Assembly (NCBI RefSeq): GCF_030407435.1
Contig: NZ_JASDDK010000003.1
Span: 124,001-188,000 of the forward strand
DNA: 64,000 nt
DNA from: Winogradskyella bathintestinalis
GTDB taxonomy: Bacteria > Bacteroidota > Bacteroidia > Flavobacteriales > Flavobacteriaceae
Direction of reading: 5' to 3'
The translations under genes and the position numbers were made by a program. Below the pieces are notes generated by a model. That model was not told the origin of the DNA, ran no database searches, and worked only from the letters and a program-made list of their open reading frames with translations. This document shows positions 1-64,000 of the stretch, piece by piece; position 1 is the stretch's first letter; the number at the start of each line of letters is the position of its first letter.

Positions 1-32
1 TTTATAAGACCTCTGAAAATTATAATATTTTT

Positions 33-95
33 GTGACTCGATAATAGAAACTTTGAGTTTTTATTATCGAGTCACACTGAGCGAAGTCGAAGTGT
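33..95. repeat. Intergenic inverted repeat with REP-like tail
   Basis: Seen: a perfect 14-bp inverted repeat, gtgactcgataata at 33-46 and its reverse complement at 62-75, separated by 15 nt. Directly overlapping its right arm is a second imperfect palindrome at 71-95 (acact...gcgaag...cgaag...agtgt). Elements with the core ACTGAGCGAAGTCGAAGTGT are, from general knowledge, scattered between genes in many flavobacterial genomes. Inference: a dispersed, possibly mobile REP-like element that could also act as a terminator for a gene to the left of the window. Only one copy is visible here. Confidence 0.6.
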
Positions 96-177
96 TTGTG
101 TGAGGAAAATAAAAATATATCGGCTGTACTCAATATAACAGTTGAGTTCAAATTAATAGAAGTTTCACTAAATAAGA

Positions 178-195
178 TTTCCACTTTTGTGGAAA
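178..195 (+). promoter_or_regulatory. Hairpin just upstream of the hisS start
   Basis: TTTCCAC at 178-184 and GTGGAAA at 189-195 form a perfect 7-bp stem with a TTTT loop. It ends 6 nt before the hisS ATG at 202. If it lies in the mRNA it would sit in the ribosome footprint and could lower initiation. No T-box or other known leader element is recognisable in the bases 5' of it. Confidence 0.35.
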
Positions 196-201
196 GTAAA
201 C

Positions 202-1572
202 ATGGCACAAAAACCAAGTATACCAAAAGGCACAAGAGATTTTAACGCAGAAGAAGTGGCGAAGCGTTCCTATATCATGGAAACGATAAAAGCGCAGTTT
301 CAAGTTTATGGATTTCAACCGATTGAAACCCCAAGTTTTGAAAACTCGGATACCTTAATGGGAAAATATGGTGATGAAGGAGATCGCTTAATTTTTAAGA
401 TTTTGAATAGTGGCGAGTTTTTGAAAAAAATCTCGGATAACGATTATAACTCTAAATCTGAAGGAGTATTAACATCTAAGATTTCAGAAAAAGCGCTTCG
501 CTATGATCTTACAGTTCCTTTCGCAAGATACGTGGTACAGCACCAAAACGAAATCGAATTCCCTTTCAAACGTTACCAAATTCAACCTGTTTGGCGTGCA
601 GACCGTCCGCAAAAAGGACGTTTTAGAGAGTTTTTTCAGTGTGATGCCGATGTTGTGGGATCTACGTCTTTATTTCAAGAAGTCGAATTTATACAATTAT
701 ATGACGCGGTTTTTTCAGCTTTAAATCTAGAAGGTGTTACCATTAAAATTAATAATCGTAAAATCTTATCGGGAATTGCAGAGGTGATTGGTGCACAAGA
801 TAAATTGATTGATTTTACGGTCGCTTTAGATAAGCTAGATAAAATAGGTGAGGAGAAGGTTAAAGAAGAAATGCAAAGTAAAGGTATTTCTGAAGACGGT
901 ATTTCTAAGCTTCAACCGTTGTTTATATTAAAAGGAGATTTTGGAAATCAAATAGAAAGTTTAAAAGCGATTTTAAGTTCGTCTGAAATTGGATTAAAAG
1001 GCATTGAAGAACTTGAATTTATTAATACAGCGATTTCAAACTTAAAATTGAAAACGGCAACCTTACAATTAGATGTTACATTAGCAAGAGGTTTAAACTA
1101 TTATACAGGAGCTATATTTGAGGTTTCTGCACCCAAGGATGTAAAGATGGGTTCAATTGGTGGCGGTGGACGCTACGATGATCTCACAGGAATCTTTGGT
1201 CTTAAAGACATGAGTGGAGTCGGTATTAGCTTTGGACTGGATCGCATTTATTTGGTGTTGGAAGAATTGGGTTTGTTCCCAGATACTATTGCTGATTCTA
1301 CAAAAGTACTGTTCATTAATTTTGGGGAGAACGAAGCTATGGCTTGTTTGCAAACCGTTACTAAATTGAGACAAAACGGATTAAAAGCAGAATTGTATCC
1401 TGATGCGGCAAAAATGAAGAAGCAAATGAATTATGCAAACCGTCGTAATATACCGTTTGTGGTTTTAGTTGGAGAAGAGGAATTAAAATCTGAAGTTTTC
1501 ACCTTGAAAAACATGAACTCTGGAGAACAGCATAAAGTAGAATTTAAAGAACTTGAAAGATTGTTAAAATAA
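202..1572 (+). CDS. hisS: Histidyl-tRNA synthetase
   Basis: Charges tRNA-His with histidine in the cytoplasm (class II synthetase). The N-terminus has the KGTRDF signature. Motif 2 reads [13 protein letters not shown] followed by [10 protein letters not shown]. The histidine-specific loop [15 protein letters not shown] is present, followed by GGGGRYDD and the motif 3 region [11 protein letters not shown]. The C-terminal anticodon-binding domain is complete, and the 456-residue length is normal for the bacteroidal form. The frame stays open upstream to a TTG at 187, but the ATG at 202 ([14 protein letters not shown]) fits the family and is chosen. The gene stands alone and is followed at once by a terminator hairpin. 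Confidence 0.97.
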
Positions 1573-1573
1573 A

Positions 1574-1610
1574 GAAAGCCCCAGTAAACATCATAAAACT
1601 GGGACTTTCT
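1574..1610 (+). terminator. Terminator of hisS
   Basis: gaaagccccagt (1574-1585) pairs with actgggactttc (1598-1609) with a single mismatch and a 12-nt loop. It starts 2 nt after the hisS stop. The T tail is short, so it is a moderate factor-independent terminator. Confidence 0.6.
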
Positions 1611-1763
1611 AATCACTAACTAATTACCAAATGATAAAATTCATTTGATATAAACAAACAATCAACTAACTCATTATTATATTTTTGCTCATTTCAGCAA
1701 CATTTTCGGTTTTAACTTTATTATATAAATTCTAGTTTTTAATAACATATCTCGCGCTGAACG

Positions 1764-2114
1764 TTAAATATCAATTGCCTCGTAATCTAAAGCAATATTC
1801 TCTTGTTTAAAAAATATTTAATTAATAGACTATTTTGATTCCAACCTATATATAATTGAAATATCAGAACAATCGTCAATTAAAAAGATTTCGTCATCTT
1901 AATCAGTCTTACTATCAAAATTATTCCGAATTTTCATCCAGATTTATAGTTAATTTTCTAGTGACTGTAAATTCAAATGAATTTAAATCTTGAGTAAAAT
2001 AATGCTCGCGACAAAATAAATTACAATCGAAAGTAAATGCGGTCTTTTAACAAAATTGGTATAGACCTTTATTTTTGGTTTTCTCCGTTTAAGACTAAAT
2101 TCTTCGACAAACAT
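1764..2114 (-). pseudogene. Decayed small membrane-protein gene
   Basis: On the minus strand an ATG at 2114 opens a 43-codon frame (ending at 1983) with a basic N-terminus (KRRKPKIK) and one hydrophobic stretch (LLSIVIYFVASIILL). The neighbouring frame then continues with a protein-like stretch (REHYFTQDLNSFEFTVTRK...NLDENSE, stop). A third shift continues with DDEIFLIDDCSDIS and ends ENIALDYEAIDI-stop at 1764, with several in-frame stops. The run of polar, well-mixed residues across shifted frames suggests one former gene of about 115 codons broken by frameshifts and stops. I do not recognise the family. The alternative is that only the 43-aa single-pass peptide is real. Confidence 0.4.
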
Positions 2115-2491
2115 ACGTTATTAATCTTTAAAACGCAAATAAATCCGATAAAGTGTATTTTTTGTGTATAATGTACTTTTTAGAATTAAAAGAAAATGAT
2201 TTAATTTACCTGACGCTTCACGTTTTGTTTAATAAAACTGGGTCTTAATAGCTGGCTTTTGCATTCTTTGGGGGATTATTTCAGTTTAAAACAGAAGTTT
2301 TTACTTTTGTTAAAGTAATATTTTTCTTATTTTTTTGATTCATTTTTTGCGAAGGAATTCTATATAAAAGGTCGTATATTATCTTAGATATTTTATTTCA
2401 ATGGATTACATTACAGTTGTAATTTTTCTTACGTTTAAAGCAAATATTTATGAAATGTAAATAAAAAAAAATGATAACTTTTTGATAATGA

Positions 2492-2506
2492 TTTGAATAT
2501 TTACGG
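2492..2506 (-). promoter_or_regulatory. Inverted copy of the CCGTAAATA motif
   Basis: On the minus strand this reads CCGTAAATATTCAAA. It resembles the 19-bp sequence shared at 31408-31426 and 37663-37681 (core CCGTAAATAyCAAA), with one extra base. It lies 39 nt upstream of the T9SS gene starting at 2545. Match and position suggest a common operator, but the AT-rich background makes a chance match possible. Confidence 0.3.
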
Positions 2507-2544
2507 TTTAACTCGTTTCTTTGTAATCCCAAATTTACTAAAAA

Positions 2545-4116
2545 ATGAAAAAATTTTACTTTACAGCATTAGCTGTAGCTTTTTGTTATACTACAATAGC
2601 TCAAGATTTATCTAGTACTGTGCATATAAGTGCTGGTACCACAGTTATCGTGTCATCAGGCACAGAAGTTTCTGCATCAGAAATAAACCTTAAATCCACA
2701 TCCGATCGCTTTGCATGCTTATTTCTAAACGACGAATTAGATCCTACTACAGTTGTAAATTATGATCGTTATGTTAACAAAATTGGTTCATCAAGCCAAG
2801 GTGTTGGTAACGATTTAATTTCTTTACCTGTAAAGACATCAGCCGACGCTACGTTTTCTGAATTTTTAACGTATACAGATGGTACTAACATAAATTCATT
2901 GATTATACCTAATGCACCGTCCGTGCCTACGATATTTGCCTTCGGCCCTTATAATAATTCTAATCGATCTTACACCAATTATAATGCCATGACTGATGGC
3001 GGTGTAATACTTAAAAGGGGAGTAGGCTATAGAGCTGCAAGCTATAACGGACAGACCGTAAGGTTTACTGGTACGGCAACTATAGCATCTGAAACCGTTG
3101 AAATATCTACAAATAATAATTCATGGAACTCAGTAGGTAATCCCTATACGACGTATATAGATTCTCAGGCTTTTCTATCTGCAAATTCTGAGGTTTTAGA
3201 TCCTAGCGCACAAGCGATTTATGCTTATAATAGTGGAACCAATACGGACACCGGTGCTGGGACCTTTGGTAATTTTACAATAATTAACGCATTAACCAAT
3301 ACAGACGTAAATATTGCGCCTGGTCAAGGATTTTTAGTAGCAAACGATCCTATAGATTCTACAAATCAGTTAAGCTTTACTACAGCTATGAGAATTTATG
3401 AAGGCACAGATGATTTTATATTAGGTAGAAATGCCAATCAAAATCAAATGCTACGTCTTAAAGTTGAAAATGGTACGGATAAGTTTGCTACAGAAATTTA
3501 TTTTAATGCGAATTCATCTCAAGGTTTAGATCCTGGCTACGATGCAGCCCTTTATGGTGATAATAATCTGATGGTTTATTCACATTTGGTCGAAAATAAC
3601 CTTGGTAAGAATATGGCTATTCAAAGTCTTGGACTAAATGATCTCAATGATATTAGTATTCCTTTAGGGTTAAAGGCAGCACAAGGACAGGAAATTATCT
3701 TCAGTATAGAGGCAAATACATTGATAAATGAATTTGATGTTTATATAGAAGACACCAAAGCCAATACCTTTACCTTATTAAATACTAATAGCTATTCGTT
3801 TACCGCTAATAATGCTATTTCTGGTACAGGACGATTTTATCTTAGATTTGAAGACCGTGCACTGTCCACTACTGTTATAAATACGGATGTTTTGCAAATA
3901 TTGGCAAGCGACCAAACGCTTCAAATTAATGGACTACTTTTGGCAGATACTCAAGTCTCGGTTTATGATATACAAGGCCGTTTAGTGCTTTCTTCTATCT
4001 TAAAGGAAGCCTCAGATAGCAACGAAATTGATGTAGCAAGTTTAAGTCAAGGCATCTACGTCGTTAAGTTATATAATAACGCACAACAGCAAACAAAGAA
4101 AGTGATTTTTAAATAA
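2545..4116 (+). CDS. Secreted T9SS type A sorting-domain protein
   Basis: A 523-aa secreted protein. It starts with a Sec signal peptide (MKKFYFTALAVAFCYTTIAQ) and ends with a C-terminal domain of about 75 residues typical of T9SS type A cargo (QINGLLLADTQVSVYDIQGR ... LSQGIYVVKLYN ... KKVIFK). The middle is Asn/Thr/Ser-rich and beta-strand-like, with segments such as NSWNSVGNPYTTYID and APGQGFLVAN that recur in flavobacterial T9SS surface proteins, but no enzymatic motif is visible. It should be exported, have its C-terminal domain removed and be attached to the outer membrane or released. It is apparently monocistronic, with another secreted protein 229 nt downstream. A possible operator lies at 2492-2506. 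Confidence 0.85.
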   Translation: MKKFYFTALAVAFCYTTIAQDLSSTVHISAGTTVIVSSGTEVSASEINLKSTSDRFACLFLNDELDPTTVVNYDRYVNKIGSSSQGVGNDLISLPVKTSADATFSEFLTYTDGTNINSLIIPNAPSVPTIFAFGPYNNSNRSYTNYNAMTDGGVILKRGVGYRAASYNGQTVRFTGTATIASETVEISTNNNSWNSVGNPYTTYIDSQAFLSANSEVLDPSAQAIYAYNSGTNTDTGAGTFGNFTIINALTNTDVNIAPGQGFLVANDPIDSTNQLSFTTAMRIYEGTDDFILGRNANQNQMLRLKVENGTDKFATEIYFNANSSQGLDPGYDAALYGDNNLMVYSHLVENNLGKNMAIQSLGLNDLNDISIPLGLKAAQGQEIIFSIEANTLINEFDVYIEDTKANTFTLLNTNSYSFTANNAISGTGRFYLRFEDRALSTTVINTDVLQILASDQTLQINGLLLADTQVSVYDIQGRLVLSSILKEASDSNEIDVASLSQGIYVVKLYNNAQQQTKKVIFK

Positions 4117-4345
4117 ATTTTAATTTACGCTTTTATGCCTATTAGTTATGCTAATGTTTTTACCCTGCTATTATATATTATTAAAATGGTGGATTACTTA
4201 TAAAAACAAAATATAACCAAATATGGTCTTTTTAAGGCCGTTTTGAATGAGTGTCAGATTAGTACTCAGAAAAATAAAAACAATCATCTTCGAGATGAAA
4301 CTATTCATTTATCCCAAATATACATTAAACTCACACCTCTAAATT

Positions 4346-5806
4346 ATGAAACATTTTAAAACATTACTATTTAGTTTTTTACTTACCGTTACTGGATTAT
4401 CCACTGCACAAGTAGGCATTGGCACGGATGAACCAAATGCATCATCGCTTTTGGACTTACAATCTAACAATAAGGGGTTGTTAGCGCCACGTATGACAAC
4501 CTTAGAACGCGAAGCAATTGCTAGTCCCGCAGAAAGTCTATTAGTTTTTGACACGAATTTAAAGGCGTTTTATTTTTATAATTCTACAACTAGCTCTTGG
4601 GTAGAATTAGCGAATAACAACTCCGTTAAAAGAAATAATTACAAACTCATAAAATCTGCAGACGATTTGGCTCCAGAATTAACTGCAGGTGGAGGCTCTA
4701 GTTATCAACTAGAAGAAAACACCTATTATGAAATCAACGGAACGATAACATTATCATCGCCTATTGATTTAAATAACGCCTACATTTCTGGCTTAGATGC
4801 TAATGAAGATGTGCTTTTAGCAACAGGAGTTGTTTTTAAAGGTAGTACTGGTGGTGGTATCAGAAATGTAACACTAAAAGGAACTAAAGCTTTTGAAATT
4901 ACCGGTCCAGGGTTAGCCACTTCTTCATCGCTTATTGTACAGAATATAATTATCGATGGTATGTCCTCAAGTGTAGGAAGCATTTCAGGACTAGGATTAG
5001 TTTTTGGTAATATTATTCAGTTTATAAATAATACAAATGGAATTACTTATTCTGAAATTGGCAATTTATTATTGAATAACCAAGCATGGTTAAGTAGCAA
5101 CAACGGAACTTTTGAAACCTTTTCGGGTAACTTTGGGCTAATAGAAAAAGTGAGTGGTTTTAGTACAGTAGATGGCTCTGATGTCGCTATGGACGTTAGT
5201 GATGCTAGTCTTAACGTTGGTACTGGTATCTTGCAGGGAACTGTTTTTTCAGGGACAACTACGGCGCCTTCAGAATATATTAATGGTTATGCTACAGGAT
5301 CTTATCTAGATTATAACTTTAATAGTGACTGGTCTGTTAGTGCACCTGGAATTCCTAGAGAAAATGACGATGCTAGTTCAGGTAACTTGTATTATGACGA
5401 GTCTAGTCCAGCTCCTATTGTTGATATCACTAATGCTACCCCTTTCAAACTACCTGTGAATACAGAAGCGATAAGACTTTTTAGAATGGCAGAAGGTACG
5501 GGTGTTAATAGTGAAAACCGTATTATATATAAAGGTGAAACAAGACGCGCCTTAAATATTTATGCAACAACTTCGTTTACTGCTACCGCCGGAACCCGTT
5601 TGGCCTTCTCTATTTATAAAAACGGTACTAAAGTGACCGGAACAGAAGCCATAGTAGATGTGATAGAAACTAATTCTAGACAATCGGTTTCAATTATCGG
5701 AACTGTTAATGTTGTTCAGAATGATTATATCGAAATATATGCTAGAAAAACCTCTCCAGATAATGAACAATTTTTAGTTACTTCTTATAATTTAATTGTG
5801 AACTAA
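4346..5806 (+). CDS. Secreted surface protein with VGIGT-type N-terminus
   Basis: A 486-aa protein with a signal peptide (MKHFKTLLFSFLLTVTGLSTAQ). The N-terminus after it (QVGIGTDEPNASSLLDLQS, then GLLAPRMTTLER and FDTNLKAFYFYNSTTSSWVEL) is a well-known pattern in Bacteroidota surface proteins that resemble tail-fibre or trimeric-stalk heads. The middle is a parallel-beta-like region rich in Asn, Gly and Ser. The C-terminal ~130 residues (from about LPVNTEAIRLFRMAEG) look like a compact beta-sandwich. No T9SS C-terminal domain and no catalytic motif are visible, so its route past the outer membrane is unclear. It follows the 2545 gene on the same strand and ends at a strong terminator. Confidence 0.75.
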   Translation: MKHFKTLLFSFLLTVTGLSTAQVGIGTDEPNASSLLDLQSNNKGLLAPRMTTLEREAIASPAESLLVFDTNLKAFYFYNSTTSSWVELANNNSVKRNNYKLIKSADDLAPELTAGGGSSYQLEENTYYEINGTITLSSPIDLNNAYISGLDANEDVLLATGVVFKGSTGGGIRNVTLKGTKAFEITGPGLATSSSLIVQNIIIDGMSSSVGSISGLGLVFGNIIQFINNTNGITYSEIGNLLLNNQAWLSSNNGTFETFSGNFGLIEKVSGFSTVDGSDVAMDVSDASLNVGTGILQGTVFSGTTTAPSEYINGYATGSYLDYNFNSDWSVSAPGIPRENDDASSGNLYYDESSPAPIVDITNATPFKLPVNTEAIRLFRMAEGTGVNSENRIIYKGETRRALNIYATTSFTATAGTRLAFSIYKNGTKVTGTEAIVDVIETNSRQSVSIIGTVNVVQNDYIEIYARKTSPDNEQFLVTSYNLIVN

Positions 5807-5828
5807 ATTCTTTTCTAAATCTAATTTC

Positions 5829-5867
5829 TAAAGCCTTCGGTAATTGATATCGAAGGCTTTATTTTTT
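5829..5867 (+). terminator. Terminator after the 4346 gene
   Basis: taaagccttcg (5829-5839) and cgaaggcttta (5851-5861) form a perfect 11-bp stem with an 11-nt loop, followed by a T-rich tail. It lies 22 nt past the stop codon. Confidence 0.85.
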
Positions 5868-6241
5868 ACAATAAATAATCGGTTAAGATTGTTCAGAGCT
5901 CATCATTTCTGAAAATCCTTGGTTCCGACGCTGTCGGAATTTTGGGGTTCCTTATATAGTTGCTATTATTTACTAGTCTTCTTTATTTTCATAAAAAAAC
6001 TATAGTGAACTTACCGAAAAATTACACTTTATAGTAGATTTTAACACTTCATCTGATTTTCTTACAGCCGTTTTGAAAAATGGTTTAACTTAAGTTCAAT
6101 TCCCTGAGTGTTATGTCCTTAGTAACACAGAACTACATAGTTCGTTGTTGATACACGATAGTTTTACAGTATCCAAAAAATTGGATGTTGGTAGCTATAG
6201 TGTTTATTGTTAATAAGAACTACTAATCAACCCACTAAGTT
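5868..6241. other. Intergenic region with small hairpins
   Basis: About 370 bases without a gene. It holds a perfect 7-bp hairpin, TTCCGAC at 5923-5929 with GTCGGAA at 5933-5939, flanked by ggttcc-like ends. It also holds two short inverted repeats: GTGTTA/TAACAC at 6108-6128 and GAACT/AGTTC at 6130-6143. No convincing promoter or small gene was found. Confidence 0.5.
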
Positions 6242-7297
6242 ATGCCTTTAAAAATTTCTACTTGGAATATAGAACATGCTAAAGCATTAATCGTTGATCA
6301 GCCAACTGACTCTGTGGTGGATAGAATCCGTAGGGTAGAAGAAACTATACGACATATTAATCCAGATATTCTCTTAATAGTTGAAGGTCCAAAAGGTGAA
6401 GCGGATATCCTGAAGTTTTGTGATCTTATCCTCAATAACCAATGGCTTCCTGTACTGCTTAAAGGAGGCCATGACCACGTTGGTGATTGTGATCGCGCTT
6501 ATGGTAATCATATGGGAGGTACGCAGTGGTTATGGTATTTGGTAAAACCGGAAATTGCTGATAGGTGCCGTTTACAGGAAGCTTCGGTATGGCAAGCTTT
6601 TATCGGTGCCGATCGCTGGCGTGTGAATTATTGGGGTAAGATTGAGCCGGATAATTATAAGCATTACCGGCACCCGCAAGTGCTCATTTACCAATGTGAT
6701 AATGGTCAAGAGATTGAGTGCATTGGTGTGCATCTCAAATCTAAAATAAATTTAAACCGTATTACCAGAGATAACAATGGTAATCTTACTGGTAAATATA
6801 TTGAAACCGCATTAAAAGCTAGAGTTAAACTAGCGACCCAAGCCCGCAATATTAGACATTATATAAACGCTAAATTTAATCAATTGGAAGCTCCCGGAAT
6901 TATAATATTAGGCGATTGTAATGATGGGCCTGGACAAGATTTTTTTGAAACCCAATACCTCTTTTTTGATCTTATTCAAAACTTGCAAGGTGATGTTATG
7001 CTGGCTGAACAGTACTTTAATCATGCGTTGTTTGATTATTCTGCTGAGTTGAGGTGGACGGCAAAATATAGAGATCCTATACTTGGTTTATCTGCCAAGA
7101 ATAACCCATTACTTTTAGACCATATATTAATGAGCCAACCGCTTTGTGATGGTAGTTTTCCATTGAAGGTAAATGCTAAAGCGGGGAAGGTGGAACATGA
7201 GATTTTTGAACGTGCCAATGCTGGTTCTAATGGCCATACATGTACTAGTGATCATAGGCCTGTGTCTGTGGTTTTGTCGGAGACTATAGTTGTATAG
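6242..7297 (+). CDS. Endonuclease/exonuclease/phosphatase (EEP) family protein
   Basis: A 351-aa protein of the EEP fold, metal-dependent phosphoesterases that include nucleases and sphingomyelinases. The strands carrying the active site are visible: STWNIE near residue 6 (Asn), a metal-binding Glu in LIVEGP, IILGDCNDGPG (the Asp-x-Asn pair), LLDHILMS, and the catalytic His in CTSDHRPVSVVL near the C-terminus. There is no signal peptide, so it is probably cytoplasmic. The real substrate cannot be told from sequence. It stands alone between two long gaps, with unrelated secreted-protein genes on both sides. Confidence 0.85.
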   Translation: MPLKISTWNIEHAKALIVDQPTDSVVDRIRRVEETIRHINPDILLIVEGPKGEADILKFCDLILNNQWLPVLLKGGHDHVGDCDRAYGNHMGGTQWLWYLVKPEIADRCRLQEASVWQAFIGADRWRVNYWGKIEPDNYKHYRHPQVLIYQCDNGQEIECIGVHLKSKINLNRITRDNNGNLTGKYIETALKARVKLATQARNIRHYINAKFNQLEAPGIIILGDCNDGPGQDFFETQYLFFDLIQNLQGDVMLAEQYFNHALFDYSAELRWTAKYRDPILGLSAKNNPLLLDHILMSQPLCDGSFPLKVNAKAGKVEHEIFERANAGSNGHTCTSDHRPVSVVLSETIVV

Positions 7298-7516
7298 TTA
7301 GTCCAATACCTGGCTTCAAGTTATTTTTTTTCAAATAATTGTAACTCAGAGCAAATAACTTAAATATGCACAAGAATTTCGGAAATTTATAAAAAACAAG
7401 GATGAGCAATGACTAACCACATCAACCGAATTAACCTATTAGGATGAATCCACTTTATTAGGTGAATTTTGGCGATATTATTAATATTTACTACTAACTA
7501 AATAACCAACCAGATT

Positions 7517-8311
7517 ATGAGAACTAAATACGTCTTTTTAATTTTTCTTCATGTTTTTGCCGTTACTATTACAGCACAAAATTTCAAAGTAGGTGATTTA
7601 ATTAAACTAAATAATACTGTGCCTGTTAATGACGCAGTGGTTTCTATATATTCCGATGATTCAAATTCTGAAAAAACAGTAAATCATCTTGAATCTGGAA
7701 TCATATTTAGAATTTTAGAACTATCGAATACAGAGGTAAAACTCATAGCATTATCTTTTAAAACTAAAACTGAAAAACAAAAAGAAAAATTACTTGCTAG
7801 TAGGTCGAGCGAAAAACTTAAAAGTGATTATTACAATAATAAAGTCTATACCATCTCTCTAAAAGACTTTAATGCCTTTGCTCAATCCTTTCAATTTGAT
7901 GATAGAATTAGTGTAGGTTTGATAACGCTACCATTTAGAGCAAGACCACAAGATGACTTCTCATTTGACATAGAATTTAATCTTAGTACTACTGTTAATA
8001 TCAGAATCTTCGATGTATTTGGTTCATCCCTAAATGCACAATTAGGTGCAGGTATAAGTAGTGTGGGTTTAAACTCAGAAAACGCTTTGGGTATTACAGG
8101 AGGTGAATCTCAGGATGTTGCTACGTTGACAATGTTTAGTGGCTTAATGCTTCAATACAAAAAAGTGCAAATAGGCCTATATGCTGGAGTCGATCAAATA
8201 AATAATCAATCTAATTATCAATGGAAAAGTAATGGCAACCTTTGGTTTGGTTTAGGAGTAGGTTTTAATATTTTCACTATATCTATTTCAGACCCTAAAA
8301 ACAAACAATAA
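7517..8311 (+). CDS. Secreted, probably outer-membrane beta-barrel-like protein
   Basis: A 264-aa protein with a signal peptide (MRTKYVFLIFLHVFAVTITAQ). The first half is a mixed soluble region of about 110 residues (KVGDLIKLNN..., then a basic KTKTEKQKEK stretch). The second half has alternating beta-strands with Gly turns, typical of small outer-membrane barrels (ISVGLITLPFRARP, LNAQLGAGISSVG, QIGLYAGVDQINN, NLWFGLGVGFNIFTISIS). I do not recognise a named family. It ends 33 nt before the lipoprotein gene at 8345 on the same strand, so the two are probably co-transcribed and may work together in the envelope. Confidence 0.7.
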   Translation: MRTKYVFLIFLHVFAVTITAQNFKVGDLIKLNNTVPVNDAVVSIYSDDSNSEKTVNHLESGIIFRILELSNTEVKLIALSFKTKTEKQKEKLLASRSSEKLKSDYYNNKVYTISLKDFNAFAQSFQFDDRISVGLITLPFRARPQDDFSFDIEFNLSTTVNIRIFDVFGSSLNAQLGAGISSVGLNSENALGITGGESQDVATLTMFSGLMLQYKKVQIGLYAGVDQINNQSNYQWKSNGNLWFGLGVGFNIFTISISDPKNKQ

Positions 8312-8344
8312 GTATAAATCGAAAATATATTAAATAAATAAAAT

Positions 8345-8962
8345 ATGAACTATTATAGTAAATTACTAGTTTTTGTTTTGGTAATTCAAAGTTGCGCCAT
8401 AACAAAAGGATCTGAAAATACAAATGTTGTTGAAGCAGTTAAAATGCAGCAAGCAGTGCTTGACGATGATTTGTTTTATAAAATTATTAAAGAAATGGAT
8501 TACGAGAATAGTATTGACTGGAGCAATGGTAGATTAGACTATGTCAACCCAGAAGAACTCTCAAATTATAGCAATAATGGGAGTTGGTTAATAGATCAAT
8601 ACAAAACAGTTGGGGTTTATAATATAGACGAGGTATTTTTATGGAGTAAATGGAATCCATTTTCAAGTACAACCGCTGTGACTAATAAATGCATTAAATC
8701 TACAAAACTTAATAAACACAACCTAGATAGAACGAAGTATTCGATTCTCAATACATTAATACATGAGAGGGTGCACTCCTTTTGTGTAATTCATCCTAGT
8801 CAACAGAGTAAGGGGCAAGAATGCGATCCGTCATACATTGTTGGTGACCTTGCTCAGATGCTAGCATTATATCGTGACGGAAAAGATTTAAGTGCCTTCG
8901 AAAACGAGTTATGTGACGGACTAAGATCAAAACTTTTAAAGTATAATATTTTAACTAAATAA
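8345..8962 (+). CDS. Putative lipoprotein with an HExxH metalloprotease-like motif
   Basis: A 205-aa protein. The N-terminus is a lipoprotein signal ending in VIQSC (Cys17), so it should be lipid-anchored in the envelope. HERVH at residues 140-144, in the helix-like context LNTLIHERVHSFCVIH, fits the zinc-binding HExxH of metallopeptidases. A third ligand could come from the acidic or His residues that follow, for example in QECDPSYIVGDLAQM, but this is not assured. The protein is short for a protease, with about 120 residues before the motif. It is downstream partner of the barrel-like 7517 gene. It might instead be a non-catalytic HExxH-fold protein. Confidence 0.65.
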   Translation: MNYYSKLLVFVLVIQSCAITKGSENTNVVEAVKMQQAVLDDDLFYKIIKEMDYENSIDWSNGRLDYVNPEELSNYSNNGSWLIDQYKTVGVYNIDEVFLWSKWNPFSSTTAVTNKCIKSTKLNKHNLDRTKYSILNTLIHERVHSFCVIHPSQQSKGQECDPSYIVGDLAQMLALYRDGKDLSAFENELCDGLRSKLLKYNILTK

Positions 8963-9282
8963 ATATAAAAAGCTTGTTTTTGTAATTGCTTGTCACAAGC
9001 CTATTTACAGTTGATATATTGAAATTATACAAATTATTGTGTTAATGTAAGCGTATTTAAAATCACTGATCAAGTTGAACTGATTCAATTAAAATGTATT
9101 ATTCATTTTCTTTTCCACAAAATCCGCGTATTATTTGCAGTTACAATCACCTAATTTAAGCCAAAATGAATTGCGTGTTAATTAAACATTAAGTCTTTGG
9201 TTTTAAGTAAGTTTTAAGGGTTTTACAACATCTAATTAGCGTTTTAAATCGTATCTTTATGGTAAGAAAATTGCTTTAAATT

Positions 9283-9429
9283 ATGAAACGTTTACAACAC
9301 TTAACCAACCAGCTGCGAAAATTTACATTTAGAAGATTTCAAAAGGCTCAGAATATTAAACAAACAAGTCCGCAAATATTCATTAGCAAATCGTTTTCTA
9401 AAGATGAAGATTCGTTTATGTTTATATAA
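9283..9429 (+). CDS. Possible 48-aa basic peptide
   Basis: ATG at 9283 opens a 48-codon frame (MKRLQHLTNQLRKFTFRRF... ending SFMFI). The first 20 residues are very basic and amphipathic; the end is acidic. A TATCTTTA box, one base from the Bacteroidota -7 consensus TAnnTTTG, lies just upstream at 9252-9259, but no matching -33 TTTG is seen. No family is recognised and the frame could be chance. Confidence 0.25.
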   Translation: MKRLQHLTNQLRKFTFRRFQKAQNIKQTSPQIFISKSFSKDEDSFMFI

Positions 9430-9515
9430 ATGAGTTGTTTTAAAATTAAAATTTGGCGTGTCTAATTTCACTATCCCATTTTTTACTTTTGAAACAGTAA
9501 TTAATACGTCAGCTA

Positions 9516-9685
9516 TTTACATCTTATATCTAAGGGAAGCTCATTAGATTCAATAAGAAATGTAAAGCCAGAGACGGCTCGAAAACCTAAAGATGGTTTA
9601 ATTTCAAAATAAGCTAAAAAAATTAGTTAGAAGATAGAGCGCAGAAAGGATACCGATAAAACCACTCTAATTTGGGTGGTTTTTT
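9516..9685 (+). ncRNA. Candidate structured small RNA ending in a terminator
   Basis: Seen: nested pairings TTTACAT(9516-9522)/ATGTAAA(9560-9566), CTTAT(9523-9527)/ATAAG(9553-9557) and CTAA(9530-9533)/TTAG(9544-9547) make one long stem. It is followed by AGCC/GGCT (9566-9579) and AAACC/GGTTT (9583-9599). The stretch ends with the terminator AAAACCAC(9658-9665)/GTGGTTTT(9676-9683) and a T tail. There is no protein gene on the plus strand for about 690 nt upstream apart from a doubtful 48-aa frame. Inference: an independent small RNA, or a leader attenuator for the NYN gene starting at 9735. It does not match any riboswitch, 6S, tmRNA, SRP or RNase P pattern I know. Confidence 0.4.
9658..9685 (+). 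terminator. Terminator upstream of the NYN gene
   Basis: AAAACCAC (9658-9665) pairs perfectly with GTGGTTTT (9676-9683), with a 10-nt loop and further T residues. It sits 50 nt before the ATG of the next gene, so it either ends an upstream RNA or attenuates that gene. Confidence 0.7.
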
Positions 9686-9734
9686 AATAGAAAGCTATTA
9701 CCTTTATTTTTTATTAATAGGACGTTTAAATTTT

Positions 9735-10496
9735 ATGGACATAAAACTTGCTGTACTTATAGATGGAGACAATATTCCATCGGCCTTTGTTAAAGAAATG
9801 ATGGAAGAAATTGCCAAATACGGCAACCCCACCATTAAACGTATTTACGGGGATTGGACGAAGCCGCATTTATCGAAATGGAAAAATATGCTATTAGAGA
9901 ATGCTATAACACCCATTCAGCAATATGGTTATACTACTGGTAAAAATGCTACCGATTCTGCCATGATAATAGATGCTATGGATATCTTGTATTCAGAAAA
10001 GGTAGATGGGTTTTGTTTGGTGTCTAGCGATAGTGATTTTACACGTTTGGCTACCCGTTTGCGTGAAGCTGGCATGGCTGTTTATGGGATTGGTGAGAAG
10101 AAAACACCTAATCCATTTATTGTGGCTTGTGATAAATTTATTTATATCGAGATTTTGAAACAACAATCGACCGAGAATGAATTAGAGTCCACGGAAAAAA
10201 CGATCGCGACTAAAAATCAATACGATAACATTACCGATAAGGATATTAAATTAATCTCTTCGACTATAGATGATGTTGCGGATGATGATGGTTGGGCTTT
10301 TTTGGGCGATGTTGGAAGTTTACTGCAAAAGAAACAACCTAATTTTGATTCCAGAAATTATGGATTTCAAAAACTAACACCTTTAATTAATTCTATTCCT
10401 ACTTTCGAAATAGAAAGACGCGAAGATTCAAAGGGGCATAGGAAACTGATTTATGTGAAGCTAAAAGAGGAATCGCCTAAAGGGAAAAAGCGGTAG
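9735..10496 (+). CDS. NYN-domain (LabA-like) protein with C-terminal OST-HTH/LOTUS domain
   Basis: A 253-aa protein with a predicted N-terminal PIN-like NYN ribonuclease domain: LIDGDNIPS at residues 8-16, RIYGDW, then TDSAMIIDAMDILYS and FCLVSSDSDFTRLATRLRE, which supply the conserved acidic residues. A linker (about residues 145-175) leads to a C-terminal winged-helix region (WAFLGDVGSLLQKKQPNF ... NYGFQKLTPLINS) typical of the OST-HTH/LOTUS domain, which binds RNA. Together they suggest an RNA-processing or RNA-silencing enzyme of unknown target. An in-frame upstream extension to 9672 would run through the terminator hairpin, so ATG 9735 is preferred. The stop at 10494-10496 is followed in the same frame by a relic. 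Confidence 0.85.
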   Translation: MDIKLAVLIDGDNIPSAFVKEMMEEIAKYGNPTIKRIYGDWTKPHLSKWKNMLLENAITPIQQYGYTTGKNATDSAMIIDAMDILYSEKVDGFCLVSSDSDFTRLATRLREAGMAVYGIGEKKTPNPFIVACDKFIYIEILKQQSTENELESTEKTIATKNQYDNITDKDIKLISSTIDDVADDDGWAFLGDVGSLLQKKQPNFDSRNYGFQKLTPLINSIPTFEIERREDSKGHRKLIYVKLKEESPKGKKR

Positions 10497-10700
10497 TCTA
10501 GAACTTTAGTGTCAACTTTTTGTTTATGTTTTAAAGATACGCTCCGTTATGCTTTCTGCTATTCCAATATTATAAATTTAGAAGCTGATGATATTCAAAA
10601 CGTAGTAGAAAATGCGAATGCCGATTTTTCAGAATGCTAAAAAATAAAGTTACGAGAGCATTTAGGAAATCGCCCAAAATACGTGGTTTTAGCTAAGTAG
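10497..10700 (+). pseudogene. In-frame relic after the NYN gene
   Basis: Directly after the NYN stop (TAG 10494-10496), the same reading frame stays open for 47 codons to TAA 10638-10640, then for 19 more to TAG 10698-10700. The residues look protein-like: TLRYAFCYSNIINLEADDIQ, VVENANADFSEC, stop, then KLREHLGNRPKYVVLAK. No start codon of its own is evident apart from a GTG at 10509. It may be the worn end of another gene, or a former C-terminal extension of the NYN protein. Its family is not recognised and chance cannot be excluded. Confidence 0.3.
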
Positions 10701-10850
10701 TAATTCGTGTTTAAATTTCACCATAGTTAATAAATTATTCTGAATTATGTTGAATTACACAACGAAAACCATTAAAACAATTTATAACAAAGCAGACAGT
10801 ATATTTGTAAAAAATTTTTAAACCCTTAATTTTTATCGCGGGACTTAAAA
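10701..10850. other. Rest of the gap between convergent genes
   Basis: Short AT-rich region between the relic after the NYN gene and the 3' end of the minus-strand helicase gene. No strong hairpin terminator is visible on either strand. Confidence 0.4.
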
Positions 10851-12200
10851 TTATTTTTTGTTGCGGCGATTGTAATTTTTATCTCCTCTAGTCTTTGGTT
10901 TTTTATACTTTTTAGCTATTTCTCGTCGGTAAGAACCGCCTAAGTTTTCTTTAGAATTCTTTTCTGATTTTTCATGAAACGCAGGTCCGGGAGCATCCTC
11001 ATCTCGTCGTTTAGTCGGATTATTTCGCTCTCTAATCTGTGGCCGTTCTTCTTCAATTAATTCGGTCGAAATTTCCACATGTTCTGGAATTGCTAAGGTA
11101 GTAATCGACATTTGCATTAAATGCTCAATGCGTTCTAACCCTTCTTGTTCTTTCTCAGTAGATAATAAAATAGAATGACCTTCTTGCTCTGCACGACCAG
11201 TTCTACCAATTCTGTGCATATAGTTTTCAGGGTAGTCTGGTGTATCAAAATTAATAACATGGGAAACACCTTCAATATCCAAACCTCTCGCCATAACATC
11301 GGTGGCAACCAACAATCGGTTTTCACCTTCTCTAAATTGTTCTATACTTCGTAATCTGTAATTTTGTGTTTTATTAGAGTGAATTACGCAAGATTCATTA
11401 GGAAATAACGCTTCAAGTTTGTCGAATAAACGGTCTGCCATTTTCTTATAAGCGACAAAAATCAACACTTTTGAAAACACATCTTTATCGTGAAGCAAAT
11501 GTTCTAATAAATTGACTTTAGTGTAAAAATTTGGCACATTGTAACGTTCTTGCTTAATGTTTTCCAAAGGAGTACCAGATACTGCAATGGAAATTTTTGT
11601 AGGATTGGTGAAGAAATCAGTGATTAAATCATCCACATCCTTAGTCATGGTGGCGGAATACATAATGTTTTGGCGACGTTGAGGAAGAATATCGAAAATA
11701 TTCATCAATTGGTGTCTAAAACCTAAATCGAGCATTACATCTACTTCATCAATGACTAATTTCTGAATGGATTTGAGTTGTAATACTCTGCTCACAGCCA
11801 AATCATACAAACGTCCAGGTGTTGCTACAATAATATCTTGGCCTTGAGCTACCGCTTGTTTTTGCGTGTTTATGTTGGTACCACCATAAACGCCTAACAC
11901 ACGATTGTTAATGTATTTCGAAAATTTTTCAATTTCACTGACTACTTGTACCACCAATTCTCGCGTTGGTACCAACACCAAAACCCTTGGATTATCTTGT
12001 TTTGAGAATTTAAGATTTCGCAGAATAGGCAACATATACGCAAGTGTTTTACCAGTACCTGTCTGTGCAATACCAACGACGTCTTTTCCCGAAGCCACTA
12101 CACTAAATGATTCTTCTTGGATCGGTGTAGGAGTTGTAAACCCTAAATCGTCTAAGGCGTTGTATAAAGGTGTATTTAAATTAAGATCTTGAAAAGTCAC
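10851..12200 (-). CDS. DEAD-box ATP-dependent RNA helicase (RhlE-like)
   Basis: A 449-aa helicase that would unwind RNA duplexes, for example in ribosome assembly, decay or cold growth. Motifs in order: Q motif (FTTPTPIQ, 21-28), Walker A AQTGTGKT (45-52), PTREL (78-82), TPGR (127-130), motif II DEVD (151-154, where most relatives have DEAD), SAT (182-184), ARGLD (304-308) and HRIGRTGR (329-336). The C-terminus is a basic tail rich in Arg, Lys and Asn, as in RhlE proteins. The start is GTG at 12200 (MTFQDLNLN...), which fits the family. It lies 42 nt downstream of the mutarotase-like gene and may be in one transcript with it. Confidence 0.93.
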   Translation of the reverse strand: MTFQDLNLNTPLYNALDDLGFTTPTPIQEESFSVVASGKDVVGIAQTGTGKTLAYMLPILRNLKFSKQDNPRVLVLVPTRELVVQVVSEIEKFSKYINNRVLGVYGGTNINTQKQAVAQGQDIIVATPGRLYDLAVSRVLQLKSIQKLVIDEVDVMLDLGFRHQLMNIFDILPQRRQNIMYSATMTKDVDDLITDFFTNPTKISIAVSGTPLENIKQERYNVPNFYTKVNLLEHLLHDKDVFSKVLIFVAYKKMADRLFDKLEALFPNESCVIHSNKTQNYRLRSIEQFREGENRLLVATDVMARGLDIEGVSHVINFDTPDYPENYMHRIGRTGRAEQEGHSILLSTEKEQEGLERIEHLMQMSITTLAIPEHVEISTELIEEERPQIRERNNPTKRRDEDAPGPAFHEKSEKNSKENLGGSYRREIAKKYKKPKTRGDKNYNRRNKK

Positions 12201-12242
12201 GTTGTATAGTTTTGCTGCAAAGCTACTATTTTATTAAACAAC

Positions 12243-13133
12243 TTAAGATAAAAGGCTGTTTTCTATTTCAATACTATAACTAGCCTCAAATGTAGCACCA
12301 GCGTCTAGACTTAAAATTCCTTCCTTATTTTCTATTTTTTGATCTGTAGTTTCATTATCAGCTATACCAAGCCAAGGTTCAATACAAACATAAGGAGCGT
12401 TCGGTTTTGCCCAAATACCTAATTGTTTAAAATCTTTAAATTTCAAGGCTAAAATTTTGCCTTTCGTTTTATGTTTCAAACTCACTATTCTTGAGTTTAA
12501 ATCTTTAAAAATTAAAGCATCCTCGTTAAATAAATCGGGTTGTAAATTAATTTTATTCCCTTCTTTAAATATTAGTTTTGTTTGATTGGTTATCAAACCA
12601 GAAATCCTATTTAATAAGTAGGAAGTGGTGTCTTCACTGTGTTCAAATTCCAAATAATAATCGGTATATAGTTCATCATTCGAAATAGGACAATTAAATG
12701 CAGGGTGACCTCCTAAAGAGAAGTAAAGTGTTTTATCATCGGCATTTGTAACCGTATGATTAATCGTTAGCTGGTTGTTTAAAAGTGTATAGGTAATTTC
12801 AAACGAGAATAAAAATGGATAAATTTTATAGAGCGCATCATTTGAAACTAGCGAAAACGTAATGCTCGTTTCGGTACGATTCTTTATTGTGAAGTCATCA
12901 TTATGTCTTACAAAACCATGCTTCGGCATTTGGTAAAACTTGTTATTGTAAGTGTACGTATCATTTTTTAAACTCCCAATAATAGGGAACAAATTCGGAG
13001 CATGACTTGCCCATATCTTTGGGTTTGCCTGCCAGATGAATTCAGTGTTATGTTTTACTGAAGTCATGTTGCATAATTCTGCTCCTTTATTTTTTATATT
13101 AATTTGTAAGAGGGTGTTTCTTAAACTATGCAT
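12243..13133 (-). CDS. Aldose 1-epimerase (galactose mutarotase-like, LacX type)
   Basis: A 296-aa cytoplasmic protein of the galactose mutarotase-like fold, which interconverts alpha and beta anomers of sugars or sugar phosphates. Visible family features: GAELCNMTS near residue 18, FPIIGSLKND, the conserved His in MPKHGFVRHNDDF, SLGGHPAFNCP, and the C-terminal IWAKPNAPYVCIEPWLGIADNE carrying the catalytic Glu region. The length is right for the LacX/YeaD subgroup and no signal peptide is present. The exact sugar is unknown. It is the first gene of a minus-strand pair with the helicase. Confidence 0.88.
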   Translation of the reverse strand: MHSLRNTLLQINIKNKGAELCNMTSVKHNTEFIWQANPKIWASHAPNLFPIIGSLKNDTYTYNNKFYQMPKHGFVRHNDDFTIKNRTETSITFSLVSNDALYKIYPFLFSFEITYTLLNNQLTINHTVTNADDKTLYFSLGGHPAFNCPISNDELYTDYYLEFEHSEDTTSYLLNRISGLITNQTKLIFKEGNKINLQPDLFNEDALIFKDLNSRIVSLKHKTKGKILALKFKDFKQLGIWAKPNAPYVCIEPWLGIADNETTDQKIENKEGILSLDAGATFEASYSIEIENSLLS

Positions 13134-13304
13134 TGGTTTATTTTTATTGAAATATACATTCTTATTATATATTCTGCAAAATGTAGGTTTAAGTTGTTTC
13201 CGCAGTTAACTTGTAAATATTTTAATTTTATAGGCAATAAGGTTTTAAAAATCCTAATAGGTATCTTACTTAAAGTTCAGTAAATTGCAGCAATTATTTT
13301 TCTA

Positions 13305-14609
13305 TTGAGAACTACACAAATTCATCAGCCTAATGACATCAAAAACTTTAAGCAAAACATTCTGCTTTGGAGCCAGCAATTTGATGAGGTGGTTTGGTTA
13401 GATTCTAACAACCATAAAGATCAATATTCTAATTATGATGCCGTTTTGGCTGTGGAGGCTTTCACCGTTTTACGTACCGATTTTTTTGATGCTTTCGAAA
13501 GACTAAAAGAATACCAAAACACAACAAACGATTGGATTTTTGGTTTTCTGACCTACGATTTAAAAAATACAACAGAAAAATTAAAATCCGAAAATAACGA
13601 TGGATTAGATTTTCCTGAACTCTATTTTTTTCAACCTAAAAAGTTATTTTTAATAAAGAATAACCTAGTAGAGATTCAGTATCTCAACATGGTAGACGAT
13701 GAGATTGAAACGGATTTGGACGCCATTAATTCTTCACACGACTATCTTACTAAAAATAGTTTAAATGCGGACGAAAACAACATTAAAATCAAACTCCGAA
13801 TTCAAAAAAATGAGTATTTCGACAAGGTTACAAAGATGTTAGCACATATTCATAGAGGAGATATTTATGAAGCCAATTTTTGTCAAGAATTTTTTGCAGA
13901 AAATAGTGAAATCAATCCACTGGAAACTTTTAAAAAGCTCAATACTATTTCTAAACCACCGTTTGCCAGTTATTTGAAATTTGAAGATAAATATTTAATG
14001 TCTGCATCACCAGAACGCTATATTAAAAAGAGTGGGACTACAGTAATTTCTCAACCTATAAAAGGCACCGCAAAACGGTCTGATAATAAAAAAGAAGATT
14101 TAAAATTAGCAGAAGATTTAGCAAAAGACCCAAAAGAGCGCAGTGAAAATATTATGATTGTAGATTTGGTGCGTAACGATTTATCACATACGGCTACTAA
14201 GGGGAGCGTAGAAGTTAAAGAATTATGTAAGGTTTATTCTTTTCTGCAGGTGCATCAAATGATATCAACCCTGCAATCTGAAGTGCCATTAAAAACCAAT
14301 CCACTAGACATCATAAAAACAACGTTTCCTATGGGGAGCATGACTGGGGCTCCCAAAATTTCAGCAATGAAAATTATTGAAGTTTTAGAAGAAACAAAAC
14401 GTGGGTTATATGCGGGTTCTGTAGGATATTTTATGCCAAATGGCGATTTCGACTTTAATGTTATTATTAGAAGTATTCTTTATAACGCATCAAAAAAATA
14501 TGTTTCTTATTCCGTAGGAAGCGCAATTACAGCCCAAAGTGATCCTTTAAAGGAATATGAAGAATGTTTGATTAAGGCTAAAGCTATGCGTGAGGTTCTG
14601 GAAAATTAA
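13305..14609 (+). CDS. pabB: Aminodeoxychorismate synthase component I
   Basis: A 434-aa chorismate-binding enzyme that makes 4-amino-4-deoxychorismate for folate synthesis. The motif PIKGTAKR at residues 251-258 contains the lysine typical of PabB, where anthranilate synthase has PIAGT; this decides the call over TrpE. Other family blocks are GDIYEANFCQEF, SASPERYI, ENIMIVDLVRNDLS, FPMGSMTGAPKISAM and YAGSVGYF. The start is TTG at 13305; the next in-frame ATG is more than 120 codons in, so the TTG is needed. No glutaminase subunit (PabA) is beside it. A tandem 7-bp repeat lies in the gap after it. Confidence 0.93.
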   Translation: MRTTQIHQPNDIKNFKQNILLWSQQFDEVVWLDSNNHKDQYSNYDAVLAVEAFTVLRTDFFDAFERLKEYQNTTNDWIFGFLTYDLKNTTEKLKSENNDGLDFPELYFFQPKKLFLIKNNLVEIQYLNMVDDEIETDLDAINSSHDYLTKNSLNADENNIKIKLRIQKNEYFDKVTKMLAHIHRGDIYEANFCQEFFAENSEINPLETFKKLNTISKPPFASYLKFEDKYLMSASPERYIKKSGTTVISQPIKGTAKRSDNKKEDLKLAEDLAKDPKERSENIMIVDLVRNDLSHTATKGSVEVKELCKVYSFLQVHQMISTLQSEVPLKTNPLDIIKTTFPMGSMTGAPKISAMKIIEVLEETKRGLYAGSVGYFMPNGDFDFNVIIRSILYNASKKYVSYSVGSAITAQSDPLKEYEECLIKAKAMREVLEN

Positions 14610-14671
14610 TGTCAAAAGTTGTTACAAATGAAACTTCCTAGGTTGATTTCCGTATTATTTAGCCTAATATT

Positions 14672-14720
14672 CCATCAACCATCAACCATCAACCATCAAC
14701 CATCAACCAACAACCAACAA
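14672..14720. repeat. Seven-copy 7-bp tandem repeat
   Basis: Five copies of CCATCAA (14672-14706) followed by two of CCAACAA (14707-14720), without interruption. The array ends 2 nt before the stop codon of the minus-strand gene at 14723. Such heptad arrays can change copy number by slippage, but it lies between two convergent 3' ends, so a regulatory effect is doubtful. Confidence 0.95.
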
Positions 14721-14722
14721 TC

Positions 14723-15412
14723 TTAATCAATATGTCGTCTAAAGGTTCGCTTAACCTTATCGAAGATAGACTCCACTCGTTTTTGTTCAATTTTTTTAAT
14801 TTTTGAAATAGACTCAAAATCGAGTTTACCAAAAATGTATAAATCCATTATATTAGAGATATTAAAAGGCAACCAATTATAAAGTTGACCAAAAACTTGG
14901 GAAGATTGTTTGGTCGATAAATCTTTGACCTCAAAAGCTTTTAAAATTGAAGATTCTTTATTGGCATACAATTGCAACGGATCTTCTTGATCTTGGTGGT
15001 AAGAGATGTCGGTAAGTTCTGTATTAAGTATATAATCAAAATCAGCGTCTACCGTAAAATTCTCGCTTAATTTAGAAAGTTCTTTTTTAAGAATGTCGTC
15101 TGTGCTAATGGTGTTTTTATGGTAAGCTTCATTTTTAAATAGCACATTCATATAACGATCTACAATTCTGAATAGTTCCAATTTCACAGCCATTGGTTCA
15201 GCATCTACATTAAATCCTTTATCGTACAGTATAATAATGCTTTCGTCAATAATTCCATTCGAAGAAAACATGTTTTTGGGTAAAATTCCAGTGGTCTCAG
15301 CGATGTATATTCTATGTTTTACGTAAGGATGTAAATGCGGTAAGGCAGAAAGTACCTTTTTGTCAAAGGAGGTTCGTGCAGATTTCGATGTTAACTCTTC
15401 AAGTACACTCAT
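14723..15412 (-). CDS. Conserved protein with a sigma-70 region 4-like C-terminus
   Basis: A 229-aa cytoplasmic protein. The N-terminal two thirds are helical and unlike any enzyme I recognise (ALPHLHPYVKHRIYIAETTG, VKLELFRIVDRYMNVLF). The C-terminal ~60 residues (LPFNISNIMDLYIFGKLDFE, SISKIKKIEQKRVESIFDKV, KRTFRR) follow the pattern of the sigma-70 region 4 helix-turn-helix, where a DLY.FG.L...I...I segment precedes a recognition helix and a basic end. It may be a diverged sigma factor or sigma-like DNA- or RNA-polymerase-binding protein; the core-binding region 2 is not evident. The start is ATG 15412. It sits between pabB and tilS on the opposite strand. Confidence 0.6.
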   Translation of the reverse strand: MSVLEELTSKSARTSFDKKVLSALPHLHPYVKHRIYIAETTGILPKNMFSSNGIIDESIIILYDKGFNVDAEPMAVKLELFRIVDRYMNVLFKNEAYHKNTISTDDILKKELSKLSENFTVDADFDYILNTELTDISYHQDQEDPLQLYANKESSILKAFEVKDLSTKQSSQVFGQLYNWLPFNISNIMDLYIFGKLDFESISKIKKIEQKRVESIFDKVKRTFRRHID

Positions 15413-15621
15413 GGCTCAAAAATTTTAAATTCCATTAAAGTTAATTAAAAAGAAAATATGTTGTTATGATATAGGTCATTTTAACTTTAGAAGTGTCGTA
15501 ATTTTTTTAATAAAGTGTAACTCCAACTACGTTCATGCCTCTAGTAATATACTATCAACAATCATCATCTTTTATACCTTAACATTATAACACCAATAAA
15601 TAATTTCAATACCTTTGAGAA

Positions 15622-16941
15622 GTGCAAGACGTCTTTAAAAATCATATTTATAAAAACCTTTCATTTCTAAACGAAAGTCAATTTATTATTGCCATTTCTG
15701 GCGGAATTGATAGCGTTGTATTAGCTCATCTATGCCATTCACTAAAACTCAAGTTTTCCCTTGCGCATTGTAATTTTAATTTGCGAGAAGAAGAAAGTAA
15801 TAAGGATGAAGAATTTGTTATACAGTTAGCGGAACTATTAGACGTTGAGGTTTTTATTCAGAATTTCGATACCGAAGTTTATGCTAAACAATATAAACGG
15901 TCTATTCAAATGGCTGCGCGCGAATTACGTTATCAATGGTTTAAGGAGTTGGCAGCACAATTAAAATTCGATTATATCTTAACGGCACATCATGCGGACG
16001 ATAACCTTGAAACTTTTCTAATTAATTTTACAAGAGGTACTGGACTCAATGGTTTAACAGGAATTCCGATGATTAATGGCAATGTGGTTAGACCTTTATT
16101 GCCATTTTCAAGAGCACAAATTGAAGCTTATGCTACACAAAAAAATATTTATTGGCGCGAGGATGCCAGTAATGCATCTACAAAATATCTCAGAAATAAG
16201 TTACGGCATGAGGTTGTTCCGATTTTAAAAAGCATCAATCCTCAGCTGCTAGAAAGTTTTCAAAATACATTAACTAATCTCAATGATACTGCAGAAATCG
16301 TCAACGAAAGTCTAAATGCTTTTGAAAAAAAGGCTATCGTGAAACGAGATGACAGTGGAATTACTTATAACATTTCAGAATTTGAAAACGTAAATAATCC
16401 AAAGGCTTATTTATTTGAATGTTTTAGTAAATACGGCTTTACGGAATGGAATGATATTGTAGACTTACTTAATGCGCAATCAGGAAAATTGGTGAAATCG
16501 AATACACATCGACTCATAAAACATCGTGAACATTTGATTTTAGCAGAGTTAAATTCTACACCTAAAATGGATGTTACATTGAGTGCAATAGATGTACAAA
16601 ACGGAGCCGTTGAGACACCATTAGGCATATTATTTTTTAATGAGGCCGATGCCATTACAGAAACCTCTAAAAATACTATTTACATTGACCAAAGTAAATT
16701 AAAATTTCCGCTAGAATTACATATTTGGATAGAAGGCGATAATTTTCAGCCTATCGGTATGACGGGAAAAAAGAAAGTTAGTAAATATTTAAAAGACGAA
16801 AAATCATCTTTAATTGATAAAGAAAACACGTGGGTTTTAAAATCAGATAATAAAATAATTTGGCTAGTCGGCAAACGTGCAGACGAGCGTTTTAAAGTTA
16901 CAGAGAGAACGAAAACAATTCTTAGGATTACAGTAGGATGA
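15622..16941 (+). CDS. tilS: tRNA(Ile)-lysidine synthase
   Basis: A 439-aa enzyme that converts C34 of the CAU-anticodon tRNA-Ile to lysidine using ATP and lysine, which is essential for AUA decoding. The PP-loop motif SGGIDS is at residues 26-31, followed by LAHCNFNLREEES, LTAHHADDNLETFLINFTRG and LRNKLRHEVVPILK, all typical of TilS. The C-terminal lysidine-synthase domain is present (GMTGKKKVSKYLKDEK). The start is GTG at 15622 (MQDVFKNHIYKNL), close before the PP-loop as expected. It is followed after 74 nt by ade on the same strand. Confidence 0.95.
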   Translation: MQDVFKNHIYKNLSFLNESQFIIAISGGIDSVVLAHLCHSLKLKFSLAHCNFNLREEESNKDEEFVIQLAELLDVEVFIQNFDTEVYAKQYKRSIQMAARELRYQWFKELAAQLKFDYILTAHHADDNLETFLINFTRGTGLNGLTGIPMINGNVVRPLLPFSRAQIEAYATQKNIYWREDASNASTKYLRNKLRHEVVPILKSINPQLLESFQNTLTNLNDTAEIVNESLNAFEKKAIVKRDDSGITYNISEFENVNNPKAYLFECFSKYGFTEWNDIVDLLNAQSGKLVKSNTHRLIKHREHLILAELNSTPKMDVTLSAIDVQNGAVETPLGILFFNEADAITETSKNTIYIDQSKLKFPLELHIWIEGDNFQPIGMTGKKKVSKYLKDEKSSLIDKENTWVLKSDNKIIWLVGKRADERFKVTERTKTILRITVG

Positions 16942-16982
16942 TACGTGAAAATTCACTTAAAAAATCATGTTTAGGATTTGCG

Positions 16983-16990
16983 TAGATTTG
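16983..16990 (+). promoter_or_regulatory. Possible -7 box upstream of ade
   Basis: TAGATTTG matches the Bacteroidota -7 element TAnnTTTG exactly and lies 25 nt before the TTG start of ade. No TTTG -33 element is found at about 19 nt further upstream, so it is only tentative. Confidence 0.3.
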
Positions 16991-17015
16991 TGTAATTCGT
17001 ATAAATAAATATAAT

Positions 17016-18638
17016 TTGAAACTAAAAGGAAACATTGTAGACATCGAAAACCGTAAAATTTTTAAAGGTGAAATTACCATTGAAAACGGAAAAATAAAAA
17101 ACATAGAAGAGAAAGACTGTAAAGAAAATCATTATATCTTACCTGGTTTTGTAGATGCACATATTCATATTGAAAGTTCTATGTTAGTGCCTAGTGAATT
17201 CGCTAAAATAGCGGTAAAGCATGGAACCGTTTCTACAGTTTCCGATCCCCACGAAATAGCGAATGTTCTTGGAGTTAAAGGTGTAGAATTCATGATTGAA
17301 AATGGTAAACAAACTCCGTTTAAATTCAATTTTGGAGCACCAAGTTGCGTACCAGCAACTAAATTTGAATCCGCAGGAGCTGTTATTGATTCCGACGCGA
17401 TTAAAAATTTAATGGAAAACGCAGATATTAAATATTTGGCGGAAATGATGAATTATCCTGGAGTTATTTATGATGATGACGAAGTGCTCAAAAAAATAGG
17501 GTGGGCAAAACATTATAATAAACCTGTCGATGGGCACGCACCAGGATTGCGTGGAGACGATTTAACCAAATATATTTCAGCCGGTATTTCTACAGATCAC
17601 GAATGTTTTACTTATGACGAAGGATTGGAGAAACTTAAAAAAGGCATGAAAGTCATTATCAGAGAAGGTAGTGCAGCAAAAAATTTTGAAGCCTTAATTG
17701 GTTTACTTGACGAACATTTTGAAAATATGATGTTCTGTAGTGATGATAAACATCCTGATGATTTATTGCTCAGTCACATTAATCAATTGTGCGCAAGAGC
17801 AGTAGAAAAAGGGATCGATATATTTAAGGTATTACAAGCGGCTTGTGTGAACCCTGTTAACCACTATAAATTAGATGTTGGTTTATTGAATGTTGGAGAT
17901 GACGCAGATTGCATAATAGTTGAAGATTTAAAAAACTTTAAAACACTTCAAACCTATATTAATGGTGAATTGGTTTACGATAAGGGGATTTCAAAAATAA
18001 AACATGTAGACTTTGATAATTTAAATAATTTTAAAACAGATAAGAAAGAAATTTCAGATTTCAGATTAAATTCTAAATCTAAAAAAATTCGTGTCATAGA
18101 ATGTGTTGATGGCGAATTGGTGACTAATGAATTAATAGAGAATGCAACGTTTAAAAATGGAAATTTAGTTTCAAATACCAAAACCGATGTTCTAAAAATG
18201 GCAGTGGTCAATCGTTATGAAAACCAAAAACCAGCCATTGCATTCATCAAAAATTTCGGATTAAAAGAAGGCGCTATTGCAAGTTCTGTAGGGCATGATT
18301 CTCATAATATTATTGCGGTTGGTGTCTCTGACAAAACCATTTGCGACGCGGTAAACCTTCTTATAGAAAATGAAGGTGGCATTTGTGCCATATCTGAAAC
18401 AGACCACAAAGTTGTTGCGCTTCCGGTCGCTGGTATAATGAGTGATCAAAATGCTGAAACCATAGGAAAACAATATTCAGAATTAGATAAAATGGCGAAG
18501 CAAATGGGCAGTAAGCTTAATGCACCTTATATGAGTTTGTCGTTTATGGCTTTACTAGTTATTCCTGCATTAAAACTCAGTGACAAAGGTTTGTTTGATG
18601 GTGGAAAATTTCAATTTACTACAGTTGAAGTCGAATAA
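17016..18638 (+). CDS. ade: Adenine deaminase
   Basis: A 540-aa amidohydrolase that converts adenine to hypoxanthine and ammonia in purine salvage. The metal-binding HxH lies in [11 protein letters not shown] (His49 and His51). Further blocks are [45 protein letters not shown] and a C-terminal [13 protein letters not shown], all characteristic of the Ade/YerA family rather than of dihydroorotase or imidazolonepropionase. The start is TTG at 17016 ([18 protein letters not shown]), which gives the small N-terminal beta domain its normal length. It follows tilS by 74 nt and could have its own promoter. Confidence 0.94.
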
Positions 18639-18828
18639 ATTTTAATCTCAGTCTAGCTATTTCTTATTAGAGCGATAAATTGATAATATGATTTAGTTTA
18701 TTAGGTTACATTTAATTTATCGTTTTGAAATTGGCTTGCCAGACCTGTATTTTTTTCTTTAAGAATTTCCTGCAAATTAAAACCACAACCTATAAATACA
18801 AATTAGTTATCTTTACGTTTTCCAGAAA

Positions 18829-20751
18829 ATGAAACAAAAAATGACATTCCACAAAGCAGCACTCTATTTTGTAATTCTTATTATATTTTCAAATTGCAGT
18901 CCAACAGAAAAATCTATGAATAAAGGTTTTAAAACTGTTGAAACATCCGCTAATGTTGAGATTGAAAACGTTTATAATCCAGAAGATCATTACACCAAAA
19001 AAGAAGTAATGATCACCATGCGAGACGGTATTAAATTGCATACCACAATTTATTCGCCAAAGGATACCACTAAAGATTATCCGATATTAATGAAACGTAC
19101 ACCATACAGCTGTAGACCTTATGGTGAAGATGCCTTTAGTAGCCGTTTAGGACCTAACAAATATTTGATGGAGGAGGGTAATATTATGGTATATCAAGAT
19201 GTGCGTGGACGCTGGAATAGTGAAGGCGTTTATGATAATATGCGAGCTTATATTCCTAATAAAACAGGCAATCAGATTGATGAAGCCAGTGACACGTATG
19301 ATTCCATCGAATGGTTGGTAAATAATGTAGAAAATAACAATGGTAAAGTAGGAACTTACGGAATTTCATACCCTGGTTTCTATGCTACTTATTCTTTGTT
19401 AGATTCACATCCGGCGCTTAAAGCTGTGTCACCTCAAGCTTGTATTGGCGATTTCTTTTTTGATGATTTTATTCATAATGGAGCATTTTTATTAAGCTAT
19501 TGGAGAGCGACTTCTGTGTTTGGTTATATGAAAGATCAACCGACAAAAGAAGCGTGGTATAATTTTCCTGATATTGGGACTGAAGATCAGCATCAGTTCT
19601 TTTTAGATCATATGCCTTTAAGTAAATTGAATGCGTTTTACGATAGTACTAATGTGTTCATGGAACAAATAAAAACACATGTCACTTATGATGATTTTTG
19701 GAAATCGAGGGGCATAATTCAACATTTAAAAGATATTAAACCAGCCACTATGATTGTCGGTGGTCTGTTTGATGCTGAAGATTTGTACGGTCCATTTAAC
19801 ACTTATAAAAGTATCGAAGAGAATAGTAATAACTACAATACCGTAGTTTTCGGACCTTGGAGTCATGGTGATTGGGCGAGAACTAGTGAACGCCAGGTGG
19901 TTGGGAATATTCATTTTGGAGATGAATTATCTGATGATTTTCAAAAAAATGTGGAAACTAAATTCTTTAATCATTTTCTAAAAGGCGAAGCCAGCGGAGA
20001 AACCGGTTTACCAGAAGCTCAAATGTTTAATACGGGAACAAAACAATGGCAATCGTTTAACACATGGCCACCAGAAAACACCACTAAGCATAATTATTAT
20101 CTGCAACAAGAAGAGCTCTTAACCCGCTCACTCAATAATGTACAACAATCCTCAGATTTTGTGAGTGACCCTAAAAAACCTGTACCATATACAGAAGATA
20201 TAAAAGTTGGCTTTACACCCCGTAAATTTATGACAGATGATCAGCGTTTTGCATCACGACGCCCAGATGTTTTAACTTTTGAAACCGAGATATTAGAAAA
20301 TGACGTGACGCTTGCAGGAGACATTATGGCAAAGCTAAAAGTCTCTACAACAGGAACAGCAGCCGATTGGATTGTTAAGGTGATAGATGTATTTCCTGCA
20401 GACACAAAAAATACAGATGACGTTCAAGACCATTTAAAGCTAAGTAATTATCACATGATGGTGCGAAGTGAAGTTTTGCGCGGCCGTTTTAGAAATAGTT
20501 TGTCTAAACCAGAACCTTTTGTGCCGAACGAAATAACGGATGTCATTTTAAAATTACAAGATGTATTTCACACCTTTAAAAAAGGGCATAAGATTCAAGT
20601 GCAAATACAGAGTACTTTTTTCCCATATATCGATGCGAATCCACAAACCTATGTTGACAATATTTTTGAAGCGACGGAAGCCGATTTTCAGAAGCAAACA
20701 CATAAAGTTTATAATGATTCCTCTATAGAGTTTCAAATATTAAGCAATTAA
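18829..20751 (+). CDS. CocE/NonD-family hydrolase, lipoprotein
   Basis: A 640-aa serine hydrolase of the X-Pro dipeptidyl-peptidase/cocaine-esterase/cephalosporin-acylase group. The signal ends FSNC (Cys23), so it is probably a lipoprotein. The alpha/beta-hydrolase core has TMRDGIKLHTTIY, the nucleophile elbow GISYPG (Ser180), an Asp in GGLFDAEDLYGPF, and a His in FGPWSHGDWA. The C-terminal ~190 residues are the beta-rich jelly-roll domain of the family. The natural substrate could be a peptide, ester or amide. It is preceded by a TATCTTTA box (18808-18815), one base off the -7 consensus. Confidence 0.88.
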   Translation: MKQKMTFHKAALYFVILIIFSNCSPTEKSMNKGFKTVETSANVEIENVYNPEDHYTKKEVMITMRDGIKLHTTIYSPKDTTKDYPILMKRTPYSCRPYGEDAFSSRLGPNKYLMEEGNIMVYQDVRGRWNSEGVYDNMRAYIPNKTGNQIDEASDTYDSIEWLVNNVENNNGKVGTYGISYPGFYATYSLLDSHPALKAVSPQACIGDFFFDDFIHNGAFLLSYWRATSVFGYMKDQPTKEAWYNFPDIGTEDQHQFFLDHMPLSKLNAFYDSTNVFMEQIKTHVTYDDFWKSRGIIQHLKDIKPATMIVGGLFDAEDLYGPFNTYKSIEENSNNYNTVVFGPWSHGDWARTSERQVVGNIHFGDELSDDFQKNVETKFFNHFLKGEASGETGLPEAQMFNTGTKQWQSFNTWPPENTTKHNYYLQQEELLTRSLNNVQQSSDFVSDPKKPVPYTEDIKVGFTPRKFMTDDQRFASRRPDVLTFETEILENDVTLAGDIMAKLKVSTTGTAADWIVKVIDVFPADTKNTDDVQDHLKLSNYHMMVRSEVLRGRFRNSLSKPEPFVPNEITDVILKLQDVFHTFKKGHKIQVQIQSTFFPYIDANPQTYVDNIFEATEADFQKQTHKVYNDSSIEFQILSN

Positions 20752-20920
20752 ATTATAAAAGTTTTTGGTTTGAGCACTACAGTGTGGACTACCAGAAAAC
20801 TACATAAGAAGACTCAACGTTGTGCAGAGCGTTATTACCTTATAGACATATCGTTTTACAATAATGAAAAATGGTATTAACATAATACTGAGACTGCGAA
20901 ATTCTATTTTTATTTTTGCC

Positions 20921-20948
20921 AACTGAAGACTGAAAACTGCTGACTGAA
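20921..20948. repeat. Four-copy 7-bp repeat abutting a start codon
   Basis: AACTGAA, GACTGAA, AACTGCT, GACTGAA in tandem, ending 2 nt before the ATG at 20951. It is a degenerate heptad array sitting exactly where the ribosome would bind. Confidence 0.85.
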
Positions 20949-20950
20949 CC

Positions 20951-21910
20951 ATGCCAATATTACAACCCACTTACAAACCACCATTTTGGGCAAAGAAGAG
21001 TTTTGTATCCACTGTATTTTCTGGATTAGCTCGAAAAGTTAAAGGAATTACCCAAACTCGAGAACGCATAACATTACCAGATACCGACTTTTTAGATCTA
21101 GATTGGAGCTATGCACAACAAAGGTCGAATAAAGTAATAATTCTTCTGCATGGATTAGAGGGTAATGCGCAACGACCTTATATTACAGGAACGGCAAAAC
21201 TATTTAATGATAATGGAATTGATGCATGCGCAGTGAATTTTAGAGGTTGTAGTGGGGAGCCTAATTTATTATTTCGAAGTTATCATTCTGGTGCCACCGA
21301 AGATTTGGATGCTGTAATAAAACATATATTAACGAAAGCGAAATATACAGAAATCTACATTAAAGGGATCAGTCTTGGAGCCAATATGGCCCTAAAATAT
21401 GTTGGTGAAGACCGAGATATTCCAAAAGAAATTAAAGCCGTTATCGCTATTTCCACTCCATGTGATTTAAAAGGATCTTGTGACGAATTATTAAGTTGGA
21501 AGAATAGACATTACGCTATTCGGTTTTTAGGACATTTAAAACAAAAATTACAACCTAAATTAATTCAATTTCCTAAAAACTTATCGATTACAGATTTTAA
21601 TAGCATTAAAACGTTAAAAGATTTTGATGATAATTATACCGCAAAGGCACATGGTTTCGAAGATGCCTTAGACTATTATAAAAAGGCGAGCTGTTTACAG
21701 TTTCTACCGAATATAAAGTTACCCTGTTTAATGATCAACGCACTTAATGATTCATTTTTATCCGCGAAATGTTATCCTGTAAAGGAAGCCAAACAGAATT
21801 CTTATCTTTTCTTAGAAATGCCAAAATTTGGAGGTCATGTGGGTTTCATTGATAAAGGAAACGTGTATTATAACGAGCGGCGTGCTTTGGAATTCGTAAT
21901 AGAAAATTAA
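20951..21910 (+). CDS. YheT-family alpha/beta hydrolase
   Basis: A 319-aa cytoplasmic alpha/beta hydrolase. The pattern is that of the YheT/ABHD family: an N-terminal PTYKPPFWAKKSF, IILLHGLEGNAQRPYI (oxyanion-hole region), VNFRGCSGEPN, nucleophile elbow KGISLGANMALKY, an Asp in INALNDSFLS, and the terminal His in GGHVGFID. Members act as esterases on unknown lipid or small-molecule substrates. The length is typical. The start ATG is preceded directly by the heptad repeat at 20921-20948, so the spacing upstream of the start could vary. Confidence 0.9.
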   Translation: MPILQPTYKPPFWAKKSFVSTVFSGLARKVKGITQTRERITLPDTDFLDLDWSYAQQRSNKVIILLHGLEGNAQRPYITGTAKLFNDNGIDACAVNFRGCSGEPNLLFRSYHSGATEDLDAVIKHILTKAKYTEIYIKGISLGANMALKYVGEDRDIPKEIKAVIAISTPCDLKGSCDELLSWKNRHYAIRFLGHLKQKLQPKLIQFPKNLSITDFNSIKTLKDFDDNYTAKAHGFEDALDYYKKASCLQFLPNIKLPCLMINALNDSFLSAKCYPVKEAKQNSYLFLEMPKFGGHVGFIDKGNVYYNERRALEFVIEN

Positions 21911-22091
21911 ATTTGTGGAGATGAGTTTATTCAATGTTATATCTTATAATTGTTTTGACATCTATCCTTTTAGGCTAAATTAGATCTAGTTAATAATTAA
22001 ATAATATAGGTAACATTATGATGTAGTTATTGTAATTATCAAATAACACTGACGTAATATTTTAAAGGTTTTAATTTCATTTTTTTGTTAA

Positions 22092-22955
22092 ATGAAACTG
22101 AAACCCTTTTTTATAATCCAGATTTGTGCTTTTCTAATTTTTATAGCAAGAGCCTACCAATTTTATTTTTTCGGAGCACCTTTTAGAGCAATTCTATGGG
22201 ATGAAAGCTTAATGAGCCCTATAGTCGAGAATGTTTTTAACACATCTTGGTTTGATTATGCAACAAGTTCTAAAACTGATACAGGTATAGGTATACTTAC
22301 CTTATTTTTTAGCATCATATTATTTGTATCAGCATTTGTCAGTCTTTTTTGGAAACAGATTCCTTATGTAAAATTTAAAAAAAGCATTATTGGATTTAGC
22401 TTATTCATCTTATTTGTACTTGGTATTTGCATGGTGAAAGATAAAAACTATGATTTTTTACAATTTTTTGAGCTTACTATACAATTTGCAGCGCCTTTAG
22501 TGCTCTTTTTTACTAAAGATTTTGAAACACTTAATAAGCAAAAACTTATTTTTTGGTTAAAAGTATCAATCGCAATGACGTTTATTCCGCATGGCCTTTT
22601 TGCTATGGGTCTAATTTATGTACCAGGTCATTTTATAGATATGACCATTAAAATATTGGGAGTAACAGAAACCCAATCTAGACAATTATTATTTGTCGTA
22701 GGATTTCTAGATATACTAGCAGCAGCTTTTTTATTCATTCCTAAATTAGTAAAGTCTGCTTTTATTTATATTATCATTTGGGGAATCTTAACGGCATTTG
22801 CCCGAATAGTTGCTGGTTTTAATTCTGATTTCTTCCTTAATTCAATTCATCACTTTTTCTACCTAACAGTTTATAGATTACCTCATGGTTTACTGCCCTT
22901 AGCTACTTTAATGTTATACGGCATTTATGATAAAACACTTAAAACAAAATACTAA
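22092..22955 (+). CDS. Multi-pass membrane protein of unknown function
   Basis: A 287-aa integral membrane protein with about 7-8 hydrophobic helices, starting with IIQICAFLIFIARAYQFYFF. Polar motifs inside membrane segments, such as FIPHGLFAMGLIYVPGHF and LDILAAAFLFIPKLV, are reminiscent of DoxX-like membrane proteins, but the assignment is weak. It ends 21 nt before the phosphatase-like gene at 22977 on the same strand, so the two are likely one operon. Confidence 0.65.
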   Translation: MKLKPFFIIQICAFLIFIARAYQFYFFGAPFRAILWDESLMSPIVENVFNTSWFDYATSSKTDTGIGILTLFFSIILFVSAFVSLFWKQIPYVKFKKSIIGFSLFILFVLGICMVKDKNYDFLQFFELTIQFAAPLVLFFTKDFETLNKQKLIFWLKVSIAMTFIPHGLFAMGLIYVPGHFIDMTIKILGVTETQSRQLLFVVGFLDILAAAFLFIPKLVKSAFIYIIIWGILTAFARIVAGFNSDFFLNSIHHFFYLTVYRLPHGLLPLATLMLYGIYDKTLKTKY

Positions 22956-22976
22956 TACTAAAAACAAATCCTTATT

Positions 22977-25784
22977 ATGAAATTAAAATTACCCTTAATG
23001 TTTCTAATTTTGTTAGGCTTATTTCGCTTAGGTTATGCAAATAATGACAAGTACAGACTGATTCTTGTAGATAATCCGGCAACAACAATTACTGTAGCTT
23101 GGAATCAAATTTCTGGTTCTAATGCTTCTGTTTATTATGATACCATAGATCATGGTACTGATTTTAGTGCATATGCTTTTAATAAAACGGTAGACAGAGA
23201 AACGTCGGCAAAAGGAATGACCAATCAGTTTGCTAGATTATCAGCTTTATTGCCAAATACAATATATTACTTTTTAATCCATGATAGCGAAGGTATAAGT
23301 CAACCATTTTGGTTTAAAACAGCACCAGATGATGATAGTCGATTATTTTTTATCGCAGGTGGCGATTCTAGAAATAACAGACTTCCAAGACAAAATGCCA
23401 ATCAATTGGTGAGTAAATTAAAGCCACATGCCGTCTTTTTTGGTGGTGATATGACGGACTCTGATAGCAACACAGAATGGCAAGATTGGTTTGAAGATTG
23501 GCAATTAACTACAGCAGCTGATGGAAGAATGTTTCCAATTGTACCAGCTAGAGGTAATCATGAAAACATATCTTCAATATATGATTTATTTGATACGCCA
23601 AACCAAGATTCTTATTACGCAATAACGTGGGGGAATAATCTGATTAGAACGTACACGCTAAATTCTGAAATTTCAGTTCTTGGTGATCAATTGACTTGGT
23701 TAGAGGATGATTTAAACATGTCTTCTAATTTAACATGGAAAATGGCACAATATCATAAACCCATGCGCCCACATACGTCAGGGAAATCAGAAGGAAATGC
23801 ACAATATGGAGCATGGGCACAATTATTTTACGACCAACAAGTAAGATTGGTTGTAGATTGTGATTCGCACATGGCTAAAACCACATGGCCAATTAAACCG
23901 TCTTCAGATCCAGGAAATGATGAAGGTTTTGTTATTGAGGAGCAAGGCGGAACGGTTTACACAGGAGAAGGCTGTTGGGGAGCTCCATTAAGAAATAATG
24001 ATGATGATAAAATTTGGACAAGAAATTCTGGTTCTTTCAATCAGTTTAAATTGGTTTTTGTAGATACTGAAAAAATCGAATTAAGAACTATAGATGTAAA
24101 TAACGCAGATGAGGTAGCCGAAGGAAGTAATACAGATCCTTTTGCCTTGCCGGAAGCCTTAAATATCTTTTCACCAGAAACAGGAAGTGTGGTTACCATT
24201 TCTAATGCTAATATACCTGACAATCCTTGTATTGTTGTAGGTACTACCTGCAATGATGAAGATGATTCAACATTATATGATGAAACGGATGGTTTTTGTA
24301 ATTGTGAAGGTGTACCTGATTTGCAATTAGTAGAAGAAACTATTGCAGTACAAAACAGTAGTGATGATGCTGAAGAAGAAATTGGAACCGGTTTAGTACA
24401 TACAACAAGTACCAATTTAGAATTGATCCATGATGATGCCGATCAGTTAGTGGGTATTCGATTTGAGAATGTTCAAATTCCTCAAGGTGCGACATTATAT
24501 AGGTCTTATATTCAGTTTCAAACTGAAGAAACAAGTGCTGAAGAAGATGAAACTAATATAATTATTAACGGAGAATTATCATTAACTAGTGAAGCTTTTA
24601 CTTCTAATAATAATGATATTTCAATAAGACCATTAACGGTTAGTAATGTAAATTGGAACGATGTTGCACCATGGGAGACAGTAGGAGAAGCTGGCGTTAA
24701 TCAACGTACACCTTACTTGAATAATGTAGTAGATGAACTTATTTCTCAATCAGGTTGGGAAATCGGCAATACAATGACATTTATCTTGTCGGGTTCAGGA
24801 TTAAGAAGAGCAGAATCTTTCGATGGTTCAGCAGCACCAGAATTAAAATTATTCTATCAATTGCCATGTAATCCAGTAGGAACAGCTTGTGATGATGGCG
24901 ATTTAAATACGGTTTTAGATTTTGAAGATGGTAATTGTAACTGTATCGGAGTAGAAGAATCAGGTACATTGAATTACCAAATAAATCATAATGATGATGA
25001 TGCCGAAGAAGCAGAGTTAGGAGGATTAGTATTTACAAATAGTTCTGATTTAGAATTAGCTGATGATGCCTATGAGGACCAACTTGGTCAAACTATTGCG
25101 TATAGCCAAACTATTGGTATGCGATTCAATGGAGTCACTTTACCAAAAGGTGCCGTAATTTTAGATGCTGCCATTCAATTTACAACAGATGAGTCTAATA
25201 CAGTTGAAACTAACTTAGTTATTAAAGGAGAGAAAGTTATTAATAGTTTGCGTTTTACAACAGATGCTTACAATATTACAACAAGAGAAAAAACAGATGC
25301 CACCGTTCCTTGGAATAGTGTACCGGCTTGGGAAGTTGTTGGTGAAGCAGGAGACAATCAGAGTACACCGAATTTAGCAACTATTGTTCAAGAAATTGTA
25401 GATCAACCAGATTGGCTACCGTATGGTTCTATGTCCTTTTTTATATCAGGTTCTGGTGTAAGAACAGCAGAAGCGTTTAATGGTGACTCTGAAGCAGCAC
25501 CTCAATTAGTCATTGAATATTCACTTTCTAATTTATCTGTAAAGAATGAAAACATAGAAAATGCTATTACATTATATCCGAACCCCGTTACTAATATATT
25601 AAATATTGAATCGAATGGTGTTATTGATCAAATAACTATTTATGATATAAATGGTAGACGTATTAATAGCCTTAAAAAAAATAAATATTCAACAATTAAT
25701 GTTGACGGTTTATCAAATGGGGTTTACTTTTTAGAAATTCAATCTGGTATTAATAAAACAATTAAAAGGTTCGTTAAAAGCTAG
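22977..25784 (+). CDS. Purple-acid-phosphatase-like T9SS protein
   Basis: A 935-aa secreted protein. After a signal peptide ending near YANND comes a fibronectin-III-like domain (to about residue 115) and a metallophosphoesterase domain: GGDSRNN (about 129), FGGDMTD (about 157), ARGNHEN (about 193), YHKPMRP (about 260) and DCDSHMAK (about 296) in place of the usual GHxH. Two homologous beta-domains of about 170 residues follow (about 459-627 and 667-848). Each is preceded by a Cys-rich linker of the form PC-x3-GT-x-C...CNC-x-GV. The end is a T9SS type A domain (ALTLYPNPV-like NAITLYPNPVTNILNIE ... GVYFLEIQSG). It is probably a surface phosphohydrolase. It ends at a strong terminator. Confidence 0.88.
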   Translation: MKLKLPLMFLILLGLFRLGYANNDKYRLILVDNPATTITVAWNQISGSNASVYYDTIDHGTDFSAYAFNKTVDRETSAKGMTNQFARLSALLPNTIYYFLIHDSEGISQPFWFKTAPDDDSRLFFIAGGDSRNNRLPRQNANQLVSKLKPHAVFFGGDMTDSDSNTEWQDWFEDWQLTTAADGRMFPIVPARGNHENISSIYDLFDTPNQDSYYAITWGNNLIRTYTLNSEISVLGDQLTWLEDDLNMSSNLTWKMAQYHKPMRPHTSGKSEGNAQYGAWAQLFYDQQVRLVVDCDSHMAKTTWPIKPSSDPGNDEGFVIEEQGGTVYTGEGCWGAPLRNNDDDKIWTRNSGSFNQFKLVFVDTEKIELRTIDVNNADEVAEGSNTDPFALPEALNIFSPETGSVVTISNANIPDNPCIVVGTTCNDEDDSTLYDETDGFCNCEGVPDLQLVEETIAVQNSSDDAEEEIGTGLVHTTSTNLELIHDDADQLVGIRFENVQIPQGATLYRSYIQFQTEETSAEEDETNIIINGELSLTSEAFTSNNNDISIRPLTVSNVNWNDVAPWETVGEAGVNQRTPYLNNVVDELISQSGWEIGNTMTFILSGSGLRRAESFDGSAAPELKLFYQLPCNPVGTACDDGDLNTVLDFEDGNCNCIGVEESGTLNYQINHNDDDAEEAELGGLVFTNSSDLELADDAYEDQLGQTIAYSQTIGMRFNGVTLPKGAVILDAAIQFTTDESNTVETNLVIKGEKVINSLRFTTDAYNITTREKTDATVPWNSVPAWEVVGEAGDNQSTPNLATIVQEIVDQPDWLPYGSMSFFISGSGVRTAEAFNGDSEAAPQLVIEYSLSNLSVKNENIENAITLYPNPVTNILNIESNGVIDQITIYDINGRRINSLKKNKYSTINVDGLSNGVYFLEIQSGINKTIKRFVKS

Positions 25785-25808
25785 ATATTATATTGTATTA
25801 TAACTATG

Positions 25809-25840
25809 AAGCCTTTCAATATATATTGAAAGGCTTTTTC
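25809..25840 (+). terminator. Terminator after the phosphatase gene
   Basis: aagcctttcaatat (25809-25822) and atattgaaaggctt (25823-25836) form a perfect 28-bp palindrome followed by TTTT. The hairpin stem is about 12 bp with a 4-nt loop. Confidence 0.92.
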
Positions 25841-26684
25841 GTTCATGTTAAAAGTATCCTATAAAATAAATCACACCTTATTTTATAAACTTCTCTTGCA
25901 GTTGCGCCAGTTGGTGGTACTGAACAATTAATTTCTTTTTGGCACTCAACAAGCTTACAGTTAGTGTATTGGTACTCTAGAAACCATACCTCCGTAGTAT
26001 CTTTAAGATTTTTGATTCAATATAGAGAACTCTTTTATATATACGATTTTGTTCTAGCGGTGATTCTTTATCAACATAACAGTTTAATAATTAGAAACTA
26101 AAATCGAGTACAACTGCTAGTGTTTATGTTGGATGTTCTTTTCATAGTTAAATTAAATTGGGAAAACTACCCAGAAGATTATTCTACATTTAAACAAATA
26201 GAATTCTTTAAAATGTATTAAAATATTTAATGAATCACACGTTTAATAGTTGTCTTGTTGTAGATTTTTTATAATTAATGTTAAAAAAAAAGTATTTTTA
26301 AAGCTGTTTTTCGATTCTTAAGTCCACTATATATTCTAATTGAATAGTTTAACTTCCAACAGTATTAATATCGATTTAATATTGAGACATCAAATCAATA
26401 CATGTGTTAATAGAAATGATGTTACCAGAGAGAAGGGCAAAATTTTAAATTCGTTGAATTGGATATCTTAAAAAAAATGATGTTTCATTTAATTCAAGAA
26501 ATCTATGTGGTAGTGCTTTTAATTAGTTTTGCGAGTACGTCAAAAGCGACAGATTCTAAAAGTGTCAAAATTTTTAGTTAAAGATAATTTAGCTAAAAAT
26601 CATAAATTTACTATACGTTGAAAAGAGATTTGTAATTAATTGATTTAAAATACTTTTCATACATTTATGAGTAAATAAAGGTTT
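25841..26684. other. Long intergenic region before yifB
   Basis: About 840 AT-rich bases without a recognised gene. A frame of about 70 codons lacking a start (25889-26101) is open but unsupported. The right end carries a promoter-like pair for yifB (26629-26658). No hairpin with a T tail was found. Confidence 0.5.
26629..26658 (+). promoter_or_regulatory. Promoter-like TTTG-N18-TACTTTTC upstream of yifB
   Basis: TTTG (26629-26632), 18 bases, then TACTTTTC (26651-26658). The Bacteroidota consensus is TTTG-N19-TAnnTTTG, so the spacing is one short and the last base differs. The ATG at 26685 lies 26 nt past the -7 box. Confidence 0.35.
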
Positions 26685-28223
26685 ATGCTCAAAAAAGTTT
26701 TTGCCAGTGCCGTTTTTGGTGTGGAAGCGTCCACAATTACTATTGAGGTCAATGTAGATAAAGGCGTTGGTTATCACTTAGTCGGACTTCCAGATAATGC
26801 GATCAAAGAAAGTAATTACAGAATCGCCGCAGCACTTCAGAATAACGGTTACCGAATTCCGGGTAAAAAAATTACCATAAACATGGCACCAGCCGATCTA
26901 CGAAAAGAAGGTTCAGCATACGATTTAACTTTAGCCATTGGCATTTTAGCAGCAACAGACCAAATTAAAGCCGAGAATTTAGAAGATTATCTCATTATGG
27001 GTGAATTATCTTTAGATGGGAGTTTGCAACCGTTTAAAGGAGCATTGCCCATTGCAGTTAAGGCAAGAGAAGAAGGTTTTAAAGGTATTATTCTGCCAAT
27101 CCAAAATGCAAAAGAAGCAGCCATCGTCGATAATTTGAAAGTGTATGGTGCAGAAAATATAATGCAAGTAATTCAACACTTTGATAACGGTGATCCTTTA
27201 GAACAAACCATAATTAATACCAGAGAAGAATTTTATAAAAGTTTAGATTTTCCAGAATTCGATTTTGCTGATGTCAAAGGTCAGGAGTCCATAAAACGCT
27301 GTATGGAAATTGCTGCAGCTGGAGGTCATAATATTATTCTCATCGGCCCACCAGGATCTGGAAAAACTATGTTAGCAAAGCGTTTACCAAGTATTTTGCC
27401 TCCTATGACTTTACATGAAGCTTTAGAAACCACAAAAATACATTCGGTTGTTGGTCGTGTAAAAGCACACACCGGACTTATGGCACAAAGACCCTTTAGA
27501 AGTCCACATCATACGATTTCGAACGTCGCTTTAGTCGGCGGTGGAAGCTATCCGCAACCAGGCGAAATTTCCTTATCGCACAATGGCGTATTGTTTTTAG
27601 ATGAATTACCAGAATTTAAGCGCGAAGTATTAGAAGTAATGCGCCAACCTTTAGAAGATCGGGAAGTGACGATTTCTAGGGCAAAATTTACGGTTACTTA
27701 TCCGTCTTCATTCATGTTAGTAGCAAGTATGAACCCGAGTCCAAGCGGATATTTTAATGATCCAGATTCGCCAATCACTTCATCGCCTGCCGAGATGCAA
27801 CGTTATATGGGAAAAATTTCAGGACCTTTATTAGACCGAATTGATATTCACATTGAAGTTACACCTGTACCGTTTGAAAAATTGGCGGACGAAAGAAATG
27901 GTGAAACTTCTGTAGATATCAGAAAACGTGTCACTAAAGCCCGAGAACATCAAACGAAGCGTTTTGAAGATTTAGATAATATCCATTACAATGCACAGAT
28001 GAACACGAAGCAAATTCGAAAGTACTGTAAGTTAGATGACTCCTCCATGAATTTGCTAAAATCGGCCATGGAAAGACTTAATTTATCTGCTAGAGCTTAT
28101 GATCGTATTTTAAAAGTTGCAAGAACCATTGCGGATTTAGAAGGGTCCCAAGATGTTCTGGGAACCCATATAAGTGAAGCTATCCAGTATCGCAGTTTGG
28201 ATCGCGATGGTTGGTTAGGATAA
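26685..28223 (+). CDS. YifB/ComM-family Mg-chelatase-like AAA+ ATPase
   Basis: A 512-aa AAA+ protein related to ComM, which promotes branch migration during natural transformation in some bacteria. The N-terminal ~190 residues form the ComM-type Lon-like domain (VFGVEASTITIEVNVDKG, GLPDNAIKES, MAPADLRKEGSAYDL). The ATPase has Walker A GPPGSGKTML, the segment RPFRSPHHTISNVALVGGG, Walker B GVLFLDELPEF, and the C-terminal LNLSARAYDRILKVARTIADL typical of the family. The length is standard. The role in this organism is unproven, as the family is also common in non-competent species. It stands alone on the plus strand. Confidence 0.93.
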   Translation: MLKKVFASAVFGVEASTITIEVNVDKGVGYHLVGLPDNAIKESNYRIAAALQNNGYRIPGKKITINMAPADLRKEGSAYDLTLAIGILAATDQIKAENLEDYLIMGELSLDGSLQPFKGALPIAVKAREEGFKGIILPIQNAKEAAIVDNLKVYGAENIMQVIQHFDNGDPLEQTIINTREEFYKSLDFPEFDFADVKGQESIKRCMEIAAAGGHNIILIGPPGSGKTMLAKRLPSILPPMTLHEALETTKIHSVVGRVKAHTGLMAQRPFRSPHHTISNVALVGGGSYPQPGEISLSHNGVLFLDELPEFKREVLEVMRQPLEDREVTISRAKFTVTYPSSFMLVASMNPSPSGYFNDPDSPITSSPAEMQRYMGKISGPLLDRIDIHIEVTPVPFEKLADERNGETSVDIRKRVTKAREHQTKRFEDLDNIHYNAQMNTKQIRKYCKLDDSSMNLLKSAMERLNLSARAYDRILKVARTIADLEGSQDVLGTHISEAIQYRSLDRDGWLG

Positions 28224-28503
28224 TTGATATTTGCAAAAGCGTTATTCTCGAGCTAACAATTCAATAAGGTGGCTAATTACCTTTGCTGACAAGAGATACG
28301 GTTGAGCAAAAATTTTTATCGAACTGTAAAATCAATAATGTTGAATGACCTTCAGAACATTATAACTTTAATAGTATTGAATACATTTTTGGAGATAAGA
28401 ACTGAAAATAAATTTAGATAATTTCATTCAGAGGAAAAGAAGTATTTACAAAAAATACCGCAACCTTTTCTGTTTTTTTTCATCTTATAATAAAACAACA
28501 ACC

Positions 28504-29778
28504 ATGAAAAATAAAATTTCACCTTTAGTATTTGCTCTAATAATTTGTTTACTACTCGTCAATTGTAATAGCGACGATGACAGTAGTGCGTTTATAGATC
28601 CCGTTACTGTAACCATTCCTGTAATAAAATCGAAATCTGAAATGCGGAATTCAATAACAATTATGGATCCACAACCGACAAATTCAGATGGAAAAATTTA
28701 TGTTTATGACGATTTATTATTTTACATAGCTCAAAACTCAGGAATACATATTTTTAATAACCAAAATCCTGAAAACCCTCAAAATATAGCGTTTATACAG
28801 TTAGAAGGAGTGAATGATATTTCTGTGAAAAATGATATTTTGTACGCTGATAAGTTCATGGATTTAGTAGTGTTTGATATAAGTAGTATGTCGGATATTC
28901 AGCTCGTTAATATTGAGGAGGATATGTTAGTGTATTATGCCATATATCCTGATGGTGTTGAATATTATCAATCTGATATATCCCCAGCCAATGAAGATGA
29001 GTTTATAGCAACTTATTCAACGGTTGATATGGAAAGAACTGACGTCGAAAACAATCCGAATTTTTATTATTGGGGTTCGGAGATATTTATTAGTTTTAAT
29101 GATGCAGCTTTAGCTAATAACGTTGGTGTTGGTGGATCGTATGCAAAATTTCAGATTTATGATAATGCGTTGTACACATTAGATGATTATAAATTAAACA
29201 CTTTTGATATTTCCGATTATAATAATATCACTTTAACGTCGGAGACTTGGATGGGAGGCTGGTTTGGTGGTGAACTTGAAACGACCTATATTTTAAAAGA
29301 AAATTTGTTTATAGGTGCTACTAATGGTATGCATATTATAAGTTTAGAGGATGAATTTAACCCTATATACACATCGTCCTTTACACATGCTACAGGTTGT
29401 GATCCAGTGGTTGTTGAAAATTTCACAGCGTATATTACGGTAAGAGGTGGCAATTCTTGTGGTGCTATTGAAGATCAAATAAATGTAATAGATGTCTCAA
29501 ATTTAAGTGCGCCTGTAGAATATTCTACATATTTTTTGTCTAGTCCGTATGGTCTAGGAATTAAAGAACACATATTATATGTGTGCAATGAAGACGGAAT
29601 CAATGTATTCGATGCGCAAAATCCTAACAATATAATCTTGAAAAATACGTATGTTACGACGTCTAAAGATGTCATCCCATTATCATCTCATTTAATTGCT
29701 GTAGGAAACAATGTAATTCAACAATATAATTATGTTGATAATTTTGGACTAGAACTTATCAGTACACTACAGTTTTAA
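28504..29778 (+). CDS. LVIVD-repeat-like lipoprotein (beta-propeller)
   Basis: A 424-aa lipoprotein: the signal ends LLLVNC (Cys21), followed by an acidic SDDDSS stretch typical of surface-exposed Bacteroidota lipoproteins. The rest is a string of beta-propeller-like blades with the theme LYVaxxxGIxIFDxxNPxNPxxI, for example IAQNSGIHIFNNQNPENPQN, LYADKFMDLVVFDISSM, LNTFDISDYNN, INVIDVSNLSAP and LYVCNEDGINVFDAQNPNN. These resemble LVIVD repeats, a scaffold with no catalytic residues visible. A frameshifted outer-membrane barrel remnant follows within 10 nt, so it may once have had a barrel partner. Confidence 0.8.
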   Translation: MKNKISPLVFALIICLLLVNCNSDDDSSAFIDPVTVTIPVIKSKSEMRNSITIMDPQPTNSDGKIYVYDDLLFYIAQNSGIHIFNNQNPENPQNIAFIQLEGVNDISVKNDILYADKFMDLVVFDISSMSDIQLVNIEEDMLVYYAIYPDGVEYYQSDISPANEDEFIATYSTVDMERTDVENNPNFYYWGSEIFISFNDAALANNVGVGGSYAKFQIYDNALYTLDDYKLNTFDISDYNNITLTSETWMGGWFGGELETTYILKENLFIGATNGMHIISLEDEFNPIYTSSFTHATGCDPVVVENFTAYITVRGGNSCGAIEDQINVIDVSNLSAPVEYSTYFLSSPYGLGIKEHILYVCNEDGINVFDAQNPNNIILKNTYVTTSKDVIPLSSHLIAVGNNVIQQYNYVDNFGLELISTLQF

Positions 29779-29787
29779 TTGTTCTAG

Positions 29788-30181
29788 TATCTTGTTACTC
29801 GTATTGTGTTTTTTCCTAGTTTATTTTTAGGATCACCAAAATCAGGCAACGCTTTTTCATCTGTAGTGGACGTCGTTAAAGAGGGGACGTTATATCCAAG
29901 TACCACTAAAGTTTTCTTATCATATATTAAAAGCGAAAAAAATTGATATATCATTTGGCATTGGTGGAAATATAAACTTCTTAACAAATAACAGTCCGTT
30001 TCTAAACAATGAATATATAGGTGAAAGTTTAGGTGTGGACACTACAATTTTTGGAGCGACACTAAATGCCAATATATCTTATGAACGAGTAAAAAAAACG
30101 ATTCTATTTGTAGAACCAAGTTATAATTTTTTTGAAAAACCCATTGTTTGTAGCGATCAATTCAAATTTATTTCTTTTTAA
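29788..30181 (+). pseudogene. Frameshifted C-terminal remnant of an outer-membrane beta-barrel
   Basis: From 29788 one frame reads PSLFLGSPKSGNAFSSVVDV ... TLYPSTTKVFLSYIKSEK. At the A-run around 29936-29942 the sense continues in the next frame as KKIDISFGIGGNINFLTNNS ... TIFGATLNANISYERVKKTI ... EPSYNFFEKP and stops at 30179-30181. Alternating strands and a final aromatic residue (KFISF) are typical of an outer-membrane barrel C-terminus. There is no start codon or signal peptide in the first part. So it is a truncated and frameshifted gene, unless the frameshift is a sequencing error in the A-run. It begins 10 nt after the LVIVD-type lipoprotein gene. Confidence 0.6.
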
Positions 30182-30404
30182 ACATACTATTCATAATTGT
30201 ATTGATACCAATGAATAAAAATGAAATTGCCAGTATGCACAATATTATTGAAACGATAAGTAGGGGAATGTACAGTGATTTGTCTTTATTGTCTAAAGTG
30301 AGGTGCAGTAAAGTAGGGCCAGCAAACATAAGTAAAAGACAAATTCCCATTTGTTTTAAACCTTTAGTTAAGATGTCCTTGTTAGTTCTGTTATTTTCGT
30401 CCAT
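30168..30404 (-). CDS. Small two-helix membrane protein (DUF6095-like)
   Basis: A 78-aa protein with a hydrophilic N-terminus (MDENNRTNKDILTKGLKQMG) and two hydrophobic helices (ICLLLMFAGPTLLHLTL and IPLLIVSIILCILAISFLFIGI), ending in a basic tail FKKK. It looks like the DUF6095 family found beside murQ in flavobacteria; its function is unknown. Its ATG lies inside the end of murQ (14-nt overlap, 30391-30404), so translation is probably coupled. The linkage suggests a role in peptidoglycan recycling, which is inference. Confidence 0.75.
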   Translation of the reverse strand: MDENNRTNKDILTKGLKQMGICLLLMFAGPTLLHLTLDNKDKSLYIPLLIVSIILCILAISFLFIGINTIMNSMFKKK

Positions 30405-31203
30405 GAGAAATACTTTTTCTTACGCTTTTATGTTCGCTTAATAATAATGAAGCGTCTTCTTTGCTGATTTTTAATTCATTCATAATCATTTTTATGCCTC
30501 TATCCACCAATTTATCATTGCTTAATTGCATGTCTACCATTTTGTTGCCCTTTACTTTTCCTAATTGGATCATTGTAGTTGTGGTAATCATATTAAGCAC
30601 CAGTTTTTGTGCTGTGCCAGCTTTCATTCTTGAACTTCCTGTTAAAAATTCAGGACCAACAACCACTTCAATAGGAAATTTAGCGGTCATCGCTAAAGGA
30701 CTATTTACATTACATGTAATACAACCTGTAATGATATTTTGCGCGTTACATTTTTCTAAAGCACTTATAACGTAGGGCGTTGTTCCAGACGCCGCAATAC
30801 CAACAACAACGTCTTTATGAGATATATGTTGTGCTTCTAAATCCTCCCAACCTTGCGTTTTCGAATCTTCAGCATTCTCAACAGCCTTTCTTATAGCATG
30901 ATCTCCACCAGCAATTAAACCTATAACCAGATCGTGAGAAACACCAAAAGTAGGCGGACATTCGGAAGCGTCAAGAATACCTAGTCGTCCACTAGTACCT
31001 GCGCCGATATAAAATAAACGTCCTCCATTATTTAATTTTAACACCACTTGCTCAATGAGTGAATTAATTTGTGGTAACGCTTTTTCTACGGCTATAGGAA
31101 CTTTTTGATCCTCTTTATTTATATGACTTATAATCTCGTTAATCGACATTTTTTCGAGATTATTATAGTCTGAGTCTTGCTCAGTTGTTTTTGTAAAATT
31201 CAT
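30391..31203 (-). CDS. murQ: N-acetylmuramic acid 6-phosphate etherase
   Basis: A 270-aa SIS-domain enzyme that cleaves the lactyl ether of MurNAc-6-phosphate to GlcNAc-6-phosphate and D-lactate in peptidoglycan recycling. The family blocks are clear: GRLFYIGAGTSGRLGILDAS, ECPPTFGV, GLIAGGDHAIRKAVENAEDS, GIAASGTTPYVISAL, and EVVVGPEFLTGSSRMKAGTAQ. It is somewhat shorter than the ~300-aa family average, mainly at the C-terminus. It overlaps the small membrane-protein gene downstream by 14 nt. The start is ATG at 31203; a weak TACCTTTA box lies just upstream of it on the minus strand. Confidence 0.95.
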   Translation of the reverse strand: MNFTKTTEQDSDYNNLEKMSINEIISHINKEDQKVPIAVEKALPQINSLIEQVVLKLNNGGRLFYIGAGTSGRLGILDASECPPTFGVSHDLVIGLIAGGDHAIRKAVENAEDSKTQGWEDLEAQHISHKDVVVGIAASGTTPYVISALEKCNAQNIITGCITCNVNSPLAMTAKFPIEVVVGPEFLTGSSRMKAGTAQKLVLNMITTTTMIQLGKVKGNKMVDMQLSNDKLVDRGIKMIMNELKISKEDASLLLSEHKSVRKSISHGRK

Positions 31204-31510
31204 GGTATAAAGGTAAGAATTAATTTTAGCGGAATGAGAATCTATATGATTGAAAACGCATAATTAATATCTAGAAATTATATTTAAAATCTGTGAAACC
31301 TAAGAAAACCCTATAGAAAATAATATATATGTTCTGTTTTGTGATTTTTTCAGTATACATTTTTAATGTAATGATAATCAGTGTATTGAAAATTAAAATT
31401 GCTTTCAAATTTCCGTAAATACCAAACATGTTCTCTTTAAGTCATCGGAAACATATTCTATATTAGAAGTCAAATATTAAGAATTACATTAATTCAAAAT
31501 CTAAAAACCA
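31204..31510. other. Divergent intergenic region murQ / T9SS gene
   Basis: About 300 AT-rich bases between the divergent starts of murQ and the 1004-aa T9SS gene. It contains the 19-bp motif at 31408-31426 and no other recognised element. Confidence 0.5.
31408..31426 (+). promoter_or_regulatory. Shared upstream motif, copy 1
   Basis: aatttccgtaaataccaaa, 103 nt upstream of the 1004-aa T9SS gene. The same 19 bases, with one C/T change, occur at 37663-37681 upstream of the 2435-aa adhesin. It is a candidate operator or promoter element shared by secreted-protein genes. Confidence 0.5.
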
Positions 31511-34500
31511 ATGAAAAAAATTACAATCTTATTAATGCTGTTTATGAGCATTGCTGCTTTTTCGCAAGTAGAAATTCTTGAGAATTTTGATGACACTCCA
31601 GTAAGCCAAGTTCCGATGGATTGGACCACATCGGCTATGGGTGGAAATACTGAAGTTTTTAAGGCTAATACACAATTTACCTGTGGTACAACAGGAAGTA
31701 ACGTTAATGCCAATGTATTTGGTGGATCTAATTCTACATTAATAACACCAAATTTTACGACAGTTACCAACGCAACTGATTTAACCGTAAGTTTTGATTA
31801 CAATGTTTTTGGACTTGCCTTTGGATTTCCTCCATCAGCAGTTGTACCACCAGCAGGATGGGGCAGTATCGCTTTGGAATATACCATCGACAATGGAAGT
31901 ACATGGATTAACATCATAACTTTAAATGATACTGATTTTACTTTTGATAGTGCAAATACGTGTTCTAGTTCGGGAGTTGTTAATGCTGGTGAACTTGCAG
32001 CGGGCTTGGATTTCCAAGCACGATTTGTGGTAACTAATGATTCAGAAGATCGATTATTATTTTCAATAGATAATATTTCTATTACACAAGAAGCCATTAC
32101 AGTTCCAAATTGTGACGCGACACTAACATCTCCTTTAGCAGATTCTAATACTGCAGAAACAGATGTTGTTATAAGTTGGCAAACTGCTTCGGGTATTGCA
32201 GAGGGCTATACAATTTCAGTCGGTACAACATCTGGAGGAACAGATGTTGTGGATGCCGTAACAACAACCGATACGAATTATAACTTAACGGGCTTAACAT
32301 ACAACACGGAGTATTTCGTAAATATTGTACCATATAATAGTTTTGGAAATGCAACGGGCTGTACAGAACAAAGTTTTACCACAAGAACGCCTCCATTAGA
32401 TGGTGCAAGTTGTGGTGCTCCTATAGTTGTTTCTTCATTTCCATTTCTTGATTTAGGTGGTGATACAGCTGATTTTGAAAACAATATTGATGATAGCCCT
32501 TGTAATAGTTTTTATATGAACGGTAACGACGTTTTTTATGAGATTACACCAACAATGGATATGTCTGTTAACATTGAAGTTAATGGAATCGTTCCAAGTA
32601 CAAGTAATAGAGCTAGCTTACATGTTATAAAGGATTGTCCCGATGTAGCTACGGAATGTCTTGCTTATGAAGGCTCATTTTCTGGCGATACGAGAAGTGC
32701 TTTAGACATTGTGTTGCGCACAGGTAATACCTATTTTGTAGTTTTAAGTAGTTCAAATACGAACAATACTTATGAATATGATTTAATTATTACTCAAAAT
32801 AGTTGTATCAACCCAACAATCGATACCTTAACTCCAGTTTCAGATTGTGATAATGGTGAATTTTTTGTTGATGTAGATATATCTTATTTAGGTGATGCAT
32901 CCTCACTAACATTATCAGATGACGTTGCTGGTTCAGCCGATATTACTAACATCACCGAAACAGGAATTGTATCTGCAGGACCTTACCCAAGTGGCACAAT
33001 GGTTAACTTTGTGTTGACTAATGATGACGATGACACTTGTTCTTATATGGATTCGGCATTTTATTATTGTCCACCGACAAATGATGACTGTAGCGGAGCT
33101 ATAGACTTAACTGGCTCTATAAACGCTGACAATTCATGTAATATGGTTACTGCAGCGTCTAATGCAGGCGCAACCGACTCAACAGGCGACCCAAGCAGTT
33201 GTTCTGGCGGTTCTAATGATGTGTGGTTTAGTTTTGTGGCTTCTTCTGAAATTATGATTTTAGAATATTTAAATATAGATTCTGCCCCTGGTTTTCCAGC
33301 AGGTGGTGTTATTCAGTCTACCGAATTATTAACTGGTTCTTGTGGTGACTTAACCAGTGTAGCTTGTTTTGGGTCTAATTATGTAACATTTACAGGATTA
33401 ACTACTGGTACAACTTACTATGTTAGAAATAGAACAAACTTTGGTAGTTCGCAACAAAATTATGATATCTGTTTAAGTAATGCAGCATCAGCACCAGCAA
33501 ATGATGAGTGTTCTAATGCAGCAGTAATAACGGCTTCTACAGATGATATGTGTACCAATCAAGTATCAGGATCTACTACAGGGGCTACCTTATCGTCTGG
33601 CAATTCTTGTAATACCGAAGGCTATGGTGATGTTTGGTATGTTTTTAACCCAACACAGAATGGTGTTTATGAGTTTACGTATGAACGATTAAGTACGACT
33701 CCTACATCGTCTTTTGCCGTTTATGAAGGCACTTGTGAAACATTGATCGAAAAAACAGATGGTTGTACAAATTCAAATCAAGCACTTACTTTAGATAGTG
33801 CGTTAACGTATTACGTTATGGTTCAATCGAGTCAGTCTGGTGCTGGAGTGGATTTTAATCTATGTATTACTCAATTACCAGATGCTGTGGCAAACAATGA
33901 TTGCTCAGCACCTACGGTAATCTCAGAGTCGGATAGTACTGGAAACAATTCAATTTCAGGAAATTTAGAAAATTCTTATCCATCTCCAGAAAATTGTAAT
34001 ACAAGTAACAATGCAATATGGTACAGTTTTACTCCACAATATACAGGTGAATATAACTTCGATTTTACTAGAGGAGATATTGGCTCAGTATGGTATGCAG
34101 TGTTTGATACGGATGATTGCTCAAATACAAATGAAAATTATATTTCAGGATTCAACAGTTGTTTTAACTCTAGTGCAAAAACAGGAGATTTAATAGCTGG
34201 AAACACTTACTTAATTAGTGTCCATGATGATAACCCTGGGAATTTTGATTTCTTCATCTATCCTGACCCAGCTCTAAGTGTGGATTCAAATAGTTTTGAA
34301 AGTTTCAAGTATTATCCAAATCCGGTCAAAAATACATTGACAGTAGAAGCTAGAAGCTCTATTTCACAAATTAGCATACATAATATTATGGGGCAAAAAG
34401 TTGTGGAAACTATACCTAATAACTTAACAACTTCAGTTGATATGAACGATTTAGAAACCGGAGTATATTTTGTAACCGTAAAAATTAATAATGCTCTTAA

Positions 34501-34525
34501 AACCTTCAGAGTTATTAAGGAATAA
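31511..34525 (+). CDS. Large secreted T9SS type A protein with FN3 and PPC-like domains
   Basis: A 1004-aa surface protein. Signal peptide MKKITILLMLFMSIAAFSQ; then a jelly-roll (choice-of-anchor J type) domain, ENFDDTPVSQVPMDWTTSAM to about residue 195, ending LLFSIDNISI; a fibronectin-III-like domain (about 199-293); and four PPC-like beta-sandwiches starting at the similar phrases CGAPIVV, NDDCSGAIDL, NDECSNAAVI and NNDCSAPTVI, with NDVWFSF/GDVWYVF/NAIWYSF cores. The final ~80 residues are a T9SS type A domain (KYYPNPVKNTLTVEARS ... METGVYFV-like LETGVYFVTVKI). No enzyme domain is seen, so a binding or adhesive role is likely. It carries upstream motif copy 1 and ends at a strong terminator. 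Confidence 0.88.
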   Translation: MKKITILLMLFMSIAAFSQVEILENFDDTPVSQVPMDWTTSAMGGNTEVFKANTQFTCGTTGSNVNANVFGGSNSTLITPNFTTVTNATDLTVSFDYNVFGLAFGFPPSAVVPPAGWGSIALEYTIDNGSTWINIITLNDTDFTFDSANTCSSSGVVNAGELAAGLDFQARFVVTNDSEDRLLFSIDNISITQEAITVPNCDATLTSPLADSNTAETDVVISWQTASGIAEGYTISVGTTSGGTDVVDAVTTTDTNYNLTGLTYNTEYFVNIVPYNSFGNATGCTEQSFTTRTPPLDGASCGAPIVVSSFPFLDLGGDTADFENNIDDSPCNSFYMNGNDVFYEITPTMDMSVNIEVNGIVPSTSNRASLHVIKDCPDVATECLAYEGSFSGDTRSALDIVLRTGNTYFVVLSSSNTNNTYEYDLIITQNSCINPTIDTLTPVSDCDNGEFFVDVDISYLGDASSLTLSDDVAGSADITNITETGIVSAGPYPSGTMVNFVLTNDDDDTCSYMDSAFYYCPPTNDDCSGAIDLTGSINADNSCNMVTAASNAGATDSTGDPSSCSGGSNDVWFSFVASSEIMILEYLNIDSAPGFPAGGVIQSTELLTGSCGDLTSVACFGSNYVTFTGLTTGTTYYVRNRTNFGSSQQNYDICLSNAASAPANDECSNAAVITASTDDMCTNQVSGSTTGATLSSGNSCNTEGYGDVWYVFNPTQNGVYEFTYERLSTTPTSSFAVYEGTCETLIEKTDGCTNSNQALTLDSALTYYVMVQSSQSGAGVDFNLCITQLPDAVANNDCSAPTVISESDSTGNNSISGNLENSYPSPENCNTSNNAIWYSFTPQYTGEYNFDFTRGDIGSVWYAVFDTDDCSNTNENYISGFNSCFNSSAKTGDLIAGNTYLISVHDDNPGNFDFFIYPDPALSVDSNSFESFKYYPNPVKNTLTVEARSSISQISIHNIMGQKVVETIPNNLTTSVDMNDLETGVYFVTVKINNALKTFRVIKE

Positions 34526-34554
34526 TTTTAATAAAATTGATCAATAGCTGAAAG

Positions 34555-34581
34555 GGCAACATGAAAATGTTGCCTTTTTTT
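34555..34581 (+). terminator. Terminator after the 1004-aa gene
   Basis: GGCAACAT (34555-34562), GAAA tetraloop, ATGTTGCC (34567-34574), then seven T residues. It is a textbook factor-independent terminator. Confidence 0.95.
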
Positions 34582-34737
34582 GTTTTTTATAATTATGTCA
34601 TTTAAAACGATGGTTAGGCTATTTTTTAATTTTTGATTAAATTTTAATACCTAATAATGAGAAGCCTTACTTAAGAATATCAGTTGATTATGGAAAAACT
34701 GAACGAGATTACATTACCCTTTCTCGGCTGAGCAAAG

Positions 34738-34767
34738 TTTGTTCTTTTAGAAAGTTTGTTATATTTA
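34738..34767 (+). promoter_or_regulatory. Promoter-like TTTG-N18-TATATTTA upstream of the TPR/AraC gene
   Basis: TTTG (34738-34741), 18 bases, then TATATTTA (34760-34767), close to the Bacteroidota consensus TTTG-N19-TAnnTTTG with one base changed. The ATG at 34820 is 52 nt past the -7 box. It would drive the two TPR genes, since no other promoter is seen between them. Confidence 0.4.
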
Positions 34768-34819
34768 CTATTTAACAATCGTTAATTGTTAGATTCTAAT
34801 TTTTGAATAAAAGAAGATA

Positions 34820-36436
34820 ATGCTCCAAGGTAAAAATAATTGGTGCTCTAGAATGATACATAAAATCCCTTGTTTTTATAAAAACATACGCTCAATTTGC
34901 TTTTGGGTTTGTCTTACTTTGGCATATTTTAGTCATTCACAAGAAAATGATCTCATTATTAAAGCACGCGAATTAGTGTATTCAGATCCTGATGAATCTA
35001 TTAAAATAGCTAAGCATTTATTAAATACTAGTCAACATTCGCAGCAAAAAGTGCTATCAAATATTTTAATTTCTGAAGCTCAAATAGTAAAGGGGAATTA
35101 TCATCAGGCTGTAATTTATGCATTTGATAAGCACAACTTGTCAGAATCCATTAGTGAAAATACTCAGATAGATTTAAATCTTCTCAAGGCCCAACTCCTA
35201 AGGCGTATATATTTAGACGAACAGGCTCAAAAGTATTTAGAAATTGGGCAATCATTAGTAGAAAAGTTACCTCAAAATACTTATAAAGATTCTATACGTA
35301 AATTAATAAGATTAGAACAAATCTATACGGATATTAATAGGCGAAACAATAATAAAGCCTTAAGGTCAATCAAAGATACGGAAGTCGAATTCGGCAAGTT
35401 TTTAAAAAACAATTCAATTGATAAACAAGCCTTGTACTTCGCGAAAGTTAGGGTCTACAACAAATTATCTAAGCACGACTCTACTAAAATTTATATCGAA
35501 AAAACTTTGGGTTTAGTTAATACTTCATCAATAAGCAACCTCTATTTAAAAGCTCTAATTTATAAAGAATTAGGAAATCTGCAACTGCAGCAAAAGGAAT
35601 TTAAGGAAAGTGAAGAGTCCCTTTTTATAGCTTCAAAATTTGCTGAAATATTAGACAACCCAATGCTTTTAATGGGATTAAATAGAGATCTTTCAACGAA
35701 TTATTTGGCGTCCGGGCAAAATATAAAACACAAAGTATTTAACGATAAGTATTTAACTTTAAATGCTGAGGTTGAGCGAACGGAGCAATTAGCTGTGAAT
35801 ACTTTGTATACTATGCTTTCGAATCAAGAAGAAGATGTTTTGAATGCAGAAAAACAAACCCATAACAATTACTTATATCTATTAATAGCTGGTTTTGTTG
35901 GTGTCTTGGTTATTGGTAGTTATATGGTTTTAAAAGGAGAAGCTAAAAAAAAGCGACATAAGGAAATTATTAGCTATTTAGAAATCGTTAGAAATAATGA
36001 AATTAAAACCAAACCAAGTAAAAAAGCAAGACCAAAGCGCATTGCTATACCTCAAGAAACGGAACAACTCATTCTGTCTAAGTTAAAACGATTTGAAAGT
36101 TCTAAAAAGTTCTTAAATAAAGATATTTCATTAGCTGTACTGGCCGGACAATTTGACACGAATACCAAATATCTTTCGGGTGTTATTAATAAACATTACG
36201 ATGATAATTTCAACACCTTTATAAATAAACTTCGTGTTAATTATGTGATCGATAAATTAAAAAACGATTCAAATTATATTAATTATAAAATTAGTTTTTT
36301 AGCTGAAGAAAGTGGCTATTCTTCTCATAGTAGTTTTGCTACGGTTTTTAAATCTATTGTGGGTATGTCTCCAGTTACTTTTATAAAATTGATTCAGAAG
36401 GAACGTGCTGAATTAAAAAAGAAAAACATTACTTAG
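34820..36436 (+). CDS. Membrane-bound TPR protein with AraC-type DNA-binding domain
   Basis: A 538-aa one-component regulator. An N-terminal hydrophobic segment (SICFWVCLTLAYFSHSQ, about 30-47) acts as signal or anchor, then about 280 residues of tetratricopeptide-like helices (for example LYLKALIYKELGNLQLQQKE, SEESLFIASKFAEILDNP), a transmembrane helix (YLYLLIAGFVGVLVIGSYMV, about 353-372), a basic linker, and a C-terminal AraC/XylS helix-turn-helix domain (about 425-530: DISLAVLAGQFDTNTKYLSG ... ISFLAEESGYSSHSSFATVF, KSIVGMSPVTFIK). The TPR part would face the periplasm and the DNA-binding part the cytoplasm. It is immediately followed, with zero spacing, by a second TPR gene. Confidence 0.9.
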   Translation: MLQGKNNWCSRMIHKIPCFYKNIRSICFWVCLTLAYFSHSQENDLIIKARELVYSDPDESIKIAKHLLNTSQHSQQKVLSNILISEAQIVKGNYHQAVIYAFDKHNLSESISENTQIDLNLLKAQLLRRIYLDEQAQKYLEIGQSLVEKLPQNTYKDSIRKLIRLEQIYTDINRRNNNKALRSIKDTEVEFGKFLKNNSIDKQALYFAKVRVYNKLSKHDSTKIYIEKTLGLVNTSSISNLYLKALIYKELGNLQLQQKEFKESEESLFIASKFAEILDNPMLLMGLNRDLSTNYLASGQNIKHKVFNDKYLTLNAEVERTEQLAVNTLYTMLSNQEEDVLNAEKQTHNNYLYLLIAGFVGVLVIGSYMVLKGEAKKKRHKEIISYLEIVRNNEIKTKPSKKARPKRIAIPQETEQLILSKLKRFESSKKFLNKDISLAVLAGQFDTNTKYLSGVINKHYDDNFNTFINKLRVNYVIDKLKNDSNYINYKISFLAEESGYSSHSSFATVFKSIVGMSPVTFIKLIQKERAELKKKNIT

Positions 36437-37582
36437 ATGAAGAAAGGATACTTTAGCCGTTTTCTCGTTTTGGTATGTTCTATACCATGGTTTTTATTTG
36501 CGTCCTCCATAAAAGAAGGCAAACAAATAGACAGTATTTTAGAAGCGACACGATTTAGAGTTTATGAAAACCCTGATGAAGCTATAGATTTGGGACTTTC
36601 TGTATTTGATGAATCAGAGTATAGTGAAAAAACCAAAGTTAAAGCACTAATGTTGGTGTCTTTGGCATATACATCTAAAAGAGACTACCAAAAGGCACTA
36701 GATTATATTGAAAAAGCTGATAAGCTTTCCAAAAAACTCAACGATAAAGTATTACAAATTGAAATTTTATTTAGAACAGGGATATTATACCAACAGTTGA
36801 AAATCTTTGATAAATCAATTGAATTTTTAGAGAAAACAGAACAAATGGCTTTGCTATACCCAGATCGTGATGCTGTAAGTAAATATATTGCTAATAGTTA
36901 TACGGTAAAAGGGTTTATATATAAGGATAATCTTAATTGTGATATTGCTTTAGAGTATTTTGACAAGGGCATTGAGGAATATCAGAATGTTAAAAATGAG
37001 GAAGTAAATACCAATCTTAGTATTGTATATTATAACAAAGGCAACTGTTACACCTTACTTTCTCAATATGGGAAGGCCAAAAATAGTTTTAATCGATCTA
37101 TCGCATTAGGTCAACTAGCCAATGCAAATAGTCTCATAGCATTTGCAGAAAAAGGCTTGGCTTCGGTATTTACTGAACAAGGTGAATACCAGGTAGCTAT
37201 AGACTATCTAAAATCGGCTTTAGAACAATCTAAAGGTGTTGGTGATATTGTACTGAATTCAAGTATTTATAATGGTTTGGCAGAGAATTATTTAGCGTTG
37301 AATCAATGGGAAGACTATCAGACCTATTATGAGCTTTATGCCAGCAGTCAATTAGAGATTAAAATTGCCGAACGGAATTCAGTTAGTGATTCTTTGGATG
37401 ACAATACAGATCGTAAAAGCGAAAAACTTGCCGACCTTCAAAATCAAACTTCTAATAGGTTAAAATTATTTCTTTTCTTAGTGGTACTTATCTTTATTAG
37501 CGTGTTTTTTATTTATAAAAAGAATAGAAAATTAATAACTGCGTTGAAGAATAAGATCAAAATATTGCAAAATCAAAAATAA
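36437..37582 (+). CDS. TPR membrane protein lacking the DNA-binding domain
   Basis: A 381-aa partner of the preceding gene: its ATG follows the upstream TAG directly (no gap). Signal-like N-terminus (FLVLVCSIPWFLFASS), a PDEAIDLGLSVF stretch similar to the PDESIKIAKHLL of its neighbour, six or so TPR helical pairs (ALDYIEKADKLSKKLND, VYYNKGNCYTLLSQYGKAK, AIDYLKSALEQSK), then one transmembrane helix (LKLFLFLVVLIFISVFFIY, about 342-360) and a short basic cytoplasmic tail of about 20 residues. The layout is that of the TPR-TM-AraC family with the output domain missing. It may be a co-sensor or an inhibitor that forms a complex with the 34820 protein. A truncation of an AraC-type gene is the alternative. 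Confidence 0.82.
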   Translation: MKKGYFSRFLVLVCSIPWFLFASSIKEGKQIDSILEATRFRVYENPDEAIDLGLSVFDESEYSEKTKVKALMLVSLAYTSKRDYQKALDYIEKADKLSKKLNDKVLQIEILFRTGILYQQLKIFDKSIEFLEKTEQMALLYPDRDAVSKYIANSYTVKGFIYKDNLNCDIALEYFDKGIEEYQNVKNEEVNTNLSIVYYNKGNCYTLLSQYGKAKNSFNRSIALGQLANANSLIAFAEKGLASVFTEQGEYQVAIDYLKSALEQSKGVGDIVLNSSIYNGLAENYLALNQWEDYQTYYELYASSQLEIKIAERNSVSDSLDDNTDRKSEKLADLQNQTSNRLKLFLFLVVLIFISVFFIYKKNRKLITALKNKIKILQNQK

Positions 37583-37662
37583 ACTTTTCAAATGTTGTAT
37601 TAAACTTATCGAAGGTTTAATTTATTGAAAACAAGACAAATAATGTGGTGTTTTAGTTTTTG

Positions 37663-37681
37663 AATTTCCGTAAATATCAAA
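37663..37681 (+). promoter_or_regulatory. Shared upstream motif, copy 2
   Basis: aatttccgtaaatatcaaa, 94 nt upstream of the 2435-aa adhesin gene and identical to 31408-31426 except for one C/T change. Distance to the start codon is similar in both. Confidence 0.5.
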
Positions 37682-37756
37682 TACAAGCCTTATAATTGAG
37701 GTGGGTTTATTCATATATTTATACAGTTCATTAAAACAACTAGAAAATATCACATC

Positions 37757-40700
37757 ATGAAATTTGAGTCACAACCCTCCCAAATTACTAATAGCTTTTT
37801 TTCATTCGGTCAGTATATAAATCCAAAATTTTCTAAACATAATTCAAAAGACAAGAACTTGAGCGTCGTCTTTATTTTAGTTTTTACCATATTTTTTATT
37901 AACCAAAGTTTTGCACAACTTACCGAGAATTTTGATAGTGGTATTCCCAGCACTTGGACGCTTATTGATAATGGAGTAGGAACCCTAAACTGGTCGGCAA
38001 CGACGGATGGTTACTTAGGAACGAACGGCACCTCGATAAATCTAAGCGCAGATAATATTGGAGACCAAAATACGGCGCAATATTTTATGGTAACTCCACA
38101 GATATCTGTTCCTGTAAATGGTGAAATACAATTTTACACCAAACAAGCCAATGAAGCTGATAATGGTGCGCAGTACGAAGTAAGACTTTCTACAGCTGCA
38201 CAACCCGACGTCAATGGTTTTAATATCCCACTCCAAACTTATACAGAAGCCAATTTAAATAATGGTGCACAAACCAATTATGAAAAAAAGGTTATTGAGA
38301 TACCCACCTCAATTCCTCCAGGATTGGATATATATATAGCATTCGTAGCTATAAATACACAAAACGGTGCCACGCCAATAGGAGATGAATGGTTTGTAGA
38401 TAATGTGTCCATATTAGAAGGTTGTACGGAAATTGATGAAGAAGATGTGTCTGTTGATGATATTACCGTTAGTGGAGCAGAAGTAATATGGTCGCATCCA
38501 ACGGCAACAAATTTTGAAATTCAAATTTTACCGGTTGACGGAGTGCCTGCAAATAGTGGGATTCCTGTGTCTGGTTCTTCATACACCTTGTCTAACCTAG
38601 ACGAAGACACCGAATTTGACATCTATATTTCTGCCATTTGTGATAATGATACTCAAAGTGAGTTTACAGGGCCTTATACGTTTAAGACCTTAAAATTTGG
38701 ACTGTCGTGTGAAGCTCCTATTGAAATTCCAGATATTTCGACTACACCTTATGTTTTTCAAGATAATTTGGACCAATGGGCAAATCCTGATGTATCTTAT
38801 TCTACACAAGGTGCCAATTGTATTTCGGGTACATCGACCAATAACTATTTAAATGGAAATAAAATATTCTTTAGTTATACTCCTGCACAGGATGGCTTAA
38901 TCTCATTAACCCAAACAACGTTTACACAAGCGGGTGGTGGCGAGGACAATTGTTTTAACACTAGAAGTTCATTATTTGTTTATGATAGTTGTGCCGATGT
39001 TGGCGTAAATTGTTCAGCAGGTATAATTACCTTAAGCGCATTCGATCCTAAAACCATTTCTAATTTACTGGTTGAAGCTGGACAAACTTATATTATAGTC
39101 GTGTCCTCTGAATTGTCGGCATCAGCAGGTATATGCTTTGAACTTGAAGTTACGGCACCAACTTGTGCACCTCCAAGTGAAATTACTTATAGCAGTTTAA
39201 CCGATAATAGCGTTAATTTTTCTTGGGATAATATTGGTGGATTTGCAGATTCTTGGGAATATATGGTAGTACCAACAGATTCTGGTGAGCCTACAGGTAC
39301 AGGAACAGCAACCAGTACTAACATGAATAACAGTATCAATACAGGTCTCGCACCAGGAACCACTTACGATATGTATGTAAGAGCGGTTTGCGACGGTTCA
39401 CCAGGTATTTGGAGCGATCCTTCTACTTTTACGACCCAATGTACAGTTTTTGATACTCCTTATGCAACTGACTTTGATGATGCCACCCCTGTCAATCCTG
39501 AACCGTGCTGGACAACTATTGATGCTAATGGAGATGGAACATCATGGTCTTTCATTGGAGGCTATGCTACCGTAAGAACCAATTTGGCACAGTATGAAAA
39601 CCATGATCTCTATGTGTCGCCTCAAATTACTTTCGATGGTTCACCAAAACGATTAAAATATAAATATAGAGCAACACAAGGCTCATCAACATACTCCGTA
39701 AGGTTATCTACAACGGGAGTTGGAGTGGATGAATTTACTACCGTTGTTGTACCAGAAACTACCATTAGCAATACAGGCTTCATTGAAAATATGGTTGATT
39801 TTCCCGAAGGTATTACTGGAATTGTTAATGTCGCTTTTATTGTAGAACCTAATTCTACCGAAACAGCATTACGCTTTTCAATAGATGATGTGGTCATTGA
39901 AGATAAGCCATCTTGTCCAGATCCAATTGATCCTTATGTGTTAAATTCAAGTATAACAACGAACTCGGCTTGGTTTATTTGGGATGCAGGTGAGAATGAA
40001 ACGCAATGGCAAGTTGCGATACAAGATCAAGATTCAGGAATTCCTACTGGTGATGGAATTATAGTTGATAATAACGCGCCATATATGGCTACGGATTTAA
40101 TGCCAGGTACACGTTATGAATATTATGTTAGAGCTTATTGTGCTGCGGATGATCAAAGTCAATGGGTAGGACCAGTTCCTTTCATAACACTATGTGAGTC
40201 TTATGATACGCCATTTTTTGAAAGTTTTAATGATCAGGATCCTGATACTCAAAAATTTTGTTGGAATACCGACAATGGAGCATGGGTTATATCCGAAAAC
40301 ATAGCTGAGATATCAGGAAGTGGTCATAATGCTTATTTAATTTCTCCACAAATAAATATGGATGGAGTAAAAGAGTTGAAATTCAAATATAGAGCAGAAA
40401 TTGGTTTTATTTTAGGAAATTTAATTCCGCCTCGTGCAGGTTTGGAAGTCCTAATGTCAACAACAAATACCAATGCTGGTAGTTTTTCTGTAATTTCTCC
40501 TTTTGAAGTATTTACCCATTCTGGTTATATTGAAAAATCAATAATTATCGAACATAATGGTCCAATTTATATAGCTTTTAGAGTGCCACCTGCGTTTACT
40601 GGAAATGCTTCAACCTTAAATATTGATGACGTAAGAATTACTGATCCGCCTGAATGTCCTAATCCTTCAGATTTAATGGTTGATACAGTCCTAACGGACG

Positions 40701-43700
40701 GAGCAGATTTATCGTGGTCGGCAGGATATCTAGAAACCGCATGGAATGTTGTGGTACAGCCAGTAGATTCTGGAGTGCCAACGACAGATGGCGTTCCGGT
40801 TACAACAAATAGTTATTCGGCAACAGGTTTGGATTCAGATACCGAATACGAGTTTTATGTCATGGCTAATTGTGCCAATGGTGATAGTCAATGGATGGGA
40901 CCAGTAACGTTCCGTACAACCTGTCCTCCGTTTACAACACCATTTGTGGAAACATTTAATTACGATTCCACATCAGAAAGTTGTTGGACCGTAATTGATA
41001 ATAATGCCGATTTAGATACTTGGGAATTGGATAGTGGTGCATTTCCTTATGAAGGTGATCAAGCAGCAGCCATGTTTACAGGTCATAATGGGCAAAATGA
41101 GGATTGGATGATCTCTCCAACCATAACCATTACAGAAAATCAGCGTTTACGTTATTATTACAGGGTAAATGATAGCTTTTTTACAGAAGATTTAGAAGTA
41201 TTATTGTCCACTAATGGTATTGGTTTGGACCAATTCACAACGGTGCTTTATGATAATGATAACGACACTGAAATAATAAACAACGTAGAATATAAAGTAA
41301 AAATAATTAATCTTCCCGCAGGTATTGTTGGTGATGTTAATATTGCATTCCGTGTACCATTTTTTGCAAGCTCAGGACCATACAGAGGTCAGACTTTAGT
41401 AATAGACAATATTAATATTGAGGATATTCCAGAATGTGCCGAAGTTACTAATGTTACCTTAAATAACCTTACTGATACTGGAGTACAAGTCAGTTGGGAT
41501 GAAAACGGTTCAACCGCACCTTGGGAAATTTCGGTACAACCTTCAGGAACTGATGCGCCCGTTGGTGACACGGATCCAGAATATTTGTATAGTGCGACAT
41601 CAAACCCGTTTACAGTTACTGGGCTTACCGCATCAACGATGTATGATATTTATGTAAGGTCAGTTTGTGATGGCAGTGAAAGTGAATGGACAGAAGCAGA
41701 AGTAGTAACCACCAAATGTAGTTTTGAAAACCTATGTCAATATACATTTAAACTTTTTAGTGATTCTGATATCTCATCAACATTAGATATTACCCAGAAT
41801 AATCAAGTAACGCAATCATTAGAGTTTACTGGTGTAGAAGATGGAGAGTCTTATAATGTATTGTTATGTTCAGGTGTTGAGTTTTCATTGTATTTTGATA
41901 CGATTGGTACATCTGCACCACAGTACGAAAATTATTCATTTGAAATTACGGATGATGATGGAACAGTAGTTTATACAAGCACAGAAGCTTTATTGCCAAG
42001 AACGACAGTCTATTCTGGTTATTCATCTTGTGGCGATCTTTCTTGTCCAGAGCCAACAGATTTATCTATTACGGATACTTCAGTGATGTCTTGGACACCA
42101 GGTGGCAGTGAAACCCAATGGGAAGTCGCTATCCAACCTGTAGGTAATGGAACTATTCCTCAGTCTGGAACATTGGTTTCTACAACTTCATATACACCAG
42201 TTGTATCTGATTTTAGTGATCCCTTCGCTGTAACTTACGAGTATTTTGTGAGGGCTGTGTGTGGCACTGATGATGAAAGTTTTTGGTCGGGACCGTATGT
42301 GTTTGTTCGAAATGATGATATCACTAACGCGGTAACTTTACCAATCAATGCTACAGAGGTATGTACAGAATCTTCCATGGATGTTTCCTTTATTAATACA
42401 ACGTTTTCATCGGAAGCCATGAGTTGTGACGTAACAAACGGAGGAGATATTTGGTTCGATTTTACGGCAGAATCTTTAATCCATATTTTTGAAATAAATA
42501 GTTTCACAGGAAATTTAAGAGGTGAAGCTAACCAACAATCACCTTACCCAGAAATTACCATGACCTTATATAAGGACAATGGAGCAGGAGCTCTAGTTGA
42601 AATGGCTTGTACATACGATAAGGTTCTTGTTGCCATGTATGCCACTGAATTAGTTGTTGGTGATAATTATAAATTACGATTAACACTTGATGGAACTGAG
42701 GAAAATCTATATAGATTCAGTCTATGTGCTAAAACACCAGAAGACCTTTGTGATTTTAACATGGCCGTTAATGGTGGTTTTGAATCACCAAACATTGCAG
42801 GTCTAAGTGGTGTAAATACCATAGTTTCATTGAGAACCGTACCAGGATGGCGACAAAATATGCCAGAAAGAAATGCTGTTTTTATGTGGGAATCGTTAAA
42901 TGCTCCAGGATTTGTTCCTTATGAAGGTGGTCAAGTACCACAGGTTTTATCAGAGCAGATTCCGGTAAGCCCAGATGATATGGATATTAAAGGACTTTAT
43001 AGGGATTTTGACACTTCTGAAGCCACTTTATTAAATTACAGTTTTGCTCATTATGCAAGGTTTCCGGACAATTCTATGCAATTATTAGCTGGTCCTCCAG
43101 AAGGGCCTTTTGTATCTTTGGCCGAACATGTAGGTGATCAATCTTGGCGTATAGTTTCTGGCGACTATGAAGTGCCAGAAGGACAGGACGTCACCCGTGT
43201 TTTCTTTAGGGCTTATGGTGAAGATACCGTAGGAAATCTTATAGATGCCGTAAGTTTTGTAGCTAACAATGAAATTATTACGGAGCCATTTACCGTAGAT
43301 TGTGATAATACAAATGCAAATGTTGAAGCCAATGGTACTGGTACTTGGATTCCAAGTGATTCTAATCCAGGAACGGCTTCAATTACAGATGCCAACAGCA
43401 ACACCACTTCGATAACTAACTTCACCCAACCTGGTGTTTATACCTTTACATGGCAAACTTTATATTGTGCTTACGACATAGAAATCACTTACAATGGTAT
43501 TGCAGAGACACCAGAAGTAGAAAGTCCTGTGGAATATTGTTTAGGAGATACTGCAGAACAATTGACAGCTTCAACTTCTGATGCCTACAATTTAATGTGG
43601 TTTACACAAGCAACAGGGGGAACTGGTAGTGCAATTGCACCAACGCCAGATACATCAGTTGTGAATACAACTTCATATTATGCCGCTTATGTAGATGCTG

Positions 43701-45064
43701 AAGGTTGTGAAGGTCCTCGAGCAGAAATTCAAGTTGTGGTTAGTGAATCGTTTACTCCAGAATTGATTTTTACTTATGACGATACATGTGTTGTGGCAAC
43801 CGAAAACCCTTCACCTATGTTTGTAGATGGTTTTGCTACAGGCGGAATGTTTTCTTCAACAACATTAACTGTAGATGCTACAACAGGTGTTATTGATATC
43901 TCTTCAGCTTCAACAGGTCAACATAACGTAATATACACTTTTGATGGAAATGAAGAGTCCTGTACTTCCGCAGGTTCTTTTATGGCAACCATAACATTTA
44001 CTTCGGGATCAGCTCCTATTACGGTTTTTAATTATGGAACCACGGATTATTGTGTATTATCAACAGAGACAATTAACCCAACTTTGGCGAATAACTTTAC
44101 AACAGGAGGTACATATAGTGCTACAACATTAACGGTTAATGAAGCTACTGGTGCCATTGATTTATCTAACGCTACAGTTGGGAGTCATGAGGTAACATAT
44201 ACAGTTGAGGCCAATGCTGCAACATGTTCGGATTCAGGATCATCTGTTACTACTGTTCAAATTATAGCGAGTACAAGTCCAGTTACGGAATTCACTTTTG
44301 CCGAAGATATATATTGTGCAGATAGCAACTTTATACTTCCAGAAATGGTTGCTGGTTTTACAACAGGAGGTTTATTTAGTGCTACAGATGGTTTAGCTAT
44401 CAATGGGAATACTGGTGAAATTGATGTCACATCAAGTGCTGTTGGAAATTATGATGTTACCTACGAAATTGCAGAGGATGTTTCAAATTGTGTTGAAGCT
44501 TCCACAGGAACATTCAATATTACGATATTAGATGCTATAGAAGTTGCTATTGGTGGAGGCTGTGATGGTTCTGATTATAAATTAACGGCATCACCTGTAA
44601 ACAATTCCTTCAACACCAATGAAGCTACTTACACTTGGAAAGATGTTAATGGCAATACGGTTGGTCAGAATTCAGAAGACTTTAATGTTACCAATTATTC
44701 GAATTTAAATCCAAATGTAACAGCACCATTGCAGTTTTCTTTAACTGTAGATTTTGGAGGTTGTTCTACTACAACTTCATATACCACCGAACGTTTAGCC
44801 TGTGGAACGATACCTCAAGGTATTTCGCCAGATGGCAATAATAAGAACGATACGTTTGATCTGACAGGTTATGGCGTTAATTCGTTAATTATTTTTAACC
44901 GTTATGGAACCGAGGTGTTTAAACATAGTGGCACTTATACCGATCAATGGTTTGGACAAACAAACAATGGAGATGAATTGCCAGACGGCACTTATTTCTA
45001 CAGTATTGAGAAAGAAGATGGAGAAGCTATAACTGGATGGGTTTATATCAACAGAGCACAATAA
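37757..45064 (+). CDS. Giant T9SS type B adhesin with FN3 modules (gliding-motility-type C-terminus)
   Basis: A 2435-aa cell-surface protein. The N-terminus is unusual: about 34 polar residues precede the hydrophobic signal (LSVVFILVFTIFFINQSFAQ, to about 54). Then come alternating fibronectin-III-like and jelly-roll modules. FN3 units begin near residues 222, 470, 720, 966, 1226 and 1429, about 250 apart, each starting with a Cys-Pro phrase and containing TEYEFYVxAxC. Further beta-domains follow near 1525 and 1664, then three tandem ~88-residue repeats (about 1997, 2085, 2173; each with FTTGGxxSATT). The last ~85 residues (GISPDGNNKNDTFDL, IIFNRYGTEVF, LPDGTYFYSIE) are the CHU_C/gliding-motility-associated type B sorting domain. 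No enzyme domain is seen. PorP/SprF follows after 28 nt. Confidence 0.93.
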   Translation: MKFESQPSQITNSFFSFGQYINPKFSKHNSKDKNLSVVFILVFTIFFINQSFAQLTENFDSGIPSTWTLIDNGVGTLNWSATTDGYLGTNGTSINLSADNIGDQNTAQYFMVTPQISVPVNGEIQFYTKQANEADNGAQYEVRLSTAAQPDVNGFNIPLQTYTEANLNNGAQTNYEKKVIEIPTSIPPGLDIYIAFVAINTQNGATPIGDEWFVDNVSILEGCTEIDEEDVSVDDITVSGAEVIWSHPTATNFEIQILPVDGVPANSGIPVSGSSYTLSNLDEDTEFDIYISAICDNDTQSEFTGPYTFKTLKFGLSCEAPIEIPDISTTPYVFQDNLDQWANPDVSYSTQGANCISGTSTNNYLNGNKIFFSYTPAQDGLISLTQTTFTQAGGGEDNCFNTRSSLFVYDSCADVGVNCSAGIITLSAFDPKTISNLLVEAGQTYIIVVSSELSASAGICFELEVTAPTCAPPSEITYSSLTDNSVNFSWDNIGGFADSWEYMVVPTDSGEPTGTGTATSTNMNNSINTGLAPGTTYDMYVRAVCDGSPGIWSDPSTFTTQCTVFDTPYATDFDDATPVNPEPCWTTIDANGDGTSWSFIGGYATVRTNLAQYENHDLYVSPQITFDGSPKRLKYKYRATQGSSTYSVRLSTTGVGVDEFTTVVVPETTISNTGFIENMVDFPEGITGIVNVAFIVEPNSTETALRFSIDDVVIEDKPSCPDPIDPYVLNSSITTNSAWFIWDAGENETQWQVAIQDQDSGIPTGDGIIVDNNAPYMATDLMPGTRYEYYVRAYCAADDQSQWVGPVPFITLCESYDTPFFESFNDQDPDTQKFCWNTDNGAWVISENIAEISGSGHNAYLISPQINMDGVKELKFKYRAEIGFILGNLIPPRAGLEVLMSTTNTNAGSFSVISPFEVFTHSGYIEKSIIIEHNGPIYIAFRVPPAFTGNASTLNIDDVRITDPPECPNPSDLMVDTVLTDGADLSWSAGYLETAWNVVVQPVDSGVPTTDGVPVTTNSYSATGLDSDTEYEFYVMANCANGDSQWMGPVTFRTTCPPFTTPFVETFNYDSTSESCWTVIDNNADLDTWELDSGAFPYEGDQAAAMFTGHNGQNEDWMISPTITITENQRLRYYYRVNDSFFTEDLEVLLSTNGIGLDQFTTVLYDNDNDTEIINNVEYKVKIINLPAGIVGDVNIAFRVPFFASSGPYRGQTLVIDNINIEDIPECAEVTNVTLNNLTDTGVQVSWDENGSTAPWEISVQPSGTDAPVGDTDPEYLYSATSNPFTVTGLTASTMYDIYVRSVCDGSESEWTEAEVVTTKCSFENLCQYTFKLFSDSDISSTLDITQNNQVTQSLEFTGVEDGESYNVLLCSGVEFSLYFDTIGTSAPQYENYSFEITDDDGTVVYTSTEALLPRTTVYSGYSSCGDLSCPEPTDLSITDTSVMSWTPGGSETQWEVAIQPVGNGTIPQSGTLVSTTSYTPVVSDFSDPFAVTYEYFVRAVCGTDDESFWSGPYVFVRNDDITNAVTLPINATEVCTESSMDVSFINTTFSSEAMSCDVTNGGDIWFDFTAESLIHIFEINSFTGNLRGEANQQSPYPEITMTLYKDNGAGALVEMACTYDKVLVAMYATELVVGDNYKLRLTLDGTEENLYRFSLCAKTPEDLCDFNMAVNGGFESPNIAGLSGVNTIVSLRTVPGWRQNMPERNAVFMWESLNAPGFVPYEGGQVPQVLSEQIPVSPDDMDIKGLYRDFDTSEATLLNYSFAHYARFPDNSMQLLAGPPEGPFVSLAEHVGDQSWRIVSGDYEVPEGQDVTRVFFRAYGEDTVGNLIDAVSFVANNEIITEPFTVDCDNTNANVEANGTGTWIPSDSNPGTASITDANSNTTSITNFTQPGVYTFTWQTLYCAYDIEITYNGIAETPEVESPVEYCLGDTAEQLTASTSDAYNLMWFTQATGGTGSAIAPTPDTSVVNTTSYYAAYVDAEGCEGPRAEIQVVVSESFTPELIFTYDDTCVVATENPSPMFVDGFATGGMFSSTTLTVDATTGVIDISSASTGQHNVIYTFDGNEESCTSAGSFMATITFTSGSAPITVFNYGTTDYCVLSTETINPTLANNFTTGGTYSATTLTVNEATGAIDLSNATVGSHEVTYTVEANAATCSDSGSSVTTVQIIASTSPVTEFTFAEDIYCADSNFILPEMVAGFTTGGLFSATDGLAINGNTGEIDVTSSAVGNYDVTYEIAEDVSNCVEASTGTFNITILDAIEVAIGGGCDGSDYKLTASPVNNSFNTNEATYTWKDVNGNTVGQNSEDFNVTNYSNLNPNVTAPLQFSLTVDFGGCSTTTSYTTERLACGTIPQGISPDGNNKNDTFDLTGYGVNSLIIFNRYGTEVFKHSGTYTDQWFGQTNNGDELPDGTYFYSIEKEDGEAITGWVYINRAQ

Positions 45065-45092
45065 TCATAAACGAAAATAAAGTAATTTACAG

Positions 45093-46028
45093 ATGAAAAA
45101 AATATATTTCACAATCGCTTTCGCACTTATGATTATAGTAAGTGTTAGTGCACAGCAAGATCCACAATATACGCAGTATATGTATAATATGAATGTTGTA
45201 AACCCAGCTTATGCTGGTTCTAAAGAAGCCTTATCCATCGGATTATTATACAGATCACAATGGGTTGGTATTACAGACGCACCAAAAACGGGAACTCTGG
45301 CGGTTCACAGTCCTATAGGTAAAAATGTAGGTTTGGGACTATCGGTAATCTCAGATAAAATAGGACCCGTTGAAGAAAACAACGTCTTTGCCGATTTTTC
45401 ATATACCTTAAATTTAGGAGGTGAACATCGATTGGCTTTTGGGCTTAAAGCCGGAGCTACGTTTCACAACATAGGCTTGTTTAGCGATATAGGAAATGGC
45501 TTTGTGCCAGACGCAGGTGATGAAGCCTTTAGCGAAAATACAAGCAATACGTATTTGAATATTGGATCAGGTGCCTTTTATTATACGGATAAATATTATG
45601 TGTCTTTATCGGTACCAAATATGCTAAAAAGTACTTATTTAGATGTAACGAATAACGGCCAGGAAATCAACTACGGATCAGAGGTTTTGCATTATTTTCT
45701 TTCTGCAGGTTATGTGTTCGATTTGGCGGCCAACACAAAATTTAAACCTTCATTTTTATTAAAATCAGCTTTTGGTGCACCAACATCTTTAGATCTTTCA
45801 GCAAACTTCTTGTTTTATGATAAGTTTGAAGTTGGAGCCACCTACCGTTTGGATGATTCGGTCGGTGCCATGGCAAATTTTGCGGTAACACCAGATATAA
45901 GAATTGGGTATGCCTACGATTACACAACCTCAGACCTTAATATAAAATCATCGGGTTCACATGAGGTCATGTTATTGTTCGACTTAAATTTTGCCAAAAA
46001 AGTATCCATTTCACCTCGATTTTTCTAA
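45093..46028 (+). CDS. PorP/SprF-family outer-membrane protein
   Basis: A 311-aa protein with signal peptide (MKKIYFTIAFALMIIVSVSAQ) and the family hallmark QDPQYTQYMYNMNVVNPAYAG directly after it, then YRSQWVGITDAPKT and repeated barrel strands (GLGLSVISDKIGP, LAFGLKAGATFHN, ILIGYAYDY-like IRIGYAYDYTTS), ending in FSPRFF-like SISPRFF with the C-terminal aromatic expected of an outer-membrane barrel. SprF-type proteins are required for secretion or attachment of type B cargo in gliding flavobacteria. The gene lies 28 nt after the 2435-aa type B adhesin and 18 nt before the OmpA-like gene, which fits a dedicated partner. Confidence 0.95.
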   Translation: MKKIYFTIAFALMIIVSVSAQQDPQYTQYMYNMNVVNPAYAGSKEALSIGLLYRSQWVGITDAPKTGTLAVHSPIGKNVGLGLSVISDKIGPVEENNVFADFSYTLNLGGEHRLAFGLKAGATFHNIGLFSDIGNGFVPDAGDEAFSENTSNTYLNIGSGAFYYTDKYYVSLSVPNMLKSTYLDVTNNGQEINYGSEVLHYFLSAGYVFDLAANTKFKPSFLLKSAFGAPTSLDLSANFLFYDKFEVGATYRLDDSVGAMANFAVTPDIRIGYAYDYTTSDLNIKSSGSHEVMLLFDLNFAKKVSISPRFF

Positions 46029-46046
46029 CATTCTAAACATATTAAA

Positions 46047-47921
46047 ATGAAAAATATATATCGTCTTTTAAGCTTGTTTTTAGTAATTACGTATTCAAGT
46101 TTCGGACAAAATAAACACACAGAAAAAGCAGATAAACTTTACAATGGCTATCAATATGTTGACGCTATTGAAGCTTATCAAAAAATTGTTGCCGATAATG
46201 AGGCAGATACCTATGTCTATAAGCAATTAGCGGATAGTTATTATAAAATATTTAATATAGCAGAAGCTTCAAAATGGTATAAAAAAGCATTGGAAAACAA
46301 TCAAGATGCGGAAACCCATTTTCGCTATGCACAAGTTCTAAAATCGCAAGGTGAGTATGATGCTGCCAATAAACGAATGGATGTATTCGCAAAAATGAAT
46401 CCAGAAGATGTACGTGCAAAGGCGCATTTAAAAAATCCTAATTATATGCCACAATTAGCTGATATTTCTAAAACATTTAATGTTGAAAAAGTTGACATCA
46501 ATGACGACAAGCAGAGTGATTTTGGCGCGGTGCTATCTAATGACAATATCCTATATTTTGTAAGCACAAGAAAAACATCAGGAAAAGAAGACGCATGGAC
46601 TAATCAACCTTATTTGGATATTTATAAATCAGTGAGAAATGATGATGGTACATTATCAGATCCTGAAGACGTTGAAGATTTAAACACAATGTTTCATGAT
46701 GGTCCTATATCGATTACTGCAGATGGAAAAACCATGTATTTTTCGAGAGATGGCCATACCGAAGGGTTTTTTAAGAAGAACAAGAAAAAACGTATAAAAG
46801 TTGCGCAACAAGGTATTTATAAAGCGACTTTAATTGAAGGCAAATGGGAAAATATTAAAGCCTTACCAATAAATAGTAAGGATTATACGGTAAGTCACCC
46901 AAGTATAAGCAGCGATGGTAAAACCCTTTATTTTGCGTCAAATATGCCAAGTGGGTTTGGAGATACCGATATCTGGAAAATAAGTGTCAATGAGGATACA
47001 TACGGAGAACCCGAAAATTTAGGGCCACTTGTAAACACTTCAGGCAAGGAAGGCTTTCCCTATATAAGCGAAGATAGAATATTGTATTTCGCTTCAAGTG
47101 GACGACAAGGTTTTGGGGGACTGGATATTTTTAAATTTGATGTAAATGAAAATAAAGAAGCAGAAAATTTGGGAAACGCACTAAACACTAAAAGAGACGA
47201 TTTTGCTTTTAGTGTGAACAATACATTTAAAGTCGGTTATTTTTCTTCAAACAGATCTGGAGTTGATAATATTTATATAGCCACTCCTATTTGCCAGTTT
47301 CAAACTGTAACTATGGTCAAGAATGCAGAATCTGGTGCTGTTTTGTCTAATGCAAATGTTACGATATTAGATGGACAGCTTAATGAAATGGCTTCAAAAA
47401 GATCCGATAAAAACGGTAAAGCAAGCTTTAATGTCAGTTGCGATAACACTTATACGCTACATGTGTCGATAGATGGTTATGAATCAGGTTCTTTTAAAGT
47501 TGAAAAGTCCGATGGAAAAGAAGTGATCGTCAACGCAAATTTAAAGCCTATAAATGAAATGATTACGGATACCGAAGTAAAATTGAACAACATTTACTTC
47601 GAATTTAATAAAAGTAATATTACTAATCGGGGAGCATTGGAATTAGACCGATTGGTAGAAGTCATGAAAGATCATCCAGATATGAAAATTTTGGTAAGAT
47701 CGCATACCGATTCTAAGGGAAGTGCGGATTACAACTTGAAACTTTCTGATAAGAGAGCACAGTCAACCATGCAATATTTAATTTCTCAAGGCATCAATGC
47801 TGATCGATTATCTGCAAAAGGTATGGGACAGACGGATCCGAAAATAGATTGTAAATCTGATTGTACCGAAGACGAGGATGCACAAAATAGACGTTCCGAG
47901 TTTTTAATTGTTACAAAGTAA
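46047..47921 (+). CDS. PorE-like OmpA-family protein (TPR, propeller, OmpA domain)
   Basis: A 624-aa envelope protein with signal peptide ending SSFGQ. Domains: TPR-like helices (about 20-115: ADKLYNGYQYVDAIEAYQKI), a WD40-like/PD40 propeller (about 145-395: SDFGAVLSNDNILYFVSTRK, DGKTMYFSRDG, DGKTLYFASNMPSGFGDTDI, GRQGFGGLDIF), a carboxypeptidase-regulatory-like domain (about 410-490), and a C-terminal OmpA domain (about 505-620: IYFEFNKSNI, VRSHTDSKGSADYNLKLSDK, RLSAKGMGQTDP, NRRSEFLIV) that should bind peptidoglycan. This order matches PorE of the T9SS. It has no lipobox. Its position directly after PorP/SprF supports a role in anchoring the type B secretion or attachment complex to the cell wall. 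Confidence 0.92.
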   Translation: MKNIYRLLSLFLVITYSSFGQNKHTEKADKLYNGYQYVDAIEAYQKIVADNEADTYVYKQLADSYYKIFNIAEASKWYKKALENNQDAETHFRYAQVLKSQGEYDAANKRMDVFAKMNPEDVRAKAHLKNPNYMPQLADISKTFNVEKVDINDDKQSDFGAVLSNDNILYFVSTRKTSGKEDAWTNQPYLDIYKSVRNDDGTLSDPEDVEDLNTMFHDGPISITADGKTMYFSRDGHTEGFFKKNKKKRIKVAQQGIYKATLIEGKWENIKALPINSKDYTVSHPSISSDGKTLYFASNMPSGFGDTDIWKISVNEDTYGEPENLGPLVNTSGKEGFPYISEDRILYFASSGRQGFGGLDIFKFDVNENKEAENLGNALNTKRDDFAFSVNNTFKVGYFSSNRSGVDNIYIATPICQFQTVTMVKNAESGAVLSNANVTILDGQLNEMASKRSDKNGKASFNVSCDNTYTLHVSIDGYESGSFKVEKSDGKEVIVNANLKPINEMITDTEVKLNNIYFEFNKSNITNRGALELDRLVEVMKDHPDMKILVRSHTDSKGSADYNLKLSDKRAQSTMQYLISQGINADRLSAKGMGQTDPKIDCKSDCTEDEDAQNRRSEFLIVTK

Positions 47922-48119
47922 CAACCAAATATAACGATATTAACAGGCAAATTTTTTTTAGAAAAGATTTGAATCATATACTTTTATATCAATTGATGAT
48001 TGATAAAAATTGAATTTTAGTTTCTATAAAAAAGTAAAACACAACAGACAAGACTTTGACCTTTTAAAAAATTAGAAGCATTAAAGTCAGTTTGTTAGGC
48101 AGATGCATAAAAATAATAA

Positions 48120-51100
48120 ATGAAGAAGATTTTACTCTTAATAATTTGTATAGTACTTTTTTCAAACCTACAAGCACAAGAACCAAATGATTGTATTGAT
48201 GCTGTAGTAATATGTGGTAACGGTACATTTTCATCTAATGCAACAGGATCTGGTGATGATTTTGAGATCAACGGTTGTGGAGGTTTTGAGCATAACTCAT
48301 TGTGGTTAGAAGTAAATATAGTTCAGGCAGGGACTTTAGGCTTTAATCTCATTCCTGATGATCCAGACATTATGGTCGATTATGATTTCTGGGTATTCGA
48401 GGCGAATAGCGTGTGTTCTAGTTTGGGGCCTATAATCCGTTGTGCCACTACAAACCCAAATGCAGCAGGACTTTCCGATAACCGAACAGGAATTAATGGA
48501 AGTACAACGTTAACCCAAACAGGACCTGGTGCTAATGGAAATGGTTATGTCTATTGGTTAAATGTCGAAGTCGGCGAATCTTATTTTATCGTTATTGATA
48601 GACCAGCAGGTGAAGGTGGATTTCAGTTGGAATGGACAGGAACAGCTACAGAAGGCACTGGAGCTTTTCCCGCTCCACCAGAAGCTAATGAAATTGAAGA
48701 TGTTAAGCAATGCAGCAGTAATCCAGATATTGCTGTATTCAATCTTGACGGTTTAAAACCGAGTATCAATGCAGAATCAGATATTACCATAGACTTCTAC
48801 GAGACAATTGCGGACGCCACAGACGATATTAATGAATTACCTGGAATATACGCTAATACTGACAATCCGCAGCAAATCTATGCCAAAGTAAAATCTGGAG
48901 TCACCGATTGTTATACTTTAGTTGATTTTAATTTAGTGGTTACACCGATCCCTACAGCTGCAGTAGTAGCGTCGAGTGCCGCCATTTGTGAAGGAGAAGA
49001 AGTGATATTTACCATCACGGCTACACCAGATTCTATGGTGCGTTATAATATAAATGGTGGCACAACGGAAGAAATTATTATTGATAATACAGGTACGGCG
49101 ACCTTAGTTCAAAACCCAACCATAGATACGGTATTTAATCTAGAGGATGCACAAATTTTGAGTGCAACAGATACTGTAGTTTGTTCCCAGGTATTGACCG
49201 ACATGGCTTCGGTCACCGTAAGTTCCAATACAGCACCAACCATAGTTAATAATTCGCCAATTTGTGAAGGAGATGATGGTGAGCTACAGTTTTCAGGTGA
49301 TCCTAATGCCACAATTTCTTATGCTATAGAAGGTGGGGTTACTCAAAACTTTAATTTAGATGCCTTAGGAAATTTCACGCTAACACTGCCTGCATTAAAC
49401 ATCAATACTAGTATTGAAATTATTTCAGTAACCAGTGCAGCACCATCTAATTGTGAACAGATCTTAAATATTTCGGAAAGCATTATGGTGAATTCGTTGC
49501 CAACCGTTATAGATCCAGAGCCTTTATTGGCATGTGATAATGGAATTAATCCTAATTCCGCACCATTTAATTTAGACGATCAAAGTGCAGCTATTTCCAA
49601 TAACGCACCCAATGTTACAGTTACTTATTACGCTACACAGTTTTTAGCCGAAGCAGGAAATACAACTGATGCTTTGACATCTCCATATAATAGCATTTCC
49701 CCGAATCAAATTATTTTTGTTCGTGTTGAAAGCGATTTGGGATGCACCGCATTTACTACAATGAGCTTACAAGTTGTTGGCGCACCCATTGCTAATACGG
49801 CTACAGCTTTAATATCATGTGACACGAATAATTTAGGAATCGGAACTTTTGATTTAACTCAAGCCGAAGCTGAGGTCATCGCAGGAAACACATTTACTGT
49901 TCAAGTTTCTTATTTTATGTCATTGGCAGAAGCCGATGCGGGAATGCCTTTCATTACAGACCCAACGGCATTTGAGAATACAGATCCTTATAACCAAACC
50001 GTTTATGTTCGTGTTGATACTGATGCTAATGGAACTGATTGTTATAACACGTCTACATTAAATTTAGAAGTATTCGATACTCCAATTATTACCACTCCAG
50101 AAGCACTTGAAACTTGTGATGATGCTAGCAACGATGGTTTGGCATCATTTAATTTGGATGATCAAACACCAATAATATTAAATGGGGCGACTGGAATTAC
50201 TGTAACGTATCACGAATCACAAACCGATGCAGAAAACAATGACGGTTCTCTTCCAAGTTTATATACGAATGATAGTAACAATCAAACCATATATGTTCGT
50301 GCAGAAAATGATCTGAACACTGATTGTTTTACAACTACCACTTTCGATCTTATAGTGAACCCGCTTCCAACCTTAATAGCGGCAACACCTTTAGAAGTCT
50401 GTGATGACGGAAATCCAGATGGTCTTACTGAAATGGATCTGAGTATTAAAAATGCTGAAATAACAGGAAATAATCCCAACTATTCGGTAAGTTATTATGA
50501 AACTATAGCAGATGCAATTTCAGAAACAGATGCGCTGCCAACGTTATATACTAACACCAGCAACGGACAAATTCTACAGGTCCGTGTAGAAAATACCATT
50601 ACGGAATGTTTTAATTTTTCAACTTTAGAACTGCTTGTACAACAAGCACCGGTGGCAAACGATCCGACACCTTTAGATTTCTGTGATCCCGATAGCGATG
50701 GTTTCGGAACCTTTGACTTAACGAGTAAGGATGATGAGATAACAGGTGGCGATGCGACATTAACGGTTAGTTACCACGAAACGATGGCAGATGCCGATAA
50801 CAACGTCAACCCAGTATCAAGTCCTTACAATAATATTGTGATAAACTCGCAAACACTTTATGCTCGTGTGGAAAGTTCCACGATTTCTACGGATTGTGAT
50901 ACCATAGTGACCATGGAGATTATTGTTAACCAAACACCACAGTTGGGAGGTACAGCACCCGAACCTTTTGAGATTTGCGATGACAGCTCAGTAGATGGTT
51001 ATGGGCAGTTTGACCTTACGAGCAAAGTTTCTGAGATTCTTCAGAATATAGCAGACCCAACATTATATACCGTATCATTTTATCTGAACGAAACCGATGC

Positions 51101-54071
51101 GGATGAGGCATTAAATGCTATAATGAATGAAACGAACTATACTAATAGTGATGATTTTAATCAAACTTTATGGGTTAGGGTAGAAGATAATGTATCAGGC
51201 TGTTATAAATTGACAACATTAGAGTTACTCGTAAATCCAATTCCTATATTGGTTCAAACCGTACCTTTAATGCTTTGTGATGATAATAATCCGGGTGATC
51301 AAATTGAAGCCTTCACGTTGGAAGATGCTTCAAATGAAATACTCAACGGGCAATCTGGCATTGATTTAACGTATTTTGAAACACAAGCTGATTTAGATGC
51401 TGATACCAATCCGCTTTCAAGTCCTTATGAAAATATCGAAAACCCACAAACTATATTTGTAAAAGCGATCAATTCTGAAACTGGTTGTGTTAATACATCA
51501 TTATTAACATTACGGGTAAGGCCAATTCCGTCCCCAACAGCCCCAATGGATTTAGAACTCTGCGACGATGATGCAGATGGATTTACCGAATTTAATTTAG
51601 AAGATAGAACCATTGAAATTATGGGCGGGGAATTAGATATTGAAATAACGTATCACGAAACTCTAGAAGATGCCAATACTGGCAGCAATGCTATTGCAAG
51701 TCCATATACCAATATTGTAATTGATGAACAAACCATTTATATCCGAGCCACTAACACTGTAACAGGTTGTTATGATATTTCCAAAACAATGACTATTCGT
51801 GTTTTAGAAATACCACAAGCACCAAATAATATAGAACCATATACTATATGTGATACAGATGCCAATGGTTTCGCACAATTTGATTTGACTTTAAAAAATT
51901 CAGAAATTATAGGAAATCAAACCGATGTTAATCTAACCTATCATATTTCACAGGCTGATGCATTATTAGGAAATAATCCGATATCAACCCCTGCAAGTTA
52001 CACTAATACTGCTAATCCACAGACCATTTTTGTTCGTTTGAAAAACGATAATAACGTTTGTTCTGATTTAGGTTCTTTCGAAATTAGCGTAGAGTTACCA
52101 CCAGAAGCCATACAGCCATCACCATTGGAACTATGTGATGATGACATTGCCGATGAAATTACGACATTTAACCTGACCGTTAAAAACGATGAAATCACAG
52201 GAGGTGAAGGGAGCTGGAGTGTTGCTTATTATGAAACATTGGCTAATGCACAAGATGAAACCGATGCTGTAAATGCAGAAGCTTATACCAACACAGCCAT
52301 AGGTACTGCGGAAGCCAATCCACAAACCTTAATCGCTGTTGTAACTGATACTGATACGGGTTGTACGGATATGGTTACACTGACCATCCGCGTAATACCT
52401 AACCCAACACCAACAGCGCTATTGCCAGATTTGGAATTATGTGATGTTGAAAATACTGGAGATATGGAAGAGGTATTTGATTTAACGACCAATGAACTTT
52501 TAGTGTTCAATGGGGAAGCAAATGTGTCCGCAAGTTATTACGATAGCTACCAAGCAGCAGAGATAGGACTCGATGCCATAACTGATCCTACACAGTTTCA
52601 AAATACAAGTACTCCTCAACAAATTTATATACGTGTTGCCAACAACATTACTGAATGTTTTACTATTGTGGATTTTACTTTAATCGTTAATCCATTGCCA
52701 GAAGTGGTTGCAATCACGGATTTTATACAATGCGAACTTTTTACCGACGGCATCGCCAATTTTGACTTGAAGACCAAAGACGCCGAAGTATTGAACGGAC
52801 AGGATCCCTCACAATTTATAGTGAGTTACCATGAAAGTCAAACCGATGCGGATGAAGGCATGAACGCCGTGGTAAGTCCATATATCAACACCATGAACTT
52901 GCAAACAATCCATGTAAGGATTACCAATAGCGATACCGAATGTTTTGTTAGCTCACAGCTGTTTACGCTCGAGGTTCAAGAAGCAGCGCAGGCCAATCCT
53001 AATATGGATGCGATACTTTACGAGACATGTGATGGCAATATGGAAACGGACGGTAATCCAGCCAACGACAGTGCACAATTTAATTTAGCAATAAAAGACA
53101 CAGAGGTGTTAGACGGCCAAAATCCATTAAATTATATGGTGACTTATTATGCTACCGAAGATGATGCAAATAATAATGTCAATCCATTACCAACCTTGTA
53201 TGAAAATGTAGTAAATCCACAAGTGATCTATGCAAGGGTGGATAATGATACGCCAGATACAATAACAGGAGAGGACACGTCCATTTGCTATGCTTTAGCC
53301 GAAATAACGCTGAAAGTCAGTCAGTTGCCAGAATTCGACTTGGATGATAGTTATACCTTGTGTGTAAACACGAACGGTAGTGAAGTTTTGGATACATTGG
53401 TTATAGATACGAACTTGTCTGCAACGGACTATAGTTTTGTGTGGTATTTTAATGAAACAGAACTGAAAGGTGAGACTGGACCGAGTCTAATGCCCAGCCA
53501 AGGAGGTACGTATCGTGTCGACGTTACCAATTTGATTACCAATTGTTTTAATACGGATAGCGCAGAGGTACACGAAAGCGGCCCTCCAAACATTTCCGTT
53601 ACTCTACTATCACAAGCTTTTGCGGATAACCATGTTATAAAAGTGGAAGTGATATCGGGAGATGAATTTGGTGATTATGAATTCAGTCTCGATGATGGCC
53701 CATGGCAAGATGAAACCTTATTTAATAGCGTATCACCAGGCCAGCATCATATCATAGCAAGAGACAAAAACGGCTGTGGTTCTACTACCGAATCCGTATT
53801 TATCATTGATTACCCGTTATATTTTACGCCTAATGGAGATGGCCAGAACGAAACATGGAATATCGATGGTATCGATGGTTCTGCAAAAATCTACATCTTT
53901 GATCGTTACGGAAAGCTGTTGAAGCAGATAAGTCCCACAGGTTTAGGCTGGGACGGTATATATAATGGTAATGCTATGCCAACTAATAGTTATTGGTTTA
54001 CAGTAGAATATAACGAGCCTTTGACTGGAGAACGTAAAGAATTTCGAGCGTATTTTACTTTGAAGCGGTAA
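48120..54071 (+). CDS. Giant T9SS type B repeat adhesin (gliding-motility-type C-terminus)
   Basis: A 1983-aa surface protein. Signal peptide MKKILLLIICIVLFSNLQAQ, a PPC-like N-terminal domain (about 20-185: EPNDCIDAVVICGNGTFSSN), then about 14 repeats of about 90-110 residues up to about 1780. Each has the layout CDD...DG...FDL...EI.G, VTYHET..DA, a PYTN.....QTIYVRVEN, ..T.C, and a linking L.V.P.P. The first repeat is degenerate and is followed by two Ig-like inserts. A last Ig-like part and the type B sorting domain (YFTPNGDGQNETWNIDG, IYIFDRYGKLLKQI, GNAMPTNSYWFTVEY) close it. The many aligned Asp residues suggest Ca2+ binding. It is 198 nt downstream of the PorE-like gene and ends at a strong terminator. 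Confidence 0.93.
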   Translation: MKKILLLIICIVLFSNLQAQEPNDCIDAVVICGNGTFSSNATGSGDDFEINGCGGFEHNSLWLEVNIVQAGTLGFNLIPDDPDIMVDYDFWVFEANSVCSSLGPIIRCATTNPNAAGLSDNRTGINGSTTLTQTGPGANGNGYVYWLNVEVGESYFIVIDRPAGEGGFQLEWTGTATEGTGAFPAPPEANEIEDVKQCSSNPDIAVFNLDGLKPSINAESDITIDFYETIADATDDINELPGIYANTDNPQQIYAKVKSGVTDCYTLVDFNLVVTPIPTAAVVASSAAICEGEEVIFTITATPDSMVRYNINGGTTEEIIIDNTGTATLVQNPTIDTVFNLEDAQILSATDTVVCSQVLTDMASVTVSSNTAPTIVNNSPICEGDDGELQFSGDPNATISYAIEGGVTQNFNLDALGNFTLTLPALNINTSIEIISVTSAAPSNCEQILNISESIMVNSLPTVIDPEPLLACDNGINPNSAPFNLDDQSAAISNNAPNVTVTYYATQFLAEAGNTTDALTSPYNSISPNQIIFVRVESDLGCTAFTTMSLQVVGAPIANTATALISCDTNNLGIGTFDLTQAEAEVIAGNTFTVQVSYFMSLAEADAGMPFITDPTAFENTDPYNQTVYVRVDTDANGTDCYNTSTLNLEVFDTPIITTPEALETCDDASNDGLASFNLDDQTPIILNGATGITVTYHESQTDAENNDGSLPSLYTNDSNNQTIYVRAENDLNTDCFTTTTFDLIVNPLPTLIAATPLEVCDDGNPDGLTEMDLSIKNAEITGNNPNYSVSYYETIADAISETDALPTLYTNTSNGQILQVRVENTITECFNFSTLELLVQQAPVANDPTPLDFCDPDSDGFGTFDLTSKDDEITGGDATLTVSYHETMADADNNVNPVSSPYNNIVINSQTLYARVESSTISTDCDTIVTMEIIVNQTPQLGGTAPEPFEICDDSSVDGYGQFDLTSKVSEILQNIADPTLYTVSFYLNETDADEALNAIMNETNYTNSDDFNQTLWVRVEDNVSGCYKLTTLELLVNPIPILVQTVPLMLCDDNNPGDQIEAFTLEDASNEILNGQSGIDLTYFETQADLDADTNPLSSPYENIENPQTIFVKAINSETGCVNTSLLTLRVRPIPSPTAPMDLELCDDDADGFTEFNLEDRTIEIMGGELDIEITYHETLEDANTGSNAIASPYTNIVIDEQTIYIRATNTVTGCYDISKTMTIRVLEIPQAPNNIEPYTICDTDANGFAQFDLTLKNSEIIGNQTDVNLTYHISQADALLGNNPISTPASYTNTANPQTIFVRLKNDNNVCSDLGSFEISVELPPEAIQPSPLELCDDDIADEITTFNLTVKNDEITGGEGSWSVAYYETLANAQDETDAVNAEAYTNTAIGTAEANPQTLIAVVTDTDTGCTDMVTLTIRVIPNPTPTALLPDLELCDVENTGDMEEVFDLTTNELLVFNGEANVSASYYDSYQAAEIGLDAITDPTQFQNTSTPQQIYIRVANNITECFTIVDFTLIVNPLPEVVAITDFIQCELFTDGIANFDLKTKDAEVLNGQDPSQFIVSYHESQTDADEGMNAVVSPYINTMNLQTIHVRITNSDTECFVSSQLFTLEVQEAAQANPNMDAILYETCDGNMETDGNPANDSAQFNLAIKDTEVLDGQNPLNYMVTYYATEDDANNNVNPLPTLYENVVNPQVIYARVDNDTPDTITGEDTSICYALAEITLKVSQLPEFDLDDSYTLCVNTNGSEVLDTLVIDTNLSATDYSFVWYFNETELKGETGPSLMPSQGGTYRVDVTNLITNCFNTDSAEVHESGPPNISVTLLSQAFADNHVIKVEVISGDEFGDYEFSLDDGPWQDETLFNSVSPGQHHIIARDKNGCGSTTESVFIIDYPLYFTPNGDGQNETWNIDGIDGSAKIYIFDRYGKLLKQISPTGLGWDGIYNGNAMPTNSYWFTVEYNEPLTGERKEFRAYFTLKR

Positions 54072-54090
54072 ACGAAATTATTTTAGAAAT

Positions 54091-54126
54091 AAACTGGATG
54101 ATAAAATGATCATTCAGTTTTTTTTT
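54091..54126 (+). terminator. Terminator of the adhesin cluster
   Basis: aaactggatgat (54091-54102) and atcattcagttt (54109-54120) pair along 12 bp with one G-U, with a 6-nt loop and a run of nine T residues (54118-54126). It lies 20 nt past the adhesin stop. Confidence 0.92.
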
Positions 54127-54524
54127 ATAGAAAAGTTTAAATATTCACCACGCATTATAATTTCTTTTGTTTTAGTTCAATCCTACATAGAAAACAAAAC
54201 GATTTCTGCCAATTCAACTTTTAAAGTTGAATAAAATGATGGTGAATGACTTATCTAAATGTTCATGGAATAATTACAAAACCTTTATTTTTTTTTTAAG
54301 CATTAAAAGTTATGCTGTAATATTATCCGTTTTAGCACTTTAATAATTTTATCCTAAGATTTATCTTTTTCGGGTAATTATCTATAATTTTGAAATGAGC
54401 AGTTAATCAGACACTAATATTTTTTAAGTGCCAATTTTTATCTCTTTTTAGTATAAGACATGTATTAATTAAATTGGTTTTCTTATACTGACGATGTGTA
54501 GAACTAATAAATCTGGTCAAAATT
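54127..54524. other. AT-rich intergenic region before the SRAP gene
   Basis: About 400 bases with long A/T runs and no hairpin, repeat or open frame worth naming. A poor TTTG...TAATATTT pair (spacing 22) upstream of the next gene is too loose to call a promoter. Confidence 0.5.
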
Positions 54525-55289
54525 ATGTGCTACGATATCAAAGCAAGTTACGAAGCTCAATTAAAAAGGGCAAAAAGGCGAGGTGATAAAAGAGCTATTG
54601 AAGAAATTATTGAAAATTTAATTCCTTATACGGATTTACCAATTTTCCATGCATCTGGTTTTAAGCATCCAGAAATGCTTATATACCCAGACGCTTCAAC
54701 GGATTATCCTATAGTTGCAACTTGGGGAATGGTTCCGCCCTGGATTTCAGATCAAGATCAAATAAAATCGATATGGAATAAAACATTGAATGCGAGAGGT
54801 GAAACGATATTTGAAAAACCGTCCTTTAAAACCGCAGCATTACACAATAGATGTTTGATTTATATCGATGGTTTTTATGAACATCACCACTTCGATAATA
54901 AAGTATATCCTTTCTTTATTCAACGACAAGATGAACAGCCAATTGCGTTAGCAGGTCTTTGGAATGAATGGGAGAATCCTGCAAATGGTGGTAAGATGAC
55001 AACATTTTCAATAGTAACCACAAAGGGTAATTCTTTAATGTCTAAAATACATAATAACCCCAAATTAAAAGGGCCAAGAATGCCGTTGATTCTGTCTCAA
55101 AAATTAGAAGATGAATGGCTAAAACCTATCGTTAATAACGATGATAAATTAAAAATTAAAGAAATTACCGAAGCTTCACCTAGCGTTGAATTAAAAGCAC
55201 ACACGGTAAATAAATTGAGAGGTAAAGATTATCTTGGAAATACAGAGTGTATTTCTAAAGCGGTAAATTATAAAGAATTAATTTTTTAA
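54525..55289 (+). CDS. SRAP-family DNA-protein crosslink protein (HMCES/YedK-like)
   Basis: A 254-aa protein that caps abasic sites in single-stranded DNA by a thiazolidine link through its N-terminal Cys. Seen: Cys2 right after Met1 (MCYDIKASYE), WGMVPPWI (67-74), LNARGET with Asn89, GFYEHHH with Glu119 (most relatives have GFYEW), FSIVTTKGNSLMSKIHNNP with His176, and RMPLIL. All residues of the active centre are present. An N-terminal ~20-residue basic helix (QLKRAKRRGDKR) is longer than in E. coli YedK. It is followed after 13 nt by the thioesterase gene on the same strand, so probably co-transcribed though unrelated in function. Confidence 0.94.
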   Translation: MCYDIKASYEAQLKRAKRRGDKRAIEEIIENLIPYTDLPIFHASGFKHPEMLIYPDASTDYPIVATWGMVPPWISDQDQIKSIWNKTLNARGETIFEKPSFKTAALHNRCLIYIDGFYEHHHFDNKVYPFFIQRQDEQPIALAGLWNEWENPANGGKMTTFSIVTTKGNSLMSKIHNNPKLKGPRMPLILSQKLEDEWLKPIVNNDDKLKIKEITEASPSVELKAHTVNKLRGKDYLGNTECISKAVNYKELIF

Positions 55290-55302
55290 ATATACAAGAT
55301 AT

Positions 55303-55695
55303 ATGATGAGATTTCACACCAGAAAATGGGTAAAACCAGAAGATTTAAATCCAAATGGTACATTATTCGGAGGACAACTTCTAGCATGGATCGATGAAGA
55401 AGCCGCACTTTATACTATTATTCAACTCGAAAATTCTAAAATTGTTACCAAATACATGTCTGAAATTAACTTTATGGCTTCTGCTAGACAAGGTGACATC
55501 ATTGAAATAGGAATTGAAGTAACTAAGTTTGGAAAATCGTCAATTACCTTAAAATGCGAAGTTCGTAATAAAATGACCAGAGAAACGATTCTTACGGTAG
55601 ATAATATTATAATGGTTAATCTGGGTGCTGATGGTAACCCAAAACCGCATAATAAAACTGAAGTTGAGTTTGTAAAGGACCGATTAAGTAATTAA
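55303..55695 (+). CDS. Acyl-CoA thioesterase (hotdog fold, YciA/ACOT type)
   Basis: A 130-aa single-hotdog acyl-CoA thioesterase, cytoplasmic. The typical segments are VKPEDLNPNGTLFGGQLLAW, with the conserved Asn, Gly and the helix start, then IDEEAALYTIIQ (Asp active-site region), INFMASARQGDIIEIGIEV, and the C-terminal VDNIIMVNLGADGNPKPH. The length is right for one domain, which would act as a dimer or hexamer. ATG 55303 and the next ATG at 55306 are both possible starts. It forms a pair with the SRAP gene and converges with the MscS gene 5 nt downstream. Confidence 0.92.
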   Translation: MMRFHTRKWVKPEDLNPNGTLFGGQLLAWIDEEAALYTIIQLENSKIVTKYMSEINFMASARQGDIIEIGIEVTKFGKSSITLKCEVRNKMTRETILTVDNIIMVNLGADGNPKPHNKTEVEFVKDRLSN

Positions 55696-55700
55696 TTGGT

Positions 55701-56933
55701 TTATTTACCTAAGGACAATTCATATATTTCTAATTCAAAATACTTGACGGCTGCTAAAACATGGTCAAAGATATCTCCAATTATAAATTCGTAATTTTCC
55801 CAACGTTGATCTTTACTAAAACAATAAATTTCCATAGGTATTCCCTGTGAGGTCGGTTCTAATTGGCGCACCATTAAAGTCATATTTTCATTAATCGCCG
55901 AGTGTTTTTCGATATAAGTTTGAAGATATTTTCTAAACACCCCAAAGTTGGTTAAATTAATGCCATTAATTAAAACCGATTTGTCTGCTCCGTGTGCGAT
56001 ATTGTAATCTATAACTTCTTTAGATTTGGATTCAATATAATCTGAAACTAATTGAATTTTTTTCAGTTTTTCAATATCTTCAGCATCTAAAAATTTTATA
56101 GTAGAAACCTTTATAATAACGGATCTTTTAATTCGACGACCTCCAGAATCCTTCATACCACGCCAATTCTTAAAAGAATCTGAAATTAAAGCGTAGGTCG
56201 GAATCGTTGTAATGGTCATATCCCAATTCTGTACCTTAACGGTGGCCAAATTAATTTCGATAACATCACCATCGGCACCATATTTTTCAAAAGTTATCCA
56301 ATCTCCAATCCGAACCATGTCATTTATGGAAACTTGGATACTGGCTACAAAACCGAGAATAGTATCTTTAAAAATGAGGATAATGATTGCCGATGCTGCA
56401 CCTAGGGTAGTTGCAAATTTTACGAAAGATATACCCGTAATAATCGCAATAGCAGAAAAGGCACCAATAAGCCAAGCAAATATCATAAATACCTGAATGT
56501 AGCTATCTATTGGTTTATCTCTATATTGGGATTTTGTTTTAAGATAATCTTTTATAGATTTAAGAATACTCCTTATAATGCTCAGCGTTAGTATTATACC
56601 AATGACCATCAGCGTTTTTTGAATGATCGTTTCGGCATAACTAAAATCGGAAAATACTTGAGGCACAAACTCAATTAATATAATCAGAGGAATAATATGT
56701 GCAATATTTCTAGGAAGTTTATTATCTAATAGTATATTATCAAAATTAGTTTTTGTGCGTTTAGCAACACCTGCAGAAAACCTCCAGAGTAACCGTTTTG
56801 TCACATAATCTATTATAAAAGCAAAAAACACTACGGCACATAATAAAATAAGCATATTAATATAGCTAGCCGTATCTTCTGATAGTCCTTTTTCTACTAG
56901 AAAATCGAAAATAAAGTGTCGAATATTAGACAT
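55701..56933 (-). CDS. Mechanosensitive ion channel, MscS family (YbdG-like)
   Basis: A 410-aa inner-membrane channel. The N-terminal half has five hydrophobic helices (MLILLCAVVFFAFIIDYV, HIIPLIILIEFVPQ, IIQKTLMVIGIILTLSII, VFMIFAWLIGAFSAIAII), then the pore helix and beta-domain: GAASAIIILIFKDTILGFVA, SIQVSINDMVRIGDWI, VIEINLATVKVQNWD, TTIPTYALISDSFKNWRG. The segment GGRRIKRSVIIKV and a long C-terminal domain of about 180 residues match the YbdG subgroup rather than MscS itself. Its ATG lies within the end of the DUF3817 gene (8-nt overlap), which suggests coupled translation. It releases solutes on hypo-osmotic shock. Confidence 0.92.
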   Translation of the reverse strand: MSNIRHFIFDFLVEKGLSEDTASYINMLILLCAVVFFAFIIDYVTKRLLWRFSAGVAKRTKTNFDNILLDNKLPRNIAHIIPLIILIEFVPQVFSDFSYAETIIQKTLMVIGIILTLSIIRSILKSIKDYLKTKSQYRDKPIDSYIQVFMIFAWLIGAFSAIAIITGISFVKFATTLGAASAIIILIFKDTILGFVASIQVSINDMVRIGDWITFEKYGADGDVIEINLATVKVQNWDMTITTIPTYALISDSFKNWRGMKDSGGRRIKRSVIIKVSTIKFLDAEDIEKLKKIQLVSDYIESKSKEVIDYNIAHGADKSVLINGINLTNFGVFRKYLQTYIEKHSAINENMTLMVRQLEPTSQGIPMEIYCFSKDQRWENYEFIIGDIFDHVLAAVKYFELEIYELSLGK

Positions 56934-57219
56934 TCTTTTTAGATAAAAATTTCTTATCTACATAAAAGGTTCCAAAGGGAATGATGGATGCTGCTAAAAC
57001 AGTGAATAAAGTTCTGTTGTTCCATTTCAAATCGCTACTAATAATTACCGCTATTACAATATAAGCTATAAATAAAACTCCATGTGGCATTCCTAGCATT
57101 TTTACATATTGGGGATCGTTATTCATATATTTTATAGGCACCGCTATAAACAATAATAAGAGATAGGATACCCCTTCTAATAAGGCAGTAATTCTAAAGA
57201 TTGGCATTAATAGTCGCAT
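56926..57219 (-). CDS. DUF3817 small membrane protein
   Basis: A 97-aa integral membrane protein with about three helices: FRITALLEGVSYLLLLFIAV, MPHGVLFIAYIVIAVIISS and LFTVLAASIIPFGTFYVDKK. The phrases TALLEGVSY, PxKY and PHGVLF are typical of DUF3817, a family of unknown function. A longer frame begins at a TTG (57237), but ATG 57219 (MRLLMPIFRIT) gives the family's usual beginning. It overlaps the MscS gene by 8 nt. Confidence 0.85.
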   Translation of the reverse strand: MRLLMPIFRITALLEGVSYLLLLFIAVPIKYMNNDPQYVKMLGMPHGVLFIAYIVIAVIISSDLKWNNRTLFTVLAASIIPFGTFYVDKKFLSKKNV

Positions 57220-57352
57220 CGTTCTAAATTTGTACAAAAATATGTTAGAATTAGATAAAAAGCGTGGTTTTTAACAGCTTTTAAGAAATTATACGATAAT
57301 AAAATTCTTTAATTATCTTTATGCATACTTTTCAATTATTAAACATCAATTT

Positions 57353-59824
57353 ATGAAAAAAATTCTAATTCTAGCACTCTGTTCATTTATTGTGCTCTCT
57401 TGTGCCACAGCACAATCTACCGGCAAACAAAACAATAGTTCCAAAACGACTCAGACCACTTCCAAAAATCCTAAAAATAAAACTAATGGAATAAAAGATT
57501 ATAATAAAATTATAACAAAAGATGCCGTAACTGATACAGGGTTGTTTGATGTTCATGTAATTGGTGAGAAGTACTATTTTGAAATACCTATGGAGCATCT
57601 CAATACCGATATGCTATTAGTAAGTCGGTTTGCGAAATTACCATCAAATCTAGGTGGTGGCTATGTTAATGCAGGAACAAAAACCAATACCCGGATGATA
57701 AATTGGGAGCGTTTTAAAAATAAAATTTTAATCAAAGAGAAGTCGTCAAGTGCTGTTGCCGCTGATAGTTTACCCATTAACGTTTCTGTAAAATCCAATA
57801 ATTACGAACCTACTTTATATGCATTCGATATTAAAGCATTTTCAGAGGATTCGACTACGGTCGTAATCGATGTTACTAGTTTTTACGGAACTGATGTAAA
57901 ATCTATTAGTGGTTTAGGTTCTCGTTTACGTTCCACTTATAAAGTAAAGAATTTAGACAAATCTAGAAGTTTTATTAATTCGATGAAAAGTTTCCCCGAA
58001 AATATAGAAGTTAAACAAGATTTTACATACAATGCGTCTAAACCACCAGTTAATACAGGCGATGAAACCATAAGTGTGCAGATGAATCAATCTATGATTT
58101 TGTTACCGAAGGTTCCTATGCAACCACGACTTTTTGATGAACGTGTAGGCTGGTTTACCTTAAGCAAATATGATTATAGTAGTGAAGAATTAAAAGCTGA
58201 TAGAAAAACATATTTAAGACGTTGGAAATTAATTCCTAAAGATATTGAGGCTTATAAACGTGGAGAATTAGTAGAACCTATTAAACCCATTGTTTATTAC
58301 TTAGATCCTGCCACACCCATGAAATTTAGATCGTATATGAAAGAAGGCATTGAACTTTGGCAAACGGCCTTTGAAGCTGCAGGATTTAAAAATGCCATCA
58401 TCGCAAAAGATCCTCCAACAAAAGAAGAAGATCCTGATTTTAGCCCAGAAGACATTAGGTATTCTGTTGTAAGATATGTTGCCAGTACTACAAGAAATGC
58501 TACGGGCCCAAGTGTATCAGATCCTAGAAGTGGGGAAATAATTGAAAGCGATATAATTTGGTATCACAATCATTTGCGCTCATACAGAAATCGTTATCTA
58601 TTGGAAACAGGAGCTGCAAACCCATCGGCTAGAACTTTAAATACTCCAGAAAAAGAGATTGGAGAAATGATGAAAATGGTAATTGCACACGAAGTTGGGC
58701 ATACCTTGGGATTACCACATAATATGAGTGCAAGTTATGCTTATGATGTGGAAAATTATAGAAATGGCGATTTTACGCAAAAAAATGGGATTGCCGCAAC
58801 CATAATGGATTATGCACGTTATAATTATATTGCACAACCTGGCGATGAAAACATTAGATTTATTAGACAATTAGGACCTTATGATGATTATGCAATAAAT
58901 TATGGTTACCGTTATATAGATAACGCAAAGTCTGCTGATGATGAAAAAGAAATTTTGAACAGTTGGGTTTTGGAGAAATCAAATAACCCTATTTATAAAT
59001 TCGGAAAACAAAGTAGTCGATTTGATCCTACAGCACAAACTGAAGATATTGGAAATAACAGCATAAAAGCTAGTACGTATGGTTTAAAAAATTTGAAGAT
59101 TGTTTCTAAGAATTTACCACAATGGACCAGTGATAAAACGGATAAATACGAAGATCTTGAAGAACTTTATGGCGAATTGTTAAGTGTTTGGGGACGTTAT
59201 GTTGGGCATGTTGTTTCACATGTAGGCGGAGTAGTGGAGGATACTAAAACTCCATCTCAAGATGGTGCTGTTTATAATCCGGTTTCAAAGACTTATCAGC
59301 AATCGGCTATAGAATGGTTACATGATAATGCTTTTGAAACCCCAAGCTGGTTAATTGAAAAATCGATTCTTCAAAATATAGATTATGCTGGTTATACTGA
59401 TCGCATTCGCCGTCTTCAATCGCGACATTTAAATAACTTATTAAATTTTGAACGGTTAGGACGTCTCATTGATCATAACGCTCTAGATTCTAAAAATTAT
59501 TCTGCACTAGAAATGTTACAAGATATTAGAAAAGGAATCTGGTCAGAAACTAGGAGCGGACAAGATGTTTCGGTATTTAGAAGAAATCTTCAACGTTCTT
59601 ATTTAGATGCGATGTCTAAATTAATGACGGAAGATTTAGATCCAGAAAGAAGTAGACAATATTTTAATGTTAATCAATCAGATGTTAGAGCTATAGTGAG
59701 AGGTGAGTTAAATATAGTTAAGAATATGCTTAACGCTGCATCAAAACTGAATGTAAATACAGAAACGAAATATCATTACAAAGATGCTATCGAACGTATT
59801 AATGTACTTTTTAATCCGAAATAA
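57353..59824 (+). CDS. Zinc-dependent metalloprotease with DUF5117/DUF5118-type domains
   Basis: An 823-aa secreted lipoprotein: the signal ends IVLSC (Cys17), followed by a Ser/Thr/Asn/Lys-rich linker. The N-terminal domain (about 55-360) matches the DUF5118/DUF5117 type (GLFDVHVIGEKYYFEIPMEH, LLVSRFAKLPSNLGGGYVNA, VVIDVTSFYGTD). The protease domain has the extended zinc motif HEVGHTLGLPH at 446-456 (His446, Glu447, His450, His456) of the metzincin type. A large C-terminal helical part follows (to 823). The presumed peptide substrate is unknown. It is transcribed alone, divergent from the DUF3817/MscS pair. Confidence 0.93.
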   Translation: MKKILILALCSFIVLSCATAQSTGKQNNSSKTTQTTSKNPKNKTNGIKDYNKIITKDAVTDTGLFDVHVIGEKYYFEIPMEHLNTDMLLVSRFAKLPSNLGGGYVNAGTKTNTRMINWERFKNKILIKEKSSSAVAADSLPINVSVKSNNYEPTLYAFDIKAFSEDSTTVVIDVTSFYGTDVKSISGLGSRLRSTYKVKNLDKSRSFINSMKSFPENIEVKQDFTYNASKPPVNTGDETISVQMNQSMILLPKVPMQPRLFDERVGWFTLSKYDYSSEELKADRKTYLRRWKLIPKDIEAYKRGELVEPIKPIVYYLDPATPMKFRSYMKEGIELWQTAFEAAGFKNAIIAKDPPTKEEDPDFSPEDIRYSVVRYVASTTRNATGPSVSDPRSGEIIESDIIWYHNHLRSYRNRYLLETGAANPSARTLNTPEKEIGEMMKMVIAHEVGHTLGLPHNMSASYAYDVENYRNGDFTQKNGIAATIMDYARYNYIAQPGDENIRFIRQLGPYDDYAINYGYRYIDNAKSADDEKEILNSWVLEKSNNPIYKFGKQSSRFDPTAQTEDIGNNSIKASTYGLKNLKIVSKNLPQWTSDKTDKYEDLEELYGELLSVWGRYVGHVVSHVGGVVEDTKTPSQDGAVYNPVSKTYQQSAIEWLHDNAFETPSWLIEKSILQNIDYAGYTDRIRRLQSRHLNNLLNFERLGRLIDHNALDSKNYSALEMLQDIRKGIWSETRSGQDVSVFRRNLQRSYLDAMSKLMTEDLDPERSRQYFNVNQSDVRAIVRGELNIVKNMLNAASKLNVNTETKYHYKDAIERINVLFNPK

Positions 59825-59954
59825 CTGATTTTATATTAACAAAATAACCTGATAAGATGATAAAAGCCTAACTGAATTATGTATTTATATTAAAGTTTTT
59901 TAGGTAAAATAAAAAGTCGAGATGCGTTAATTATAATATTTGGTATAGAAATTG

Positions 59955-59962
59955 TATCTTTG
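59955..59962 (+). promoter_or_regulatory. -7 box TATCTTTG upstream of the cold-shock gene
   Basis: An exact match to the Bacteroidota -7 element TAnnTTTG, 152 nt before the start codon. No TTTG -33 at the right distance. If used, it gives a leader of about 145 nt. Confidence 0.4.
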
Positions 59963-59969
59963 TGATTAG

Positions 59970-60114
59970 TTTATTGAAGATATACTACACAAATAACAGT
60001 TCTCATAAGTTATTGTACTAGATTTTAATACTATTCATTGTTAAGTTAATTAACTTGGTTTGCATTATAAATATTTTCAAAAGCACACAAACATATTAAT
60101 TTTTAAAACTACGA
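59970..60114 (+). promoter_or_regulatory. Long putative 5' leader of the cold-shock-domain gene
   Basis: If transcription starts just after the -7 box at 59955, the leader holds the pairing AATAAC(59992-59997)/GTTATT(60009-60014) and a perfect 14-bp palindrome AAGTTAATTAACTT (60043-60056). Long structured leaders are a hallmark of cold-shock mRNAs, so temperature control is plausible but unproven. Confidence 0.35.
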
Positions 60115-60573
60115 ATGGCTAAATCACAACAGACTTTTAGTAAAAGTGAAAAAGAAAAAAAACGATTAAAAAAACGAGAAGACAAGCGCAAGAAAATGGA
60201 AGCGCGTAAACTCGAGAAAGAAGAAAACGGAACAGGCGGTATCCCTTTGGCTTATGTAGACCATAATGGGAATCTTACAGATACACCACCAGATCCAGCA
60301 ATGAAGGTTAAAGTTAAAGCTAAAAACATTGTTCTTGGTGTACCTACAAAAGAGGAGTCAGATGAAGATCCTTTTGATCCAGTTAGAACAGGAAAAGTTT
60401 CTTTCTACGACAGTTCTAAAGGTTTCGGATTTATTATTGATACCGAAACAAACGAAAAACATTTTACGCATGTCAGTGGTATCATTGATGATATTGCAGA
60501 AAATGATAAAGTAACGTTTGAGTTAGAAAAAGGACAACGTGGGATGAATGCTGTTAAAGTGAAACAAGCATAA
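60115..60573 (+). CDS. Cold-shock-domain protein with charged N-terminal extension
   Basis: A 152-aa nucleic-acid-binding protein. The C-terminal ~60 residues form a cold-shock domain: GKVSFYDSSKGFGFIID (RNP1-like KGFGFI), EKHFTHVSGI (RNP2-like), and KVTFELEKGQRGMNAVKVK. The first ~50 residues are a Lys/Glu-rich, probably coiled or unfolded tail (SEKEKKRLKKREDKRKKMEA), and a short linker follows. This tailed form is common in flavobacteria and about twice the length of CspA. It probably works as an RNA chaperone in the cytoplasm. The gene has a long leader and a strong terminator, and is transcribed alone. Confidence 0.92.
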   Translation: MAKSQQTFSKSEKEKKRLKKREDKRKKMEARKLEKEENGTGGIPLAYVDHNGNLTDTPPDPAMKVKVKAKNIVLGVPTKEESDEDPFDPVRTGKVSFYDSSKGFGFIIDTETNEKHFTHVSGIIDDIAENDKVTFELEKGQRGMNAVKVKQA

Positions 60574-60593
60574 CATTTTAAATTAAAATAATT

Positions 60594-60627
60594 AAAGCCA
60601 TTATAGTATTGCTATAATGGCTTTTTT
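60594..60627 (+). terminator. Terminator after the cold-shock gene
   Basis: aaagccattatag (60594-60606) and ctataatggcttt (60612-60624) make a perfect 13-bp stem with a 5-nt loop and a T tail. Confidence 0.93.
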
Positions 60628-60786
60628 ATGCGCTCTAAATTTGACGGATAATTAAAAATAAATGGGTTTACTGAATATTGTCCATAAAAAACAATCATAA
60701 AAAAATTCCGTAGGTAAAATGACAATATATTTAAATTAGGATTAGAATTAGTTTTAATAATAGATTGGTGTTTGTTACGAACTCTC

Positions 60787-60819
60787 AAAAGCACAAGTAT
60801 TTTTTACTTGTGCTTTTTT
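60787..60819 (+). terminator. Second, orphan terminator
   Basis: aaaagcacaagta (60787-60799) and tacttgtgctttt (60805-60817) form a perfect 13-bp stem with a T5 loop and a T-rich tail. It follows the previous terminator by 160 nt with no protein gene between, so it may end a small RNA starting after 60628, or back up the first terminator. The stem is A-flanked on its left side, so it could also work weakly on the minus strand. Confidence 0.75.
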
Positions 60820-60870
60820 TATACCTTTATAAATGAAAAAAAAAATGATGTCTTATATTATACAAACTAA

Positions 60871-61344
60871 ATGAATCCAGAAATTAAGCAATGTTCAGAG
60901 AAAAAACTAATAGGCATATCCTCTAGTATCAATAAAAATGAACATCATAAAATAGCACAACTTTGGAAACAATTTATGACAAGGATGCGTGCCATAATAG
61001 ACACTGATTATAAGGAAAAAATAGCAATACAAGTTTTTCCTAAGCATACAAATGCCCAAAATATTAGTGAATATACGATTTGGGCAAGTATGGATGTTTC
61101 AAATTTTGATGCTATTCCAAAGGAATTTGAGCTTTTTACTATTCCAGAAGGAAAGTATGCCGTCTTTATTCACAGAGGAATGAATGCTTCGGAAACATAT
61201 CAAAAAATTATGACCGAATGGTTGCCAAATTCAGGCTATGAAATAGATAATCGACCGCATTATCAAGTGATGGGAGAAAAATATAAAAATGGAAGTCCAG
61301 ATTCTGTAGAGGATTTTTACGTACCTATAGCAAAAAAAATATAG
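60871..61344 (+). CDS. GyrI-like / AraC effector-binding domain protein
   Basis: A 157-aa cytoplasmic protein of the GyrI-like small-molecule-binding superfamily. Features: an N-terminal strand (EIKQCSEKKLIGISSSIN), a helix around KIAQLWKQFMTRM, the strand-helix ELFTIPEGKYAVFIHRG (the conserved P.G.YA.F.H.G pattern), a helix IMTEWLPNSGYEIDNRPHYQ, and the final FYVPI. Relatives bind cyclic or aromatic small molecules, either alone or fused to AraC-type regulators; here no DNA-binding domain is present. The ligand is unknown. It is transcribed alone. Confidence 0.85.
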   Translation: MNPEIKQCSEKKLIGISSSINKNEHHKIAQLWKQFMTRMRAIIDTDYKEKIAIQVFPKHTNAQNISEYTIWASMDVSNFDAIPKEFELFTIPEGKYAVFIHRGMNASETYQKIMTEWLPNSGYEIDNRPHYQVMGEKYKNGSPDSVEDFYVPIAKKI

Positions 61345-61557
61345 AAAATACTTCTAGAAAAAGTATTGGAGAATTTGTTAATCTATAAATGAAACTAGGT
61401 TTGATTATTATAAATATTAGAATTCAATCATTTGTTGGAATACTTCCATACCTTATTAAATATTTAAAATATTTAGCTTCAACCACTACTAATTGATATC
61501 TAATAAAAACAGATTAAAAACTTCATACCTGAACTTAACTTGTGTTAGCTAGCTTTT

Positions 61558-62019
61558 TTATTTTTTTAAATAATTATCTAAAAGCACATTGGTTTGGTTC
61601 TGAAGTTTTGTTTTGAATATCTGCAATCCACCGAAGAATATACCCTTTATTCCCATGGCTTGTTTTGCCCATTTATGAAGATTGAATTCGTCGGTATGTT
61701 TTATAATTAAATCGTCTTTAAAAACAAAAGAAGCATTAATTTTATTATGAACTTTTCGTCCTGTTTTGCTGAAAGTATAAATCGCTTCCCAATCTGCTGA
61801 ACCTTTGTTTTCTTTAACTTCAACATTACAAAATTCAACATTAAATGCTTTATTTTTTTGAGTTTCGCAAAGCATTAACCACATGGCTTTAGCACGTTCA
61901 CCTTCTAAAATACCGAAGGCGGGATCTTCAAAAATTATATCATCATGGTAACAAGCAACCATAGATTTACCATCACAATTATTCAATGCATTGTAGAATT
62001 TTTCAATTGTATTTTTCAT
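61558..62019 (-). CDS. NTF2-like (SnoaL-type) protein
   Basis: A 153-aa cytoplasmic protein of the NTF2-like fold, a cone-shaped beta-sheet used by many isomerases and binding proteins. Typical segments are an N-terminal helix (IEKFYNALNNCDGKSMVACY), HDDIIFEDPAFGILEGERAK, the strand ADWEAIYTFSKTGRKVHN, KINASFVFKDDLIIKHTDEF and a C-terminal helix. Asp/His residues inside the cone (FEDPAFG, HTDEF) could be catalytic, but no reaction can be assigned. The start is ATG 62019. It is monocistronic, with an orphan plus-strand terminator behind its start. Confidence 0.88.
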   Translation of the reverse strand: MKNTIEKFYNALNNCDGKSMVACYHDDIIFEDPAFGILEGERAKAMWLMLCETQKNKAFNVEFCNVEVKENKGSADWEAIYTFSKTGRKVHNKINASFVFKDDLIIKHTDEFNLHKWAKQAMGIKGIFFGGLQIFKTKLQNQTNVLLDNYLKK

Positions 62020-62063
62020 TAGGTATAAAAATTTTTACGTTTTTAAAAACCACCCCTCACAAA

Positions 62064-62173
62064 AATACGTAAGTATTGTGCTATTGATTTATATTCATTC
62101 AATATTTATGTTGAATGGGGAATTGATTGTTATGAAGGGAAGGAAGGGCCATCTTTAATTAGATGGCTTTTTT
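62064..62173 (+). ncRNA. Candidate small RNA with three hairpins
   Basis: AATAC/GTATT with a 4-nt loop (62064-62077), CATTCAA/TTGAATG (62096-62117) and the terminator GCCATCT/AGATGGC with six T residues (62148-62173) occur in a row. No plus-strand gene lies upstream: the neighbours on both sides are on the minus strand. The T tail exists only for the plus strand. Inference: an independent small RNA of about 110-130 nt. No promoter with both elements was found. Confidence 0.45.
62148..62173 (+). terminator. Orphan plus-strand terminator
   Basis: GCCATCT (62148-62154), 6-nt loop, AGATGGC (62161-62167), then TTTTTT. It is perfect and strong, yet has no plus-strand gene in front of it. Confidence 0.85.
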
Positions 62174-62384
62174 ACTTTAAAATAATTTATTAGCTCAAGC
62201 ATATATCGCTATGCCTTTGATAAAAATAAAAACGCATGGTTGTACTGATTTCAATGCCAATTAATAGATTCAATCTATAATACACCAGCGTCATTTGTAT
62301 ATTCTAAAATACCATTCACACTTCAAATATTAATTATAATCTCTTTATAATTTAGCAAAAGAGGCACTTCTTATTACTAAGGCT

Positions 62385-63482
62385 CTAATCTAAATAACGC
62401 TTAATTTTATTCATAACTATTTGCAAATTAGAATATACAAACGCATTGGTTTTAGCATAATAAAACGAAATAAAGCAGACCAAAGAAAGAAAGACTATAG
62501 CTCCGACTATGGCTTGCCAAGGTAATAACGTTCTGCCAATAATTTGATGCAGACCTAAACCTGTAAAACTGCCGTAGATAATAATAAAATGAATGACATA
62601 TATTGATAACGTTTTTTGACCAATTTTTAAGATAAGAGGCTGTTTAATATAGCGTTCTGCTAAATAGAATAAAGAGAATAAAATTAAAACATTACCTAAG
62701 CGTGTAAACAAATAATTATAATAGGCCACATCTTTAAAAATTGAAAAATCTAACCATTTATACAGTTCCATAAATGACCAAGATGATTTAAATATGAGCA
62801 TAATTCCCACTATAAAAAAGCTAGATACAATAGCCAATTTAAATTTAGGTCGCTCCACATATCGATAAAATAATGTGGAAATAAATGCTCCAAATGCAAC
62901 ATAGCCAAACCACGGTATAATAGTAAAGACAGAACCATTAGCTTTAGATAAATAATTAGACAAAACTATAGGTATTTGAGGTAATTGTAAAGAACGATAA
63001 AGTGGTTCACTAATAAATATTATGGAGCCCGTAGCAAACATAATAATCGAAAAAATCAACGTCTTTTTTAAAGTTAGTTTGTAAATTATCACAATTAGAA
63101 TAAGCGATAAACCAATACATTGTAAGACGTCTATAATAAAAAAATAATTATTGAAAATCCCTAATAACCATTCAAAAATAGGGATACGTAGAAGGTATCC
63201 TATTCCAATTAGCATTACTCCTCGTCTAATGCCTTTTCGCATACGTTCATTACTATTTCCATCTTTTTTTGCTTTAATTAGTAAATACGAAAAAATGAGT
63301 CCAGAAATAGTAAAAAATGTAGGTGCGGTAATTCCTCTAAAATATTCCCAAATTTGAAATATGGTATTACTTTGTTCTCTATAAGAAGTGTCGAGTAGCG
63401 TATCAATAAAATGGCCCTGCAGCATCATTAAGATGGCGAATGCTCTTACGGCATCGATAAAATATAGTCGATTTGAATTCAA
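62385..63482 (-). CDS. HGSNAT-like (DUF1624) membrane acyltransferase
   Basis: A 365-aa inner-membrane protein with about 10 hydrophobic helices. The start MNSNRLYFIDAVRAFAILMM, followed by LQGHFIDTLLD and ITAPTFFTISGLIFSYLLIK, is the signature of the heparan-alpha-glucosaminide N-acetyltransferase catalytic group (R.Y.ID..R..AI..M..GH; AP.FF..SG). A conserved His lies in ILMMLQGHFID. Relatives move acetyl groups across membranes onto sugars, but the substrate here is unknown. The C-terminal helix set (IGQKTLSIYVIHFIIIYG) also resembles acyltransferase-3 proteins. It is followed on its 5' side by the RdgB gene, same strand, 59 nt apart. Confidence 0.87.
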   Translation of the reverse strand: MNSNRLYFIDAVRAFAILMMLQGHFIDTLLDTSYREQSNTIFQIWEYFRGITAPTFFTISGLIFSYLLIKAKKDGNSNERMRKGIRRGVMLIGIGYLLRIPIFEWLLGIFNNYFFIIDVLQCIGLSLILIVIIYKLTLKKTLIFSIIMFATGSIIFISEPLYRSLQLPQIPIVLSNYLSKANGSVFTIIPWFGYVAFGAFISTLFYRYVERPKFKLAIVSSFFIVGIMLIFKSSWSFMELYKWLDFSIFKDVAYYNYLFTRLGNVLILFSLFYLAERYIKQPLILKIGQKTLSIYVIHFIIIYGSFTGLGLHQIIGRTLLPWQAIVGAIVFLSLVCFISFYYAKTNAFVYSNLQIVMNKIKRYLD

Positions 63483-63541
63483 GTTAAAGTTGGTTGCTTT
63501 ACAAATGTACTACATAGAAAAGAAACAGGTCTGTATTGTTT

Positions 63542-64000
63542 TCAAGAATTAACTGGATTCAAAAAATCAATCAGTTGCGCAACGGCTTTTCCACGATGCC
63601 CAATTTTATTCTTTACGTCTAAAGAAATTTCCGAAAACGTTTTATCATAACCTTCAGCTTTAAAAATAGGATCGTAACCAAAACCACCGTCTCCGTGTAT
63701 TTGGTTTGTAATTTCACCTTTACATATTCCAGTAAATGTGTGTAGCTTACCCTTATAATGTAGAGCAATTACGGTCTTAAATTGGGCTTTACGATTGGTG
63801 TTATTTTTAAGTTCGCTGAGTAGTTTATCAATGTTATCTTCAGCATTGCGCTGTGGTCCCGCATAACGCGCAGAAAACACACCAGGATCGCCATTTAGAG
63901 CTTCGACTTCTAAACCTGTATCATCGGCGAAACAATCGTAACCATATTGTTTTTTTAGATAATCTGCTTTTTGTACAGCATTACCTTCAATAGTAGATTG
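63542..64000 (-). CDS. rdgB: Non-canonical purine NTP pyrophosphatase, RdgB/HAM1 (5' end outside window)
   Basis: The 3' 152 codons of the gene that hydrolyses ITP, dITP and XTP to the monophosphate, keeping deaminated purines out of DNA and RNA. The frame is open to the window edge at 64000. Visible blocks are IEGNAVQKADYL, CFADDTGLEVEALNGDPGVF, SARYAGP, GDGGFGYDPIF and KNKIGHRGKAV, all diagnostic of the family. About 40 N-terminal residues, including the first TxNxxK substrate-binding segment, are missing because of the window boundary, not because of damage. A GTG at 63880 is internal and not the true start. Confidence 0.94.
   Translation of the reverse strand, partial: QSTIEGNAVQKADYLKKQYGYDCFADDTGLEVEALNGDPGVFSARYAGPQRNAEDNIDKLLSELKNNTNRKAQFKTVIALHYKGKLHTFTGICKGEITNQIHGDGGFGYDPIFKAEGYDKTFSEISLDVKNKIGHRGKAVAQLIDFLNPVNS

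Follow-up and report, generated by a model that had tools for sequence, protein, structure and literature searches.

In the window, a stretch of 64,000 nucleotides from the genome of Winogradskyella bathintestinalis (3.83 Mb, 35 contigs), four + strand ORFs encode proteins of 2435, 311, 624 and 1983 aa with intergenic gaps of 28, 18 and 198 nt (Table 1); an ORF check reproduced these values as the original prediction had given them. The first and last are giant adhesins, here called A1 and A2, and between them stand a PorP/SprF carrier and a PorE-like protein. The original prediction regarded these four genes as a self-contained surface-attachment module. A module conserved in several genera is found, but the four-gene extent does not hold, and the locus is better described as a six-gene unit of AraC-type regulator, TPR protein, A1, PorP/SprF, PorE-like protein and A2. 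A homolog of the regulator sits upstream in many A2-bearing loci, and the TPR protein has a hydrophobic stretch close to its C-terminus, as judged by eye, and no HTH match in the domain search. Upstream of the unit, positions 31511-34525 encode a 1004-aa T9SS type A cargo protein (Por_Secre_tail, GBD_T9SS_assoc, fn3), a homolog of which stands just before A1, in place of the TPR protein, in the congener G011.

Table 1. Genes and sequence features of the locus, in window coordinates
Feature	Position	Strand	Basis and remarks
AraC-type regulator, 538 aa, HTH_18	34820..36436	+	PF12833 38.6 bits; heads the conserved unit
TPR protein, 381 aa	36437..37582	+	TPR_12 74.5 bits; begins immediately after the regulator
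Adhesin A1, 2435 aa	37757..45064	+	ORF and domain searches
A1 sorting domain (CTD)	44810..45049	+	CHU_C, residues 2352-2431; class from tree; protein ends WVYINRAQ
PorP/SprF carrier, 311 aa	45093..46028	+	PF11751 296.7 bits, TIGR03519 275 bits; tail ..SISPRFF
PorE-like protein, 624 aa	46047..47921	+	TPR, PD40 propeller, CarboxypepD_reg and OmpA domains
OmpA-like domain of PorE-like protein, presumed peptidoglycan binder	47595..47861	+	PF00691 73.9 bits
Adhesin A2, 1983 aa	48120..54071	+	ORF and domain searches
A2 N-terminal domain, residues ~20-190	48177..48689	+	Without Pfam match; kept across genera
A2 repeats, 14 of ~80 aa, residues 192 to 1712	48693..53255	+	Iterated profile
A2 sorting domain (CTD)	53805..54068	+	TIGR04131 104.6 bits; class by tree and nearest neighbour; protein ends AYFTLKR
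Terminator-like stem-loop and T run	54091..54120	+	Hairpin scan of the region

The locus had been described as closed by one strong terminator. A hairpin is indeed present after A2, with a 12-bp stem followed by a T run, but it is plausible rather than strong, because the stem holds only 3 G-C pairs and such sites are not clearly commoner than chance (14 in the region, against 10.9, sd 3.1, in shuffles). None of the 14 sites falls in the 198-nt gap between PorE and A2. The corresponding gap ranges from 57 to 286 nt in 11 loci, none of which has a full match there to a Bacteroidetes promoter consensus, and sigma-70-like promoter matches in the region occur at chance (80 observed, 76.0 expected).

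Domain make-up of the adhesins and the anchoring proteins

Both giants carry a type B sorting domain at the C-terminus, as originally stated: CHU_C scores 64.7 bits in A1 and 47.2 bits in A2, and the T9SS type B model TIGR04131 scores far higher in A2 than in A1, which passes only just (35.8 bits against a cut-off of 35). Besides its CTD, A1 has four choice-of-anchor-J stretches with fn3 and Ig_7. The repeats of A2, of which residues 267-465 are unmatched by the iterated profile, are of another kind. Since BLASTP of A1 against A2 matches at the C-terminus alone (29%, E 1.4e-5; next match E 1.2) and a search of A1 with the A2 repeat profile gives no genuine match, the two repeat architectures can be considered unrelated, in agreement with the earlier description. 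No match to the SprB repeat (PF13573) was found in A2. For the A2 N-terminal domain, a predicted model (mean pLDDT 67.4) gave weak Foldseek matches to various beta-sandwiches with TM to query below 0.3, and no fold is claimed.

The 311-aa protein is confirmed as a PorP/SprF family member by both family models. Its last 45 residues contain no cysteine, and hence no SprF-type C-terminal CxC motif. A predicted model built with 20 sequences (mean pLDDT 70.7) is rich in beta strands, and a fold search of the PDB returned chain F of 8gl6 as the best match and chain F of 6h3i as the seventh, with other outer-membrane barrels also matching; both entries are T9SS complexes, and we take chain F of each to be PorV. 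These matches of a predicted fold would fit a carrier role. A sequence search of the PDB with the same protein gave one match (E 0.15), which was taken as chance, so that it is the fold search that supports a barrel. The TPR-propeller-OmpA composition of the 624-aa protein was likewise recovered, with matches to TPR, PD40, CarboxypepD_reg and OmpA. It scores 365.9 bits against the PorE model NF052230 (curated cut-off 600) and 393.2 bits against NF053607 (curated cut-off 620), and because both best models fall below their cut-offs, "PorE-like" is the right wording. The best PDB sequence match of its OmpA domain is 6top_B (E 2.2e-20), which we take to be the P. gingivalis PorE domain, and the Asp and Arg columns, presumably those with a role in peptidoglycan binding, are aligned and kept. 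A lipobox pattern was absent from the first 45 residues of this protein and of seven others checked. With a type B CTD on the adhesin, PorP/SprF 28 nt downstream and a PorE homolog, A1-PorP-PorE has the sequence features of a static type B cassette, and would seem to be an ordinary one, already known in kind.

Conservation of the unit

The original prediction had proposed a gene-neighbourhood comparison in related genomes, and this comparison finds the six-gene arrangement recurring in Winogradskyella, Bizionia, Hanstruepera, Lacinutrix, Mangrovimonas and Flavobacterium. Named loci were sampled with PorP as the query, the best 79 of 565 relatives being taken, a choice that biases the sample to close relatives. 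Among these best 79 of 565, the A2 N-terminal domain is encoded immediately after PorE in 27; in the other 52 the following gene is unrelated (43), the locus ends there (4), there is no PorE (3), another body with an A2-class CTD follows (L163, Mesonia), or the next cassette begins (L201). Sequence upstream of A1 is available for 24 of the 27 A2-bearing loci, and a homolog of the TPR protein lies within two genes of A1 in 20 of these 24, the four without it all being Flavobacterium (L164, L165, L168, L210). By comparison, only one of the 29 A2-less loci of the same sample with more than 1500 bases before A1 has the TPR homolog (L148), and the genome of that locus (G078) has A2 on another contig.

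Among 59 congeners, the same 12 genomes have orthologs of both PorP (79-92% identity, next best 65%) and the A2 N-terminal domain (65-83%, next best 45%), and none has one without the other; a Fisher value on this joint presence is not a fair probability, because the genomes are related. Ten of the 12 have the four genes side by side, the contig stopping within A2 in two of these. The remaining two, G011 and G078, have an intact A2 (1987 and 1985 aa) away from the cassette. When 33 Winogradskyella genomes, comprising all 13 with the locus and 20 of the 47 without, are placed on a carrier-protein tree, the presence of the locus needs 7 changes; with all 47 rows there are 8 presence changes, at least 4 of them forced by starred branches.

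Several PorP loci met in these searches are of separate interest. Equal-score PorP copies recur every ~8.66 kb at G001:C1:605220-623440 (three) and G028:C1:1874313-1883883 (two, identical to each other), which looks like tandem cassette duplication. Flavobacterial-type PorP loci were also found on contigs titled as Bifidobacterium breve and Legionella MAGs (L169, L179), probably through binning errors, and two unannotated faecal "Bacteriophage sp." records (MT836089.1, MT839621.1), perhaps bacterial DNA, encode PorP-like proteins of 26-28% identity.

Sorting-domain classes and carrier tails

The genome of the window has 8 PorP/SprF matches, 19 CHU_C matches and 5 full-length PorE-like proteins, each PorE-like protein lying beside a PorP. 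The CTDs of A1 and A2 are 25% identical here and 27-34% identical in 10 genomes. The A1 CTD shares 30-50% identity with the CTDs of the other four PorE cassettes of its genome. For the A2 CTD, identity is 41-51% with seven orphan CTDs, 25% with an eighth (on contig C30) and 39% with the SprB CTD. At the low end of identity the classes overlap, as the A1 CTD is 30% identical both to SprB and to C12b of its own class. From 274 CTD-bearing ORFs, 189 distinct CTDs were obtained, and the 187 of at least 80 aa were used for a tree, which has few columns and several long branches flagged by the tool; one branch (SH-aLRT 99, length 1.63) splits 74 CTDs from 113. On the smaller side are all 19 CTDs adjoining CxC carriers, 54 orphans including all 11 labelled A2, and 1 unknown; the SprB CTD also falls on the A2 side. 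On the larger side are all 111 adjoining PorP-family proteins without a tail CxC, 3 of which have no PorE call, together with 2 orphans. In a nearest-neighbour control from which matches of at least 70% identity were left out, all 130 labelled CTDs were correctly called. The 21 A2-position CTDs listed, other genera included, all resemble the CxC class (46-96%) more closely than the other class (28-42%), and the 13 complete A2-position proteins of the 27 loci all have their CTD on the CxC side. By these sequence comparisons, the A1 CTD, which is among the tree rows labelled by their own neighbour, belongs to the class found beside carriers without tail CxC, mostly with PorE, and the A2 CTD to the class whose members either adjoin CxC carriers that have no PorE or have no adjoining carrier. 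At one further locus (L362, Flavobacterium sp. JAD_PAG50586_2), an adhesin with an A2-class CTD follows an A1-class adhesin and directly precedes a cysteine-less PorP accompanied by PorE, which shows the linkage of the two apparent classes recurring with another adhesin body.

Contigs C2 and C35 begin, and C17 ends, with the pieces most closely related to the A2 CTD in this genome. The piece on C2 is 84% identical to the A2 CTD over 75 aa, and its gene ends 6 bases before a CxC carrier (L097:235-1251), a 338-aa PorP/SprF family protein with the tail YECNCPAVN. In the seven genomes where both are readable, the A2 CTD is 67.6-96% identical to the CTD adjacent to the CxC carrier of the same genome, the highest value being that of G011. 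The likeness is 81.8% within genomes and 75.2% to other genomes, and the own-genome pairing is the sole one of 5040 permutations to reach that value; gene conversion or a constraint from a shared carrier would each produce such likeness. An ortholog of the CxC carrier (at least 71% identity) is present in 58 of 60 Winogradskyella genomes, the source genome included, and an ortholog with the CxC tail in 14 of 14 genomes of other genera, which were chosen because they carry the locus (in Mesonia, one of the 14, with a different A2 body). The tail has CxC in all 49 loci of this carrier that were read (46 distinct sequences). An A2-class CTD ends 5-8 bases before the carrier in Winogradskyella, where the contig reaches, in both Mangrovimonas and in Flavobacterium JAD_PAG50586_2; a search of the 500 bases upstream of it found no ORF with a CTD in Hanstruepera, Lacinutrix, Bizionia, Mesonia and five other Flavobacterium, and in F. 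rakeshii the contig begins so near the carrier that an upstream CTD is not readable.

The C-terminal pieces at the edges of contigs C2, C17 and C35 (L097, L099, L034) belong to giant A2-like adhesins and are near-identical, suggesting that the assembly was broken by at least two copies. Congeners assembled as single contigs have 2-4 matches to the C2-type CTD at scattered loci, two of those in G034 lying in short frames. Elsewhere in the source genome, six type B CTD proteins stand in a row on contig C30, which has no PorP (L096, G000:C30:151500-171400), and one 838-aa frame there shares the A2 N-terminal region at 43%.

A census of carriers in 8 genomes retained 61 of 72 PorP/SprF rows, leaving out 7 long-frame SprD-like proteins, 2 halves of a split gene and 2 weak matches, and gave 59 distinct carriers after 2 identical copies were dropped. 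Cysteine is absent from the last 30 residues of all 38 that adjoin a PorE, whereas the 21 without PorE comprise 14 with CxC, 6 with CxxC and 1 with neither. The six CxxC carriers (L321, L329, L337, L344, L351, L358) form a third class, whose adjoining adhesins end FVFI(K/R) or FVYIK; CxxC is not among the tails of the 8 PorP/SprF proteins of the source genome.

Carrier choice and comparison with known systems

How the destination of a type B adhesin, wall-fixed or gliding-track, is encoded is an open question on which several published studies bear. Five F. johnsoniae operons that combine an adhesin, an SprF-like carrier and a PorE homolog have been described, one of them with static foci (PMC12618676), as have six porP-like genes of that species beside porE-like genes (PMC9143113). 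In P. gingivalis, where PorE is a lipoprotein, a PorE-PorP-PG1035 complex was reported and PorE was proposed to serve immobile adhesins (PMC9143113). For the gliding track, the CxC of the SprF tail is reported to bond to GldK (PMC12635249). CTD-carrier specificity is strong in F. johnsoniae: one CTD was accepted by the carrier belonging to a CTD of 68% identity and not by those belonging to CTDs of 43% and 26% identity, a single orphan carrier serves three orphan CTDs (>44% identical), and competition structure prediction of CTDs against carriers is reported to pick true pairs (PMC12618676).

From these observations we infer carrier choice, adhesin mobility and co-regulation as follows. A1 would be exported by the type IX system, given its type B CTD, picked up by the neighbouring PorP and tethered to peptidoglycan through the PorE-like protein, making it a fixed adhesin. 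A2, co-inherited with the unit, would most likely be collected in trans by the CxC-tailed carrier on contig C2, whose tail cysteines could bond to GldK as reported for SprF. The locus would then display an adhesin fixed to the wall and another of the track class, perhaps both controlled by the one AraC-type regulator. We consider it about 70% probable that this is a two-adhesin unit with two carrier systems, A2 most likely using the CxC carrier of the genome in trans. For A2, "track" is less sure than "other carrier", because a reporter with the orphan-class CTD of Fjoh_1123 stayed static for the most part, foci moving in 3% of cells (PMC12618676).

The original prediction had both adhesins sharing one platform, the cassette PorP collecting A1 and A2 and PorE holding both to the cell wall. 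The tight linkage of A2 with the cassette across genera speaks for this, and one F. johnsoniae carrier can serve several CTDs (PMC12618676); L362, where a cysteine-less PorP comes straight after an A2-class CTD, keeps the model alive. Joint presence in 12 of 59 congeners would fit too, but was rejected as proof, since linked genes come and go together under either model. However, the two CTDs fall in different classes by tree and by nearest neighbour, their identity lies below the 43% at which published cross-handling failed (PMC12618676), the A2 CTD is much closer to the neighbour of a CxC carrier, and A2 stays intact away from the cassette in 2 of 12 congeners, so that sharing now looks unlikely. 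The description as self-contained becomes doubtful as well, because the likely carrier of A2 is encoded elsewhere; the two adhesins would probably have no common anchor, as the sorting tag of A2 points to that carrier.

The same separation in G011 and G078, together with the variable PorE-A2 gap, could instead mean that A2 is a mere neighbour, kept by inherited synteny with no functional tie to the cassette. The persistence of the arrangement in several genera, and the near restriction of the upstream TPR homolog to A2-bearing loci, the single A2-less exception belonging to a genome with A2 elsewhere, make this quite improbable. It is also conceivable that A2 is served not by the C2 carrier but by SprF, the SprB carrier on contig C31, which has a CxC tail and whose cargo CTD lies on the same side of the class branch; with the A2 CTD so much less like that of SprB (39%) than like the C2-adjacent one (84%), the chance of this is very slight. 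The two-carrier reading thus stays the preferred one.

The locus offers a natural side-by-side case, with one unit, two adhesins and CTDs of both classes. All but one of the 59 carriers counted in 8 genomes have either a tail cysteine pair or an adjoining PorE, and no carrier has both, which gives a simple sequence rule that predicts destination and is testable by the published F. johnsoniae reporter assays. A bolder proposal, tentative and held at less than even odds, is that one regulator deploys a wall-fixed "foot" and a track-riding "moving grip" and, more generally, that the two anchoring modes of the SprF family, PorE-peptidoglycan and tail cysteine pair-track, are mutually exclusive.

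Among the matches listed, no published description was found of a conserved static cassette joined to an A2-class adhesin; the A1 cassette is already known, and it is its conserved union with such an adhesin that was not found in print. An excerpt of a study of F. johnsoniae surface colonization (PMC10936215) has no such locus. Relative to the SprB/SprF gliding pair, the A2 CTD lies on the SprB side of the class branch, but it is only distantly similar and A2 is without the SprB repeat. The F. johnsoniae orphan case (Fjoh_1677) offers a likeness in arrangement: A2 is likewise without a carrier gene directly downstream and has a CxC carrier elsewhere, beside which no adhesin was found in several other genera. 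The orphan adhesin of the present locus differs in its tie to a static cassette. With the P. gingivalis PorE-PorP-PG1035 system (PMC9143113), the locus shares a type B protein, a PorP and a TPR-propeller-OmpA protein, but its PorE-like protein is without a lipobox and its cargo is a giant repeat adhesin. Closest by gene order is the F. johnsoniae static operon of Fjoh_3952 (adhesin), Fjoh_3951 (SprF-like) and Fjoh_3950 (PorE homolog), which matches A1-PorP-PorE (PMC12618676) and to which the present locus adds a second giant adhesin of the other CTD class, with a regulator and a TPR gene ahead.
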